Part shown: one piece after another, positions 1 through 58,451 of the stretch
How positions within the stretch are numbered: position 1 is the stretch's first letter
How the letters are laid out: the number at the start of each line of letters is the position of its first letter
NCBI GenBank assembly: GCA_029249225.1
Contig: JAQWHT010000092.1
Location: forward strand, 1 to 58,451
Origin: Flavobacteriaceae bacterium
GTDB taxonomy: Bacteria > Bacteroidota > Bacteroidia > Flavobacteriales > Flavobacteriaceae
Direction of reading: 5' to 3'
Length of the DNA: 58,451 bases
Notes under the pieces: model-generated
The model's database searches: none
What the model saw: the letters and a program-made list of their open reading frames with translations, nothing else
What the model was told of the DNA's origin: nothing
Made by a program: the position numbers and the translations under genes

Positions 1-679
1 TATTAGAGTTGTTAGCCTCAGAATAACCAGATCTTGCATATACTGGAAACCCATCTGATGCCCATCCAACCATTGTCATCCCTTGATTATCGCCAAGAAA
101 ATCTACCAATAGTTCTGGCATTCCGTGATAATGATAAGCACCATTGGGTTGTACATGAGCATGATTCATATCGTCACCAAAGTCAAAAGTGTCATGACCT
201 AATGCCTCAATATTCCAATTCCCTTCTCCTTGAGCTAAACTACACTCACCTGCATCATTACATCTCCCCGCTGTTGCTGGATCAAACTTGACACTATTTA
301 ATGCATAGGCAATTTCCAAAGCAGGACCCACAACCTCCAATCCACTATCTGTAATTATTTCAGGACAAAGGGTAAATCTCTTATTAACATTTTGTTCTTT
401 GATTGAATTTGGATTATCAGTATTTGGAAAAGTGTCTACCTCGTGATTAGGAATCCCATTTCCACTTAAAATTCTATCAATCCCATCTGAAGTCCATGAA
501 TATATGCTGTAATTGTTCACTGACTCGTCATCATTATAAATTTCTTTATTGATGCCGACTAAAATCCCAGCAGTTGAATAATCCCCAGAACAGTCTAAAT
601 CATTTTGTTCTTTAGGGTCTTCATTTTTACTGCATGACAATAAGAACAATAGAAAGAATGATTTTAAAAAAGATTTCAT
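1..679 (-). CDS. YHYH domain lipoprotein (partial, runs off left edge)
   Basis: The minus strand is open from an ATG at 679 to the window edge, so the C-terminus is missing. The protein starts with a short hydrophobic signal ending in a lipobox (LFLLSC, Cys about residue 16), which predicts an exported lipoprotein. Near residue 182 it carries GAYHYHG, the signature of the YHYH family, followed by a glycine-rich stretch with GWASDGFPVYA, also typical of that family. Two Cys flank an acidic segment before the motif. The enzymatic role of YHYH proteins is not established. I assign the family with confidence but no function. The spacer on its 5' side is about 770 bases. Confidence 0.85.
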   Translation of the reverse strand, partial: MKSFLKSFFLLFLLSCSKNEDPKEQNDLDCSGDYSTAGILVGINKEIYNDDESVNNYSIYSWTSDGIDRILSGNGIPNHEVDTFPNTDNPNSIKEQNVNKRFTLCPEIITDSGLEVVGPALEIAYALNSVKFDPATAGRCNDAGECSLAQGEGNWNIEALGHDTFDFGDDMNHAHVQPNGAYHYHGMPELLVDFLGDNQGMTMVGWASDGFPVYARSGYSEANNSN

Positions 680-1448
680 TTGAGTTATTTAAAATTAGAC
701 TTGAATTTAGCTAAAAAGTTTTATCATACTAGTTGAAAACTAATTCACTAAAGGATTTAGTTGTATTGCAACTTTATATAATAAAGGGAGCTAGCCCAAC
801 CGCTTCACTACACCAACTAACCTAAGATCTATAAAAGGCATTATAGGGGAGTATTATTTGAGGTTTGTCTGTATAAGTGATGGATATTAGCTTTTATCAA
901 AAAACGTCCTAAACTGCTCAAAAATGAACAAAAAACATGTGAAATGATCAAAAAAAGGCTAAAAATTATCAATATTGATGTTTTTTAAAAAAACAACATA
1001 TTCTGTATTTATTATAAAAGAGGTAAACTATTGATACAATTTTTTATTTAATTGATTTGGGTCTTTAGAGCTAGATTATTCTTTTTAATATACGATTTAA
1101 GTTGTTTATTTATTGAATCAAACCTTCTGTTTTGAGATTTTAGGTTATAAAGTTCAATTGAAGATGTTACTGATTTAAAAAATTCATTAAAAGAGTTGTA
1201 CAATAAAACTGTAATTGGATTGAAAAATGGATTGTCTTACACCGAAATTTCAGATTCAGTTGAAGAGACTTTAAATGACGACGAGACCGTTAAACTCAAT
1301 TATATTAAATCTATAGAATTAGAATTGTCTAGAAATTAATTCTCTAAACTATATTATTAGCCTTCAAGCTTTCGTTAGAATCTTATTTGAAAACACTTAA
1401 GTAGAGATGTGTTTGATTTTAGGTATATTGAACAATCAAAAATCCAAC
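680..1448. other. Intergenic spacer, mostly without genes
   Basis: About 770 very AT-rich bases lie between the divergent YHYH and heavy-metal-binding genes. I see no RNA gene or clear terminator. The only coding-like stretch is the fragment listed at 1151-1339. The rest contains A and T runs with stops in all frames. Confidence 0.5.
1151..1339 (+). pseudogene. Possible gene remnant without a start codon
   Basis: A 62-codon open frame begins directly after a TAA and ends at TAA 1337-1339. It contains no ATG. Its translation has an ordinary soluble-protein composition (for example DLKNSLKELYNK and SYTEISDSVEETL) with a predicted helical, acidic character, unlike the random AT-rich translation around it. 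It could be the 3' end of a decayed gene or, less likely, a short gene using an internal TTG. I do not recognise the family. Confidence 0.25.
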
Positions 1449-1802
1449 ATGTTGAAAAAAATAATTTTAACACTAGCATTCTTATTTATTACTCCTTCAA
1501 TTTATGGTCAGGAAAAAGTAAAAAAAAATATACGAGCCTCTTTCGAAGTGAGCGGAGTCTGCATGATGTGTAAAAGTCGAATTGAAAAAGCTTCACTTAA
1601 AGTTAAAGGAATAAAGATGGCTACTTGGGATATCCCGTCAAATACAATCACCGTAATTTACAATCCTAAAAAAGTTGAATTGACCTCACTTCAAAAAGCA
1701 ATCTCAGCGATCGGTCACGATACTCCTTTATTTAAAGCAACAGAACAATCCTATAACAGTTTACCGAAATGCTGTCTTTATAAAACTGAAAACGTCCATT
1801 GA
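1449..1802 (+). CDS. Exported heavy-metal-associated (HMA) domain protein
   Basis: The protein has 117 residues from the ATG at 1449; an in-frame upstream codon at 1407 exists, but only the 1449 start gives a clean signal peptide (MLKKIILTLAFLFI, cleavage after about residue 20). The mature part is one HMA ferredoxin-like domain with the metal-binding pair Cys38-x-x-Cys41 (GVCMMC) followed by KSRIEKA, and a C-terminal PKCC pair (Cys108-Cys109) that may add ligands. The likely role is periplasmic binding of copper or another soft metal. No P-type ATPase or efflux system is adjacent, so the partner is unknown. It stands alone, followed by a 200-base spacer. Confidence 0.8.
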   Translation: MLKKIILTLAFLFITPSIYGQEKVKKNIRASFEVSGVCMMCKSRIEKASLKVKGIKMATWDIPSNTITVIYNPKKVELTSLQKAISAIGHDTPLFKATEQSYNSLPKCCLYKTENVH

Positions 1803-2002
1803 CATAAGAACCTGTTGTAGAAAGAAAAACACGTTCCTTTTTGCAAAACCAATTTCTGAATGATATTGCATCTTATGGGACCTGAAACTCAACCGCCCTA
1901 TGAACAAAGCAGAATGACTTAATGAAACTAAACTTTTATTGATTTTAAAATAAACCTCAAAGATTTTGTATATTACATAATTATAACCATAAATCAATCA
2001 AA

Positions 2003-2767
2003 ATGAGAAAAATCATATTAATTTCTGGACTGCTAATTTCAACCCTTGTTTTTAGTCAAGCTGGAAAGAAACTTCCTCAAAATATTATTCAAATTACTTA
2101 TGTTCAAGTGGAACATGAGGATTTTGCAGAATTTGAATCGAGAGAATTAAATCATTGGTCAAAAGTATCTGATAAGGCTATTAAAAGCGGGAATCAGGTA
2201 GGTTGGGCTTTCTTTAGATTAGCAAACGCTGCATTTATTGAAGATCAGGCATCGCCAACACATGCATTTGTAAATATTTATAAGGATTTTAAGCAATTAG
2301 CAGATGCTCCAGAAGCTGTTTGGGGAAATGCTCAAGCTGTTTTAGGAATAGATCCAAACTTAATATCAACTAATGACTTATCAAAAACAATGATGATTCA
2401 AACTTATAAGGTAGTTGATAATATTCCTACAGAGGAATTTAAATATGCCGTTTGGAATTATGCTAAACCTAAAAATATGTCAGGTTTTCTTGAAGAGAAT
2501 TCTAATCTATGGAAGCCATACTTTGAGAAAAAAATAAACAAAGATGGTTTTGCAGGCTGGGGAGTAGCTGCTCGCGTTCACCCTCAGGGCATGGAAGAAT
2601 CAAGCATTTTGTCTTGGGATCATTACACTTCGCTTGAGGCCGCAATGCATGCACTGTCTCCAACTGATTATGACTCAAGTATTCTCTCAAAATCAAAGAT
2701 GTCAGAATACGACCCTGACGGATTTAGGTATCGTGTATTGGTTGAATTGTTAAAATTCAACATGTAG
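2003..2767 (+). CDS. Secreted protein of two similar alpha-beta halves, unknown function
   Basis: The 254-residue protein has a signal peptide ending in LVFSQ (about residue 19). The mature protein looks like an internal duplication. The first half contains a helix (FESRELNHWSKV) followed by a strand with GWAFFRL; the second half has a matching helix (FLEENSNLWKPYF) followed by GWGVAARV. This layout resembles dimeric alpha-beta barrel (ABM-like) proteins, in which two ferredoxin-like halves pair, but no catalytic residues can be assigned by eye. It is monocistronic and followed by a good hairpin terminator at 2793. The family is probably common in Bacteroidota as a hypothetical protein. Confidence 0.75.
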   Translation: MRKIILISGLLISTLVFSQAGKKLPQNIIQITYVQVEHEDFAEFESRELNHWSKVSDKAIKSGNQVGWAFFRLANAAFIEDQASPTHAFVNIYKDFKQLADAPEAVWGNAQAVLGIDPNLISTNDLSKTMMIQTYKVVDNIPTEEFKYAVWNYAKPKNMSGFLEENSNLWKPYFEKKINKDGFAGWGVAARVHPQGMEESSILSWDHYTSLEAAMHALSPTDYDSSILSKSKMSEYDPDGFRYRVLVELLKFNM

Positions 2768-2792
2768 ATACATCACTTTTTACTATTTCTAT

Positions 2793-2826
2793 AAACGCCT
2801 CTAAATTAAGTTTAGGGGCGTTTTTC
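2793..2826 (+). terminator. Rho-independent terminator
   Basis: A 13-base-pair stem (AAACGCCTCTAAA paired with TTTAGGGGCGTTT, one G-T wobble) with a 5-base loop is followed by a T-rich tract. It lies 26 bases after the stop of the secreted two-half protein and fits its transcript end. Confidence 0.85.
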
Positions 2827-3304
2827 ATTTTAATAAATAATCGTGTTCTTCAAAAAGTTCACAAACTCTAATATCTTCTAAATTTGACACCCCAATTTTT
2901 TAAAGTAATACGATGCCGCATTTTTAGTAGGATAATTCTTCGCTCTATTAAAGATTACTGTTGTACCCCAAAAGTGATAAGCGACTGACACTTATACTTC
3001 AGAATAATTCAAAACAAGCTTCTAAACATCGATATTCAACTTTAGTATAAGGGAATGAAAATCAGAGCGACGACCATTAACCAAAATACCCTTAAGCCTA
3101 TTGAAAAAGAAAAGTTCGATCCAAGTTTACCCACAGCTTTTAAAATGCCTATACGATTTGCACTCTCCATTGAGCAATTTTTCCTTTTGAACCAATAAAA
3201 TAAATTAATCCATATCCTCTGCAAATGTGAAAAGTAACTTGCATTGGAGGAGTTTATAAAATTATTTATTTCCTTCCAACACTAGTATTTTTTGTATTAT
3301 TGTA
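2827..3304. other. Intergenic spacer with one doubtful minus-strand ORF
   Basis: About 480 bases lack a convincing gene. A 60-codon minus-strand frame (3224 to 3042) encodes a basic N-terminus and a hydrophobic C-terminal helix (FWLMVVALIFIPLY). It has no clear ribosome-binding context or recognised family, so it is not called as a gene. It could be the tail of a lost membrane protein. Confidence 0.35.
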
Positions 3305-3661
3305 ATGATGAAACTTCTGAAAGTATCTATACTTCTTAGTATCCTTTGTTTATTCTTTTTTGGTCAGAATACTTTTGCTCAAACTGACTCACTTACAATT
3401 GATATTTTACAAGTTAAACTAGAGTTAGATAGTAAAGTGAGCCTAAGCAAAAATTATCTTAAAGTATCTGGATATAGCACATTAACTTCACTAGCAGTAA
3501 CGATTATAACTCCCAATGTGATTAGCTTTGGGGTGACTATTGCTGGCGTTTTTACTACCCCCTATCATTTAGTAAGGCATTTAATTTTTCTGAAGAGGAG
3601 AAAAATATTCTATAAAAAAAATAATATCCCACTACAAGGAGGTAAAGTCTCAAACGAATAA
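3305..3661 (+). CDS. Small exported or membrane protein, unknown function
   Basis: The 118-residue protein begins MMKLLKV; a second ATG three bases in is equally possible. It has a signal-like hydrophobic segment ending in NTFAQ (about residue 26), a short amphipathic helix, a hydrophobic stretch at about residues 57-88 that could be one long or two short membrane segments, and a strongly basic tail (LKRRKIFYKKNN). That arrangement suggests an inner-membrane protein with a cytoplasmic positive tail. I do not recognise the family. The region behind it holds gene debris. Confidence 0.55.
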   Translation: MMKLLKVSILLSILCLFFFGQNTFAQTDSLTIDILQVKLELDSKVSLSKNYLKVSGYSTLTSLAVTIITPNVISFGVTIAGVFTTPYHLVRHLIFLKRRKIFYKKNNIPLQGGKVSNE

Positions 3662-3701
3662 ACTTATAGGCTTCTATTTTAAGAGATCTGAAATAAAAAA
3701 G

Positions 3702-3878
3702 ATGGTTAGTTTACTAAGCATACTATCTATGGAGTTTAAAAAAGCACCTGGCTGTGTAATTATTCAAGATAAGTATGGTGGGATGGGAATTTTTTTTCTA
3801 TAGAAATACAGACCCACTAACAAAGAATTTAGATTTGCAATTGGCGCTGTAACAGAAGAAATATATAACCAATTCTAG
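3702..3878 (+). pseudogene. Probable gene remnant with in-frame TAG
   Basis: A single reading frame runs from ATG 3702 to TAG 3876-3878 with one internal TAG at 3801-3803. The two parts read like normal protein (APGCVIIQDKYGGMGIFF before the stop, KEFRFAIGAVTEEIYNQF after it). This is what a small gene broken by one nonsense change would look like. The family is not recognised. The remaining bases up to 4139 contain another start-less open stretch ending at 4078 and, near 4113-4123, a TATATTTC sequence that could be the -7 box of the next gene. Confidence 0.3.
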
Positions 3879-4139
3879 GTTGGGTATTTGTATTGTGATA
3901 ACAAAAACCCGCATTTTTTTGTATAGTCATTAAGCTAAAAAGAACTTTGCCGATTAGAAGTCGAGGCTATTTAAATTTCTTAGGAGTAAGCCTAAATCTA
4001 TCAAAAATAAAAGGGTTTGCAACACCGCATGTTAAAGCATTAACGGAACATATCCTTCTCATCAAGTCTAATAGGTAAAAGTACGGAGTAAAAAACATTG
4101 GAATTTTTTGGTATATTTCGATAGCAAAAAGTCAATCCA

Positions 4140-4985
4140 ATGAAAAAGCTTCTTATCCTCGTATTATTACTTGTAATACCGCTGAACGCACAAGAAAAAA
4201 TAGCTCTAAAACATCAAAAGTGGAAATTAAAATCTTATAAAGAAAATCGTGTTCTTATTTCAAAGGAAGAAGGGGTCTGGCTTGATAATATCTCTGAACC
4301 GGAAATGGATTTGTATAAAGCTCAAGGTGACTCCATAACCAACAAGGCTATGATAATTTGTCCCGGAGGAGGACTTTTTTTTAGCGCCTATGAAAAAGAA
4401 GGTGTTAAACTAGCTGAAAAATTGGCTTCAAATGGAATTACTGCAATTATATTAAAATATCGTACTTATCCAAGAGAGGGGTCCGTAATTGATTGGGCCG
4501 CAACGTTGTGGGACAAACCCCAAATGGCAATAGATAGTGCCAAAATAATCCTTCCTTATTCTTCTAAAGATGCCCTAACTGCTATTGAGGTGATGAGAAA
4601 TAGCGCTTCGAAATACAATATAGATCCTAATAAAATAGGACTTATGGGTTTTTCTGCTGGTGGGGCTGTTACTATGGAAGCGACCTATATTTCGAACTCG
4701 AAAAATCAGCCAAACTTTATCGCCCCAATTTATCCTTGGATGGATATAGTTGATCAACGAAAAGTACCGACAAATAAACCTCCAGCATTTATTTCTTGCG
4801 CAAATGATGACCCACTAAAGCTCGCAGCAGCGAGTGTTCAGATTTATCAAGACTGGATTCAAGCAGAGGCAGAAGCTGAGCTCCATATGTTTAGTAAAGG
4901 TGGCCATGGGTATGGAATGAATAAAATGAATATCCCAGTTGATAGCTGGTCTCAATTATTAGTTGAATGGATTTTAGCCCTTTAA
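4140..4985 (+). CDS. Exported alpha/beta hydrolase (acetyl-xylan esterase-like)
   Basis: The 281-residue protein has a signal peptide (MKKLLILVLLLVIPLNAQ). The fold is shown by an oxyanion-hole loop CPGGGLFF near residue 74, the nucleophile elbow GFSAGG with Ser172, an acid residue in NDDPL (about Asp224) and the catalytic His256 in GGHGYG. This layout matches the small exported esterases of the BD-FAE / hormone-sensitive-lipase-like group, which often remove acetyl or feruloyl groups from polysaccharides. The substrate cannot be read from sequence. It stands alone on the plus strand and converges with the aminopeptidase P gene 28 bases downstream. Confidence 0.85.
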   Translation: MKKLLILVLLLVIPLNAQEKIALKHQKWKLKSYKENRVLISKEEGVWLDNISEPEMDLYKAQGDSITNKAMIICPGGGLFFSAYEKEGVKLAEKLASNGITAIILKYRTYPREGSVIDWAATLWDKPQMAIDSAKIILPYSSKDALTAIEVMRNSASKYNIDPNKIGLMGFSAGGAVTMEATYISNSKNQPNFIAPIYPWMDIVDQRKVPTNKPPAFISCANDDPLKLAAASVQIYQDWIQAEAEAELHMFSKGGHGYGMNKMNIPVDSWSQLLVEWILAL

Positions 4986-5012
4986 AATAGTTGCATTTAA
5001 AATCAGCGGTCC

Positions 5013-6467
5013 TTACTCTTCATTTTTTTCAAGAGGCAAATCCTGAGCTGGTCTCAGTTCTGTAAGCCCCTTTTCTTTTATCATTTTCTCAATTTCAGAA
5101 ATTGAAGAGGGTACAAAAGCACTTAAATTACGTGCTGCCGTTTCAGTTATTACAACAATATCTTCAATTCTTATATACAACCTTTCTTCTGGAATCCATA
5201 TCATCGGATCTATGGTAAATACCATACCGGGTTTTAAAGGGATATTACGCAACTGTCCCACATCATGTACTGCCATTCCAACAGGATGCTGAAAATGTCC
5301 TCGAAATTTCAACCCCTCTTTTACCGCTTTAAGGTGAGAAGGTTTTTCAAAAGTTTTCCCAACAAGATATTCCTCCATATCAGCGGCAGCATTATCCAAT
5401 ACTTCATTTGAAGTAACTCCAGGCTTAAGGTGTCTAAATAACGCATTTCTATATTCCTCAATATAATTGTAAAGCGCTGTCTGAGCTTTACTAAATTTCC
5501 CATTCACAGGCCAAATTCTGGTAACATCACTAGTATAGTAGCGGTAGTCAGGGGCATAATCCATTAGGACCAAATCTCCCTCCTTTAAAGGGTCTGTTTT
5601 TCGAAAATAATGCCCAAAAAAGGTGTTTTTACCTCCTGCAATTATTGATGGATAACCATCTCCCTGAGCTCCATGTTGGTAAAAAATAAATTTTGCAGCA
5701 GCATCAAGTTGATACTCATAAATTCCCGGTTTTGTAGAACGCATAGCTTCAATTATTGCTAAACCTGCAATGTCAGTGGCCTTAGAAATGAGCTCAATTT
5801 CATTCGGGCTTTTTATTAATCGCATAGCATCTAAAAGAGGTGAAAGATCTTGAATATCAAATTCTGGAAAACGCTCTCCTATTTGTTTCTTAAATTTTGC
5901 TTCACGCGTGATACTAGAATCCCAGGGGTCTGCAGCAGCACGTGCATGACCACTCAGAATTTCATCTCGGCTGTCATTTCCCATTTCTGCTGGACTTAAT
6001 GGAGTGAATAAAACAGGCGTTTTTCCTTTTATAAGTCCCAATCGTATAAGATCATTTGCAAGAAATTCTACAGCACGTACATGAGTTACTCCAGTTAATT
6101 TTTTTATCAAATCAGCATCTTCAGCAGCTAATATTTTCCCTTGACTATTCTGTCTTGCTTCCTCTCTGTGAGGTAAATAAATGGTTGTTGCTCTATTTTT
6201 TCCATTTAGCAACATATAAGCATGACCTTCTTCTATTCCACACAGATAGTAGAAAGTGTTGGTTTGCCTAAAAACCTTAAATCCCGCAACTGTAGGTGCA
6301 CTTTGAATTAGAGCTATCCCATTGTCTCCAATTTCATCAAAAATAATTGCTCTGCGCGATTCAAATTCATCTTTTGAAAAATCTGTTTGGTAATAGTGCT
6401 TCTCTTGACTCAATAAAAACACTGATTTGAGAGTAATAAGGGTCAGAATAAAAATTCGTTTTTTCAT
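5013..6467 (-). CDS. Exported Xaa-Pro aminopeptidase (aminopeptidase P, M24B)
   Basis: This 484-residue protein has a signal peptide (to about residue 20), an N-terminal aminopeptidase P domain (about 30-180) and a C-terminal pita-bread catalytic domain (about 220-470). Metal ligands visible are Asp303 (MDYAPDY), Asp314 (TSDVTR), His394 (QHPVGM) and Glu435 (RIEDIV). The position that is Glu in the E. coli enzyme is Asp420 here (TIDPMIW). It should release an N-terminal residue preceding proline from peptides in the periplasm. It faces the M1 peptidase gene from a shared 121-base intergenic region, so the two peptidases may be co-regulated. Confidence 0.92.
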   Translation of the reverse strand: MKKRIFILTLITLKSVFLLSQEKHYYQTDFSKDEFESRRAIIFDEIGDNGIALIQSAPTVAGFKVFRQTNTFYYLCGIEEGHAYMLLNGKNRATTIYLPHREEARQNSQGKILAAEDADLIKKLTGVTHVRAVEFLANDLIRLGLIKGKTPVLFTPLSPAEMGNDSRDEILSGHARAAADPWDSSITREAKFKKQIGERFPEFDIQDLSPLLDAMRLIKSPNEIELISKATDIAGLAIIEAMRSTKPGIYEYQLDAAAKFIFYQHGAQGDGYPSIIAGGKNTFFGHYFRKTDPLKEGDLVLMDYAPDYRYYTSDVTRIWPVNGKFSKAQTALYNYIEEYRNALFRHLKPGVTSNEVLDNAAADMEEYLVGKTFEKPSHLKAVKEGLKFRGHFQHPVGMAVHDVGQLRNIPLKPGMVFTIDPMIWIPEERLYIRIEDIVVITETAARNLSAFVPSSISEIEKMIKEKGLTELRPAQDLPLEKNEE

Positions 6468-6588
6468 GTGATATCGTGATTTTTATAGCATCTGTGCTGT
6501 TTCAATTTAAGGATAAAATTAAAGCTTATTTAAAAAATCATAAATTAGGGATTATTTAGTTTCATTACCATAAATAGAGTATCCCACT

Positions 6589-8274
6589 ATGAATATAATA
6601 AACACTAAGTTAAGTCCACGTTTTCAATTATACTGTTTAATGGCGTTTTTGATGCTATCTACGACTAATAAAGTTCATGCTGCTAGTTATGATCCCTATC
6701 CAAAGAACACTAAAATTGATATCCTCAATTATATTTTTGACCTGACCCTTTCGGATACTTCAGATGTAGTTCTTTTTGAGGTTACGGTAGATTTCAGAAT
6801 TCTTGAAACAGGAGTTCAAAAGATAAGACTTGATTTAGTTAATGCTTCTCAAGCATTAGAGAACAAAGGAATGACTGTTCTTGACGTAAAATCAGATGGC
6901 AGTTTGCTAAACTTTTCACATGAACAAGATGTATTGTGGATATATATAGATCGTGTTCTTTCAAAAAACGATAGAAAAAAGTTTACAATACGTTATCAAG
7001 GAATCCCCTCTGAAGGACTTCAAATAGGAAAAAACAAGTACGGTGACCGTACTTTTTTTAGCGACAATTGGCCCAATCGTGGAAGGCATTGGCTAGCTAC
7101 AGTGGACCACCCTTATGATAAAGCAAAATGTGAATTTATAGTTACGGCTCCAAATCATTATCAGGTGATTTCAAATGGATTGAAAATTGAAGAAACTAAC
7201 TTGGAGGACAATAAAAAAAGAACCCACTGGAAGCAATCGGTCCCCATCGCCTCTTGGCTATACGTCTTAGGGGTAGCAGAATTTGCGGTTCAATATGTAG
7301 ATGAATTTAAGGGTAAATCAATCCAAACATGGGTTTTTAAACAAGATCGGGATGCAGGATTTTATGATTTTGCAATTCCAACTAAAAAGGCTCTCGAATT
7401 CTACAGTGATAACATAGGCCCCTATTCTTATGAAAAATTAGCAAATATTCAATCAAATAGTGTGAGCGGGGGTATGGAAGCAGCTTCAGCTATTCTATAC
7501 AGCGCCAACTCTGTAAAAGGTGATCGAAATACTCGCTGGAGAAATGTTGTAATACACGAAATTGCCCACCAATGGTTCGGTAATTCTGTCACCGAATACG
7601 ATTGGGATGATGTTTGGCTAAGTGAGGGGTTTGCAACTTACTTCACATTATTATTTATAGAACATCAATACGGTAAGGATGCTTTTACAAGGGGTCTAAA
7701 ATTAAGTAAGGAACGCGTGGAGTCTTTTCACTCAAAAAATCCAGACTATACTATAGTTCATGATAATTTAAAAAACATGAATGAGGTCACCAGTTCCCAA
7801 ACTTATCAAAAAGGAAGTTGGTTTTTACATATGCTTAGAGGTGTTTTAGGTGATACCCTTTTTTGGAAGGGAATTAAAAACTACTATTTACAATTCAAAG
7901 ATCTTAATGCAACAACAGACGATTTTAAACGTGTAATGGAAGAGGTCTCAGGCTTAGATTTAACTCCGTTTTTCATCCAATGGCTTTACAAACCCGGTTC
8001 TTTAAAATTAGATGGAGAGTGGGTTTATGACATCCGAAAGAAAGAAATTATTTTATCAATCAATCAAATACAAAAAGGTGAGGTAATTATTGAAATGCCT
8101 ATTGAAATTGGGATTCATTCCAAAGACTCCAAAGAAATACAAAAAATCCAACTTAAAGGAAAAACGAGTACATATAAAATTAAAGTAGATCAAAAACCAG
8201 ATGAAATAGTATTAGATCCAAATTTTTGGGTTTTAATGAATTCAAATTTTAAAGTTGCTGAAAAGAAAAGATAA
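6589..8274 (+). CDS. Exported M1 family metallopeptidase
   Basis: The 561-residue protein has a signal sequence (cleavage near VHAAS, about residue 31), an N-terminal beta-sandwich and the gluzincin core. The zinc site is HEIAHQWFG with His323, Glu324, His327, and the third ligand Glu346 exactly 18 residues later (WLSEGFATYF). The substrate-anchoring motif reads GGMEA instead of the classical GAMEN. It is short for the family because it lacks the long C-terminal helical domain. It should act as a periplasmic aminopeptidase on short peptides, consistent with the divergently placed aminopeptidase P. Confidence 0.92.
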   Translation: MNIINTKLSPRFQLYCLMAFLMLSTTNKVHAASYDPYPKNTKIDILNYIFDLTLSDTSDVVLFEVTVDFRILETGVQKIRLDLVNASQALENKGMTVLDVKSDGSLLNFSHEQDVLWIYIDRVLSKNDRKKFTIRYQGIPSEGLQIGKNKYGDRTFFSDNWPNRGRHWLATVDHPYDKAKCEFIVTAPNHYQVISNGLKIEETNLEDNKKRTHWKQSVPIASWLYVLGVAEFAVQYVDEFKGKSIQTWVFKQDRDAGFYDFAIPTKKALEFYSDNIGPYSYEKLANIQSNSVSGGMEAASAILYSANSVKGDRNTRWRNVVIHEIAHQWFGNSVTEYDWDDVWLSEGFATYFTLLFIEHQYGKDAFTRGLKLSKERVESFHSKNPDYTIVHDNLKNMNEVTSSQTYQKGSWFLHMLRGVLGDTLFWKGIKNYYLQFKDLNATTDDFKRVMEEVSGLDLTPFFIQWLYKPGSLKLDGEWVYDIRKKEIILSINQIQKGEVIIEMPIEIGIHSKDSKEIQKIQLKGKTSTYKIKVDQKPDEIVLDPNFWVLMNSNFKVAEKKR

Positions 8275-8576
8275 TAACTCTCCGCCTGCAGCTAGTTAGT
8301 TTGAACGAAATCTATACTTGTAATAAGGCAAATTTTCAATGGGCAAATTTCGGGGTATTGAATGAAATTAGGAACCCAATACACGGAAAATACTGGTAAT
8401 ACGTAGGGTTTGGAATCCTTTTTATTTGGAGTGAACAGCTCTTAAAAGAATTTAAAAGCTAAAAAAGTGGAGATATAAGGTATTTAATTTTCTTTTTCAT
8501 AGAATTTGCTTTATCATAATTAATCCCTAACTAATATCCCCACTAATTTAATTCATCAAACCAATAAAAGTGACTA

Positions 8577-8657
8577 CTATTCTTTGCATATATACTCGCC
8601 AAATCCATCGCAAATTCCTTCGTTGTTCGATGTTTGACCACAAGTACATTCATTCAT
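8577..8657 (-). CDS. 26-residue CDGSH-like cysteine microprotein
   Basis: The ORF runs from ATG 8657 to TAG 8577. The peptide has four Cys and contains CTCGQT followed seven residues later by ICDGF. This resembles the 2Fe-2S-binding CDGSH signature (C-x-C-x2-S/T-x3-P-x-C-D-G-x-H) but has one extra residue before the third Cys and lacks the final His. An A-rich stretch sits before the ATG. The spacing of the three Cys and the CDG triplet argue against chance, but the gene is very small, and no homology search was possible. It may be a stand-alone metal-binding microprotein or the remnant of a CDGSH gene. Confidence 0.4.
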   Translation of the reverse strand: MNECTCGQTSNNEGICDGFGEYICKE

Positions 8658-8790
8658 GACTCTTTTTTTGTTTAAATATAGGTAAAAAAGTTTAAACATT
8701 AATTGTTAAGGTTAAAAATTTACAGAAAGTTTAATTTATTTTTGAATCCTACATACAAAAAATAATTCTACCCATTAATATGTTCTCTAA

Positions 8791-8817
8791 TCTCCTCCCT
8801 TGTAGGAGACTCTTTTT
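8791..8817 (+). terminator. Short hairpin with T tract
   Basis: TCTCCT pairs with AGGAGA around a 7-base loop (CCCTTGT), followed by CTCTTTTT. The shape is that of a weak intrinsic terminator on the plus strand, but no plus-strand gene precedes it directly; the M1 peptidase stop is 500 bases upstream. Confidence 0.3.
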
Positions 8818-8926
8818 GATGGAGTAAAGCACAGGAACTGAACTAAGAGTACTACTTTATATTCCTAATTTTTGGAATAAAGCATCCTAAAAAGACTGAA
8901 TACTAACAAACTACTAGTACTAGAAG

Positions 8927-9040
8927 CTAATCCTCATTGTCGCTTATTTCCATGTAATTATTACCAGATGCGAAGTAGACAAGAGCATATCCTAAACAAC
9001 TAGAAATAATAATAAAATGATGAATTTCAGAAACATTCAT
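8927..9040 (-). CDS. 37-residue putative single-span membrane peptide
   Basis: The ORF runs from ATG 9040 to TAG 8927. The translation has a polar start (MNVSEIHH), one hydrophobic helix (FIIISSCLGYALVYFA) and an acidic tail (EISDNED), a regular layout for a small inner-membrane protein. There is no homology evidence and no clear promoter, so it is a candidate only. Confidence 0.3.
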   Translation of the reverse strand: MNVSEIHHFIIISSCLGYALVYFASGNNYMEISDNED

Positions 9041-9212
9041 TCAAAGTTGTTCCAAGATATAAGTTATCGTAGCACAATCTTGATGTAAGTTAAACAGCCA
9101 TAATTCACAAAATAAATTGATTTTCTGAGTTGTTCAGTCTCCTGGGTAAGGTGTGTAAACGCCTTATTAAGTTTTATAATTTATACATTTACATTTTACT
9201 ATTTTCAACCCT

Positions 9213-9533
9213 ATGATGACTCCGTTTATAGCAGTTTTGATCACAGATTTCATTTTATTAATTATCGCTTTTGGGATGACAAAAGAAAATTCAAAATACC
9301 TGCTAAGTGGGTATAATACAATGTCAGAAAAAGAAAGAAAAAAATTTGATATTGAAAATTATCTAAGTTTTTTAAAAAGATTTTTAGTAATTCTTACATC
9401 AACATCCACTGTAATTTTTGTCATTTTAGTTTATTTTTTTGATGAAAAGATCGCAGTAATGAGTTATGCTTCGTATTTAATGATCATGCTCATTTGGTTT
9501 GTATTTAAAGGAACTAAATTTAAATTGAATTAA
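9213..9533 (+). CDS. DUF3784-like membrane protein
   Basis: The 106-residue protein has three predicted membrane helices (about 4-22, 57-75 and 82-101). Between the first two it carries LLSGYNTMSEKER, the conserved cytoplasmic segment of DUF3784 proteins, followed by a KKFDIENY stretch. The function of this family is unknown. TATACATTTACA upstream could be its -7 region. It is monocistronic and followed by another tiny membrane-peptide ORF. Confidence 0.75.
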   Translation: MMTPFIAVLITDFILLIIAFGMTKENSKYLLSGYNTMSEKERKKFDIENYLSFLKRFLVILTSTSTVIFVILVYFFDEKIAVMSYASYLMIMLIWFVFKGTKFKLN

Positions 9534-9594
9534 AGTTTAGTTTTTTTTTATGAAGGGGTTTACATCTTTTCTCAGAATTAGTATATTTAAGACT

Positions 9595-9681
9595 ATGAAA
9601 ACAAAAATTTCGGCTATCGGATGGCTTTTTATAATTATGTATGGGTTTATAATGCTTTGCACCTACCTCTACATGATGTAA
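9595..9681 (+). CDS. 28-residue single-span membrane peptide
   Basis: The ORF has ATG 9595 and TAA 9679-9681. The sequence has a basic start (MKTK), one hydrophobic helix (IGWLFIIMYGFIMLC) and ends YLYMM. Codon use and the positive-inside charge fit a real small membrane protein. It lies 61 bases after the DUF3784 gene and might share its transcript. Too short for standard gene finders; unverified. Confidence 0.35.
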   Translation: MKTKISAIGWLFIIMYGFIMLCTYLYMM

Positions 9682-9838
9682 TCTCAAATGTCTATTTAAA
9701 CTCTGTTCTTCAGTGTTTTTGAACCTGAAATAATCAGAGATAAAGACAAATCATAGTATCCTAAATTGGATCTCTCACCTAGGTCCCCACTTCCCTCTTG
9801 AAAAATATGCAGGACGAAACTTAATGTTTAAAACCTAA

Positions 9839-10357
9839 TTAAATTACTGTGCAGCGACTGTAAGTAATGAGTTGGTCATCAAAATCTAATAGGGTAAATT
9901 CTTGGACTTGTCCCTCTGGTATTGGTAAGGTTTGGTTTTCTTCAAATAATTCTCCGAATAAAAACCTTTGATCACTTACTCCAAAACAAGAACACCAGGA
10001 AATATCTCCAAAATGCAAAATGGTTTCGCCCTCATAAACTCCCCAGCTAAATACTTGGTAAACTGAAGTACCAAAATCTAAGGTTCCTACTCCGTTTGGT
10101 AAAATTTGAATTTCAGATTCGAACATTGAATCAGACGAAACCCAACATCCAACATAAGGACTATCAAAACTAACTTTAGGATTAGCTAAATGAAATTCCA
10201 AAATAGCCAGTTGAGCTTCATAGGCATCTAGCTGATCTACTACTGCATTGAACTTTTCAAGAAGTTCTTGATTTGCTGCTTCAAGATCATTAACCTGATT
10301 TTCTAAATCCTTAGTGCAACCAAAAATTATCAGTAAGAAAAAAAAATATTTAATCAT
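9839..10357 (-). CDS. Lipoprotein with N-terminal coiled coil
   Basis: The 172-residue protein has a lipobox IIFGC (Cys14) and is therefore probably membrane anchored. Residues 16-60 are heptad-rich (KDLENQVNDLEAANQELLEK and onward) and should form a coiled coil like the one in Lpp-type or flavobacterial spacer lipoproteins. The C-terminal part (about 65-172) is beta-rich and ends in a small domain with Cys in GCW, WCSCFG and SRCTV. I do not recognise this domain; a lipocalin-like or calycin-type barrel is possible. Divergent from the ADP-ribosylglycohydrolase gene. Confidence 0.65.
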   Translation of the reverse strand: MIKYFFFLLIIFGCTKDLENQVNDLEAANQELLEKFNAVVDQLDAYEAQLAILEFHLANPKVSFDSPYVGCWVSSDSMFESEIQILPNGVGTLDFGTSVYQVFSWGVYEGETILHFGDISWCSCFGVSDQRFLFGELFEENQTLPIPEGQVQEFTLLDFDDQLITYSRCTVI

Positions 10358-10558
10358 GCTCGAGTGAGATCAGCCTCAAAATATACGTTGGAATCAAATT
10401 TAATAATAAGTTTTAACAATTCAATCAGATTTTGGTAAGGGATAAATAAGTTAATCCAGCCCGTTTATAGATACTCTTCATACACTTTAGAATATTTGAA
10501 CTAAATCACTCTAAATCAAATCAAAAATTTATACATTTAGAAATATTATTTTCTACCA

Positions 10559-11842
10559 ATGAAAAAAAAAATCACTTTGGGCCTTGTACTACTATTTTTA
10601 AATCAATGCTCAAAACCAATTGATAATCAAATTAAAATTGACAGAATTTCGTATTTAAATCAACTAGAGGGATTTTGGCTTGGTCAGTGTATTGCAAATT
10701 GGACCGGTTTAATCACAGAAATGGATAAAATTGGAATTCCTGTTGACGGAAAAGGTGGTGGTTTTTATACCCGAGAAGATTGGGGAAAAAAAGATCAACC
10801 AAATTTATGGGGCTCAAACAAATACTCGGATATCATCACATACATCTATGCTGAAAAAGACAGTATTTGGGGAGCAGATGATGATACTGACATTGAATAT
10901 ATTTATCAAGAATTACTTTATCACAGCCCCACATTAGATCTTACCGGGGAACAAATAAGAGGTGCTTGGATAGACCATATCCATCAAGAGGAAGAAAATT
11001 TTTTATGGGTTTCTAATCAAAAAGCCTTTGATCTAATGAATGAGGGTGTCATACCGCCTGCAACCAGCGATCCAAATCTCAATCCACATTATGAAATGAT
11101 TGATGCACAGCTTACTACAGAAATTTTTGGGCTTTTTGCACCAACAAAACCTGATGTTGCCATAGCCTTAGGCCATCTTCCTGTAAGAACTACCGCAAGA
11201 GAAAATGCTGCATGGATCTCAGAGTTTAATATAATTATGTATTCTCTTGCCTCTGCCCAAACTGAACATGGTTCAAGAAAAGAAAAAGTACTTTGGATGG
11301 CGAAGCAGGCTCGTCTTCATTTACCCAATGACTCTTATTCAGCAAAAATGTTTGATTTTGTTCTAAGCTACTACAATCAAAAAATTCCCTGGGAGCAAAC
11401 ACGTGATGAACTTCATGAAAAATATCAAATCCGACAAGAAGATGGTTACCACTGGGCGACAACTGACAAGAGTTGTAATGGATGTTTTGCTGCAGGGATA
11501 AATTTTGGTGCGAGTATAGTAAGTCTCCTCTATGGGGAAGGAGATTTAAAAGAAACCATTAAAATTGGAGCATTGGCAGGTTGGGATTCTGATAACCCTA
11601 CTGCAACCTGGGGTGGATTATTAGGGTTTATGCTAGGTAAAAAAGAAGTAGAAAAACTATTTGGCAAGGAACTTTCTTCCTCTTTTAATATTCATCGAAC
11701 CAGAAAAGGGTTCCCAAATCAGGGAGTTGATTATTTTGACAACATGGCGCTTAAAGGACAACTTATTGTAGATCGAGTTGTTCAAGAAAAAATGGGAGGA
11801 ATCGTTGATGAAGAAAATAACCAATGGATAATCCCTAAATAA
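10559..11842 (+). CDS. Lipoprotein ADP-ribosylglycohydrolase family protein
   Basis: The 427-residue protein has a lipobox-like LFLNQC at residues 13-18. The body is an ADP-ribosyl-glycohydrolase/DraG fold: LEGFWLGQCIAN near the start corresponds to the GxxxGD-type first helix, DDDTDIEY near residue 107 and GWDSDNPTATWGG near residue 342 provide the acidic residues that bind two Mg ions. Members with signal peptides occur in Bacteroidota, where the substrate may be an extracellular N- or O-glycosidic nucleoside-like bond rather than ADP-ribosylated protein. The gene is monocistronic with its own 200-base upstream region. Confidence 0.85.
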   Translation: MKKKITLGLVLLFLNQCSKPIDNQIKIDRISYLNQLEGFWLGQCIANWTGLITEMDKIGIPVDGKGGGFYTREDWGKKDQPNLWGSNKYSDIITYIYAEKDSIWGADDDTDIEYIYQELLYHSPTLDLTGEQIRGAWIDHIHQEEENFLWVSNQKAFDLMNEGVIPPATSDPNLNPHYEMIDAQLTTEIFGLFAPTKPDVAIALGHLPVRTTARENAAWISEFNIIMYSLASAQTEHGSRKEKVLWMAKQARLHLPNDSYSAKMFDFVLSYYNQKIPWEQTRDELHEKYQIRQEDGYHWATTDKSCNGCFAAGINFGASIVSLLYGEGDLKETIKIGALAGWDSDNPTATWGGLLGFMLGKKEVEKLFGKELSSSFNIHRTRKGFPNQGVDYFDNMALKGQLIVDRVVQEKMGGIVDEENNQWIIPK

Positions 11843-11902
11843 AATCATCAATAAATCGTTCCAATACGTTCAAGCAATTTGGGCTACTACCTTTTGTTAA
11901 AA

Positions 11903-12433
11903 TCAATCGTAAGTGATTAATTTTATTTGATCTTTTCCACTAAAAAATCTGTTTATTACCATCGGTGCAGGATGAAATGGATTCCCAGATTTAGTATTGC
12001 CAATACAATAAAGATGCAACCCGTATCTTCTAATACAGTCTAAAATCTTTAAAGCTTGTAAGGCTAAATAAAAATGATCGTCTACATGGTTTCCCCAACA
12101 ACATAAAACTTTGGTGATTTTAGATTTTGGACTTTTTAGTAGATTTTCAATCAGGAGAATATTCTGCTCAATTAACTTCGGATTTGGATTTTTTGGCAAA
12201 TGAATTGGTTTTGCTGCCCTTTTGGGATAAAGATTAACCAACCACCATCCATCGCAACCGTTTTGTAATGCTATTTTTTCAATATTTCTAGAGGTAGGAT
12301 CTAATTTTTCTTCATTTGCCTTACTCGGATTTAAACCAATAGCTAACAATTCAACTGTTCCTGTTTTTCCCAATAAAAATCTTTTTTTATTATCGTTTAA
12401 AGGCTTGCATATAATCTTATTATTTTCAATCAT
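11903..12433 (-). CDS. DUF1643 domain protein
   Basis: The 176-residue cytoplasmic protein shows the DUF1643 hallmarks in order: LAIGLNPSKAN (about 31-41), DPTSRNIEK, WWLVNLYPKRAA (about 64-75), a CWGNH strand (about 112) and the C-terminal NPFHPAPM (about 151). The architecture recalls uracil-DNA-glycosylase-like folds, but the biochemical role of DUF1643 is not known. It ends toward the ADP-ribosylglycohydrolase stop, with which it converges. The start at 12433 is 78 bases from the small membrane gene on the other strand. Confidence 0.8.
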   Translation of the reverse strand: MIENNKIICKPLNDNKKRFLLGKTGTVELLAIGLNPSKANEEKLDPTSRNIEKIALQNGCDGWWLVNLYPKRAAKPIHLPKNPNPKLIEQNILLIENLLKSPKSKITKVLCCWGNHVDDHFYLALQALKILDCIRRYGLHLYCIGNTKSGNPFHPAPMVINRFFSGKDQIKLITYD

Positions 12434-12511
12434 GATTTTTCTCCAACTATAGTTAAATTTGATTTATATCAATGATGGATTTAGATAAAAACAAGTTTAA
12501 AGATCTTAAAA

Positions 12512-12700
12512 ATGGAATTATTGTCTTATTTCTTAGCCTTTTGGGGACTTTTTATTTTTATAAAAGGTGTAAAGCCTAGTTATAATTGGATTAGTAAAAC
12601 CAGTGAAAAAGAGCTGTTAAAAGGTGTTGGTTTTATCACTATAATACTCGCTATTTGTTTTTATGTATTCGTGATGTTTAACTATCTGAAAAATTATTAA
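12512..12700 (+). CDS. 62-residue membrane protein with two spans
   Basis: The protein has hydrophobic helices at about residues 3-20 and 40-58, joined by a polar loop (ISKTSEKELLKG). The family is unknown. A second reading frame starts at ATG 12472/12475 and runs 34-35 codons through the first helix region (MDLDKNKFKDLKNG, then a hydrophobic helix) before a TAG. The longer frame is preferred because it is coherent to its end, but a frameshift joining the two frames cannot be excluded. Confidence 0.5.
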   Translation: MELLSYFLAFWGLFIFIKGVKPSYNWISKTSEKELLKGVGFITIILAICFYVFVMFNYLKNY

Positions 12701-12762
12701 AGGCTTGAATCTTAAATACGACTTCTGAAGTGGTGCTCTTTACTAGAAAAACTTGACCCTGT

Positions 12763-13431
12763 TCATGTCAGCAGTTGTTCAAAAAAACCTCCTATCTCCT
12801 GCTCTAGATCAACAAAATGAATTTCTAATATCCAATCTCTCCTATTTCCATTTTTCCCTAAGGCAAAAACATCAATATTATTTTCAGGGTGGATATAATT
12901 AGTTCTATCCTCCCCTTCCAGCTTTTCATGTGGGAAGTGACCAATTAAATGGCCTGCAATCTCCCCTCCAAATGTCCATCCATAGTGGCTTGCCAAATCC
13001 AAAGTGTGTGAATAAAGTTCAGCTCCCGTGATCGCATTTTGAGAGTCAAAAAACTTTTTACAATCATACCAAGCTGACTCAACATCATTCATCAATTTGA
13101 TCTTGGACTCATCTTTACCTAAAACATAGGTTCTCCCAAAATCGGCTTCCCATTCTTCAAATACAGGACCGAAATCTATAAATAAGATGTCGTCTTTTTG
13201 TAATATTAGATTCTTCGGATTTGACTTGTAGGGATGAAGAGTGTTTTTCCCAGCCCTCACAATTCTTTTATGCCAATACTTTTTAATTCCAAACAGATCA
13301 TAAGCCAAATTGAAGATATCAGCATTGAGTTCTTGTTCTGATTTACCTGGGGTAATAAGATGTTGCTTTTCGATTTCTTGAAAAAGAAAAGCAGCTTTGT
13401 TTTCAGCTTCAATTAATTCTTTTTTACTCAT
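12763..13431 (-). CDS. Cytoplasmic M24 family metallopeptidase
   Basis: At 222 residues this is a single pita-bread domain with no signal peptide. Candidate metal ligands are Asp86 (IDFGPV), Asp97 (ADFGRT), His161 or His165 (GHLIGH), Glu203 (ILEIHF) and Glu212. The chain lacks the N-terminal domain of aminopeptidase P, so it is either a small Xaa-Pro dipeptidase-like enzyme or a non-peptidase member of the fold. It differs from the exported aminopeptidase P at 5013. It is monocistronic. Confidence 0.85.
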   Translation of the reverse strand: MSKKELIEAENKAAFLFQEIEKQHLITPGKSEQELNADIFNLAYDLFGIKKYWHKRIVRAGKNTLHPYKSNPKNLILQKDDILFIDFGPVFEEWEADFGRTYVLGKDESKIKLMNDVESAWYDCKKFFDSQNAITGAELYSHTLDLASHYGWTFGGEIAGHLIGHFPHEKLEGEDRTNYIHPENNIDVFALGKNGNRRDWILEIHFVDLEQEIGGFFEQLLT

Positions 13432-13989
13432 TCAATTATTTTTGATGATGTCTCTAAACTCGAAAACAAAATACCGATAAAATCTAAGCTAATGTCTTAT
13501 TTGTTAAAATTAAATTCAACTCATTCATTTAAAAATAATTAGCTAAAGAGCAAAAAAAGACCAAATATTGATGTTTAATTGAAAAAAAACATTAAACAAA
13601 ACCCCTAAAACATACAGTTGTACCTACAATAGAAATAGATATTTAAAAATGAAGCAGATATTTGTAGTGAAACAATTATTTAATGAATCACAATAGAGAA
13701 AATAATCTTTTAGCTTATCCTTACGTACAGATGTTAGGCTGTGATTGGCTAATTAAAAATTACAATTGGGAATTGTGATTTTAACGCAACCTCTCTAAAT
13801 TCCAATTGTAAGGAATGTTATACCCTTCTTTATCAATAAAACCCTACTCAACTTTTCTCAAAACCACAGGACTATCAAATTCTAATTTGATCTAATCTTT
13901 GTAAAAATTTAACTTCAAAGCTTAAAATAAACTTCAATCTAGGGATATTTACCTTAGTTAATAAATTCGTTATTTTTGAAAAAAAGAAA
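13432..13989. other. Spacer with an imperfect inverted repeat
   Basis: About 560 bases without a supported gene. An inverted repeat (TTACAATTGGGAATT near 13760 and AATTCCAATTGTAA at 13798-13811, one base different) could form a 14-bp stem with a roughly 24-base loop. A TATTTTTG box at 13971-13978 precedes the next gene. Confidence 0.45.
13971..13978 (+). promoter_or_regulatory. Candidate -7 box (TAnnTTTG)
   Basis: TATTTTTG fits the Bacteroidota -7 consensus TAnnTTTG. It lies only 11 bases before the ATG of the small lipoprotein gene, which would give an almost leaderless mRNA, and no clear -33 TTG is seen. Treat as tentative. Confidence 0.25.
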
Positions 13990-14352
13990 ATGAAACTTTC
14001 TGTTTTCCTTCTAAGCTTGTTTTTACTTTTTAGTTGTCAAGAATCCCCTAAAATAGATTTAAATGATTTTTTGATAGGTGGATCATGGTGCGGAAAATCT
14101 CAAATGGCAGGAGCTAATGTTTGTTTAGAATTTATGGAAGATAAGGTTTTAGTTAAGGTTGAAGGAGGTGACCAAACTGGAGATTATTTTCAATATTCTA
14201 TAATAGAAATGGATTATGAGAACCAAAGAATATTGTGGGAGATAAAAGGGGAAGGTTTGGTTAATGTTTTTAAACTAATCAATGAAAATACTGTAGAACT
14301 GACTCTAGAAGATTTTAGAATGGAACCATCAAGATTTCTTCGGACCTATTAA
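13990..14352 (+). CDS. Small lipoprotein, unknown function
   Basis: The 120-residue protein has a signal ending in the lipobox LFSC (Cys16). The mature part has the regular beta-strand pattern of a small lipocalin-like sandwich (GGSWCGKSQ, VCLEFMEDKVLVKV, YSIIEMDYENQRILWEI, TVELTLEDF) with two Cys near the start. Such proteins resemble the C-terminal domain of the lipoprotein at 9839 in style. The function is unknown. Confidence 0.65.
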   Translation: MKLSVFLLSLFLLFSCQESPKIDLNDFLIGGSWCGKSQMAGANVCLEFMEDKVLVKVEGGDQTGDYFQYSIIEMDYENQRILWEIKGEGLVNVFKLINENTVELTLEDFRMEPSRFLRTY

Positions 14353-14505
14353 CTTTTTGTCCAAATTGTTACAACCAAAAATTAAAACGCTAGACGTGTT
14401 AATAAGCACAATAATTTTACTTCAAAAAAAACTCAACTTGAGTAATAAATATCTTGAATATTTAGAAAAACATTGTGGAAATGGATAAACTGAAAAATCT
14501 CTAAG

Positions 14506-14531
14506 AATCTAGCATAGCATTTAGCTAGATT
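14506..14531. repeat. Perfect 8-bp inverted repeat
   Basis: AATCTAGC and GCTAGATT flank a 10-base loop. There is no T tract, so it is not a standard terminator. It lies in the 292-base gap between the small lipoprotein and S41 peptidase genes and could be an operator or a transcript-end stem. The rest of the gap shows nothing I can name. Confidence 0.35.
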
Positions 14532-14644
14532 GGAAAAACCAACTCCATGGATTTTACAAAGACAGCTGATTCGAAAATTATTTCAAGTAGGAATTGGATT
14601 ACATTATCCTTATATTGTACTCATAAAACTAATATTTATCTCAA

Positions 14645-16159
14645 ATGAGACCGCGTGACCATCAACTAATTTCATTATACCACCCTCTTGTTCTTATTTT
14701 TGGTCTCTCAATTTTTACGCTACTTAGTTGTGAGACTGAGATAATTGAACAGACCCCTGAAAAAATAAGTGCCGATAGATTTGAACAAGTTATCGATCTT
14801 GAAGGTGACTTAGAGGTTAGTGATTTTGTATGGAGAAGTTTAAATCAATATTATTATTGGCAAAATGATGTTGCCGAACTTTCTGACACTTTTTTAGAAA
14901 GTGAAGAATCCTACAAAGAGTTTATTTTTAAAAATAATGATCCTGATGTTTTTTTCGAAAGCCTTATCCATCCTGATGATCCTTTTAGTTTCATCCAAGA
15001 AAATTATCTTGATTTAGAAAATCTGATACAGGGAATTGAGGCCACCAATGGGGTTGAATTCGGTTTACTCTTTGCTTGTCAAAATTGCAGACAACTCATA
15101 GGCTATGTAAAGTATATCGTTGATGGGTCCAATGCAAGTGAAAAAGATATCCAAAGAGGAGATCTTTTTAGTGGGGTAGACGGAATTCAGTTAACGATAG
15201 ATAATTACAGAGAATTATTGTTTGGAGACAACTTCAGCTACACCCTAAATATGGTCTCAGTTTCAAATGGCACTATCGTGAGTAATGGTAAAGAAGTGGC
15301 TTTAACTAAACAAGAAAATTTTGAAATTAATCCAATTCACGTAAAAAAAATACTGGGTACTGCTAATGGGAAAGTTGGTTATTTAATGTACAATCAGTTT
15401 GTTGCAGACAAGAGCACTGAACTCAATGAAGTATTTGGTAATTTTAAAGAAGCAGGAATCAGTGATTTAATAATTGACTTAAGATACAATGGTGGAGGTT
15501 CTGTAAATAATTGTGTCGCTCTTGCTAGCATGATTACTGGGCAATTCCCTAGTGAGATCTTTGTTCAAGAACAATGGAACTCAAAAATGTCAAATTTTTT
15601 ATCTAGAGAATACGGAAAAGAATCTCTTATCAATCGATTTGTAACAACACTAACTGATGGTGAAAAAATTAACTCCTTATCTCTAGATCGCGTTTATATT
15701 TTAACCTCCTCCGAGAGTGCGTCTGCTAGTGAACTTTTAATTAATGGATTAAAATCCTTTATAGAAGTTGTTCATATTGGTGAAACTACAGTTGGTAAAA
15801 ATGTTGGTTCAATAACGGTGTATGATTATATAGATGCCCAACAAACAAAAAATCCAGATCATACATATGCCCTGCAGCCTATAGTATTGAAAATTGCAAA
15901 TAAGGATGGTTTCTCAGACTATTCGCAAGGCTTAGATCCTGATTATGTAGTCAAAGAAGAAATAACTGATTTTGATGTTTTGGGGGATCCTAATGAAGCC
16001 TTGTTGTCCTATGCAGTTTCCCTCATTACAGGTGATGATGTCGCGTCTTCTAAGAAGGAATTTACGTTCCCTTTGAATAAGGTTCGAGACCCTTTAATGA
16101 TCAAAAGACAACGCATGTTTGTGGATAAAAAAATTAATCTTCGTCAGTTCAGAAGATAA
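14645..16159 (+). CDS. S41 family peptidase (C-terminal processing type), lipoprotein
   Basis: The 504-residue protein has a signal with lipobox LLSC (Cys29). A helical N-terminal segment (about 45-120) precedes a PDZ-like region (about 130-230). The protease core has DLRYNGGGSVNN (about 279-290), the nucleophile serine in SSESASASELL (about residue 357-362) and the Lys in GETTVGKNVGS about 25 residues later, matching the Ser-Lys dyad of tail-specific proteases. It should be a lipid-anchored periplasmic protease of the flavobacterial S41 group. The FAH-family gene follows after 93 bases. Confidence 0.9.
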   Translation: MRPRDHQLISLYHPLVLIFGLSIFTLLSCETEIIEQTPEKISADRFEQVIDLEGDLEVSDFVWRSLNQYYYWQNDVAELSDTFLESEESYKEFIFKNNDPDVFFESLIHPDDPFSFIQENYLDLENLIQGIEATNGVEFGLLFACQNCRQLIGYVKYIVDGSNASEKDIQRGDLFSGVDGIQLTIDNYRELLFGDNFSYTLNMVSVSNGTIVSNGKEVALTKQENFEINPIHVKKILGTANGKVGYLMYNQFVADKSTELNEVFGNFKEAGISDLIIDLRYNGGGSVNNCVALASMITGQFPSEIFVQEQWNSKMSNFLSREYGKESLINRFVTTLTDGEKINSLSLDRVYILTSSESASASELLINGLKSFIEVVHIGETTVGKNVGSITVYDYIDAQQTKNPDHTYALQPIVLKIANKDGFSDYSQGLDPDYVVKEEITDFDVLGDPNEALLSYAVSLITGDDVASSKKEFTFPLNKVRDPLMIKRQRMFVDKKINLRQFRR

Positions 16160-16252
16160 GGTTTAACCTCAACTGTCCTCTCTTCAACTCTGTTTAGATC
16201 AACTTCTAAAATCACTAAAAATATTTAACTTTATTTAATTCAAGTTTAGATA

Positions 16253-17089
16253 ATGAAATTGTACTTAACCGATAAAGGAATCTTTCTTTTATCTAATGAC
16301 CAGGTTTATCATTTACCTGATAAAGACTTTGACCATCTGATAAATCGAGATGATCTTCTTGCTTATTTAAATAAGTGCTGTTCAGACTACAAATCGATTG
16401 ATCTTAGTGAGAAAGAATTGGCCAACACTGCTTTAGCTCCCATTCAAAATCAGGAAGTCTGGGCTGCGGGTGTGACCTATTATAAGAGTAAGAAAGCGCG
16501 AATGGACGAATCCAAAAATAGTGGTGGAAGCACATTTTACGATAAAATCTACGATGCTAAACGTCCTGAACTTTTTTTTAAAAGTACTGCATCTAGAGTG
16601 CGTGGACCAAACAACTTACTTCGAGTAAGAAAAGACAGCAATTGGACTGTCCCTGAACCTGAATTAGCACTTTTAGTTACAGCCAAACAAAAGATAATTG
16701 GTTACTCCATAGGAAATGATATGAGTGCAAGAGATATAGAGGGAGAAAACCCACTCTATCTTCCTCAAGCAAAGTCGTATGAAGGCTCAACAGCCCTAGG
16801 ACCTTGTTTGCTTATTTTAGATCGACCCCTAAATGCCAACACTAGAATTGAATTACAAATTAGGCGCAAGGGAATACTGGCTTTTAGTGGTGAAACTTCA
16901 ATTAAAGAAATCAAACGCTCTTTTGAAGAGCTGGCCTCATATTTATTTCTTGAGTTGGATTTTCCTAAGGGCTGCTATTTAATGACCGGAACTGGTATTG
17001 TACCCGATGATTCTTTTTCAATTCTTTCAGAAGATGAAATTTACATCACAATAGAAGGAATTGGTACTTTAAAAAATTCTGTTGCTTAA
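16253..17089 (+). CDS. Fumarylacetoacetate hydrolase family protein
   Basis: The 278-residue protein has no signal peptide. The FAH fold is indicated by PEPELALL (about 134), which carries two metal-binding Glu, and GNDMSARDIEG (about 154-164), followed by KSYEGSTALGP. The C-terminal TGTGIVPDD loop is also typical. Members cleave or isomerise C-C bonds of beta-keto acids, for example 2-keto-3-deoxy or acylpyruvate compounds. Because the next genes downstream are sugar-type oxidoreductases on the other strand, a role in sugar-acid breakdown is possible, but this is inference. Confidence 0.88.
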   Translation: MKLYLTDKGIFLLSNDQVYHLPDKDFDHLINRDDLLAYLNKCCSDYKSIDLSEKELANTALAPIQNQEVWAAGVTYYKSKKARMDESKNSGGSTFYDKIYDAKRPELFFKSTASRVRGPNNLLRVRKDSNWTVPEPELALLVTAKQKIIGYSIGNDMSARDIEGENPLYLPQAKSYEGSTALGPCLLILDRPLNANTRIELQIRRKGILAFSGETSIKEIKRSFEELASYLFLELDFPKGCYLMTGTGIVPDDSFSILSEDEIYITIEGIGTLKNSVA

Positions 17090-17099
17090 TTTACGATCT

Positions 17100-17693
17100 C
17101 TAGAATGTCCAACGCTTTCCAATTTCTGAAAGCGGTAAACAACCTATATATTCTCCAGGTATTGGATCATATGCTAAAATCTCCTTTCCGATTTTTTCTG
17201 AGCTACAATAGGCCCATATGGCCATCGATTTTGTTTGTCTGTAAAACCCCACGTCTTGTTGCCTATTTACAGCAGTACCCCATACACTTCCATTAAATTT
17301 TGGGGAAGAAGCTTCTGCTCTTTCCAAAACCTTATTCTGTTCAAGAGTACTCAACATTACAAATGAAGCTCCAAAATTTGCTTTACATTCGCTGTCGAAA
17401 CTTGCAATCTGTGCTCTTAACTGATTTTTCTCCTCTTCAGTTAGTGCCTTTGAATAAAACAGATCCATAAAACGATCTGCATTGACATCTAATGCCCCTG
17501 GAGTATCTGTCCTTGGTAAAATTACGTCAACTAGAGTTGAAACCAAGAGCGCTTCTGGTTCACTAAAAAAAAGTGGCTCCCAAGAAATACCAACCTCTGA
17601 TTGACAAGACTCAAAAAGGGATAATAAACCAGGTATTGCAAATGCCCCCCCTGTCAAAATTCCAGCTTGCTGTAATGCTTTTCTTCGATTCAT
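17100..17693 (-). CDS. Gluconate 2-dehydrogenase subunit 3-like protein (Tat signal)
   Basis: The start is the ATG at 17693, which gives MNRRKALQQAG, a twin-arginine signal, and leaves one base between the TGA of the GMC gene and this ATG; a longer frame beginning at 17729 would overlap that gene and add an unlikely leader. A lipobox-like FESC follows the hydrophobic stretch. The mature part is the subunit 3 helical domain, with the LVDVILPRTDTPGA stretch and an HP-like absence of heme motifs. It should be the small partner that exports and stabilises the flavoprotein by hitchhiking through Tat. Confidence 0.85.
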   Translation of the reverse strand: MNRRKALQQAGILTGGAFAIPGLLSLFESCQSEVGISWEPLFFSEPEALLVSTLVDVILPRTDTPGALDVNADRFMDLFYSKALTEEEKNQLRAQIASFDSECKANFGASFVMLSTLEQNKVLERAEASSPKFNGSVWGTAVNRQQDVGFYRQTKSMAIWAYCSSEKIGKEILAYDPIPGEYIGCLPLSEIGKRWTF

Positions 17694-17694
17694 A

Positions 17695-19401
17695 TCAAAT
17701 ATTTTGTTTATTAAGTTCAGAAACAGCATGATTGGCTGCTCTGGCTGTGATTGCCATATAGGTTAGTGAAGGATTGACGCATGAAGATGAGGTCATACAT
17801 GCACCATCCGAAACAAAAACATTTTTTGCAGCATGAACTTGATTGAATTTATTTAAAACTGAAGTTTTAGGGTCATGACCCATACGGGCGGTTCCCATTT
17901 CATGGATTCCGTTTCCTTGTTCGTGTTCATTATCAAAACCAACTATGTTGGATAAACCCGCTTTTTCAAGCATCTCTACAGCATCTTTTTGAATTTGTCT
18001 ATTGGCCATTTTTTCATTTTCCTTAAATTCACTGTCTATAGTTAATGTTGGGGTCCCCCATTTATCAAGCACATCTTTATTAAGGCTTACTTTGTTTTCA
18101 TGATAAGGTAAACATTCTGCAAATCCGGTTATGAAAAATTCCCATGGTTCAGGTTGCATCAATGCTCTCTTAAAGTCTGCTCCAAAACTAGGAAGATTGG
18201 CTGCAGCTTTTAAATCTGATCGGCCTCCTCCTCCTTGGAATCCAAAACCTCTTAAAAAGTCTTTAGATTGCTTTTGCCCTTGAAGATTTACATAACGAGG
18301 GATGTAAATCCCATTAGGACGTCTCCCTTTATAATACTCATTTTCAAATCCATCAACATTTCCCATTGCACCAACCCTGTAGGTATGATCCATCAGGTTA
18401 TGACCCAACTCCCCACTGTCATTTCCAAATCCGTTTTCAAATCTTGAAGACGTGGAGTTTAATAAAATTTGTGTGGTACTTAAAGTCGATGCATTAGAAA
18501 AAATAATTTTTGAATAAAATGAATAGGATTGGTTAGTCTCTGCATCAACAATTCGCACTCCAACTGCTTTTTCTTTTTTTTCATCATAAATTATGGATTC
18601 TACTATTGAATAAGGCCTAATTGTAAGGTTTCCTGTAGCGTTTGCAGCAGGAAGTGTAACCGAATTACTACTAAAATAGGCCCCATAAGGACACCCTCTA
18701 CTACAACGGTTTCGGTACTGGCATTGACCCCTACCGTTTAGAGGTTGCGTCAAATGCGCCACCCGCCCAACAATCATGTGTCGCCCAGGAAATTCTTTTT
18801 CAATTCTGCTTTTTACATGCTTTTCTACACAATTCAACTCCATTGGAGGAAGAAAATGACTATCTGGTAGCTGAGGCAATCCAAGTGCTTCACCGCTAAT
18901 CCCTGCAAATTTTTCTACATATGTATACCAAGGGGCTAAATCATTATAACGTATGGGCCAGTCAACTCCATATCCGTCTTTAGCATTTGCTTCAAAATCA
19001 AGATCACTCCAACGATAGGTTTGTTTTCCCCATACTAAAGAACGACCACCCATTTGGTGGGCTCTAATCCAGAGAAAAGGCTTTTTCTCTGTATATGGAT
19101 TCTCTTCATCGTTTGCGAAAAAATGCTCCGTATCTTTTCCAATAAATCCAGAACGGACCACATACTTATGTTTTTGTTTTTCCTTCGATGTAAGTGCTCC
19201 TCTTAATTCTAAATCCCAAGGATCGTTGTTCATTGTTGGATAATCTTTGACATGCTCAACCATTCTTCCTCGTTCTAAAACAAGTGTTTTTAAACCTTTT
19301 TCACATAGCTCTTTAGCAGCCCAGCCACCACTAATCCCAGAGCCAATTACTATGGCATCATAAGTCATGTCTTTTTTGGCGTCAATATTGTAATTTGGCA
19401 T
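17695..19401 (-). CDS. GMC family FAD-dependent oxidoreductase (large subunit)
   Basis: The 568-residue protein has the FAD dinucleotide motif GSGISGGWAAKELCEKG about residues 17-33, a Cys-rich region (CQYRNRCSRGCPYG), and the GMC C-terminal region with HEMGTARMG and NPSLTYMAITARAA. It lacks its own signal peptide. With the Tat subunit encoded directly behind it, it resembles gluconate or glucoside-3-dehydrogenase type complexes that oxidise sugars in the periplasm. No cytochrome c subunit is seen in the window, so the electron acceptor is unknown. The tRNA-Arg gene lies about 70 bases before the start, on the opposite strand. Confidence 0.9.
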   Translation of the reverse strand: MPNYNIDAKKDMTYDAIVIGSGISGGWAAKELCEKGLKTLVLERGRMVEHVKDYPTMNNDPWDLELRGALTSKEKQKHKYVVRSGFIGKDTEHFFANDEENPYTEKKPFLWIRAHQMGGRSLVWGKQTYRWSDLDFEANAKDGYGVDWPIRYNDLAPWYTYVEKFAGISGEALGLPQLPDSHFLPPMELNCVEKHVKSRIEKEFPGRHMIVGRVAHLTQPLNGRGQCQYRNRCSRGCPYGAYFSSNSVTLPAANATGNLTIRPYSIVESIIYDEKKEKAVGVRIVDAETNQSYSFYSKIIFSNASTLSTTQILLNSTSSRFENGFGNDSGELGHNLMDHTYRVGAMGNVDGFENEYYKGRRPNGIYIPRYVNLQGQKQSKDFLRGFGFQGGGGRSDLKAAANLPSFGADFKRALMQPEPWEFFITGFAECLPYHENKVSLNKDVLDKWGTPTLTIDSEFKENEKMANRQIQKDAVEMLEKAGLSNIVGFDNEHEQGNGIHEMGTARMGHDPKTSVLNKFNQVHAAKNVFVSDGACMTSSSCVNPSLTYMAITARAANHAVSELNKQNI

Positions 19402-19472
19402 CGTAATAATTTAAGTCAGTATCCTAAGGTAATTAATAGTTGGTATATTCAAATAAATTAAATAATTATTTT

Positions 19473-19544
19473 TGCCCCGTAGTTCAACGGATAGAACAAA
19501 AGTTTCCTAAACTTTAGATAGAGGTTCGATTCCTCTCGGGGCAA
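19473..19544 (+). tRNA. tRNA-Arg (anticodon CCU)
   Basis: A full cloverleaf folds over 72 bases. The acceptor stem is TGCCCCG/CGGGGCA, the D stem is GTTC/GAAC, the anticodon stem AAAGT/ACTTT carries the loop TTCCTAA (anticodon CCT in DNA), the variable loop is four bases, and the T arm is AGAGG/CCTCT around TTCGATT. The 3' CCA is not encoded. It reads AGG codons. The gene is alone, divergent from the GMC oxidoreductase. Confidence 0.95.
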
Positions 19545-19866
19545 CTTTTAAAATAAAATTTGCTTACACTCCTATGGCTGCGCCCTTTAATTGAAAAGAA
19601 GACTCTCTAAATTTCTACTCGGATCTTCCCATTCGAAAACTCATAAAACTCTCAAGTTATAAGTCGTAACCAGGAGCCTAAAGGAGAAAAGTGAAAATAG
19701 CTCCCTGAATTGAGACTTGCGCCTCTAAAGTTTTTGGATGATTGTCGTAGAATGTTCATTCTCTATTTTAATTTAAATATTTATAGAATTCTGTTGGGAT
19801 AATTTACAATGGTATTCTTAACAAAATGAAATTTTAGGTAAATTGGTTATTCTTAATGTTATAAAA
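19545..19866. other. Spacer downstream of the tRNA
   Basis: About 320 bases lie between the tRNA gene and the Gfo/Idh/MocA gene. A slightly more GC-rich patch with GCTGCGCCC and CCAGGAGCC near 19570-19720 does not match any RNA family I know. I find no direct copy of the tRNA 3' end that would suggest an integration site. Confidence 0.45.
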
Positions 19867-20982
19867 ATGATCACACGAAGAAAGTTCATTCAAAAAGCCG
19901 GTCTTGGTGCAGCAAGCTTACCTCTGATTTCCAGTACACATCCGCTATTTACTCCTACTGTGATACCCCCTGATATTCCTTTGCTTAGGGTAGCTATCAT
20001 GGGGCTTGGCAGCTATGCCAATCGGGTTGCTAGAGCAATGGAAACCTGTTCTCGTGCAAAAATTACCGGGCTGGTCAGCGGTACTCCATCTAAAATAAAA
20101 GATTGGCAAAAACGCTATGGAATCCCAGAAAAAAATTGTTATCACTACAACAACCTTGAGGAAATAGAATCAAATCCAGATATTGACGCAGTTTACATTA
20201 TCACTCCCAATGGCTTGCATTGTGAACATACGCTTAAAGTTGCAGGGGCAGGCAAACATGTAATCTGTGAAAAACCAATGGCTATCAATGCTCTTGAAGG
20301 AAAACAAATGGTCGACGCCTGCGAAGCTGCTGGTGTTCAACTATTGATTGGTTACCGAATGCATTTTGAACCAAAAACCTTAGAAGCCATCAACCTTCGT
20401 CAATCAGGAATTCTAGGAAAAATAATGTTTTTTCAGGGACTTTCAGGTTTTAAAATTGGCAATCCCAATCAATGGAGATTAAACCTCAACCTTTCGGGTG
20501 GTGGAGCTATGATGGATATTGGCATCTATTCTGTGAATGGTGCGAGATATATGGTAGGTGAGGATCCTATTTGGGTAAGTGCACAACAAACAAAAACCAA
20601 CCCAAGTAAATTTAAAGATGGGATAGACGAAACAATCCAATTTCAAATGGGATTCCCGAGTGGTGCAGTTGCTTCTTGTCTCTCTACTTACAACATGAAT
20701 TACCTGGATCGATTTTTTTTAAACGGAAGTAAAGGATTTATTGAAATGCAACCCTCAACTGGATACGGTCCAATTCAGGGAAAATCGCATTTAGGCCCTT
20801 TGAGTGGTCCTGTTGTGAATCATCAAACTGTTCAGATGGATGCCATGGCAGGAATACTTCTTTATAAAGAACAAGCACCCGTCGCAGTTGATGGTAAAGA
20901 AGGATTAAAGGACATGAAAATTATTGATGCAATTTACCAGGCGTGTAGATCTGGTAACAAAATATATTTACCCAAATTATAA
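19867..20982 (+). CDS. Gfo/Idh/MocA family oxidoreductase (Tat-exported)
   Basis: The start is the ATG at 19867; an in-frame upstream codon at 19843 would place a leader before the Tat motif. The first residues are MITRRKFIQKAGLGAASLPL, a classical twin-arginine signal. The Rossmann motif GLGSYANR and the conserved CEKPMAIN and GGGAMMDIGIYSVNGARY (about 215-230) show a Gfo/Idh/MocA sugar dehydrogenase or dehydratase-like protein using NAD(P). Family members act on cyclic sugars and sugar glycosides. The cofactor must be loaded before Tat export. It heads a two-gene unit with YjbQ 19 bases behind. Confidence 0.88.
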   Translation: MITRRKFIQKAGLGAASLPLISSTHPLFTPTVIPPDIPLLRVAIMGLGSYANRVARAMETCSRAKITGLVSGTPSKIKDWQKRYGIPEKNCYHYNNLEEIESNPDIDAVYIITPNGLHCEHTLKVAGAGKHVICEKPMAINALEGKQMVDACEAAGVQLLIGYRMHFEPKTLEAINLRQSGILGKIMFFQGLSGFKIGNPNQWRLNLNLSGGGAMMDIGIYSVNGARYMVGEDPIWVSAQQTKTNPSKFKDGIDETIQFQMGFPSGAVASCLSTYNMNYLDRFFLNGSKGFIEMQPSTGYGPIQGKSHLGPLSGPVVNHQTVQMDAMAGILLYKEQAPVAVDGKEGLKDMKIIDAIYQACRSGNKIYLPKL

Positions 20983-21001
20983 TACTTCTAAAGACTAAAA
21001 T

Positions 21002-21409
21002 ATGGTATTTCAAAAACGACTTCAACTTCCCTCTCACTCAAGAGGTTTTCATCTTATTACTTCGCATATTTTGAACGAGCTCCCTGAACTTTCTGGGGTT
21101 GTTCACGTTTTTATTCAGCATACCTCGGCAAGTTTAAGTATTAATGAAAATGCAGATCCAACGGTAAGGATGGACTTTGAAACTTTTTTTAACCATCTAG
21201 TTCCTGAAGACAGTAACCTGTTCTTACACACTGACGAAGGTCCAGATGACATGACCTCGCATATTAAAAGTAGTTTATTAGGAAGCAGTGTTAGTTTTCC
21301 TATAAAGAAGGGAATTCCGCAATGGGGAATGTGGCAGGGCATCTATTTGTGTGAACACAGGAATACCGAAAGAAAGAGAGATATAGTAATTACTGCGATT
21401 GGAGAATGA
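21002..21409 (+). CDS. YjbQ-like secondary thiamine-phosphate synthase family protein
   Basis: The 135-residue cytoplasmic protein shows family features: a start with FQKRLQLPSHSRGFHLIT, then VFIQHTSASLSINENADP, then DDMTSHIKSSLLGSS, and the C-terminal WQGIYLCEHR. This is the UPF0047/YjbQ fold. Family members have a weak thiamine-phosphate synthase activity, and the true role is unclear. Stop-to-start spacing of 19 bases indicates cotranscription with the Tat-exported Gfo/Idh/MocA protein, although one acts in the cytoplasm and the other in the periplasm. Confidence 0.85.
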   Translation: MVFQKRLQLPSHSRGFHLITSHILNELPELSGVVHVFIQHTSASLSINENADPTVRMDFETFFNHLVPEDSNLFLHTDEGPDDMTSHIKSSLLGSSVSFPIKKGIPQWGMWQGIYLCEHRNTERKRDIVITAIGE

Positions 21410-21442
21410 AGATAAAACTTTAGATTTTTTTAAACCTAACGG

Positions 21443-21826
21443 TTATTTTGAAAAGTCTTCTTTTAAAGTCAAAATTTCTTTCTTCAGGGAATGACAAACA
21501 ATTTTTGCACGTTCCTTAGAATTAATTTGTGCTAGCGTATTAGAAGACATATTAAATATTAATTTTTCCAGCTCTTCTTTGTGTTCTTCTTTATTAATTC
21601 TTCGAATTTTAAAAATAATATTTATCCCGTTTAACTTTCCTTCTACGTGGTTAATGTAATTTTTTTCTGGGTTGTCGTGATTAATTAATTCATTGTACGA
21701 AATAAACCAATCTTGAATCTTAAAATAATCCTCGAGGATTCCACAAATAATTTCTGAGTTATATTCCTTTTCTTTATCAGTAAAATCAGGCCAGTTATAG
21801 AAAGATCTATCGTTTGGGTTTTCCAT
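21443..21826 (-). CDS. Hypothetical soluble protein
   Basis: The 127-residue protein has no signal peptide or membrane span. It is charged and helical, with aromatic residues near the N-terminus (FYNWPDFTDKEKEYN) and a C-terminal lysine-rich helix. It has no motif I recognise. Its start lies about 115 bases from the (TTTTG)7 repeat at 21941, so the repeat may sit in its promoter. Confidence 0.55.
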   Translation of the reverse strand: MENPNDRSFYNWPDFTDKEKEYNSEIICGILEDYFKIQDWFISYNELINHDNPEKNYINHVEGKLNGINIIFKIRRINKEEHKEELEKLIFNMSSNTLAQINSKERAKIVCHSLKKEILTLKEDFSK

Positions 21827-21940
21827 TTTTAAATTATTTTAAAGTGTTTTGGCGTAAATGGAATTACAAATTAATATAATAATTTTTTATATCAAAAATA
21901 TTATTAATCTATTATAAACTACAAATAATCTATTCAACTA

Positions 21941-21978
21941 TTTTGTTTTGTTTTGTTTTGTTTTGTTTTGTTTTGTTT
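21941..21978. repeat. Pentanucleotide tandem repeat (TTTTG)7
   Basis: Seven perfect copies of TTTTG plus TTT are visible. It lies in the promoter region between the minus-strand hypothetical gene at 21443 and the HTH gene at 22265. Slippage at such a tract could alter promoter spacing, and the repeated TTTG resembles the -33 element. A role in phase variation is only a possibility. Confidence 0.9.
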
Positions 21979-22037
21979 AACTATTTGTATCAAATTATAA
22001 ATTATTATACATATAAAAGTAGGTTAATTCATGACAC

Positions 22038-22080
22038 TATTCTGGGGGCAGGGGCAAGAACGTAGGTAAGTTCTGGAATA
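22038..22080 (+). other. G-rich foldable element upstream of the HTH/P-II genes
   Basis: In otherwise AT-rich sequence, TATTC pairs with GAATA at the base (22038-22042 with 22076-22080) and AGAAC with GTTCT inside (22057-22061 with 22070-22074). A single-stranded GGGGGCAGGGG lies between the two stems on one side. It could be an RNA leader element, a DNA site or a short coding stretch (ATG 22031 opens 12 codons). I know no matching family. Confidence 0.35.
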
Positions 22081-22264
22081 AATAAGCAATGATTACTGTC
22101 TAAATTATTAAAGCGGTTAAGTTTAAATTTGATTATTTCTTTCCGTATATTTTGGTATGCTTTTTTTAATTAATATTATTGCAATATACATTTTTTAACA
22201 TATATTATACAAATTTAATATATTTTTTATGCTTTTCAAAATTTTTTAATTCTTTTTTATAACA

Positions 22265-22624
22265 ATGAACGAGATATCAAGACTAAATCAAATATTAGAA
22301 TATACAGGTATGCGCAAGAATACTCTTGCCAAAGCACTTGGTTATACTAATAGTGCTATTTTTTATCAAATAGAAACAGGAAGAAATGGCATCTCTTCCA
22401 ATTTAGCGATTAGAGTTTCTGAACGGTTCCCGGAGATAAATCAAAATTGGATTCTTACTGGGAAAGGCGAAATGCTCCATGACAGCGAACTCAATATTGA
22501 TGAAAAAACAAAAAATCGAATAGAATTTCTTGAAAATCATCTAAAAGGACAAGATGCTCGTATCGAAAAACTTGAAAAGTTACTCCTAGATTTAAAAAAT
22601 GAAATACTAAATAATAGTATCTAA
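22265..22624 (+). CDS. Phage CI-like helix-turn-helix DNA-binding protein
   Basis: The 119-residue protein has an N-terminal helix-turn-helix region (about 17-60: KNTLAKALGYTNSAIFYQIE, then INQNWILTGKGEML), typical of the CI/XRE type found in flavobacterial phage-repressor-like proteins. Residues about 80-115 form a heptad-rich coiled coil (ENHLKGQDARIEKLEKLLLDL) that should dimerise it. No protease-cleavable (S24) domain follows. The P-II gene starts 27 bases downstream in the same direction, so the two are probably one operon. Confidence 0.8.
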   Translation: MNEISRLNQILEYTGMRKNTLAKALGYTNSAIFYQIETGRNGISSNLAIRVSERFPEINQNWILTGKGEMLHDSELNIDEKTKNRIEFLENHLKGQDARIEKLEKLLLDLKNEILNNSI

Positions 22625-22651
22625 TACTATCACTAAACCTCCCTACAAGAC

Positions 22652-22990
22652 ATGAAAAAGATTGAAGCAATTATCCGTAAATCTAAATTCAATGAGGTTA
22701 AAGAGGCACTCCACAATGTAGAAGTAAACTTTTTTAGTTACTGGGATGTCACAGGCATAGGAAATGAAAAAGAGGGACATGTATACCGAGGAATCAGTTA
22801 CAGTACTTCAGAAATTCAAAGAAGATATCTATCAATAGTTGTAAATGATGACTTTGTTGAGACTACCGTAAATGCAATAATTAAATCTGCTGCCACAGAC
22901 CGTATTGGAGATGGCAAGATTTTTGTCCTTCCTGTTGAAGATGCTTACAGAATCAGAACAGGTGAAAAAGGTGGCAAATCATTAAATTAA
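22652..22990 (+). CDS. P-II family nitrogen regulatory protein (orphan)
   Basis: The 112-residue protein is a complete P-II protein: MKKIEAIIRKSKFNEVKEAL at the start, a T-loop with YRGISY in which Tyr50 matches the uridylylated Tyr51 of enteric P-II, the B-loop ATDRIGDGKIFV, and the C-terminal EDAYRIRTGE. It should sense 2-oxoglutarate and ATP/ADP. No ammonium transporter, glutamine synthetase or GlnD gene is near. Its partner in this operon is an HTH protein instead. Its T-loop is shorter than the E. coli loop by about one residue. Confidence 0.92.
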   Translation: MKKIEAIIRKSKFNEVKEALHNVEVNFFSYWDVTGIGNEKEGHVYRGISYSTSEIQRRYLSIVVNDDFVETTVNAIIKSAATDRIGDGKIFVLPVEDAYRIRTGEKGGKSLN

Positions 22991-23023
22991 TTTTTTAGTT
23001 GGAAAAATACAACTCCTTTAGAT

Positions 23024-25222
23024 TTAGAGAAGTTTACTTAACAAGGAGAGAAAGTTCGTGTAATTTCTAGTATAAAACTCTGCCGCCGTTTTTTTCTTCC
23101 CAATTTTTACTTTAAAAGTATCTGAAGGAAGGTTTGTAAACATATTTTCATCTGTTACATCATCTCCGGCTGCAAGAATAAAATCATAAGGTTTTAAATT
23201 ATAAAGGTCCAGTGCAACTACTCCTTTATTGATGTTTGCTGGAACCAGTTCTAAAACTTTATTGCCGTCTAATAAGGTTAATTCATTTGGCAAAAGACTT
23301 GTAAGCACAGTTTTTAATTCTACTGATCTTGCAGTTCCTAATTCAGGATCTGTTTTGCGGTAATGCCACACTAAGGAGTTCTTTTTGTGTTCTATAAAAG
23401 TTCCAGGAGTATTATCTGTAAATGTGTCAAGTACAGGAAGCAAATGTTCTTTCCATTCATTACTGACTCCTTTTTTCTCTTCCCATTCGGCATTCGGTTT
23501 TTTTAGGAATAATCCGTGCTCAGCGACCAAGGTTAAATTTAACTGAGCAAAGTGCTGCTCCAAAAATTCATGTGGCCGTCCACTAATAATAACAAGATCC
23601 GTATTCTTTTGATTGCTCAAATCAGTTAATAAATTTAAGAGTGATTCCGAAGGAATTGCTTTATTTGGATTTTCATGAAACCCAACTAAAGTTCCATCAT
23701 AATCCAATAACAGCAGACGTTTATTTGCTGAATTATAGGCCTCTGCGATCATGTTTGAAACCTGAGCATTTACAACTTTAACTTCAGAGGCAGATTCTTT
23801 ATTTGCCGAATCACTTAAGGCCTTCATAAAATTTGAAGACCACTTTTCGATGTCGTATCGTTGAATCCTTTTACGTGAAATAATATTGCGTTCTTTCTGC
23901 TCTTTCACAGACATTTCTAGGGCGGTCTTGATGGATTGAACCAGTTGCCCAATATCAAAAGGATTTACTAACAATGCTTGAGGTAATTCTTTTGAAGACC
24001 CCGCCAGTTCACTTAAAATAAGAACACCATCATTATCCACTCGTGTTGCTAGATATTCTTTAGCCACTAGATTCATCCCATCTCTTAGTGGGGTTATCAT
24101 TGCTACATCAGATGAAACATAAAGATCAATCAAATTTTCAAACTCCATTGAACGGTAATAGTACCATACAGGAGTCCAGTTTACAGAAGCAAACTTTCCA
24201 TTGATTCTTCCCACTACCTCGTCTGTTTGGCGCTTTAACTGTTTGTATTGAGAAACTTTAGATCTTGAGGGAACTGCTAACATTACAAGACGAATTCTGT
24301 CATGATATTCTGGATAGGTGTCTAAAAATCGCTCAAAAGCCAATAATCTATTCACCACACCTTTGGTGTAGTCCAAACGGTCGATTGATAAAATTAACTT
24401 CCCCTCGTTTTCAGACTTGTGAGCATTGATTTGCTTTTTTAGTTCAGAAGTTTCTGAAAAATTATTTCTTAAGTTTTCTAAAGCAGCTGATTCAAATTTT
24501 TTGAAATCAATTCCCATTGGAAAAGTATTAACTACTATTTCACGCCCGTGATGTAATATAATATTATAGTTTACTTCAAAGTTTAAGATCCTTTTCACAG
24601 AACTCAAAAAATGACGTTCATAATCATAGGTATGAAATCCTATAAGGTCTGAACCCAATAGCCCTAACAATAATCGTTCTCGTTCAGGGAAAATTCTAAA
24701 TATTTCAAAGGAAGGAAAGGGAATATGAAGAAAAAATCCTATCGTAACTTCTGGGTTAGTATCTTTAATCATTTGAGGACATAGCAATAATTGATAATCA
24801 TGGACCCAAACGATATCACCATCTTCAATTACCTCTAATACTGCATTGGCAAATTTTTGATTTACTTGAATGTAGTGATTCCATTGTTCAATATCAAAAT
24901 AGTGGTACTCAATAAAGTAATGGAATAACGGCCACAAACACTTATTTGAAAAACCAAAATAAAAGTTATCTAACTCATTTTCATCCAAAAATACTGGTCT
25001 ATACTGATACTTTTCTAAGTCCTTAGAAATTTGAGTTTTACTTTTCTCATCCAACACATCAGAACTAACACCAGGCCACCCCACCCACAGGGAGTCTCCA
25101 TCTTGATGAACAGATTTCATCCCAGTAGCCAAGCCTCCACTAGTAGGCGTAAACGACCAAGAATCATTGGCGTTTATAGCTTGAACAGGTAAGCGATTGG
25201 ATACAATAATATTTTTAGGCAT
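23024..25222 (-). CDS. Bifunctional trehalose-6-phosphate synthase / trehalose-phosphatase
   Basis: The 732-residue protein fuses two enzymes. Residues 1-475 are GT20 trehalose-6-phosphate synthase with the glycine loop GGLATGMKSV, WVHDYQLLL, DRLDYTKGV and DGMNLVAKEY; this part uses UDP-glucose and glucose-6-phosphate. Residues about 500-732 are the HAD-type phosphatase with the nucleophile motif LLDYDGTL (near 505), ISGRPHEFLE and GDDVTDENMF. The fusion produces trehalose in the cytoplasm, as an osmoprotectant or carbon store. It is divergent from a GH16 gene, with a GH15 gene nearby that might degrade the product. Confidence 0.95.
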   Translation of the reverse strand: MPKNIIVSNRLPVQAINANDSWSFTPTSGGLATGMKSVHQDGDSLWVGWPGVSSDVLDEKSKTQISKDLEKYQYRPVFLDENELDNFYFGFSNKCLWPLFHYFIEYHYFDIEQWNHYIQVNQKFANAVLEVIEDGDIVWVHDYQLLLCPQMIKDTNPEVTIGFFLHIPFPSFEIFRIFPERERLLLGLLGSDLIGFHTYDYERHFLSSVKRILNFEVNYNIILHHGREIVVNTFPMGIDFKKFESAALENLRNNFSETSELKKQINAHKSENEGKLILSIDRLDYTKGVVNRLLAFERFLDTYPEYHDRIRLVMLAVPSRSKVSQYKQLKRQTDEVVGRINGKFASVNWTPVWYYYRSMEFENLIDLYVSSDVAMITPLRDGMNLVAKEYLATRVDNDGVLILSELAGSSKELPQALLVNPFDIGQLVQSIKTALEMSVKEQKERNIISRKRIQRYDIEKWSSNFMKALSDSANKESASEVKVVNAQVSNMIAEAYNSANKRLLLLDYDGTLVGFHENPNKAIPSESLLNLLTDLSNQKNTDLVIISGRPHEFLEQHFAQLNLTLVAEHGLFLKKPNAEWEEKKGVSNEWKEHLLPVLDTFTDNTPGTFIEHKKNSLVWHYRKTDPELGTARSVELKTVLTSLLPNELTLLDGNKVLELVPANINKGVVALDLYNLKPYDFILAAGDDVTDENMFTNLPSDTFKVKIGKKKTAAEFYTRNYTNFLSLLSKLL

Positions 25223-25406
25223 AGTTTACATCTTCACCCTTAATAAATGGAAAAATAATTAATATCCAAAGGGAAAAATCAAATAATTTTTAATAAAAAT
25301 TTGTGTGTGTTTTTTATGTAAATTGTAAAATTGATTTAATTTTAAATCAGAATAATTTTTAATAAAAAAGATCATAAAACACATAAAATTCTTATTAATA
25401 CACTGC

Positions 25407-26306
25407 TTGTTGTTTGGAATTTTGTTTTCCTGCAGTAAAAATTCAAATGATAGTTCAATGAGTGATTTCACTCCTGAAGAAAGTGTTAATACCATTGTGA
25501 CGCCTAATATTAACATCGATACATCTGAAGAGGTAACGATCTACAATGACTATGATTTAGTATGGAATGATGAATTCAATTATGAAGGGAGTCCTGCAAG
25601 CGATAAGTGGCATCATCAAATAATTCCTATTCTTGGAACCGGTTGGGCGAACAACGAACAGCAACATTACACTGAAAGATTAGACAATTCCTATGTTAGT
25701 GATGGAACTCTTAAAATTGTTTGCAAAAGAGAAACTTATACCTATGAGGGGATTTCAAAAATTTTCACTTCAGCACGATTAAATTCTAAATTTGATATCC
25801 AGTATGGAAGAATTGATGTTCGGGCCAAACTTCCCAATTCTAAGGGTACTTGGCCAGCTATATGGACCTTAGGAACATCTATAGGAGAGCAAGGAAATTA
25901 TCATGGAACCACAGCAGGTAATGTGGGATGGCCTGAGTGTGGTGAAATCGATATCATGGAGCAAGATGGAGAAGAGAAAGAAAAAATATATGGCACTTTT
26001 CACTGGGCTGACCTCAATTCAGGCAATCAGGCTTCTTATGGTGAAACAAAAAATATTTCTGAATTAAATATCTCAGATGTAACCACTAATTTCTATGTTT
26101 ACTCTTTAGTTTGGACTTCGCAATCACTAATAGTATTTGTTGACAATAAGTTAGTAGCTCAACTAATAAATAACTTTAATGTCCCTTTTGACAATCCCCA
26201 TTATTTACTCCTGAATATTGCTATGGGTGGAACTTTAGGAGGTTCAATCCCTGAATCTTTTTCTGAAGATATTATGGAAGTTGATTATGTAAGATTTTAC
26301 AAATAA
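25407..26306 (+). CDS. GH16 beta-glucanase (laminarinase-like), start codon uncertain
   Basis: The stated start is a TTG, the first recognised start codon. It leaves only nine residues before the lipobox FSC, too short for a good signal. The frame is open from 25356, and translation from an ATA at 25374 would give KHIKFLLIHCLLFGILFSC, a proper lipoprotein signal, so the original start was probably an ATG mutated to ATA. The catalytic core is clear: EIDIMEQ with the two Glu, preceded by WPAIWTL, and a C-terminal MEVDYVRFYK. It should hydrolyse beta-1,3-glucans. It is paralogous to the GH16 at 37471. Confidence 0.88.
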   Translation: MLFGILFSCSKNSNDSSMSDFTPEESVNTIVTPNINIDTSEEVTIYNDYDLVWNDEFNYEGSPASDKWHHQIIPILGTGWANNEQQHYTERLDNSYVSDGTLKIVCKRETYTYEGISKIFTSARLNSKFDIQYGRIDVRAKLPNSKGTWPAIWTLGTSIGEQGNYHGTTAGNVGWPECGEIDIMEQDGEEKEKIYGTFHWADLNSGNQASYGETKNISELNISDVTTNFYVYSLVWTSQSLIVFVDNKLVAQLINNFNVPFDNPHYLLLNIAMGGTLGGSIPESFSEDIMEVDYVRFYK

Positions 26307-26539
26307 ATCTATACAGAGAGTATAATCTAAAAAGTAAAATTTATCTGAATGACAGCTGTTAATGCAACTTTTTAAAAGTTTAGGGCTTTAAAATGTGAAA
26401 TCCTAAACCCAGAAGTCATTTAAAATAAAATTTTGTTTTTCATTAATATTGATAATTTCCTAAATACAGTATTAGCATATTTTTTAACATCTTTGAACCT
26501 CTGATTTAACAAATGTATATAACAGAATAAAACTTTCAC

Positions 26540-28321
26540 ATGAATACATTGAAAAACATGAATTTTGGAATAATTGGAAATTGCAGATCTGCTGCTTTAA
26601 TTGACGAAACTGGCTCTATCGATTGGTGTTGCCTACCAAAATTTGACTCTCCTTCCATTTTTGCAAAAATTCTTGATGTCGAAAAAGGAGGAAGCTTTAA
26701 TATTACCCCAGTAGGGAATTTTGTTATTTCACAATCTTATCTGTGAGATTCTTGTATCCTCAGTACCATTTTTGAAAATAAAAAGGAATCTTTCGAAATC
26801 ATTGATTTCATGCCTCGATTTCAGACTGAAAAAGGACAATATTATGCACCCCCAGAGCTAGTTAGACTTGTGAAACCAATCAAGGGAAATCCTAAAATTA
26901 AGATTCAGTATAATCCTCGTTTAGAATATGCCCAGGGAGTAACATCTCATGAGGCAAAAAACAATTCTATTGTGAGTGAGGTAAATGAACCTACTCACGA
27001 TAGTTTGTTTCTTTACACTAATACAGAAAAGAACTCTGTTTTAAACAAAACCGACGTAGCACTTGATCAAACCCTTTTCTTTACCATTTCTTACAATGAA
27101 AAATTAAATATTCCCACCCTTTCTAGTTGCCTTTTAGATTTTGAGAGAACAAAAGTTTATTGGTTGAATTGGTGTTCAAAGACTCCTACATTTGATCACT
27201 ACAACGATCTGATTCAGCGTAGCGCCATGACCTTAAAACTTATGTCCTATGATAAAACAGGTGCCGTTTTAGCAGCAGTGACGACTTCGTTGCCAGAAAC
27301 TATTGGAGAAGTTCGAAATTGGGATTATCGTTTTTGCTGGATTCGAGATGCCTCCATGGTAATTAGAGTAATTTCTAAGTTAGGACACAAGCGTATCGTA
27401 AAAAACTTTATTAATTACATTGTCGAACTTATTCCAGACAAGGATCAGAAACTGCAAATCATGTATGGAATTAACGGTGAGACTGTTTTAACAGAACAAA
27501 TCCTAGAACACTTTTCTGGTTATGAAAATTCAAAACCTGTACGAATTGGTAATGCGGCCTACTCACAAAAACAAAATGACATCTATGGTATTTTGATGGA
27601 TGCGATTCATGCAGAGATGAAAGAATTCCCTTCTGATTTTGAACGATCTGAAGAAATTTGGTCTATCGTCAAAGGGATTGTTTGGGTCGTCAAAAATAAT
27701 TGGCAAAAAGCAGATAAAGGTATCTGGGAGTTCCGTTCTGAAGATCAACATTTTACCTTCTCTAAAGTCTTGTGCTGGGTGGCCATTGATCGGGCAATCA
27801 AAATAGCCAAATTGGTTGGAAAAGATAAAGTAGCACTTAAATGGACTCCATTAAAAGAGGCTATTAAAGACGATATTGAGGATCATGCATGGAATGAGGA
27901 GATTCAAGCTTACACTCAATCCTACGGCTCCAAATACCTAGACGCTTCTGTACTTCTTATTGAGCAGTATGGATTTGTTTCTGCAGGCGAAGAGCGTTTT
28001 AAGAAAACCGTTAAAGCAATTGAAAAAGAACTTGCCTTTAATGGCTTATTATACCGTTATAAAAATCAAGATGACTTTGGTTTACCTTCATCTTCATTTA
28101 CCGTATGCACCTTTTGGTTTATCAATAGCCTTATAAAAATTGGAGAAGTTGAGAAAGCAAAAAAATACTTCGAAGATCTCATGAGCTACAGTAATCATCT
28201 TGGACTTTTTAGTGAAGATATCGATTTTGATTCTAAGCGCTTATTAGGAAATTTTCCTCAAGCGTATTCACACCTTGCGCTTATTGACACTGTACTTTCT
28301 TTCAATTCTGTTAAAGTATAA
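26540..28321 (+). pseudogene. GH15 family glycoside hydrolase interrupted by an in-frame TGA
   Basis: The whole frame is 593 residues, the usual length of this family, with a single TGA at 26744-26746. Before it is the N-terminal MNFGIIGNCRSAALI domain (26540-26746); after it the frame resumes in phase (DSCILSTIF, then DFMPRF at 26810) and contains the catalytic domain signature RNWDYRFCWIRDASM and a KGIWEFR acid region. A one-base change from TGG, CGA, AGA or GGA would restore it. The family includes glucoamylase- and trehalase-like enzymes, fitting the nearby trehalose synthase. TGA is used as a normal stop elsewhere, so recoding is unlikely; a sequencing error or a true null is the choice. 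Confidence 0.85.
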
Positions 28322-28430
28322 TCGTTTAGCTTTAGTAGTGTCCTGATCAATAATTAGATACTCAAAGTATCTTGTTTTTCAAATATTGAATTTACAATTA
28401 GATTTTGTATCTTGTTTTAAACTAAATCAG

Positions 28431-29678
28431 ATGAAAACCACAACAGTACTATCGCTTATTTGCTTTCTTTTAATCTCTTGTTCGCCTACTACAAGTGACC
28501 CCAATATTAAAGAGGGAATGTCACTTGAACGACTTTCAAGAATTGACTCCATGCTCAACAAGGCTGTAGAAGAACAAGAAATCCCTGGTGCTGTCGCATT
28601 GATTGTACGAAACGGAGAGACTGTATATCAAAAATCTTTTGGGATAGCAAACCCGGAAAATAACCGCTCTTTTAGTGAAAATGATATTTTTAGAATTGCC
28701 TCTATGACCAAAGCCATTACTTCTTTGGCTGTTCTTATGCTCTGGGAAGAAGGTAAATTTTTCTTAGACGATCCTATTTCAAAATACATCCCTGCATTTG
28801 CTGAAACAGGAATTTTAGATGAATTCAATCCTAAAGACTCAACATATACTTATAAACTCCCAAAAAATAAAATGACTATACGACATCTGCTAACTCATAC
28901 TTCAGGTATTGGCTATGGTGAAATAGATGGCAATCCTGCTATTCGTTCTGTTTATTTAAAAAGAGGACTTCAAGATATTTTTGCTCCAGATCAAACTATG
29001 GGAGAAATTGCCAATATCATCGCAGCACAGCCTTTACATCACGAACCTGGTGAACGCTTTACGTACAGTTTGGGACTTGATGTTTTAGGACATTTGGTAG
29101 AGCTGATGTCTGGGATGAGCTTCCCTGAGTTTTTGAGCACTAGAGTTTTTGAACCACTGGATATGAAAGACACCTATTTTACTCTACCAAAAGAAAAACA
29201 CGAAAGATTGGTTCCTGTATTGACTAGAAATGGTGAGGAATGGGCGGTCTATAATGCTTCATTCTACGATGTCAATTACCCACTCCAATCAAAAAATTAT
29301 TTTTCAGGTGGTGCTGGGCTTTCAAGTACAGTACAAGATTACGCCAAATTTCTGACCTTATTTTTAAATGATGGTAAAGCAAACGGGCATCAAATCATCG
29401 GGAAAAAGACATGTGAGTTAGTTTATGAGAATCAAATGTCTGAAGACGCGTCTATTTCTCACGGACTAGCATTTGGCGTTTTACCAGAAAAAGATCTTAA
29501 AAAAGGAGCTGGTGGAAGTGAAGGTACGCTAACATGGGGAGGCTATTTTAACACTAGTTACTTTGCTGATCCAGAAGAAAATATCATCGGAATAATCTAC
29601 AAACAAACTTTTAATATAGGATATGACACTACCTCTGGAAGATTTAGAGAACTTGTTTTTCAAGCAGTAGTGGAGTAG
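28431..29678 (+). CDS. Exported serine hydrolase, beta-lactamase/S12 family lipoprotein
   Basis: The start is ATG 28431 (MKTTTVLSLICFLLISC), which gives a lipobox at Cys17; the frame is open to 28386 but that would not change the signal. The active-site motif SMTK lies near residue 91, and the second motif is YSLG (near 212), where YxN is usual. The C-terminal part has GGYFNTSYFADP. The absence of an Asn in the second motif and of KTG suggests an esterase or D-aminopeptidase rather than a beta-lactamase. The mature protein is anchored to a membrane. Confidence 0.85.
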   Translation: MKTTTVLSLICFLLISCSPTTSDPNIKEGMSLERLSRIDSMLNKAVEEQEIPGAVALIVRNGETVYQKSFGIANPENNRSFSENDIFRIASMTKAITSLAVLMLWEEGKFFLDDPISKYIPAFAETGILDEFNPKDSTYTYKLPKNKMTIRHLLTHTSGIGYGEIDGNPAIRSVYLKRGLQDIFAPDQTMGEIANIIAAQPLHHEPGERFTYSLGLDVLGHLVELMSGMSFPEFLSTRVFEPLDMKDTYFTLPKEKHERLVPVLTRNGEEWAVYNASFYDVNYPLQSKNYFSGGAGLSSTVQDYAKFLTLFLNDGKANGHQIIGKKTCELVYENQMSEDASISHGLAFGVLPEKDLKKGAGGSEGTLTWGGYFNTSYFADPEENIIGIIYKQTFNIGYDTTSGRFRELVFQAVVE

Positions 29679-29684
29679 TTGAAA

Positions 29685-29843
29685 TCAGGAGTGCTTTGAG
29701 GCATAAGTAAAACGCCCGTTTTTTTGTCTTCTTTTTTCTCTTTGACAGGCCTTTAAAAAAGATTCACGTGTATAACGTTTACCATCGATAAAAACAGTAT
29801 TTACACCCTCTGGAAATTCATAAAAAAGAATTCTTTTTTTCAT
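29685..29843 (-). CDS. 52-residue basic protein
   Basis: The ORF has ATG 29843 and TGA 29685. The translation starts MKKRILFYEFPEGVNTVFIDGK and ends in a strongly basic helix (LKACQREKRRQKNG). It has no membrane span, and its coherent composition suggests a real small cytoplasmic protein, possibly nucleic-acid binding. It is below the usual size cut-off. It ends six bases beyond the serine hydrolase stop, on the opposite strand. Confidence 0.5.
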   Translation of the reverse strand: MKKRILFYEFPEGVNTVFIDGKRYTRESFLKACQREKRRQKNGRFTYASKHS

Positions 29844-29909
29844 GGGACATCTAATGTAAATTGTTTTTTATTAAACTCAAAATATTTATGTAAAATTCTA
29901 TCAATCAGC

Positions 29910-30356
29910 TTATTCCCTTGTATCAGCTATTAAAATAATCTTCCAGCCTTCACCGTTCCAAAACAACTGAAAGAAATTGTATCCCGAATGGGAGAATTCA
30001 GTATCTAAATAAAACTCAAATGGGACCCAAATTGTGGCTAAATTTTGATGTTTAATTACTTCTGGTATGCCTAAACGTTCGTCCCATACTGGCTTCGCTT
30101 CTCTATCGCAAACTCTAATTACAAATTCTTCAACACTTAGACTTCTTTTCTGAGGTTGTCCATCTGCATCATTTGATGTAAACAGAACTCTTGCTTGAGG
30201 ATCAAAAAAGCTGGAAAGTTTGATGCTGTCTTTTTGATGAAAAGCTTCGAAAAAAGAAATAATTGTTTCAAAAGGAGGGCTTTGCTGAGCCTTCAAACTA
30301 AAAACTGAAAACATTAAAAATAAAATGGATAGAGTAATTGTTTTTATCGATTGCAT
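29910..30356 (-). CDS. Exported NTF2/SnoaL-like protein
   Basis: The 148-residue protein has a signal peptide (to about residue 24, LKAQ). The rest has the cone-shaped NTF2-like pattern, with a helical start (FETIISFFEAFHQKD), SLSVEEFVIRVCD in the middle and a C-terminal strand GWKIILIADTRE. Such domains bind small ligands or support an enzyme partner. It follows the CocE/S15 gene after five bases and is almost certainly cotranscribed, which suggests a role as an accessory protein to that hydrolase. Confidence 0.8.
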   Translation of the reverse strand: MQSIKTITLSILFLMFSVFSLKAQQSPPFETIISFFEAFHQKDSIKLSSFFDPQARVLFTSNDADGQPQKRSLSVEEFVIRVCDREAKPVWDERLGIPEVIKHQNLATIWVPFEFYLDTEFSHSGYNFFQLFWNGEGWKIILIADTRE

Positions 30357-30361
30357 AGTGT

Positions 30362-32245
30362 CTATTTTTCTACAAAAGGAAGTTTAATATGAGAGGGGTA
30401 GCGTTTAGAATGATGAATTTTATTGAGCGCAATAACACTTTCTGTTTCATCATAATTTGCTCCTCCTGTATTTAAATTTCTTGAAAAGCGAGGAAAGTTA
30501 CTGCTGGAGACTTCAATTCTAATTTGATGTCCCTTCTTAAAAAAATTACTTGTCGCCATAGGCGTCATGTTTATTTTATAAACCTGATTTTTTTCAATGA
30601 AAACCTCTTTATCATATCCTTCTCGATACCGGACTCGTTGAATTGTTTCGTCAAGATTGTAGGCGGTTCCATCTGGATATACATCAATTAATTTTATCGT
30701 TAAATCGGTGTCTTTCACATCAGATGAAAGATAAAGGGTACTTTCAATAAAACCCGTCATCTCAACTCCCTCTTCCAACACTTCCGTAGTATACACTAAA
30801 ATATCTTTTCGCTCCTCCATTTCACTTTGATCAAAGGAACCTCCTTGAACTGCATTCCCTGTACAACACACTCCTCCACCATAAGAATTGACAGGATTCA
30901 TTGGGTCATAATAAAACGAATCGAATTGCATTCCAGACCGATCCATTGAAACCGTTAATTTACCATCTCCAAATCTTGAATTTGCTTTGCCATCACTATT
31001 TAAATAAAAGGTTTTTAATTCTGAATTTTTAGGGGGCCAAGTCTCAGAAGCTTGCCAAATATTTTTCCCCATAGTAAAATACTGAACTCTCGGTGTTTTT
31101 TCCTTAAAATCGTTTTCTTCGTTTTTCAGTAAAAAGTCAAACCATCCATATATTTGATCATCGTAATCCAATCGAGCATCTCCCATTGAGCGTTCTCCAA
31201 CGATAGTGTTTTCTGTGGCACGAGTATAACTGCAATGTAAGGTGGGAGCAATAACTAAATACTGATTGTCTTTAATAAAATCGTCATCACCATTTTCCCT
31301 GACATGATTGAATAAAGCCAAATTGGGTGATACAGAAACATCATACCATGAAACAAACCAAAAACTAGGGACACCGAAATCCATATTATCATGATACAAT
31401 CCTCCTTCAAACCATTGAGAGTCGTTTGGTTTTCGACTAATCATTTTATCAAATATTTCTTTTTTCCCATTCACATTCTTTAACAAGTCCTTTAGTGGAA
31501 GATGTTTAAACGCTTCTGCCCAATCGACAGGAGGATTTTCAGGGTCCAAATCATAAAATCTAGAAATTCGTATTAAATCCTCTTGGGTTGCTCCTGGTGG
31601 AATTCGAGGCTTAAATTTATCATGCTCCACACTGTAGAGCCAAGAGGGAAAAAGTAATTGTACTGCACCTCCTCTGTACCAGTTCCCTTGTTCGTAATAA
31701 GAACCAACTACACCTACTCCTGCTCCAAAGCCTTGAGGTACCATTGCGGCATGTGAAGGATGATCTAAGGCTGCAACTGCCATTTGCCATTCTGCAGTAG
31801 AAGAGCATCCTAAAGTTCCTATTTTACCATTGGACCATTCTTGATTTTGAAGCCAACTAAACGCATCATATCCATCTGTTAAAGGGACTCCTAAAATATC
31901 CCACTCACCTTCAGAAAAATACCTGCCTCTTTCATTTTGAACCACGTAGGCGTACCCTCTCTTAATAGCTTCGTATGCCCTTTCCATTGTTCTTGTCCGT
32001 TCCTTACCATCTCCCCATGAATTAAAATTATAGGGTGTCCTAGAAAAAATTACAGGAACTTTTAGGTCTGTTTTAGGTCTGTAAATGTCAGTAGCTAAAC
32101 GTATCCCGTCACGCATTGGCATCATTACTTTCTCATCGATAGTGGCGATTTCTAAAATTTTATCTCTAATCGATTCTTGAGCCACAATAGTTATGGTACT
32201 CAGGGTTGAGAGAATTATTACTACGAGAAGCCTAAATAAATTCAT
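30362..32245 (-). CDS. Exported CocE/NonD family hydrolase (S15-like)
   Basis: The 627-residue protein has a signal peptide (to residue 23, TIVAQ). The alpha/beta hydrolase domain carries [23 protein letters not shown] and the nucleophile region [12 protein letters not shown] (Ser about 148). The C-terminal jelly roll ([20 protein letters not shown]) is the PepX-type domain of X-Pro dipeptidyl peptidases and cocaine esterase. The exact substrate (acyl ester or prolyl peptide) cannot be read. It is divergent from the M28 peptidase gene and heads an operon with the NTF2-like gene. Confidence 0.88.
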
Positions 32246-32409
32246 TTTTGTCCTTTTGAATGTGGAAATAAGTTACAATAAAAATTTAGATCCCTTTAGA
32301 CCTAACTATTGGGACACTTTAAAAAATCAGATGCAGTTCATTTGATCAGTTAAATTTTAATTGTAGTTTTATTTAAACACAAAATAACTGATTCCAACAA
32401 ACTATTTTT

Positions 32410-34518
32410 ATGAAGCCTAAAAAACTATTCATTCTAAGCTTAATGCTTTTGAGCTTTACTCCATCATTTTCACAATACGAAGGATTTTCGCCAACTACTT
32501 GGGATAATCAATTAAAAATTGAAGACCTGTTTTTAGAAAATATTGAAACTAACTCTTTCAAAGCACATTTAATAAAATTAACTGAGCGCCCCCATGTAGT
32601 AGGAAGCAAAGCCAATTCGGAAGTTCAAAGATATATGGGAGCCGTTATGGAAAAGGCAGGCTTTAAAGTGACCAATTATCCTTACGATGTTTATCTACCC
32701 AAAGAACCTGGCAATTCTCTTATCGAAATTGTAACCCCATCTAGGGCGGTATTAAATCAAAAAGAAGACATAATCGGTGGAGATCCCTTCTCTAAAGACC
32801 CTCATCTTTGGAAGGGTTGGAATGCATTTTCTGGGAGCGGAGATATTACAGCTGAGGTTGTATATGCAAACTATGGTAGGAAAGAAGATTTTGAAACTCT
32901 TAAAGAACTGGGTATAGAAGTTGATGGAAAAATTGTGTTGGCAAGATACGGTGGGAATTTTAGAGGGTTTAAAGCCAAATTTGCAGAAGCTAATGGAGCA
33001 GCAGGACTCATTATTTATACAGATCCAAAAGATAGCGGCTTTACAAAAGGATTAGTTTATCCTGAGGGTCCCTACTATAATGAATCTACTATTCAAAGAG
33101 GATCTTTACTGACAACAGATTTTACTGGAGATCCTTTAACCCCATTTGAACCTGCACTCCCGTTGGACGATAAAAAGAAAATTAAACGTCTGGATCCAAA
33201 ACAGGCACAACTTCATACAATCCCTGTAACTCCTATTGGTTATGGAGAGGCAACCAAAATACTGGGTCAAATGAGGGGAGATGCAGTTCCTCAGTCCTGG
33301 CAAGGAGGCCTTCCATTTACCTACCGATTAGAGGGTGGAAATGCCCTAACGGTAAGGCTTAAAGTTGATCAAAAAATTGATTTTGTCAGAGCAACAAATG
33401 TTGTTGGAATGCTCAAGGGAAGTGAAGCTCCTGATGAATGGATTATACTTGGATGTCATTTTGATGCCTGGGGTTTTGGGGCCACAGATCCTAACAGTGG
33501 AACAGCAATGCTCTTAAGTTTAAGTGAAACTTTAGGTAAGCTCAAAGAAGCTGGATATTCCCCTAAACGTTCAATCTTAATAGGTCATTGGGATGCTGAA
33601 GAGCATGGAGTTATTGGCTCGAGCGAGTGGGTAGAACAGATGCGTGATCAGCTCAATGCGAAAGGAGTAGTTTATATGAATTTTGATGGAGGTGTTTCTG
33701 GTAAAAACTTTGGTGCCTCCGCAGCACCCACCCTAAAAAAATTATTAATTGAAGCATCTAAAAAAGTAAAATACCCCTATACAGATCAAAGTTTGTTTGA
33801 CTTTTGGAGAAAGGAAGCTACTGCAGAACCTCGTATCGGTAATTTAGGTGGAGGGTCTGATCATATTGCTTTTTACATGCACGTTGGTGTCCCTTCTCTT
33901 AGTGGAGGAGCCGGTGGACCAAACCTGTATCATTCAAATTATGACAGTTATCAATTTTATGAACAATTCGTAGATCCTGAATTTAAAATGGGACCCATGG
34001 TAGAACATATGGCTGGCTTGATGGCATTGAGGATGGCCAATGCCGATCTTATACCCTATAACCTTGAAAGGTATGCTTTTGATCTAAACTTACATTTTGA
34101 AAATGCCACAAAGAAAATTAAAAAATTTAACACCGGTTTTAACGGATTCGATAAAACAATGGAGGCAATCAAAGGGCTTGAGACATCCAGTAAATCTCTC
34201 ACTTCTGAAATCAAATCCTTATTGGAAAGTGGGGCTTTATCTAAAAAAAGGACTAAAAGCATCAATGATCAACTCATTGCATTAGAAAAAAGCTTTATCT
34301 CTGAAAAAGGGATGTATTTTGGATCATGGTATAAATCTATTTATGCATCCTCAGACCCATTTAGTGGCTATGCAGCTTGGATACTTCCGGGGTTAGAATA
34401 CGAAATTGCGTTAAAATCGTCTGAAAGACTTGAAGAATGGGATACCCGTTATGCCAATGCTATATTAACTTTACACACTAAAATGGAAAACTTAAAAAAG
34501 ACTCTCCATTCAGATTAG
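32410..34518 (+). CDS. Exported M28 family peptidase (glutamate carboxypeptidase II-like)
   Basis: The 702-residue protein has a signal peptide (to about residue 21). The architecture is that of the transferrin-receptor/PSMA group: a PA domain around residues 130-260 (KIVLARYGGNFRG), the zinc peptidase domain with GCHFDAWGFGATDPNSGTA (about 350) and WDAEEHG (about 395), the last ligand in YHSNYDSY (about 508), and a C-terminal helical dimerisation domain (about 560-700). It should hydrolyse C-terminal glutamate or other acidic residues from peptides in the periplasm. Divergent from the CocE operon. Confidence 0.92.
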   Translation: MKPKKLFILSLMLLSFTPSFSQYEGFSPTTWDNQLKIEDLFLENIETNSFKAHLIKLTERPHVVGSKANSEVQRYMGAVMEKAGFKVTNYPYDVYLPKEPGNSLIEIVTPSRAVLNQKEDIIGGDPFSKDPHLWKGWNAFSGSGDITAEVVYANYGRKEDFETLKELGIEVDGKIVLARYGGNFRGFKAKFAEANGAAGLIIYTDPKDSGFTKGLVYPEGPYYNESTIQRGSLLTTDFTGDPLTPFEPALPLDDKKKIKRLDPKQAQLHTIPVTPIGYGEATKILGQMRGDAVPQSWQGGLPFTYRLEGGNALTVRLKVDQKIDFVRATNVVGMLKGSEAPDEWIILGCHFDAWGFGATDPNSGTAMLLSLSETLGKLKEAGYSPKRSILIGHWDAEEHGVIGSSEWVEQMRDQLNAKGVVYMNFDGGVSGKNFGASAAPTLKKLLIEASKKVKYPYTDQSLFDFWRKEATAEPRIGNLGGGSDHIAFYMHVGVPSLSGGAGGPNLYHSNYDSYQFYEQFVDPEFKMGPMVEHMAGLMALRMANADLIPYNLERYAFDLNLHFENATKKIKKFNTGFNGFDKTMEAIKGLETSSKSLTSEIKSLLESGALSKKRTKSINDQLIALEKSFISEKGMYFGSWYKSIYASSDPFSGYAAWILPGLEYEIALKSSERLEEWDTRYANAILTLHTKMENLKKTLHSD

Positions 34519-34541
34519 CATAGTTTTAAATTTTATACTGA

Positions 34542-36599
34542 TCAAGGAGTTTCAAAAGAGGATGCTGGAAGCCCCTCTTGATTAAATAGTGTGGCTTCAA
34601 AGTAATTTTTCCAGCCATATCGTACGTGTTTTGGATTTTTCACTTTTAAAGAAGACACTCGAATTTGATCTCCGATGATGGTAGCAGTTGCTGGAGCAAA
34701 AGATCTGTCTGAGGCTGCAATCTCAAAACCTGATAAATCATTTTTCCCTTCCAGTCCTGAGCCAACATGGTCGAAACTCAAATCTATGTAAGCGGGATAA
34801 AGTGTTTGGCTTTTGTATAGAGGTCCAGTTGGAACTATGTCCTTTTGGCCATAATCATAATGCAAGGCAAGACGGGCTAAACGCAAACCGACATCTTGTT
34901 TATTTGCAGGGTGAATATCCTTCTCCTCTCCAATATCTAAAGTGATTGCCATTCCTGTTCGTTCCAAACTAAGTGTTTTTCGCTGGGCGTCGCGAAGTGA
35001 TTGAGATAAAGCCTCTGGAACGTACTCATACGGGGCTATTTGCACAAAATAAAAAGGAAAGTCTGACTCCCATTGCGCTCTCCAATCTGCAATCATTCCA
35101 GTAAATAAAGTCTTATAATCTTGATGATTGGCCACATTGCTCTCTCCTTGATACCATAATGCTCCCTTAAATTTGAAAGGTATCAATGGCTTTACCATAG
35201 TTTCAAATAATACACTATATCGATTTGGATCATTTGGAGATAGGCCTTTTTTAACTTGAGCGCTAATTACATCCATATTTTGAATTAAATCTCCAAAATT
35301 AAACTTGTGAAGTTGAATAGACGTTTCAAGATAAAAAGCATGATGTTTGATCTGCCAGTTACCTTGGTCTAATTGTAGTTTTTCATTTGCACTCTCTAGG
35401 AATGCAGAGCTCCGAAATCCTCCCAAACCACCAGTATCAATAATTCGTATCGCCAACACATTTCCTTTCTTTTTTAAAAGTCCTTCAGGTATAGAATAAG
35501 ACCGTGAGGTGCAGCAAGAAAATCCGCTACCTATTAAGGTTCCATTGAGGTAAGTGTAATCAAAGTCATCAATTCCTCCGTCTACAACAAACGAATAAGG
35601 AGATGAGACGTCTGAAAGATCAAAAGATTTTCGTAACCATACTACTCCGTTTTCTGCAAGAGTGCCTGGCTCAAAAAATTCTTCAAAAGTGATCTCCTCA
35701 CCATCATTTCCACTAGCTTCGAATGAGTTCCAGCCTGAGTCATCAAACTCAGGATCCGTATACTCCATATCATTCAAAGTCAATAATCTCCAATCAGCTA
35801 CACGCTCTGGGATGGAAAAACTTGGTGCACCAAGAAACTCATTATTTGATGTGTCAATTTGACGATTAATAATACTTTGATTTTCTATCATTTTTGATAA
35901 TCCTCCTTGATTAATAATTTCCTGAACCTGCTTTTTACTAGGGGTCATTTCTGCAAGTTGTTCCATACTGGTCCATGCCTCAACTCGTGTACCTCCCCAC
36001 GAGGTATTAAGTATTCCGATTGGTACATCTAGATTTTGAGTCAGTTCTCGAGCAAAAAAGTACCCCACAGCACTAAACTGTCTAATACTTTCTGGACTCG
36101 CTACTTTCCAAGCCGTTTCATCGCTATTTGTTCCTACCCAATTTCTAGGCATCGTAAACATTCTAATTTGAGGATACTCCGCATTTTCAATTTCTTGCTT
36201 CTGATTATTTATTCTTGCATTCATTGGCCATTCCATATTAGATTGACCAGATGCAAGCCAAACTTCGCCCACCATGACATCTTTCAATAAAATTTTTTCG
36301 TTTTCAGAAGATATTATAAGTTGATGTGGGCCGCCAAATTCTGGAGTATCTATTTCAGCTTTCCAAGAACCTTGACTGTTGACAAATACTTCTACATTAT
36401 TTCCCCAACTCATAGCAACCGTAACTCTTGATCCAGGATTTCCTTTTCCCCAGATAGGTGTCTCAGTTTGTTGTTGTAAAACCATGTGGTCAGTAAAAAG
36501 TAGGGCTACTTGGAGAGGTGAAATCTCTTTACCACAAGACATAAAAAAGATAATCCCAATTAAAAAAGAGCTAATTGATCTTAATAGAGAACGATTCAT
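34542..36599 (-). CDS. Sialate O-acetylesterase-like lipoprotein
   Basis: The 685-residue protein has a lipobox FMSC (Cys22). The SGNH-type domain has GQSNMEWP with the nucleophile Ser about residue 120, the WYQGESNV block, and a C-terminal HPANK region carrying the catalytic His (about 560). An inserted region (about 270-400) has the galactose-binding beta-sandwich look. It removes acetyl groups from sialic acid or other acetylated sugars. It is the last gene of an apparent three-gene unit with two DoxX-type membrane proteins, 19 bases behind the second. Confidence 0.9.
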   Translation of the reverse strand: MNRSLLRSISSFLIGIIFFMSCGKEISPLQVALLFTDHMVLQQQTETPIWGKGNPGSRVTVAMSWGNNVEVFVNSQGSWKAEIDTPEFGGPHQLIISSENEKILLKDVMVGEVWLASGQSNMEWPMNARINNQKQEIENAEYPQIRMFTMPRNWVGTNSDETAWKVASPESIRQFSAVGYFFARELTQNLDVPIGILNTSWGGTRVEAWTSMEQLAEMTPSKKQVQEIINQGGLSKMIENQSIINRQIDTSNNEFLGAPSFSIPERVADWRLLTLNDMEYTDPEFDDSGWNSFEASGNDGEEITFEEFFEPGTLAENGVVWLRKSFDLSDVSSPYSFVVDGGIDDFDYTYLNGTLIGSGFSCCTSRSYSIPEGLLKKKGNVLAIRIIDTGGLGGFRSSAFLESANEKLQLDQGNWQIKHHAFYLETSIQLHKFNFGDLIQNMDVISAQVKKGLSPNDPNRYSVLFETMVKPLIPFKFKGALWYQGESNVANHQDYKTLFTGMIADWRAQWESDFPFYFVQIAPYEYVPEALSQSLRDAQRKTLSLERTGMAITLDIGEEKDIHPANKQDVGLRLARLALHYDYGQKDIVPTGPLYKSQTLYPAYIDLSFDHVGSGLEGKNDLSGFEIAASDRSFAPATATIIGDQIRVSSLKVKNPKHVRYGWKNYFEATLFNQEGLPASSFETP

Positions 36600-36618
36600 A
36601 TTTCATTAATTTAAAAAT

Positions 36619-37008
36619 TTATTCTTTGGGAATACTGGTTCTAATCTGTATGAAAAAAAGTAACGCGCTAAACACAAACATCAATCCTGCTGGAAGGTAT
36701 TTGATGGCTTCATCTGCTACTCTAAAGTGCATATAAATTGCTCCTAACATCAGTAACGCCATCAAACCAGAAGAAGGGATAATTGTTTTCTCTTTAAAAA
36801 ATCCAATCAATAGCCCTAAAGCAGCAAATACTTTTAATCCACCAATAATATAAACCATAGTCTCACTAAGACCATATACTGCAAATTCCTCTACCATATT
36901 AGTAGCATCTCCCCCACGATATAGTGTGGATTGATTAAACCGAAAAAACCATACATTGAGTACCACTAGAGATACGGCTGCAGAGAGTAAATATTTCAAA
37001 ATCTTCAT
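36619..37008 (-). CDS. DoxX family membrane protein
   Basis: The 129-residue protein has four predicted membrane helices, the last two in GLMALLMLGAIYMHF and AGLMFVFSALLFFIQI. The GGLKVFAALGLLIGF and HFRVAD features match DoxX/SURF4-like proteins. Family functions include redox and detoxification roles but are mostly undefined. Its ATG overlaps the stop of the preceding gene by four bases (ATGA), showing translational coupling. Confidence 0.8.
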   Translation of the reverse strand: MKILKYLLSAAVSLVVLNVWFFRFNQSTLYRGGDATNMVEEFAVYGLSETMVYIIGGLKVFAALGLLIGFFKEKTIIPSSGLMALLMLGAIYMHFRVADEAIKYLPAGLMFVFSALLFFIQIRTSIPKE

Positions 37009-37349
37009 ATACTTGATTTTATGCTTTTTATAAAGATAAAGGAATTTATAAACATGTATAATAATGCTGGAAAAGACTGAACAAAATCATCTTTAATCAG
37101 AATTCTGGTTACCACAGCACCTGCCATCATTGCTGCTAGAATTACAGAACTGACCTGAGTTAACTTAATTTTAAAAAATCCTGCCAGCATTATTAATCCT
37201 AATATTAACTGGACTGTTGCAATGAGAACTCTATAATCAGAAAAGCCAAAACGGGTAAATTCATCAATATAGAAAGGTTGTGTAAGGGATAAAATACCGT
37301 AGATTAGATGCGAACCCCCAGAAAATATTCTTAAGAAATTATAAAGCAT
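37005..37349 (-). CDS. DoxX-like membrane protein
   Basis: The 114-residue protein is similar in kind to its downstream neighbour: four membrane helices with ATVQLILGLIMLAGFF in the middle and AAMMAGAVVTRILI near the C-terminus. This is a DoxX-like small membrane protein of unknown role. It is the first gene of the unit that continues into the sialate O-acetylesterase, with a four-base overlap. Confidence 0.75.
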   Translation of the reverse strand: MLYNFLRIFSGGSHLIYGILSLTQPFYIDEFTRFGFSDYRVLIATVQLILGLIMLAGFFKIKLTQVSSVILAAMMAGAVVTRILIKDDFVQSFPALLYMFINSFIFIKSIKSSI

Positions 37350-37439
37350 AAGGCGAAACTAAGCTATACTGACAAATATTGCCCTGGTTTTATTGAATAG
37401 TATTCGTTATTTTATTTTTAACCCGCCAAATGGTTTTCA

Positions 37440-37447
37440 TAAATTTG
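37440..37447 (+). promoter_or_regulatory. Candidate -7 box (TAnnTTTG)
   Basis: TAAATTTG matches the Bacteroidota -7 consensus exactly and lies 23 bases before the ATG of the second GH16 gene. No convincing -33 TTG is visible at the expected distance, so this is a partial match. Confidence 0.35.
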
Positions 37448-37470
37448 CTCATTAACATAATATACAAATA

Positions 37471-38268
37471 ATGAAAACTATTTTAAATGTGATCTTGATC
37501 GGTCTTTTTCTTTCATGTTCCCCAAAAAAAGAAATAAAACAAGATTATACACTAGTTTGGAGTGATGAATTTGATCAAGAATCTAGTGAAGTTGATACTA
37601 GTAAATGGTTTCTGGAAACTGTAGCACCCAATAATGGCAGCTGGTACAATAACGAGCTTCAGCATTATACCGATCGTTTGGACAATGCATCAGTTGATAA
37701 TGGTACACTAAAAATTACTGCTATAAAAGAAGAGTACACCCATTCAGGGACAACTCAAGCCTATACCTCTGCTCGTTTAAATTCCAAATTTTCTTTTACC
37801 TATGGAAAAGTAGTTGTTCGAGCAAAATTACCTCGAGCTGAAGGAACTTGGCCTGCCATTTGGATGTTAGGCAGTAATCTTGAAACCGTAGGTTGGCCTG
37901 GATGTGGAGAAATTGATATTATGGAGCAACTCTTTGAAAATCATGAAATGGTTCAGTGTGCTGTTCATACACCTGCTACTCACGGGGATAACACAATTGT
38001 AAAACAAGTTGATGTTTCAGATGTGACCACCAATTTTCATGATTACGGACTGATCTGGACAGAAGAAAAAATTGATTTTACAGTAGATGATCAGATCTAT
38101 TTCACTTACAATCCCAAAGAAAAAACACCAGAAAATTGGCCTTATTTCAACGATCAATATCTATTACTCAATATTGCGATGGGTGGAAATCTTGGAGGCA
38201 AAATTGATCCTAATTTTGATCGAGATGTTATGGAAGTTGACTATGTCAGGGTTTACAAATACCAGTAG
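37471..38268 (+). CDS. GH16 beta-glucanase lipoprotein
   Basis: The 265-residue protein has a lipobox LSCS (Cys about 16). The catalytic core shows WSDEFD, WPAIWML, and GEIDIMEQ with the two Glu, then a C-terminal NIAMGGNLGG and MEVDYVRVYK. This is a laminarinase-type endo-beta-1,3-glucanase. It is a close paralogue in design to the GH16 at 25407 but has a normal ATG. No SusC/SusD pair is adjacent, so this is not a classical polysaccharide utilisation locus. It converges with the D-aminoacylase gene with a five-base gap. Confidence 0.93.
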   Translation: MKTILNVILIGLFLSCSPKKEIKQDYTLVWSDEFDQESSEVDTSKWFLETVAPNNGSWYNNELQHYTDRLDNASVDNGTLKITAIKEEYTHSGTTQAYTSARLNSKFSFTYGKVVVRAKLPRAEGTWPAIWMLGSNLETVGWPGCGEIDIMEQLFENHEMVQCAVHTPATHGDNTIVKQVDVSDVTTNFHDYGLIWTEEKIDFTVDDQIYFTYNPKEKTPENWPYFNDQYLLLNIAMGGNLGGKIDPNFDRDVMEVDYVRVYKYQ

Positions 38269-38273
38269 AGTTT

Positions 38274-39848
38274 TTAATTTTTAAGTAAAACTTCTCCTGA
38301 TTTTATTGGTCGAAACACTCCCTGATCTACAGCTAATTTACCATTGATCAGGACATATTCAATGCCCTCTGAATACTGGTGAGGTTTTTCAAAAGTAGCT
38401 TTATCGATTATAGTCTTTGGATTAAATAATGTGAGGTCGGCTTTTTTACCTACTTCAATACTCCCACGATCAGTAAGCCCCAGGGTTTGAGCGGGCAATG
38501 AAGTCATTTTATAAATGGCTTCTTTAAGAGAGAGAATCCCGCGTTCTCTTACATACTGCCCCAAAACCCTCGGAAACGTTCCGTACCAACGAGGGTGTGG
38601 GTGACCGTCACCTAGCTTTACCAGTCTTCCATCAGAAGCAATCATGGTTTGTGGGTGTTTCATAATATTGACAACATCATTTTCATCCATTGCATGAAAA
38701 ATACAACTTGCCCCACCCTTTACTTGTGCTTCAATCACAAGTTCTGCGCCATTTTCAATGCTGGGTTCTAAACCTTTTTGTTCACACCAATATTTTAATG
38801 TTTTTCCTTCCAACTCGGGCATCCATCGAACTTTAGCAAACTGCACACGATCTAAATCATCTCCTCCTCTGTCGTTGAGAATATTAAATATAATACCTTC
38901 TTTAATACTGTCTCTAAGTTTAGGGTTGTCTAGTCGTTCAATAAAGTTTTTGTTTCCTCCAGCACGAGCCCAACCTGGTATCAAAACTGAAATTCCTGTG
39001 TAACTTGCATTATAAGGATATTGATCCATCATAATATTTAATCCATTCTCTCGTGCCTGATCAACCATGGCTAAGGTCTCATTGCTTTTTCCCCACATGG
39101 GTTTACCAATAACTTTATGATGTGTCAATACCACTGGGATTTGAGCTTTCTCAGAAATGATTATCGCCTCTTGAACTGATGCTAAAACCTCCAAACCTTC
39201 ATCTCTTAAATGAGACGTGTAAATACCTCCTTTTTTAGAGGCTTCTTTAGAGAGTTCAATGACTTCATCAACTTCAGAAAAACTACCAGGCAAATATTTT
39301 AGTCCAGTAGAGATCCCAAAAGCTCCTTGATCCATGGCTTGCGAAACCAAACTTTTCATCTGATCCAGTTCTTGAGTAGTAGGTTTCCTATTGTCAAGAC
39401 TCATGATCTCTCGACGAACAGTATTATGTCCTACTAAAAATCCTACATTCATCCCAACACCTAATTGTTTTAAACTATCTACATAAACACCAAATGGAAT
39501 AGGACCTCTTCCATCCGGCCCTCCTAAACTTGTGGTTACGCCTTGCCGAATATGACTTTCACAATCTGAAAGATCAAAAATAGGTTCTAAATGGGCATGC
39601 AAATCAATGAAGCCTGGAGCAACTGCTAATCCCTTGGCATCAATAATCTGAGTAGCTTGCCTCCCCATTAAGTCTCCTAGTTCAACAATTTGATTGTCAA
39701 CAATTCCAACATCCGTCTTTTTTGGATCATTTAGACTGCCGTCATACACAGTCCCATTTATAACAAGAATATCAAATTGTAGTTCAGGAGCACAACCAAT
39801 TAAAAATAAAACACAGAGTATTAAACTAGATTTTTTGATGAATTTCAT
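38274..39848 (-). CDS. Lipoprotein N-acyl-D-amino-acid deacylase (amidohydrolase)
   Basis: The 524-residue protein has a lipobox LIGC (Cys19). The metal-dependent hydrolase core has HAHLEP (about 84), a Cys/His region with TSHLRDEG, an Asp in MMDQYPYNAS and ASDGRLVKLGDGHPH near the C-terminus, as in D-aminoacylases. These enzymes release D-amino acids from N-acyl-D-amino acids or D-peptides. It is divergent from a periplasmic RidA gene. A lipid-anchored D-aminoacylase would generate D-amino acids in the periplasm. Confidence 0.9.
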   Translation of the reverse strand: MKFIKKSSLILCVLFLIGCAPELQFDILVINGTVYDGSLNDPKKTDVGIVDNQIVELGDLMGRQATQIIDAKGLAVAPGFIDLHAHLEPIFDLSDCESHIRQGVTTSLGGPDGRGPIPFGVYVDSLKQLGVGMNVGFLVGHNTVRREIMSLDNRKPTTQELDQMKSLVSQAMDQGAFGISTGLKYLPGSFSEVDEVIELSKEASKKGGIYTSHLRDEGLEVLASVQEAIIISEKAQIPVVLTHHKVIGKPMWGKSNETLAMVDQARENGLNIMMDQYPYNASYTGISVLIPGWARAGGNKNFIERLDNPKLRDSIKEGIIFNILNDRGGDDLDRVQFAKVRWMPELEGKTLKYWCEQKGLEPSIENGAELVIEAQVKGGASCIFHAMDENDVVNIMKHPQTMIASDGRLVKLGDGHPHPRWYGTFPRVLGQYVRERGILSLKEAIYKMTSLPAQTLGLTDRGSIEVGKKADLTLFNPKTIIDKATFEKPHQYSEGIEYVLINGKLAVDQGVFRPIKSGEVLLKN

Positions 39849-39958
39849 ATTATTATTTCTAATTCTAAATGTACAAAAATTAGGTTTTTACGCACAGTAA
39901 GCCCGTCTTATCATCATATTTTTATACATTCAATAAAATAATTTATAAATCTTTTTTA

Positions 39959-40402
39959 ATGAAAAAAATACTTTTAGTACTCGCTATTGGATTCCCTTTA
40001 ATTAGCTTTTCACAAGAAATTATTCGTATTAATAGCGAAGCTCATTTAACTAAAAACAGACCTTTTTCTCAAGCAACTGTGGTGAATAATGTAATTTATC
40101 TTTCAGGACAAATAGGTACTTTACCCAATGGAGAATTAATCAGTGGAGGAATTGAAGCTGAAACAAAACAAACATTGACAAATATTAAAACACTGCTCGA
40201 GTCTATGGGACGTTCGATGGATGATGTTTTCAAATGTACATGTATGCTTAAAGACATAGAGGATTGGCCTAGAATGTCAGCAGTTTATACAACCTTCTTT
40301 AAAGAAGATAAATTGCCCGCAAGAAGTGCATTTGCTGGAAGTGGTCTAGCGGCTGGAGCCAAATTGGAAATCGAATGTATGGCATTAATTCCTTCAAATT
40401 AA
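39959..40402 (+). CDS. Periplasmic RidA family protein
   Basis: The 147-residue protein has a signal peptide (MKKILLVLAIGFPLISFSQ). The mature part is a complete Rid/YjgF domain with FSQATVVNNVIYLSGQIG, TLTNIKTLLESMG, PARSAFAG (Arg near 121, the keto-acid-binding residue) and KLEIECMALI. Normal RidA proteins act in the cytoplasm on reactive imines. Here the export signal and its divergent position to a lipoprotein D-aminoacylase point to a periplasmic imine or D-amino-acid-related role, which is inference. Confidence 0.85.
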   Translation: MKKILLVLAIGFPLISFSQEIIRINSEAHLTKNRPFSQATVVNNVIYLSGQIGTLPNGELISGGIEAETKQTLTNIKTLLESMGRSMDDVFKCTCMLKDIEDWPRMSAVYTTFFKEDKLPARSAFAGSGLAAGAKLEIECMALIPSN

Positions 40403-40472
40403 AGTTCAGTTATTCAGCCTAAAGCTATACTGAATAAAATTGAAGCTGTATCTTTATTGAAAATAATTTGTC

Positions 40473-40562
40473 ATGACAATTAAAGGTGTTTCTGTAGTCG
40501 TTATTATCACTATGATTATCGTTATGGTGTTTGTCCTAAGGGATATGTTAAAATCAGAATAA
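40473..40562 (+). CDS. 29-residue single-span membrane peptide
   Basis: The ORF has ATG 40473 and TAA 40560-40562. Its sequence is a short polar start (MTIKG), one hydrophobic helix (VSVVVIITMIIVMVFVL) and a charged tail (RDMLKSE). This fits a real small inner-membrane protein. It lies between the RidA and ArsR genes and could belong to either unit. Unverified. Confidence 0.4.
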   Translation: MTIKGVSVVVIITMIIVMVFVLRDMLKSE

Positions 40563-40626
40563 CTTTTCAATGTTATTGTATTGGGAACAAATACGTAGGT
40601 ATTGCATATTGAAAATACATATCGTA

Positions 40627-40638
40627 ATATTGCAATAT
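40627..40638. promoter_or_regulatory. Perfect 12-bp palindrome overlapping the arsR start
   Basis: ATATTGCAATAT is its own reverse complement and overlaps the ATG of the ArsR-type gene. Sequence further upstream repeats related half-sites (TATTGCATATTG, about 40600-40613). This is typical of an ArsR autoregulation operator. Binding is inferred from position and symmetry. Confidence 0.5.
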
Positions 40639-40969
40639 GGGAATCACAAAAACGGATGGATTTTCTTTAACAATAAACGATACAGCACTTTTGTTAAAAG
40701 CGCTGGGACACCCTGCTCGTTTATCCATAATAGCATATTTAATTAAAAGTCCTTCCTGTATTTGCAACGAAATTGTAAGTCAAATACCGCTAACCCAACC
40801 TACTATCTCAAGACATCTTGCCGAATTAAAAAAAGTGGGATTGATCAAGGGAACTATCAAAGGGAAAAATGTTTGTTACTGTATTAATGAAGAACGATGG
40901 TCTGAATTAAAATCTATTTTAGATCAATTTGACATCACTCAAAAAAACAATCCTAATACCTGCTTATAA
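40637..40969 (+). CDS. ArsR family metalloregulator
   Basis: The 110-residue winged-helix protein has LLLKALGHPARLSIIAYL, then SCICNEIV with Cys41 and Cys43 at the position of the alpha-3 metal site, and the recognition helix region TQPTISRHLAELKKVGLI. Extra Cys (80 and 82, plus 109 near the C-terminus) could add ligands. It should repress its own cluster until As(III) or another soft metal is bound. The three genes behind it follow in the same direction with gaps of about 17 bases. Confidence 0.88.
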   Translation: MGITKTDGFSLTINDTALLLKALGHPARLSIIAYLIKSPSCICNEIVSQIPLTQPTISRHLAELKKVGLIKGTIKGKNVCYCINEERWSELKSILDQFDITQKNNPNTCL

Positions 40970-40986
40970 CTCTAATTTCAAACCAT

Positions 40987-41430
40987 ATGTTACTATCAGA
41001 ACTAAAATTAACTCTTAACAAAATTAAAACTGTTGAATTTACCCTTCCAGATGGAAGTCTAATCCCAAAACACTTTCATGTCACAGAGGTAGGACAAATT
41101 GACAAACGCTTTATTGATTGTGGAGGAGTACTAAGAAAGGAAGCTGTGATCAATTTTCAACTCTATACAGCAGATGACTTTGATCATCGCTTAAGTGTTC
41201 AAAAATTTAAATCTTTATTGGACCTTTCAGAAAAAGCACTTTTACTTGACGATTTAGAAATTGAAGTTGAATATCAAACTGATACTATAGGAAAGTATAG
41301 TCTTGGATTTAAAAACTCAAGATTTTCTTTAATTTCAAATTATACCGCTTGTTTAGCAAACGATCAATGTGGGATTCCTGAATCCAAAATAACAACAAGT
41401 AAATGTACTCCAGATTCAAACTGTTGCTAA
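40987..41430 (+). CDS. DUF6428-like protein
   Basis: The 147-residue protein has no signal peptide. It has the regular alpha-beta layout of DUF6428 (LPDGSLIPKHFHVTEVG, RFIDCGG, FQLYTADDFDHRLSV, LSEKALLLDDLEIEVEYQ), found beside arsR and arsC genes in Bacteroidota. The C-terminus is Cys-rich (GIPESKITTSKC and SNCC), suggesting metal or arsenic contact. The function is unknown. It lies 17 bases behind arsR. Confidence 0.8.
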   Translation: MLLSELKLTLNKIKTVEFTLPDGSLIPKHFHVTEVGQIDKRFIDCGGVLRKEAVINFQLYTADDFDHRLSVQKFKSLLDLSEKALLLDDLEIEVEYQTDTIGKYSLGFKNSRFSLISNYTACLANDQCGIPESKITTSKCTPDSNCC

Positions 41431-41447
41431 AAGAAACGTATAAATAA

Positions 41448-42062
41448 ATGAGTGAACTGTTTTCCAAATTACATACAACATTGTCAAAAGCACTTTTGGT
41501 TCCTATAAACCACGATCGCAAAAAAGTACTTGAAATTTTAATTCACTACATTAAAAATAAGCAAGCACCCATGCAAAAGCCATTACTTAATTTTATTTGC
41601 ACCCACAATTCTCGTAGAAGTCAATTTTCTCAGATATGGGCCCAAACAGCTGCTGCTTATTATGGTGTTGATGTAGTCTGTTTTTCGGGGGGAGTAGAAG
41701 TTACTGCTTTTAATGAAAGAGCAGTTGCTTCCTTGGAAAGAAGTGGTTTTATAATTGAGCAAGAAGGAGAAATAAATCCAAAATACAAAGTGTTCTATGA
41801 CAAGAATTCGAAGCCTATAGTTGCATTTTCAAAGCTTTTTGACCACAATGTAAATCCATCTAAACCTTTTGCTGCAGTGATGACCTGTGCCCATGCGGAT
41901 GAGAACTGTCCATTTATCCCATCTGCAGAAACTCGTATTGCAGTTCGATACGAGGACCCAAAGGCCTTTGATGACACCCTTGAGGAAGCGATACGATATG
42001 ATGAGAGATCACTTCAGATTGCTGCTGAAATGCTGCATGTATTTAGAAGTATCAATGAATAG
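41448..42062 (+). CDS. LMWP-type arsenate reductase
   Basis: The 204-residue protein has an N-terminal helical leader, then NFICTHNSRRSQF with the C-x5-R loop (Cys51, Arg57) of low-molecular-weight phosphatases and arsenate reductases. Further along are CAHADENCPFIPSAE with two more Cys (about 145 and 152) that could serve in a Cys relay, and the RYEDPKAFD motif near the C-terminus. It should reduce arsenate to arsenite in the cytoplasm. No arsenite efflux gene follows. Confidence 0.88.
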   Translation: MSELFSKLHTTLSKALLVPINHDRKKVLEILIHYIKNKQAPMQKPLLNFICTHNSRRSQFSQIWAQTAAAYYGVDVVCFSGGVEVTAFNERAVASLERSGFIIEQEGEINPKYKVFYDKNSKPIVAFSKLFDHNVNPSKPFAAVMTCAHADENCPFIPSAETRIAVRYEDPKAFDDTLEEAIRYDERSLQIAAEMLHVFRSINE

Positions 42063-42113
42063 TCACTTGTTTTTTTATATTTTAACTTCCCATTAAATTA
42101 AAATGAAGTCTTC

Positions 42114-42395
42114 TTGTTTAAAAACACACCTTTCTCCCTTTTTTACCCCCTGCTCCTTTTACTCCTACCCCTTTGTGCAATGCAATTTTCCAGTGAAGTA
42201 AATTGGTCCCTGTTTGATTTTATTGTCATGGGAATACTCCTGCTCGTCTTTAACTTTGGCATTCACTTTATTCTTAGAACAACACTAAAAGCAGTCAAAA
42301 AAATTAGTTTAATCACATTAATAATTTTACTTTTTTTATTCATTTGGGCTGAATTAGCATTAGGAATAATAGGTTTCTCTTTCTCTGGAAATTAG
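42114..42395 (+). CDS. Small membrane protein, probably frameshifted at its 5' end
   Basis: The frame from TTG 42114 encodes a 93-residue membrane protein with three to four hydrophobic helices and the conserved-looking SSEVNWSLFDFIVMGILLL and WAELALGIIG. No in-frame ATG exists. An ATG at 42103, eleven bases earlier, would fit as MKSS..FKNTPF if one base had been lost just after it. This suggests a single-base deletion or a sequencing error. It is either the last gene of the ars cluster or independent, 52 bases after it. Confidence 0.65.
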   Translation: MFKNTPFSLFYPLLLLLLPLCAMQFSSEVNWSLFDFIVMGILLLVFNFGIHFILRTTLKAVKKISLITLIILLFLFIWAELALGIIGFSFSGN

Positions 42396-42432
42396 TACAA
42401 AAGTCTATTAAAATAGGGTACCCCCTAATACT

Positions 42433-42592
42433 TTGAAACGAATCGTTTCAGCAACCGTATATTTTATCTTTTTGATTTTTTTAGCCTATTCCTGTGCTAG
42501 ATTTAAAGAACAGTCTAACAGACATAGGTTCAAATAAATATTCAAAAAAAGAAGAGGCCTTAAATGATCTCAATATCCCAGATAAAAGGTAA
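42433..42592 (+). pseudogene. Probable frameshifted small lipoprotein gene
   Basis: A TTG-started frame (42433-42537) encodes MKRIVSATVYFIFLIFLAYSC, a lipobox signal, then ends at TAA. In the +1 frame, a coding-like stretch (TDIGSNKYSKKEEALNDL) continues to TAA 42590-42592. Joining them with one inserted or lost base would give a roughly 50-residue lipoprotein. The family is unknown. Confidence 0.35.
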
Positions 42593-42682
42593 AGAATATT
42601 GAAAAAACCTATCTTTAGATATCAATATCTATAATTACTTATACTATTGTAGGCTATTGTTTATTTAATTGAATTGATCTTG

Positions 42683-43477
42683 ATGAAAAAATTGAATCTC
42701 TATCAGATAGATGCCTTTACCGATCATTTATTTGGCGGTAATCCTGCCTGTGTTGTTCCATTAAATAAATGGTTGGATGACAATATATTACTCAAAATAG
42801 CTAAAGAAAATGCAGTCCCGGAAACTGCTTTTTTTGTTGAAAGAGAAAAAAACATTCACTTAAGATGGTTTACACCTGATCTCGAAATGGATTTATGCGG
42901 ACATGCAACTTTAGCTGCCGCTCACTGTCTAAAATCACATTTAAACTATTCCAAAGAGTTTATTGAATTTGACACTCTCAGCGGTACATTAAGAGTAAGC
43001 TTAGACAAAGAAATGTATTTTTTAGACTTTCCCTCTAGACCCCCAAGGCAAACAATATTTCCTGAGTCTATTAAAAATGCCTTGAATATTATTCCTACTG
43101 AAGTGCTTAAAGCGAGGGACTTTGTTCTTGTTTATGAAAACGAACAACAAATTCGAGAGATTAAAATTAATCGATCTGTTTTTGATCAAATTAACCTAGA
43201 TACAGGAGGTGTCATTGTGACTTCAAAAGGCGACAATGTGGATTTTGTGTCTCGGTTTTTTACTCCTCAAGCTACTCTGTTGGAGGACCCTGTAACAGGA
43301 TCTGCACACTGCTCATTGATTCCATTCTGGGCCAACCGACTCCAAAAGAAAAAAATGAACGCACTTCAACTTTCAGAAAGAGGTGGGCAATTAGATTGTG
43401 AAGCCATTGGCGATAGAGTTCGAATTGGTGGAAGAGCAAAGACCTACATGCAAGGACACTTTTTTCTTGACGTTTAA
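42683..43477 (+). CDS. PhzF family isomerase
   Basis: The start is the ATG at 42683; an upstream TTG at 42674 adds only three residues. The 264-residue protein has the PhzF features: QIDAFTDHLFGGNPACVV at the start, the catalytic Glu47 (VPETAFFV), LCGHATLAAAH (about 73-83) and EDPVTGSAHC (about 200-210). These are diaminopimelate-epimerase-fold isomerases; the substrates of most members are unknown. It is monocistronic and converges with the outer-membrane protein gene, 11 bases apart. Confidence 0.9.
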   Translation: MKKLNLYQIDAFTDHLFGGNPACVVPLNKWLDDNILLKIAKENAVPETAFFVEREKNIHLRWFTPDLEMDLCGHATLAAAHCLKSHLNYSKEFIEFDTLSGTLRVSLDKEMYFLDFPSRPPRQTIFPESIKNALNIIPTEVLKARDFVLVYENEQQIREIKINRSVFDQINLDTGGVIVTSKGDNVDFVSRFFTPQATLLEDPVTGSAHCSLIPFWANRLQKKKMNALQLSERGGQLDCEAIGDRVRIGGRAKTYMQGHFFLDV

Positions 43478-43487
43478 ACCGACAGGC

Positions 43488-44129
43488 TTATAAATTATAA
43501 CGCAGCCCTATCGTCCATATAAATTGATTAGAAGACACCGTTTGATTTAAAAACCCTCTTAAATCGAAACGCGAACTCAATCGATAATTTATAGTTTCAG
43601 CGATACCATAGGTTGACTGTAAGTCCAAATAATACAGCTGAGTAGTAAAGGAAAACTTATTTTGATTTATAATCCCTGAAAGACTAAATAAATTGATCTC
43701 AAGATCATTATTAGTCCCTTTTCCATGAATGTATGTGGCATTGAGTATCGATTTTTTTGAAAGGAGATAATTTGCTGAAATCCTTTGAGAAAAGTAGGCA
43801 TTTACGGTATTATCTTCCTCAATTTGTATCAGGGGAAATACAATGCCTCCTGACAATTTTAACTTTTTACTCTTTTTATCAAGTAATTTGATTTGTGTTA
43901 CAAAAAAGAGACTTCTCAGGCTTAAGGTATTCATTCTGACATTTCCAATCATGTAACCTGAAATCAGTTTTTTGTTGCCAGTACCAGCGTTAATTATAAC
44001 ATTGGGTGCTGAATCAGTGAAGGCAGGTATAAAAGAAAAACCTCCGCTACTAAGTTCTACACTTCCATATTGAGAAAGTCCAAAAAAAGGGGCTGAAATC
44101 AATAAAATAAAAAATAGTTTCGCTCTCAT
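43488..44129 (-). CDS. Predicted outer-membrane beta-barrel protein
   Basis: The 213-residue protein has a signal peptide (to residue 19, FGLSQ). The rest alternates hydrophobic and polar residues in short strands separated by Gly/Asn turns, and ends FIWTIGLRYNL, with the aromatic-terminal signature of barrel proteins. About ten strands are likely. There is no Cys or recognised domain. The role is unknown. The promoter region faces the HxlR gene. Confidence 0.7.
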   Translation of the reverse strand: MRAKLFFILLISAPFFGLSQYGSVELSSGGFSFIPAFTDSAPNVIINAGTGNKKLISGYMIGNVRMNTLSLRSLFFVTQIKLLDKKSKKLKLSGGIVFPLIQIEEDNTVNAYFSQRISANYLLSKKSILNATYIHGKGTNNDLEINLFSLSGIINQNKFSFTTQLYYLDLQSTYGIAETINYRLSSRFDLRGFLNQTVSSNQFIWTIGLRYNL

Positions 44130-44352
44130 AAGAATTATTACAAATCGACGTTGAAAATAATTTTAAAACCTCAAGTTTTAAATTGATTGAACTGGGCTAA
44201 ATAATAAATCTCATAAAAATATAACATTGGGGTTGTTTTACAATCTTATTATTCTAATTTTAATTCTTTAACTGCTCTGCATAAAAAGTGCTCAAAAAAT
44301 TGATGACTTGAAGAGCGATATAAATGTTGCAGTTTAAAAAGTCACATTAAGA

Positions 44353-44384
44353 ATTCGCTATTTTACGAATAAGTTATTTAACTT
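44353..44384. promoter_or_regulatory. Two adjacent inverted repeats upstream of the HxlR gene
   Basis: ATTCG (44353-44357) pairs with CGAAT (44366-44370), and directly after it AAGTT pairs with AACTT around ATTT (44371-44384). They lie 34-65 bases before the HxlR start and could be the autoregulatory operator or a promoter-overlapping site. No experimental support. Confidence 0.4.
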
Positions 44385-44417
44385 AGCTAATCATGTATTT
44401 ATTAAATCATATGACCT

Positions 44418-44867
44418 ATGATAGAAGTTCAAAACAACAGATCTAGTTGCCCCATAAGCACAGCGCTTGAAATATTAGGTGATCAATGGTCTCTTGTTAT
44501 AATTAGAGATTTATTTTTAGAACGTACTGCCTTTTCTGAATTTAGAAAATCTCCAGAAAAGATCGCTACTAATATTCTTACTGATCGATTGAATAAGTTA
44601 TTAAACTATGACTTGATCGGTTATATTCTAAACCCCAAGAATAAAAAAATCAAAATCTACTACCTTAAAGATTCAGGTATTGATTTATATCCTCTTCTTT
44701 ATGAGCTTTCAATTTGGAGTAAAAATCACCTTGATATGAAATTTCATCCTTTATCTGAAGATTGGTATAAAGAAGCTTTTTTAAAAACACCTTTAGAATT
44801 GATTAATGAAAAATCTGTTAAGTATAGAAGCTTCAGAGAAGTTATTTTTACCAAAATAACAGCCTAG
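44418..44867 (+). CDS. HxlR family transcriptional regulator
   Basis: The 149-residue protein has the HxlR core: CPISTALEILGDQWSLVIIRDL (about 11-32) with its Cys11, then FSEFRKSPEKIATNILTDRLNKL. The recognition helix and the wing (YLKDSGIDLYPLLYEL) are intact. Members sense aldehydes or redox changes through the N-terminal Cys in some cases. A methyltransferase gene follows 37 bases behind, probably under its control. Confidence 0.9.
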   Translation: MIEVQNNRSSCPISTALEILGDQWSLVIIRDLFLERTAFSEFRKSPEKIATNILTDRLNKLLNYDLIGYILNPKNKKIKIYYLKDSGIDLYPLLYELSIWSKNHLDMKFHPLSEDWYKEAFLKTPLELINEKSVKYRSFREVIFTKITA

Positions 44868-44904
44868 TCTTTTATTAAACACAAAAAGCCAGCTAATTTT
44901 TCTT

Positions 44905-45516
44905 ATGCGAGATTTTTGGAACCATCGCTATTCTGGAGAACAGTATGCCTACGGGAAAAACCCAAACAACTATTTTAAAAAAGTCCTTAAAAGTCTAAAA
45001 CCAGGAAAAATCTTATTGCCTGCAGAAGGCGAGGGCAGAAATGCTGTATTCGCTGCTGCATTAGGTTGGGAAGTGTTTGCTTATGATTTTAGTGAAGTGG
45101 CTCACGCAAAAGCTATGGCACTCGCTTCTGAAAAAAAAGTAAGTCTCAACTATCAGATTGCTTCCTTGAGTGAAATAGAATTTCCAAATTATTTTTTTGA
45201 CGCAATAGGATTAATTTATGTTCATTTCCCAGATCACATTCGGCGGTCAAACCATCGACACTTAGAGAAACTATTGGCCCCTGGCGGTGACTTGATCTTG
45301 GAAGCTTTTAGTAAAAATCATATTGAATATCAGCAAAAAAATCCAAGTGTTGGAGGACCCAAAATACAGTCACAACTCTATCGAGCAAGTGATTTAGAAG
45401 CTGATTTTAAGTCTTCTAAAATGATGTTATTACAAGAGAGAGCTATAACCCTTTCGGAAGGAGATTTTCATGTGGGAGAGGCTTCTGTAATTCGGATGCA
45501 TGGAGTGAAAAATTGA
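44905..45516 (+). CDS. Class I SAM-dependent methyltransferase (TehB/thiopurine-type)
   Basis: The 203-residue protein has DFWNHRYSGEQYAYG at its start and the SAM-binding loop PAEGEGRNAVFAAALGWEV (about 39-57), with an acidic residue in FAYDFS. The post-I region (YQIASLSEIEF) and FPDHIRRSNHRHL are typical of TehB-like or thiopurine-type methyltransferases that detoxify small toxic compounds. The substrate is unknown. It is likely cotranscribed with the HxlR regulator. Confidence 0.85.
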   Translation: MRDFWNHRYSGEQYAYGKNPNNYFKKVLKSLKPGKILLPAEGEGRNAVFAAALGWEVFAYDFSEVAHAKAMALASEKKVSLNYQIASLSEIEFPNYFFDAIGLIYVHFPDHIRRSNHRHLEKLLAPGGDLILEAFSKNHIEYQQKNPSVGGPKIQSQLYRASDLEADFKSSKMMLLQERAITLSEGDFHVGEASVIRMHGVKN

Positions 45517-45608
45517 CTCAGTAGGAAATATTTGACAAGATTTTCCTACATAATAAATTGACAATTTTATTCTATTATTTTTTTTGTTTTAATTTAGTAA
45601 AAAAACAA

Positions 45609-48581
45609 ATGAAAAGAATTTTATTTTTTCTACTCTTTCCGATATACTTATTGAACGGTCAGGACTACTTCCCCGACAACACTGCGGTGAAAACAAAAGA
45701 GTTAAATTATCAAGCGTTTACGAACGCTACTATCCATATAAATCCAACTACAGTTATTGAAAATGCCACGCTTCTTGTCCAAGGAGGAAGGATAGTTGCA
45801 GTTGGACAAAACATTAATATACCCAAAAACACAAGGTTGTTTGATAAAACAGGGACTCATATTTATCCCTCATTTATAGAACTCAACAGTAATTTCGGGA
45901 TCAAATTAGAAAAAACTTCCAGATCAGGTAGAAGTGCTCAATACCAAGCCAGTCGGGATGGATATTATTGGAATGATCATATATTGAGTGATTACAACAG
46001 CATAGAAGACTACACATACGACAAAAATCAAGCTAAAAATTTAAGAAACGTGGGGTTTGGAATTGTGAATACGCATCGCGCTAACGGAATTCATCGAGGA
46101 ACCAGTGTATTGTTGGCCTTGAGTGATATGCTTCCCAATAGAGATCGGTACCTCGAATCAGAAGCAGCAGAACATTTTTCTTTCAAAAAAAGCACTACTT
46201 CTAACCAAGCTTATCCAAGCTCTGTGATGGGCTCAATGGCACTGATTCGACAATTTTATCATGATACTAAATGGTATGAAGCAGGAAATGCACCCCATAC
46301 TGACTTAGCAATAGAAGCGGCTATAAAAAACAAAAAACTTCCTAAAATATTTGAGGCTTCTGATAAATTCAATACTCTAAGAGCAGTAAAAGTGGGAAAC
46401 GAAGTGGGGCTTGATTTTGCCGTAGTAGGAAGTGGTCAAGAATATGAATTAATTGATCAGCTAAAATCCAATAACGCCAAACTTATACTCCCCATAAATT
46501 TTCCTAAGGCCTATGACACCACTGACCCTTTAATGATGAAAAAGATTACCTTGACCCAACTTCGTCATTGGAATCAGGCGCCTATGAATCCAGCAGCTGT
46601 AGCCAATGCGGGAATACCATTCGCATTGACAACACATAAAATGAAATCTACTAAAGAATTCATGCCTAATTTGAAAAAAGCAATTGCCTATGGTCTCAGC
46701 GAACAGAAGGCTTTGGAAGCTTTGACCACTGTTCCTGCTCAACTTCTAAATCAGCAAAAAAATCTAGGGACTTTAGCAAAAGGAAAACTTGCTAATTTCA
46801 TTGTGACTTCAGGTCCATTATTTAATACCAACACCAAGCTATATGAAAACTGGGTAAAAGGAACTCCACATGTAATCTTAGAACATACAATCAATAATAT
46901 TGATGGCAAATACACTGTCCAACTTGGAGAAAAAACACTAGAGCTAGAAATTAAAAATAGCCAAGAAAAAATCAGTGTAACTGCCAAATTAGATTCTGTA
47001 AAGTTAAAAACAAAAAGTTCCTACAAAGATCATTGGTTGGCCATAAATATTATAGATTCCAAGAAAAAAAGCCATGCACTTCTAAATACCAAAATAGGTA
47101 ATTCTGGGTTGAAAACTGGTCAGGGGAATGATTTCTCTGGGAATCAGATCGAATGGACTTTATCAAAAATAGATTCTGATAAAGAAACAAAGGACCAAAA
47201 AGCACCTCAGTATTACGAACCCTTACCCCTGAAGTTTCCTAACAAAGCTTATGGATTTTCAGAACGCCCTCAATCAGAAACACTACTTTTTAAAAATGCT
47301 ACAGTTTGGACCAACGAAGAGGAAGGAATTCTAGAACAAACCGATGTGCTTATTATGAATGGAAAAATCACTGCTGTAGGGGCTGATCTGGAGGCTGATG
47401 GTGTTAGGGTTATTGATGCTTCTGGAAAACATTTAACCTCAGGCATCATTGATGAGCATTCACATCTCGGAGCTTCAAGCATCAACGAAGGTGGACACAA
47501 CTCCTCCGCTGAAGTGAGTATTGAGGATGTTTTGGAACCAGATGATATTGGACTCTACCGAGATTTGGCAGGAGGAGTTACAGCTATTCAAATTTTACAC
47601 GGTTCTGCCAACCCCATTGGAGGTCGCTCTGCTATTATTAAACTCAAGTGGGGAGAGACGGCTGATGAATTACTTATTGATGATGCTGATCCTTTTATCA
47701 AATTTGCACTTGGAGAAAATGTAAAACAATCTAACTGGGGGAGCTATTCCCGTTTTCCTCAAACTCGAATGGGGGTTGAACAAGTTTTTGTTGACCATTT
47801 CCAACGCGCAAAGGAGTATGGGAAAACTTGGGAACGCTACAATGCACTGCCAAAAAAAATAAAAGCAAAAACTAAAGTTCCTCGATATGATATTGAAATG
47901 GAAGTACTCTTAGAAATTTTAGAGGGAAAGCGTTTTATTTCGAGTCATTCATATGTACAGTCTGAAATCAACATGTTAATGAAAGTTGCCGAAAAATTTG
48001 ACTTCAAAATAAACACTTTTACCCATATACTTGAGGGGTACAAGGTCGCTGATAAGATGGCTGAACACGGAGTAGGAGGATCTACTTTTTCAGACTGGTG
48101 GGCGTATAAAAATGAAGTGAAAGACGCCATTCCCTACAACGGAGCGATTATGCACAATGCCGGAGTTACTGTAGCCTTTAATTCTGATGATGCTGAAATG
48201 TCAAGACGTTTGAATCAAGAAGCTGCTAAAGCAGTTAAATATGGAGGTGTTTCTGAAGAAGATGCTTGGAAATTTGTTACTCTTAATCCTGCTAAACTCC
48301 TTCATTTAGACCACCGCATGGGAAGTATAAAAGTTGGTAAAGATGCTGATCTTGTCCTTTGGTCAGATCATCCACTATCAATTTATGCAAAAGCAGAAAA
48401 AACAATTATTGAGGGTACTATTTATTATGACTCAGAGACTGTTGAAAATCAATTAAAATCAATCGAAACAGAAAAGCAGCAAATCATTGGCCAGATGTTA
48501 ATTGCAAAAGCACTTGGTGCAGACACCCAAAAAGCCCCATCAGGAGCTAAAAGAGAATTTACTTGTGAAACTTTAGACTAA
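45609..48581 (+). CDS. Exported two-domain amidohydrolase (N-terminal domain degenerate)
   Basis: The start is the ATG at 45609 (MKRILFFLLFPIYLLNGQ), giving 990 residues; an upstream codon at 45558 would add a hydrophobic leader and is not needed. The N-terminal half has an amidohydrolase layout, but where HxH is expected it reads FIELNSNFG. The C-terminal half has DEHSHLG (His617 and His619), SHSYVQ (about 780), THILEG (about 806) and NSDDAE (about 858), with an intact metal site. It is secreted to the periplasm and followed by a second amidohydrolase-like gene after five bases. Confidence 0.9.
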   Translation: MKRILFFLLFPIYLLNGQDYFPDNTAVKTKELNYQAFTNATIHINPTTVIENATLLVQGGRIVAVGQNINIPKNTRLFDKTGTHIYPSFIELNSNFGIKLEKTSRSGRSAQYQASRDGYYWNDHILSDYNSIEDYTYDKNQAKNLRNVGFGIVNTHRANGIHRGTSVLLALSDMLPNRDRYLESEAAEHFSFKKSTTSNQAYPSSVMGSMALIRQFYHDTKWYEAGNAPHTDLAIEAAIKNKKLPKIFEASDKFNTLRAVKVGNEVGLDFAVVGSGQEYELIDQLKSNNAKLILPINFPKAYDTTDPLMMKKITLTQLRHWNQAPMNPAAVANAGIPFALTTHKMKSTKEFMPNLKKAIAYGLSEQKALEALTTVPAQLLNQQKNLGTLAKGKLANFIVTSGPLFNTNTKLYENWVKGTPHVILEHTINNIDGKYTVQLGEKTLELEIKNSQEKISVTAKLDSVKLKTKSSYKDHWLAINIIDSKKKSHALLNTKIGNSGLKTGQGNDFSGNQIEWTLSKIDSDKETKDQKAPQYYEPLPLKFPNKAYGFSERPQSETLLFKNATVWTNEEEGILEQTDVLIMNGKITAVGADLEADGVRVIDASGKHLTSGIIDEHSHLGASSINEGGHNSSAEVSIEDVLEPDDIGLYRDLAGGVTAIQILHGSANPIGGRSAIIKLKWGETADELLIDDADPFIKFALGENVKQSNWGSYSRFPQTRMGVEQVFVDHFQRAKEYGKTWERYNALPKKIKAKTKVPRYDIEMEVLLEILEGKRFISSHSYVQSEINMLMKVAEKFDFKINTFTHILEGYKVADKMAEHGVGGSTFSDWWAYKNEVKDAIPYNGAIMHNAGVTVAFNSDDAEMSRRLNQEAAKAVKYGGVSEEDAWKFVTLNPAKLLHLDHRMGSIKVGKDADLVLWSDHPLSIYAKAEKTIIEGTIYYDSETVENQLKSIETEKQQIIGQMLIAKALGADTQKAPSGAKREFTCETLD

Positions 48582-48586
48582 AGACT

Positions 48587-49873
48587 ATGAAAACTATCAA
48601 AATATTAATTCTTTTTTTAGGGCTTCCTGTTTGGGGACAACAAACCCCTGCGAGTCCACAACAACAATCAATATTAATTTACAATGCATATATCCATTTA
48701 GGTGATGGAAACATCATAGAGAATGGTGCTTTAGGTTTTGAAGATGGAAAAATTACTTATGTTGGTTCCAAACTAAACACTCTTGATTATGCATCCGTTA
48801 TCGATGCAGAAGGGAAACATCTATACCCAGGATTTATTGCAACTAACAGCTCGCTTGGTTTGGTAGAAGTTGATGCTGTTCGTGCCACTCGAGATGAAGA
48901 TGAATTAGGTGATTTTTTACCCCACATTAGAACAGCTATAGCTTACGATGCTGAGTCTAAGATTGTTGAAAGTATGCGTCCAAATGGGGTACTAATAGCC
49001 CAGGTAGCGCCTAGAGGTGGTCTTATATCAGGAAGCTCATCTGTTATGCAGTTAGACGCATGGAATTGGGAAGATGCTCTCCTAAAGACAGATGAAGGCA
49101 TACACTTAAACTGGCCAAATCCATATTCCAGAGGAAGATGGTGGTTAGGTGAAGATCCTGCTCTAACTAATAACAAAAACTATCTGCCTAATATTAAGAA
49201 GCTCAAAACATTTTTCGAAAATGCGAAGGTGTATGATCCTAATCAGACACCTAAACATCTTCCCTACCAATCCATGGCAGGGCTTTTTGAGGGAACAAAG
49301 ACACTTTATCTTCATGCGGAGGATGAAAAACAAATTGTTGATGGAATAAGTTACTTTAAAGAATTGGGAATCAATAAAATAGTTTTAGTTGGAGGCAATG
49401 AAGTCCTGAATCAAATAGACTTTATAAAATCCCATGAGATTCCAGTCATAGCTTCACGTCCGCATCGACTCCCCGACAATGAAGATGAAGATCTTAAAGG
49501 TAGTTTTAAATTGGCATCCGAACTCATCAAAGAGGAAGTCTTGGTCAGTATTGATGTTAGTGGTAGAATGGAAAGAATGTACACAAGAAATCTCCCTTTT
49601 TATGCAGGCAGTTTTGCGGCTTATGGTATGGATAAAGAAATCGCATTGCAACTCATCACTTCAAATGCAGCAAAAATTTTGGGAATTGATGATCGTTTAG
49701 GAACTCTAAAAGTAGGTAAAGATGCAACCCTATTTTTATCCAAAGGAGATGCACTGGATATGAGAACCAATCAAATTCATCATGCTTGGATTAATGGAAG
49801 AGCAATTAGTCTGGAAACACATCAAACTGAACTCTGGAAACGCTATTCTAAAAAGTATTCTTCCGAAGATTAA
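48587..49873 (+). CDS. Exported amidohydrolase-like protein, degenerate metal site
   Basis: The 428-residue protein has a signal peptide ending in VWGQ (about 17). The composite domain (LIYNAYIHLGDGNIIENGAL) and the C-terminal LGTLKVGKDATLFLSKGD belong to the amidohydrolase superfamily, but the HxH position reads FIATNSSLG (about 85-93), and no conserved His pairs are seen in the middle. It is therefore unlikely to be a classical metallo-amidohydrolase. It may serve as a partner of the preceding 990-residue protein, with which it is tightly coupled. Confidence 0.85.
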   Translation: MKTIKILILFLGLPVWGQQTPASPQQQSILIYNAYIHLGDGNIIENGALGFEDGKITYVGSKLNTLDYASVIDAEGKHLYPGFIATNSSLGLVEVDAVRATRDEDELGDFLPHIRTAIAYDAESKIVESMRPNGVLIAQVAPRGGLISGSSSVMQLDAWNWEDALLKTDEGIHLNWPNPYSRGRWWLGEDPALTNNKNYLPNIKKLKTFFENAKVYDPNQTPKHLPYQSMAGLFEGTKTLYLHAEDEKQIVDGISYFKELGINKIVLVGGNEVLNQIDFIKSHEIPVIASRPHRLPDNEDEDLKGSFKLASELIKEEVLVSIDVSGRMERMYTRNLPFYAGSFAAYGMDKEIALQLITSNAAKILGIDDRLGTLKVGKDATLFLSKGDALDMRTNQIHHAWINGRAISLETHQTELWKRYSKKYSSED

Positions 49874-49951
49874 ATAGGTAGAATTGGCCTATGTAACATA
49901 AGTAACAATAACTCTGGTGACTTCCTTGTAAATTATATTTTTTATATCTGA

Positions 49952-52174
49952 ATGAAACTCTTTATTCTTCCTCAAATCCTTTTACTGATTTGTTTAGCCG
50001 TCACTTTTAATCCAATAAAAAGTTATGGTCAAGAATTTGAGAAGCGAACAGTTTTTGTAAAAAAAATTGATGAAAAAATACAGCTTGATGGGGTACTCAG
50101 TGAACCCATCTGGGAGGTTGCTGAAAAAGCAGATGATTTTTGGCAAATTTTTCCTACTGATTCTTTGCGCTCTACCAATGAAACTGTTGTAAGATTACTG
50201 TACGATGACAGCTATATCTATGTAAGCGCAATAGCCAAAGGAATTGGTCCTGATTTTAGGGTAAGTTCTCTTAAACGGGACTTTAGCGCACGTTCAAATG
50301 ATAATGTTACAATAATGTTTGACACTTTCAAAGACGGTCAAAATGCATTTTTATTTGGGGTAAGTGCTTTTGGAGTTCAAAGAGAAGCCCTTATTTCTGA
50401 TAGAGGTACTCAAATCAGAGGTTTTAATTTGACTTGGGACATCAAATGGGAGGCAGCAACCACACGCAATGAAGACTCTTTTGTAATTGAAATTGCGATT
50501 CCTTTTAGTTCTCTAAAATATCCTGAAGGTAGTCAAAAATGGGGTTTTCAATCCTATCGTTATGACATGCAAAGTAATGAAAGAAGTAATTGGACTAACA
50601 TTGATCAGAATCAAATCCCAATTAATTTAGGATATCTTGGTGAACTTATCTTTGAAAAACCCTTAATCAAAAATAAGACACCCCTTTATGTCATACCATA
50701 TGTCAACGCACTATCGGCTAATGATTTTGGCACCAAGCCCGTAAACAATTCACTTACCTACGGAGGGGATTTAAAAATTGCGGTAGGAAATGGTTTAAAT
50801 TTAGACGTAACTCTTAATCCCGATTTTTCAAATGTAGAAGTCGATAATATCATTACGAATCTTACACGTTTTGAAATCTCACTCCCAGAAAAGCGTCAGT
50901 TTTTTATTGATAACGGTGATTTATTCGGAAACTTCGGTGGTAGCAGAGAAGCTGTTCCATTTTTCTCAAGGCGCATTGGAATCGCACGAGATGGTGGAGG
51001 TAACACCATTCAAAATAATATTTTAGGTGGTGTGAGATTGAGTGGTAAACTAGATGAAAACTGGCGTATCGGTGTACTTAGTATTCAAAATCAAGAAGAT
51101 ATTACCAATGAAATTGCTTCTAGTAACAACACCATGTTTGCACTTCAAAGAAAAGTATTTAATCAATCTCAAATTGGAGCATTTGTGGTTAATAGAGAAA
51201 GTTTTAAAGACTATGATTTTTTGGAGGAAAAAGATCGTTACAACAGGGTAATTGGAATGGATTACAATCTTAATTCTGCGAATAACCGATGGATTGGAAA
51301 ATTTTATACCCATAAATCTTTTCAACCAAATGATGAGGAAGGAAACCTTTCCTCTGGTGCATCCTTAATTTACAACACTCGCATCTGGCGTTTCTCCTCT
51401 AAATGGGTTTATGTAGACCAAGATTTTCGTTCAGATTTAGGTTTTATCCCTCGGACAGGGATTATCAAAACTGGGATTTCAGGAACTCGCCTATTCTATC
51501 CAAAAAAGGGGAAAATTAATTCTCATAGTTTCCAATTATCGAATTATAGTTGGCAGCAAAAAAGTCTAGATTATAAAAAAACGGATCACAATAGACAATT
51601 TGAGTACAACATGGTTTTTAAAAAAATGGATCAAATAGGTTTTTCTGTAAGAAACCAATTTATTTATTTATCTAATCCTTTTGATCCAACGCGTACAGAA
51701 AACAGTATAGCCCTACCTGCAAATATTGGATACACATTTAACGAATGGTCGATTCAATACCAATCCAATGTTGCGCGATTATTTAACTTCTCTTCTGAAC
51801 TTTCGTATGGCTCTTTTTTCAATGGTACTCGTTTTTCGTACCAGGGAAATACTCAATTCCGTATTCAACCTAAAGTGATAATGAGTTTTCTCTGGGATTA
51901 CAATCAAATACAACTTCCAGATCCATACCCCTCAGCCAATATTATCCTAGTAAGTCCTAAAATAGAATTAACCTTGAATAAAAAGGTGTTTTGGTCTACT
52001 CTAGTTCAATACAGTAACCAGTCAGATAACTTGGGGATTAATTCGAGACTTCAGTGGCGCTTCGCACCACTTTCAGACTTATACCTTGTTTACAATGACA
52101 ACTACTATACTCGTGAATTTGGCCCCCTATTTCGCTCGATAAATCTTAAATTAACCTATTGGTTAAGTCTCTAA
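49952..52174 (+). CDS. DUF5916 domain outer-membrane protein
   Basis: The 740-residue protein has a signal peptide (to about residue 26, SYGQ). The N-terminal domain (about 35-230) is a carbohydrate-binding family-9-like sandwich, seen from DGVLSEPIWEVAEKADDF and DDSYIYVSAIA. The rest (about 240-740) is the DUF5916 barrel with NPDFSNVEVD, EKRQFFIDNGDLF, and strands ending in a Tyr/Leu-rich C-terminus. It should sit in the outer membrane. Its role is unknown. The upstream amidohydrolases and this gene may form one transcript, with a gap of 78 bases. Confidence 0.88.
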   Translation: MKLFILPQILLLICLAVTFNPIKSYGQEFEKRTVFVKKIDEKIQLDGVLSEPIWEVAEKADDFWQIFPTDSLRSTNETVVRLLYDDSYIYVSAIAKGIGPDFRVSSLKRDFSARSNDNVTIMFDTFKDGQNAFLFGVSAFGVQREALISDRGTQIRGFNLTWDIKWEAATTRNEDSFVIEIAIPFSSLKYPEGSQKWGFQSYRYDMQSNERSNWTNIDQNQIPINLGYLGELIFEKPLIKNKTPLYVIPYVNALSANDFGTKPVNNSLTYGGDLKIAVGNGLNLDVTLNPDFSNVEVDNIITNLTRFEISLPEKRQFFIDNGDLFGNFGGSREAVPFFSRRIGIARDGGGNTIQNNILGGVRLSGKLDENWRIGVLSIQNQEDITNEIASSNNTMFALQRKVFNQSQIGAFVVNRESFKDYDFLEEKDRYNRVIGMDYNLNSANNRWIGKFYTHKSFQPNDEEGNLSSGASLIYNTRIWRFSSKWVYVDQDFRSDLGFIPRTGIIKTGISGTRLFYPKKGKINSHSFQLSNYSWQQKSLDYKKTDHNRQFEYNMVFKKMDQIGFSVRNQFIYLSNPFDPTRTENSIALPANIGYTFNEWSIQYQSNVARLFNFSSELSYGSFFNGTRFSYQGNTQFRIQPKVIMSFLWDYNQIQLPDPYPSANIILVSPKIELTLNKKVFWSTLVQYSNQSDNLGINSRLQWRFAPLSDLYLVYNDNYYTREFGPLFRSINLKLTYWLSL

Positions 52175-52229
52175 AAAGACTCATTAGGAATAAGCCTTTA
52201 AAACCTATTATTTGGGCAAGCGTGGTGAA

Positions 52230-54497
52230 CTAGCTTGCATTTTGCTTCTTAATAAGGTTTAGTGCAGATCCTTCTCTGAACCACTCTATCTGCTGTTCGT
52301 TATACGTATGGTTTGCTCTGATACTATCCGATGAACCATCTGAGTGAATAACCTCAATGGTTAGTGACTTGCCCTCAGCAAAATCAGCCAAATCTATAAA
52401 GTTAAACGTATCATCTTCCTGTATCAAATCATAATCAGACTCGTTGTCAAAAGTGATCCCTAACATTCCCTGTTTTTTAAGGTTTGTTTCATGAATTCGT
52501 GCAAAAGACTTTACAAGTACCACCTTGACGCCTAAATGTCTTGGTTCCATTGCTGCGTGCTCTCTTGAAGAACCTTCGCCGTAATTGTGATCTCCGACTA
52601 CTACAGTTTCTATTCCAGCAGCTTTATATTGTCTTTGTACATCAGGCACACCTCCATACTCTCCGTTTAATTGATTTTTGACAAAATTAGTTTTTTGATT
52701 AAATGCATTTACGGCACCAATCAAACAATTGTTTGAAATATTATCTAAGTGTCCTCTGAAGCGTAACCAAGGTCCTGCCATTGAGATGTGATCTGTAGTA
52801 CACTTCCCATGCGCTTTAATTAAGAGTTTTGACCCTAGAAGGTTTTGTCCGTCCCAAGGTTTAAAAGGAGATAGAATTTGTAAACGTTCAGAATCTGATT
52901 TTACAATTACATCAACTCCAGAGCTGTCCTCTAGCGGAGCTAAATAACCATTGTCTTCAACAGCAAATCCTTGAGCGGGGAGTTCAATTCCCTGAGGAGG
53001 GTCTAATCTTACCTCTTCTCCTAACTCGTTTATCAAGCTATCGGTGATAGGGTTAAAATCCAGACGGCCTGAAATTGCAACTGCAGCCACCATTTCAGGT
53101 GAGGCTACAAAGGCGTGAGTATTTGGATTCCCATCGGCTCGCTTTGAAAAGTTTCGGTTAAATGAATGAATAATAGAATTCGCCTCTTGCTTATCTGCAC
53201 CTTCTCTTGCCCATTGGCCAATACATGGTCCACAAGAATTTGTGAAAATTTTAGCATTTAAATCTTCAAAAATTGAAAGCAATCCATCACGATCAGCAGT
53301 ATAGCGTACTTGTTCTGAACCGGGATTAATTCCAAATTCAGCTTTTGTTTTAAGGTTTTTATCTACAGCCTGCTTTGCGATCGAAGCAGCACGCGATAAA
53401 TCTTCATAAGACGAGTTTGTACACGATCCAATTAATCCCCATTCTACTTGAAGAGGCCATCCGTTGGATTTTGCAACTTCTTTCATTTCCGCAACTGGAG
53501 TGGCTAGATCTGGAGTAAAAGGTCCATTGACATGCGGTGTTAAAGTATCCAAATCAATTTCAATTACTTCATCAAAATAGAGCTCAGGATCTGCATAGAC
53601 TTCAGCGTCTGCAGTAAGATGCTCTTTTACCTCATTCGCAGCATTTGCAACATCATCTCTTCCAGTAGCTCTTAAATAGCGTTCCATTGAGGAATCGTAA
53701 CCAAAGGTAGATGTAGTTGCGCCAACTTCAGCACCCATATTACAAATCGTTCCTTTTCCAGTACACGACATAGATTTCGCACCCTCACCAAAATATTCGA
53801 TGATCGCTCCAGTCCCTCCTTTTACAGTGAGAATTCCAGCTACTTTCAAAATGACATCTTTTGGAGCCGTCCATCCATTTAATTTTCCCGTTAGCTTCAC
53901 CCCTATGAGTTTTGGGAATTTTAACTCCCATGCCATATCGGCCATCACATCTACAGCATCTGCACCCCCTACACCGATAGCAACCATTCCTAGACCTCCT
54001 GCATTAACTGTATGAGAATCTGTCCCAATCATCATACCCCCTGGAAAGGCATAATTTTCAAGAACAACTTGGTGAATGATACCTGCTCCAGGTTTCCAAA
54101 AACCAATCCCATACTTGTTCGATACCGACTCTAAAAAATCAAATACTTCAGCTGATGTATTATTCGCTGATTTTAAATCTTTATCTGCACCTTCTTTAGC
54201 TTGAATAAGATGATCACAATGAACGGTTGTAGGCACTGCTACTTTGGTCTTTCCTGACTGCATAAATTGTAACAAAGCCATTTGGGCAGTTGCATCTTGA
54301 CAAGCAATTCTATCAGGGGCAAAGTCTACATAATCTGTACCTCTCTGAAAAGGTTTTTCAAGGGAAGATTCCCATAGGTGGGAGTATAAAATCTTTTCGG
54401 TTGCTGTAAGCGGCTTTCCAGTTAACTTTCTTGCGAAATCTACGCGTTCTGGAAGACGGTTATAAACCTGCTTGATCATTTCAATGTCAAAAGCCAT
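52230..54497 (-). CDS. acn: Aconitate hydratase
   Basis: The 755-residue cytoplasmic enzyme is a mitochondrial-type aconitase of usual length. The Fe-S cluster Cys appear in [10 protein letters not shown] and NSCGPCIG. The N-terminal domains have [11 protein letters not shown] and [11 protein letters not shown], and the C-terminal swivel domain has [15 protein letters not shown] and [15 protein letters not shown]. It catalyses citrate to isocitrate in the TCA cycle. It has its own promoter and is monocistronic, converging with DUF5916. Confidence 0.97.
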
Positions 54498-54519
54498 GAG
54501 TATTGATTTAAATTCAATA

Positions 54520-54553
54520 CAAAAGTAAAAAATAAACGAGTAGTATAGAACAA
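54520..54553 (-). promoter_or_regulatory. Promoter of the aconitase gene
   Basis: Reading the minus strand, TACTTTTG (54527-54520) fits the -7 consensus TAnnTTTG, and a TTG (54553-54551) lies 23 bases upstream as a -33 element. The ATG is 22 bases downstream. Spacing is at the long end for this sigma factor. Confidence 0.5.
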
Positions 54554-54679
54554 TTTTGGCCTAGAATAGAAACGAAAGAGCTAAATCAACGTAATAATTT
54601 AAAAGCGTTATAAAAACCTTTTTATTTATTATATTTATAAAATATATTGACACAAGTTTCAGGATTAAAAAGATAAGTT

Positions 54680-54925
54680 ATGAAGAAACAAATAATCTTA
54701 GGTTTAGTTAGCGTAATGTTTTTCTCTTCTTTTATTGAAAACAACACTATTGAACAAAATCAAAATGTTTATATCTGTTCAAATCCTAAATTAAAATGTT
54801 ATTATACAAGACCTTGTAAGGATTTCAGCGATTTTTGCTCTAAAGCCAAGGGTAAAATTTATAAAGTTTCTTTAAAGAGAGCAAAAGCTCTTGGTAAAGA
54901 AAAATGTGATTGTGGGGAAATTTAA
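54680..54925 (+). CDS. Small secreted six-cysteine protein
   Basis: The 81-residue protein has a signal peptide-like start (MKKQIILGLVSVMFFSSF). The mature part has six Cys (33, 40, 46, 53, 76 and 78) in the order YICSNPKLKCYYTRPC, DFCSKAKG, KCDC, with VSLKRAKALGK between. This pattern resembles a small Bacteroidota cell-surface domain found also at the C-terminus of nucleases, in which paired Cys bind a metal or form disulfides. The function is unknown. It ends one base before the stop of the SprF gene on the other strand. Confidence 0.7.
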   Translation: MKKQIILGLVSVMFFSSFIENNTIEQNQNVYICSNPKLKCYYTRPCKDFSDFCSKAKGKIYKVSLKRAKALGKEKCDCGEI

Positions 54926-54926
54926 T

Positions 54927-55853
54927 CTATTCTTCTACGGCTTCTTCAACTTCACTTGGCTGCCCACCGCTTCCAATACTCATTCTTAAGGTTATTTCGT
55001 GTGTCTTTACTCCAAGATTAGTCGATTGAATTGAGTTGGGAACTTCATAACAATATCCGATATTAAAGTTCTTAAGTTTAAAGAAAGCTAATAAGCCAAA
55101 ATCATTCGATGTTTTATACATCCCCCCAAAGTCTAACCCTTTTACACCAACAAGCGCATTTAGTATTCCAACATTATCTATCTGGTTACTTTTATAAATA
55201 AAGTTCGATTTCAGATTAATGTCATCACTGATATTTAACTTGCCCCCTAGAGCCAGATATAAATTAATGTTGGACGAAGGCAAAAATAAATAAGAATCAT
55301 CCTCCCTATCTGAAAACAATCTAGGCAAGGATGCTGACATCCAAAGATTTTCTGAATAGTAAGCTATCCCTATACCTAAATTAGGCTTAAATGAACTAAA
55401 ATTATCAATTCCTGGATCATCTGAAAAGTTCGTTAGATTCCCTGTATCTAGATTATAAAAATCAGACCCAGCTTTGATCCCTAAAAGAATTTTAGCATCA
55501 TTTGCAAGATTTAGTTTGTATGAAAAATCAACGGCAAAACTCGTTGATTTTTCAACAAAAAACTTATTAGAAATAACAGAAATTCCAAGCCCGATATTAT
55601 TCTTCCTTTCCGAAGAAAAGGTTAGGAATTGACCCCTTGGAGCGTTTTCAATAGAGACCCACTGGTTTCTTGAAGTTATCCCAATTTCGGTACCGGCTTT
55701 ATGACCTGCAAAAGCAGGGTTGACCAAATTCATTTGGGTGTGAAAAGCTGCTAGTAAGGGTTCCTGTTGTGCTTTAGAATTAAACAGAGCACCTAAGAAC
55801 AGTAATATGAATAGTACTTTTTCTTTCAATGTTATCTTGCTAAATATATCCAT
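54927..55853 (-). CDS. PorP/SprF family type IX secretion membrane protein
   Basis: The 308-residue protein is in the PorP/SprF family: the mature start PLLAAFHTQMNLVNPAFAG is the family signature, followed by beta-barrel strands (GITSRNQWV, LGISVISNKFFVEKS). It anchors or helps export T9SS substrates at the outer membrane. From ATG 55853 the N-terminus overlaps the previous gene by 22 bases; a TTG at 55829 gives MKEKVLFILLFLGALFNSKAQ, a cleaner signal peptide with no overlap, and is probably the true start. Its substrate is encoded directly upstream. Confidence 0.92.
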   Translation of the reverse strand: MDIFSKITLKEKVLFILLFLGALFNSKAQQEPLLAAFHTQMNLVNPAFAGHKAGTEIGITSRNQWVSIENAPRGQFLTFSSERKNNIGLGISVISNKFFVEKSTSFAVDFSYKLNLANDAKILLGIKAGSDFYNLDTGNLTNFSDDPGIDNFSSFKPNLGIGIAYYSENLWMSASLPRLFSDREDDSYLFLPSSNINLYLALGGKLNISDDINLKSNFIYKSNQIDNVGILNALVGVKGLDFGGMYKTSNDFGLLAFFKLKNFNIGYCYEVPNSIQSTNLGVKTHEITLRMSIGSGGQPSEVEEAVEE

Positions 55854-58451
55854 CCTTGCATATCTGGTTCTTGATCTCCATCTATGTCAATTAAGAAAAG
55901 ATAGGATGCTTCTGGAGTAGGAACACCATTATTGGTTCCATCCCAGTTGTTGTTATAATTTGGTTGATTGAAAATCAAATTACCTGATGTATCATAAAGC
56001 CAGACTTGATTATTTGGATATCGTTGTAATTCTTCTATTACCCAGAAGTCATTTTTACCATCTCCATTCGGTGTAAAGAAGGTTGGTGATATAATTTCAA
56101 CATAGTTCTGGTCATTTTCAACAAACTCTTGATTTGGATTATAAAGTTCAGGTGCATTGTCAAAATTATTGGGAACTCCGTCGCCGTCAAGATCGTTATC
56201 AATTGCATCTGGAACAAAATCGTTATCCATATCAGCAGGAAAATCAGAAGCTAGTAATGGATCAGTACCCAATAACGATTCGTCCATATCAGTGTAACCG
56301 TCGTTATCGCTATCATCATCTGAGTTGTCTCCAATAGAATCCCCGTCTGTATCCAGCCATTCAAATGGATTATTTGGGAACGCATCTATATCGTCATTAT
56401 ATCCATCATTATCATCATCCAAATCCGCATTATCGCCAACACCGTCTCTGTCAAAATCAGCAGATTCATTTGGATCGTTTGGAAATAGATCTTGGACGAT
56501 ATATCCGTCACCCCAGTTTACAGAAATATCATCAAATCCATCATTATCATCATCTGGGTCAATATTATCGCCTAAACCATCTCCATCACTATCTCTAGAT
56601 TCTGTAGCGTCGTAAGGGAATAAATCATTCTCATTTAGATAACCGTCATTATCTAAGTCGCTATCGAATACATCAAATATTCCATCATTATCAAAATCTG
56701 TAGGAGAACTTCTAAAGTCAAATGGATCTGTCTGTGCAATGATTTCGTCGTAATCACTAAATCCATCTCCATCAGAATCAATCACTCTGTTGTCATAGTA
56801 TATTTCATCAACAGGCGCAGTTGGAGTTACTTCTTCGATGGTCACTACACCATCTTCATCTTCCATGATTTCAAACTCTTTTGAAAGACTTAATCCCTCA
56901 AAATCTGTTGCTGTTAATATTACCGCGTATGGGACTTTCGCTTTACTAGTCTTTCCTTCGTAATATAGTTTTTGGTTTTGGATAGAAAAACGATCTTGAT
57001 TTGGTGATAGCGAAGAGATCGTTACCGTTACCTCATCATCAATATCGGGATCTGTGACAATAATATTTGAAAGGAATTTGGCCTTCGCTGTTCTCTTACT
57101 CTGGATGTCAACCAATTGTATATCTGTTGGTCTTTCATTGACTTCCCTAATTTCAAAATTATAAAGTTCTAATCCAGAATTTCGTTCTAAATCAGCACTT
57201 GAAATTGCAGACTTTCCTTTAAATGATGATTTGGTCTTTTTGACTTTCCATTTCCCAACACTCATCTTTTTTGTGCTAGGTTGACTTCCTTTATCTTTAG
57301 ATTTAGATTTAGATTTAGAAGTTACTTTAGACCTTGCTTTAGAGGAAGCAATAACCTTAGCTGTAGTTCCTCCATCAAGACCATCATTATATTCAAAATC
57401 CAACATCGTTTCAAGGTAATTTATCAATAACTTGGTAGCGACTAGGAATTCTCCATCTGTTGTTGTTCTTACAATCCCTTTTGATTCATCAAGATTAGTA
57501 TCCCAAATAATAGAGTCTTGTTTTACTTTACCTAAAAGACCTAGTTCTCCAAACTTTTGATAACCCCAACCGTACGGTACTGTTTGGTTGTTAGCATTTT
57601 CTGCTAATCCAACTTGGAATCTAAATCCTCCAAGATTTTCAACCCACTTAATACCAGACTCTGTTTTAACTTTTACAGGCTCATCTTTGTCCGAATTGTC
57701 CCCTACACCTAGGGTACCCAGGTCATTATCTCCCCAAGCGAACATTTCTCCATCCTCAGTAATAGCAAAGCTAACTTCTCCAGAAGCGTCTACACTTACA
57801 AATTTAGTGCTCGATACAGTGTCAATTAAAGTTGGTGTACCTACACGTTCATTTTCATTGGTCACATCACTAAGCCCTAACTGGCCTTGTGAGTTGACCC
57901 CCCAAGAATAGATGGTTCCAGAGTCTGTCAGACCAATACTATGCTTCTGTCCAATGGAAATATTATCCCAATCGTTAGAAGAATCAAAGATCATAGTCAG
58001 CTTACTGTGGAATGGATTCAAGTCATCACAATCAACTTTAACAAAAGACGAAGTTTTAGATACTGTCATTGTTCCATTTGCATTTGAGGTATTTTGAACA
58101 GAGCTAGTTAAGAAAAACGGATCATAAACTTCGTTTTGAATAATTAGACTAGTATTTGATATAGTATAAGTAAATACTCTTTCAAGTTTATCCGTCTGTT
58201 CTAGTTGTTTTTTGAAATCCCTTAAAACATTATCCATAATATTCGCTGAATTGGCAGTAAATGAGTCTGCACCATTACCAACTGATGTAAACTGAACCGA
58301 ATTTATAGACAAAGTATAAGTAGTTGTCCCAGAGATGTTAGGGGTCAATTCCTTTATACTAATATTCCCTGAAAATGTTGGACTTGACTTATTTGAAATA
58401 GAATATCCAAAATTATGACTTTGATAGTTAGTCGCTTTAAAAGTAATCTTA
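55832..58451 (-). CDS. Giant T9SS type B substrate with RCC1 and TSP3 repeats (partial)
   Basis: The frame continues past the right window edge, so the N-terminus is missing; the first internal start-like codon (58348) is not a real start. From N to C in the visible part: a domain with repeated Ser/Thr strands, RCC1-type repeats (DSGTIYSWGVNSQGQLG, DGEMFAWGDNDLGTLG), a Lys/Ser-rich linker (SKSKSKSKDKG), a cadherin-like domain (IVTDPDIDDEVTVTIS), Asp-rich thrombospondin type 3 repeats, and the gliding-motility-associated C-terminal domain (SPTFFTPNGDGKNDFW to the end). It is exported to the cell surface by the type IX system together with the adjoining SprF. Confidence 0.93.
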   Translation of the reverse strand, partial: KITFKATNYQSHNFGYSISNKSSPTFSGNISIKELTPNISGTTTYTLSINSVQFTSVGNGADSFTANSANIMDNVLRDFKKQLEQTDKLERVFTYTISNTSLIIQNEVYDPFFLTSSVQNTSNANGTMTVSKTSSFVKVDCDDLNPFHSKLTMIFDSSNDWDNISIGQKHSIGLTDSGTIYSWGVNSQGQLGLSDVTNENERVGTPTLIDTVSSTKFVSVDASGEVSFAITEDGEMFAWGDNDLGTLGVGDNSDKDEPVKVKTESGIKWVENLGGFRFQVGLAENANNQTVPYGWGYQKFGELGLLGKVKQDSIIWDTNLDESKGIVRTTTDGEFLVATKLLINYLETMLDFEYNDGLDGGTTAKVIASSKARSKVTSKSKSKSKDKGSQPSTKKMSVGKWKVKKTKSSFKGKSAISSADLERNSGLELYNFEIREVNERPTDIQLVDIQSKRTAKAKFLSNIIVTDPDIDDEVTVTISSLSPNQDRFSIQNQKLYYEGKTSKAKVPYAVILTATDFEGLSLSKEFEIMEDEDGVVTIEEVTPTAPVDEIYYDNRVIDSDGDGFSDYDEIIAQTDPFDFRSSPTDFDNDGIFDVFDSDLDNDGYLNENDLFPYDATESRDSDGDGLGDNIDPDDDNDGFDDISVNWGDGYIVQDLFPNDPNESADFDRDGVGDNADLDDDNDGYNDDIDAFPNNPFEWLDTDGDSIGDNSDDDSDNDGYTDMDESLLGTDPLLASDFPADMDNDFVPDAIDNDLDGDGVPNNFDNAPELYNPNQEFVENDQNYVEIISPTFFTPNGDGKNDFWVIEELQRYPNNQVWLYDTSGNLIFNQPNYNNNWDGTNNGVPTPEASYLFLIDIDGDQEPDMQGWIYLAR
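56160..56780 (-). repeat. Thrombospondin type 3 (Asp-rich) coding repeats
   Basis: On the minus strand this stretch encodes about a dozen D-x-D-x-D-G units (for example DSDGDGLGDNIDPDDDNDG), each binding Ca ions. The DNA is correspondingly repetitive, with recurring TCATCATTATC patterns, which produce spurious His/Tyr- and Ser-rich frames on the opposite strand. Confidence 0.85.

Follow-up and report, generated by a model that had tools for sequence, protein, structure and literature searches.

The DNA analysed here, called the window throughout, is a stretch of 58,451 nucleotides (contig JAQWHT010000092.1, positions 1 to 58,451, forward strand) from a draft genome of a Flavobacteriaceae bacterium (GCA_029249225.1; 2,086,816 bases in 133 contigs, 90% complete). 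Near its middle lies a GH15 gene whose reading frame is interrupted by a single TGA codon. The features of the locus are as follows.

23024-25222, minus strand: OtsAB, a fused trehalose-6-phosphate synthase/phosphatase gene, intact, the divergent partner of the GH15 gene
25407-26306, plus strand: GH16-like gene between OtsAB and the GH15 gene, absent from this place in the closest relatives
26307-26539, plus strand: upstream region of the GH15 gene, by alignment with the nearest relatives
26540-28321, plus strand: GH15 (trehalase-like) reading frame of 593 codons and a terminal TAA, with one interruption
26540-26746, plus strand: 5' open frame of 68 codons and the TGA, holding part of the TREH_N domain
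26744-26746, plus strand: the in-frame TGA, codon 69, within the predicted loop 68-73 that joins beta strands (from the frame, relatives and predicted structure)
26747-28321, plus strand: 3' open frame of 524 codons, with the remaining N-terminal domain and the whole GH15 barrel
26810-26812, plus strand: first ATG past the TGA, Met91, near-invariant in the family (from the frame and alignment)
27728-27730, plus strand: codon of Glu397, the putative general acid, located between helices 5 and 6 of the barrel (from alignment and predicted structure)
28214-28216, plus strand: codon of Glu559, the putative general base, located between helices 11 and 12 of the barrel (from alignment and predicted structure)

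The original prediction held that this frame stays in phase around the TGA and that family motifs lie on both sides of it, and both points were borne out. The frame 26540-28321 reads as 68 residues, the TGA at 26744-26746, 524 residues and TAA, with no second stop before the terminal one, and many stops are found on the reverse strand of the same segment. Pfam TREH_N is matched by the 68-residue part at 40.4 bits (cut-off 23.1), and Glyco_hydro_15 (PF00723) by the 524-residue part at 218.1 bits (cut-off 22), which places the gene in GH15; it is the only GH15 match in the 2.09 Mb of draft assembly searched. The TGA lies outside any homopolymer. Part of the region 26307-26539 still aligns with a conserved segment of the nearest relatives, which we read as promoter-like. 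Among the literature matches listed, titles and abstract openings hold nothing on this GH15 gene or its lesion.

Among NCBIfam families, both pieces match the trehalase TreH1 best, at 345.5 bits for the 3' part and 57.2 bits for the 5' part; scored separately, both fall under the 820-bit cut-off of the TreH equivalog. The window gene shares with the GH15 alpha,alpha-trehalases (TreH; NF041084/NF041085) the TREH_N and Glyco_hydro_15 domains and, by prediction, a beta domain joined to a helical barrel, with two invariant Glu residues in the expected loops. It differs from them in its TGA-broken frame, and the curated cut-off of the TreH1 models, whose names say archaeal, stands far above its score. 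The predicted structure (mean pLDDT 90.3) finds its best Foldseek match in the bacterial glucoamylase 1lf6 (E 6.8e-16, TM 0.69 by query length), although the two share only 14% identity, with an rmsd of 6.4; a profile of 57 sequences matched no PDB sequence at E 1e-5. A passage in PMC12446779 places the GH15 catalytic acid and base in the alpha5-alpha6 and alpha11-alpha12 loops. Both Glu397 and Glu559 show no variation among the 57 aligned sequences and, with barrel helices numbered by our own count from 222-234, fall in the 5/6 and 11/12 loops, a position that makes them the putative catalytic pair. Within the N-terminal domain, residue 69 is predicted to lie in the loop 68-73, which links strand 62-67 to strand 74-79.

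The set of relatives examined comprised 107 loci. It drew on a GH15 search of 100 genomes (the window's own included), 28 of which had the gene, and on a scan of genome contigs that gave the best 80 of 590 loci. The two sets probably share at least one genome, since L011 and L029 lie on contigs of identical size (264,775 bases), so that the counts given are of loci and not of species. OtsAB is matched in 104 of the 107 loci (best 80 of 590 included), and in 95 of the 107 it is divergent from the GH15 gene and within 301 bases of it; the remaining nine have it on the same strand or on the other side. By genomes, OtsAB occurs in 26 of the 100 (own included), all of them among the 28 with GH15. 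The two GH15 genomes in which no OtsAB was found, G002 and G018, both have the GH15 gene at a contig edge, and in G037 OtsAB and GH15 point the same way rather than diverging. Because of this linkage, trehalase is the likeliest activity of the GH15 gene. The earlier assignment, a trehalose or glucan hydrolase, can therefore be narrowed to a likely trehalase. The genome also has a GH65 gene and a partial hit to the GH37 family, weak at 24 bits (L154).

Alignment with GH15 homologues had been proposed as a check on the TGA. Residue 69 is covered in 105 of the 107 loci (best 80 of 590 included), with L028 and L083 falling short, and all 105 have a sense codon there; none has a stop, and ten have TGG. 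Each of the 107 loci (same set, with the best 80 of 590) is also free of stops throughout its best aligned stretch. In tblastn the relatives align through the TGA in a single frame. The possibility that the two halves are separate genes in relatives, which would have spoken against a broken gene, is ruled out, being seen in none of the 105 covering loci (best 80 of 590 included). A TAG in the relative L012, considered as a second stop, proved to be that gene's own terminal stop. The codons of the closest four relatives (79.5-87% over the full frame) are GGT, GGT, GAT and GGA, and farther relatives have Lys, Glu, Pro, Arg, Gln, Asn and others; residue 69 thus varies freely. A scan of viral contigs found no relative.

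Apart from its disrupted reading frame, which is that of a pseudogene, the gene has neither the relaxed selection nor the additional lesions of one. No frameshift or further lesion was found in it. In 189 columns at least 95% of 104 relatives share a residue; the gene departs from them at four (residues 7, 9, 548 and 585), a slight excess over the two deviations in each of the three nearest relatives. At the 396 codons where five close relatives agree, which hold 875 nonsynonymous sites, the window has three private changes, all conservative; by the same count L002 also has three, and the other relatives have 8 to 32. From these three changes, neutral divergence of more than about 0.9% since loss is excluded (one-sided 95%). 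Fourfold sites differ from L002 at 61% and from L003 at 56%. Among six sequences, with the best of three trees, the omega of the window branch was 0.0305 against a background of 0.0228, which is not different (2dL 0.59) and is far from 1 (2dL 30.2); these omegas are rough, because synonymous change is near saturation. As there is no other decay, any loss must be recent, and the gene, if it is a pseudogene, is at most a very young one.

On balance we favour a recent and real nonsense mutation at residue 69 of a trehalase gene, a reading that we consider probable and well short of certain. To judge from family and linkage, OtsAB would make trehalose and the divergent GH15 gene would encode the trehalase that splits it. 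In the sequenced population this gene would have gained one very recent nonsense codon. Translation would stop at residue 69 and leave a 68-residue fragment that lacks the catalytic barrel, so that the GH15 gene is predicted to be off while OtsAB is still intact. On this reading the TGA would truly be present in the cells, with no useful product made from the gene. Young pseudogenes with a single nonsense codon are a known kind of gene in bacterial draft genomes. The likeness to them lies in a single disabling change within a gene that is conserved in other respects, and the window gene adds nothing special.

Several observations count against the recent-mutation reading. A draft assembly with a single base wrong at this site would look no different. 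Loss of GH15 alone would be unusual, given that, in the 100 genomes, all 26 with OtsAB carry GH15, and the four changed near-invariant columns, against two in each of the three nearest relatives, also speak against it, as do other faults or lesions in the assembly. Of the latter, one is a gene on another contig (L164; G000:C96, 12627-13672) that we take, from recall and a look at its sequence, to be of the potassium-channel/TrkA-N type. It was compared with 11 homologues, stops before the first Met in three of them (L178, L179 and L183) being left uncounted. The frame of L164 is broken twice, by a frameshift in a run of 9 A that stands just ahead of an internal ATG at the start of its second domain, and by a TAA at 13082. 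Its homologue in G012 (L177) is open over 349 codons. In the congener G022 (L178) the A run is likewise frameshifted and a TAA lies at a different place, while the homologue in the congener G003 (L179) has a TGA elsewhere. To judge by these sequences, the gene seems to have been lost, or mis-sequenced, repeatedly in the genus. Because L164 is broken here and other stops are found in two congeners, gene loss by nonsense may occur in the genus, a point in favour of the recent-mutation reading. The second is a GH65 segment that forms an inverted duplicate at a contig end (L173 / L155; G000:C98, near 5863-5955), with an apparent TGA beside it, and looks like a chimeric assembly edge. This TGA was considered as a parallel case and was rejected, as it adjoins the inverted duplicate at the contig end.

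The main alternative puts the TGA down to an error of sequencing or assembly, or to a consensus of mixed strains, with a living gene that is intact and encodes a normal trehalase. We regard this as a real possibility, and as less probable than a mutation. It gains from the lack of decay in the rest of the gene, from the co-occurrence of GH15 with OtsAB, from the break in L164, which lies partly at a homopolymer, and from the chimeric-looking contig end. In addition, OtsAB is split by a single frameshift in its phosphatase part in two of the 26 OtsAB genomes, G003 and G037. Taken with L164 and the GH65 contig end, these frameshifts indicate that single breaks are not rare in such drafts. Against an error stand the position of the TGA outside a homopolymer and the fact that no further gene has an in-frame stop where the window has a comparator. 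For the latter comparison, the window was set against 195 ORFs of the relatives' stretches, matches above 45% identity being listed. Stops appeared in 17 comparison rows, five of them for the GH15 gene, nine in antisense frames and three upstream of the window gene's open frame, so that no in-frame stop lies inside the open frame of another window gene in the parts with a comparator; about 1-10558, 16160-21442, 44868-49951 and 55854-58451 were left uncovered. Split genes were also sought in 277,632 bases, that is, the window and 219,181 bases of other contigs. A scan by codon usage listed 18 places and missed the GH15 site, thus failing its positive control. A second scan, with a different scoring model and the rule that no ATG occur in the first 12 codons past the stop, gave 14 places with the GH15 site among them; its threshold was set to pass that site, and L164 was the clearest of the others. 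Neither list gives a count of broken genes.

We think it unlikely that the gene still works through low-level readthrough of the TGA, with any inserted residue accepted in a tolerant loop. In its favour, the site is highly variable in relatives, with Trp (TGG) in ten of 105 loci (best 80 of 590 included), and lies in a predicted loop, and purifying selection is seen along the gene. Selection that preceded the mutation accounts equally well for the lack of decay, however. Further, since none of the 105 loci (again with the best 80 of 590) has a stop at residue 69, this is not a conserved readthrough site, and no suppressor tRNA is among the 27 tRNA places found. A more elaborate form of the idea, in which a leaky stop in a substitution-tolerant loop serves as dose control, so that the cell makes a trace of full-length trehalase and keeps the trehalose made by OtsAB, is in our view slightly less likely again. 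Nonsense, error and readthrough had all been offered as choices at the outset; the data fit the first two and are neutral on weak readthrough.

Translation might instead restart at the ATG at 26810 and yield a working enzyme of 503 residues, since an ORF runs from there and holds the full barrel. We find this very doubtful. That ATG is merely the family's near-invariant Met91, and a protein begun there would be missing residues 1-90, among them eight strands predicted for the N-terminal domain and such invariant residues as G13, N14, C31, P33, D46, G50, G51, Q65 and Y67.

Recoding had been called unlikely from the outset, and the genome agrees. An RF2 gene is present (479 bits, cut-off 370). 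The window has 30 ORFs with homologues in the relatives compared; TAA closes 18 of them, TAG eight and TGA four, and the relatives' homologues end no more than 15 codons from the same place. No place in the genome scored above the cut-off for tRNA-Sec, the best one being a tRNA-Ser by ARAGORN, and none of the 27 tRNA places found among the 150 of 199 candidates scored has a UCA anticodon. The absence of both is not absolute, given an assembly about 90% complete and the share of candidates scored, and the tRNA set is incomplete, as tRNA-Trp is missing from the 27 places. An Rfam scan of the window gave tRNA only. With RF2 present, TGA ending conserved ORFs, and neither tRNA-Sec nor a UCA anticodon found, selenoprotein synthesis or other TGA recoding is not supported. 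Programmed recoding, whether as selenocysteine or as a reassigned TGA, is thus scarcely credible, as nothing favours it beyond the TGA itself, Cys is found at residue 69 in none of the 105 relatives' loci (best 80 of 590 included), and the second broken gene of the genome, L164, has TAA and not TGA.

The finding is an ordinary one of little importance, most likely a very recent mutation or a draft-assembly error rather than a novel reading of the genetic code. Should the TGA prove real, the locus is a fresh case in which the trehalose maker is kept while its usual hydrolase is switched off, in contrast to the 26 of 26 OtsAB genomes, among 100, that carry GH15 too. Should it prove to be an error, it shows once more how a single-base fault in a draft genome can pass for a pseudogene.

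Three other window genes deserve brief mention. The gap between OtsAB and GH15 is 235-263 bases in the closest relatives and has no GH16-like gene. In the window, the frame of the GH16-like gene at 25407-26306 begins with TTG and a lipoprotein-like leader and has no N-terminal ATG, so that its start may be damaged or unusual. The beta-lactamase-family gene at 28386-29678 has a relative in G002 (L150, about 1064-2324) that is split between two frames. A second GH16-like gene lies at 37471-38268, recognized by a region of 41-47% similarity common to homologues of the 25407-26306 gene, and it has homologues of its own in G012 and G002 (78-81%).
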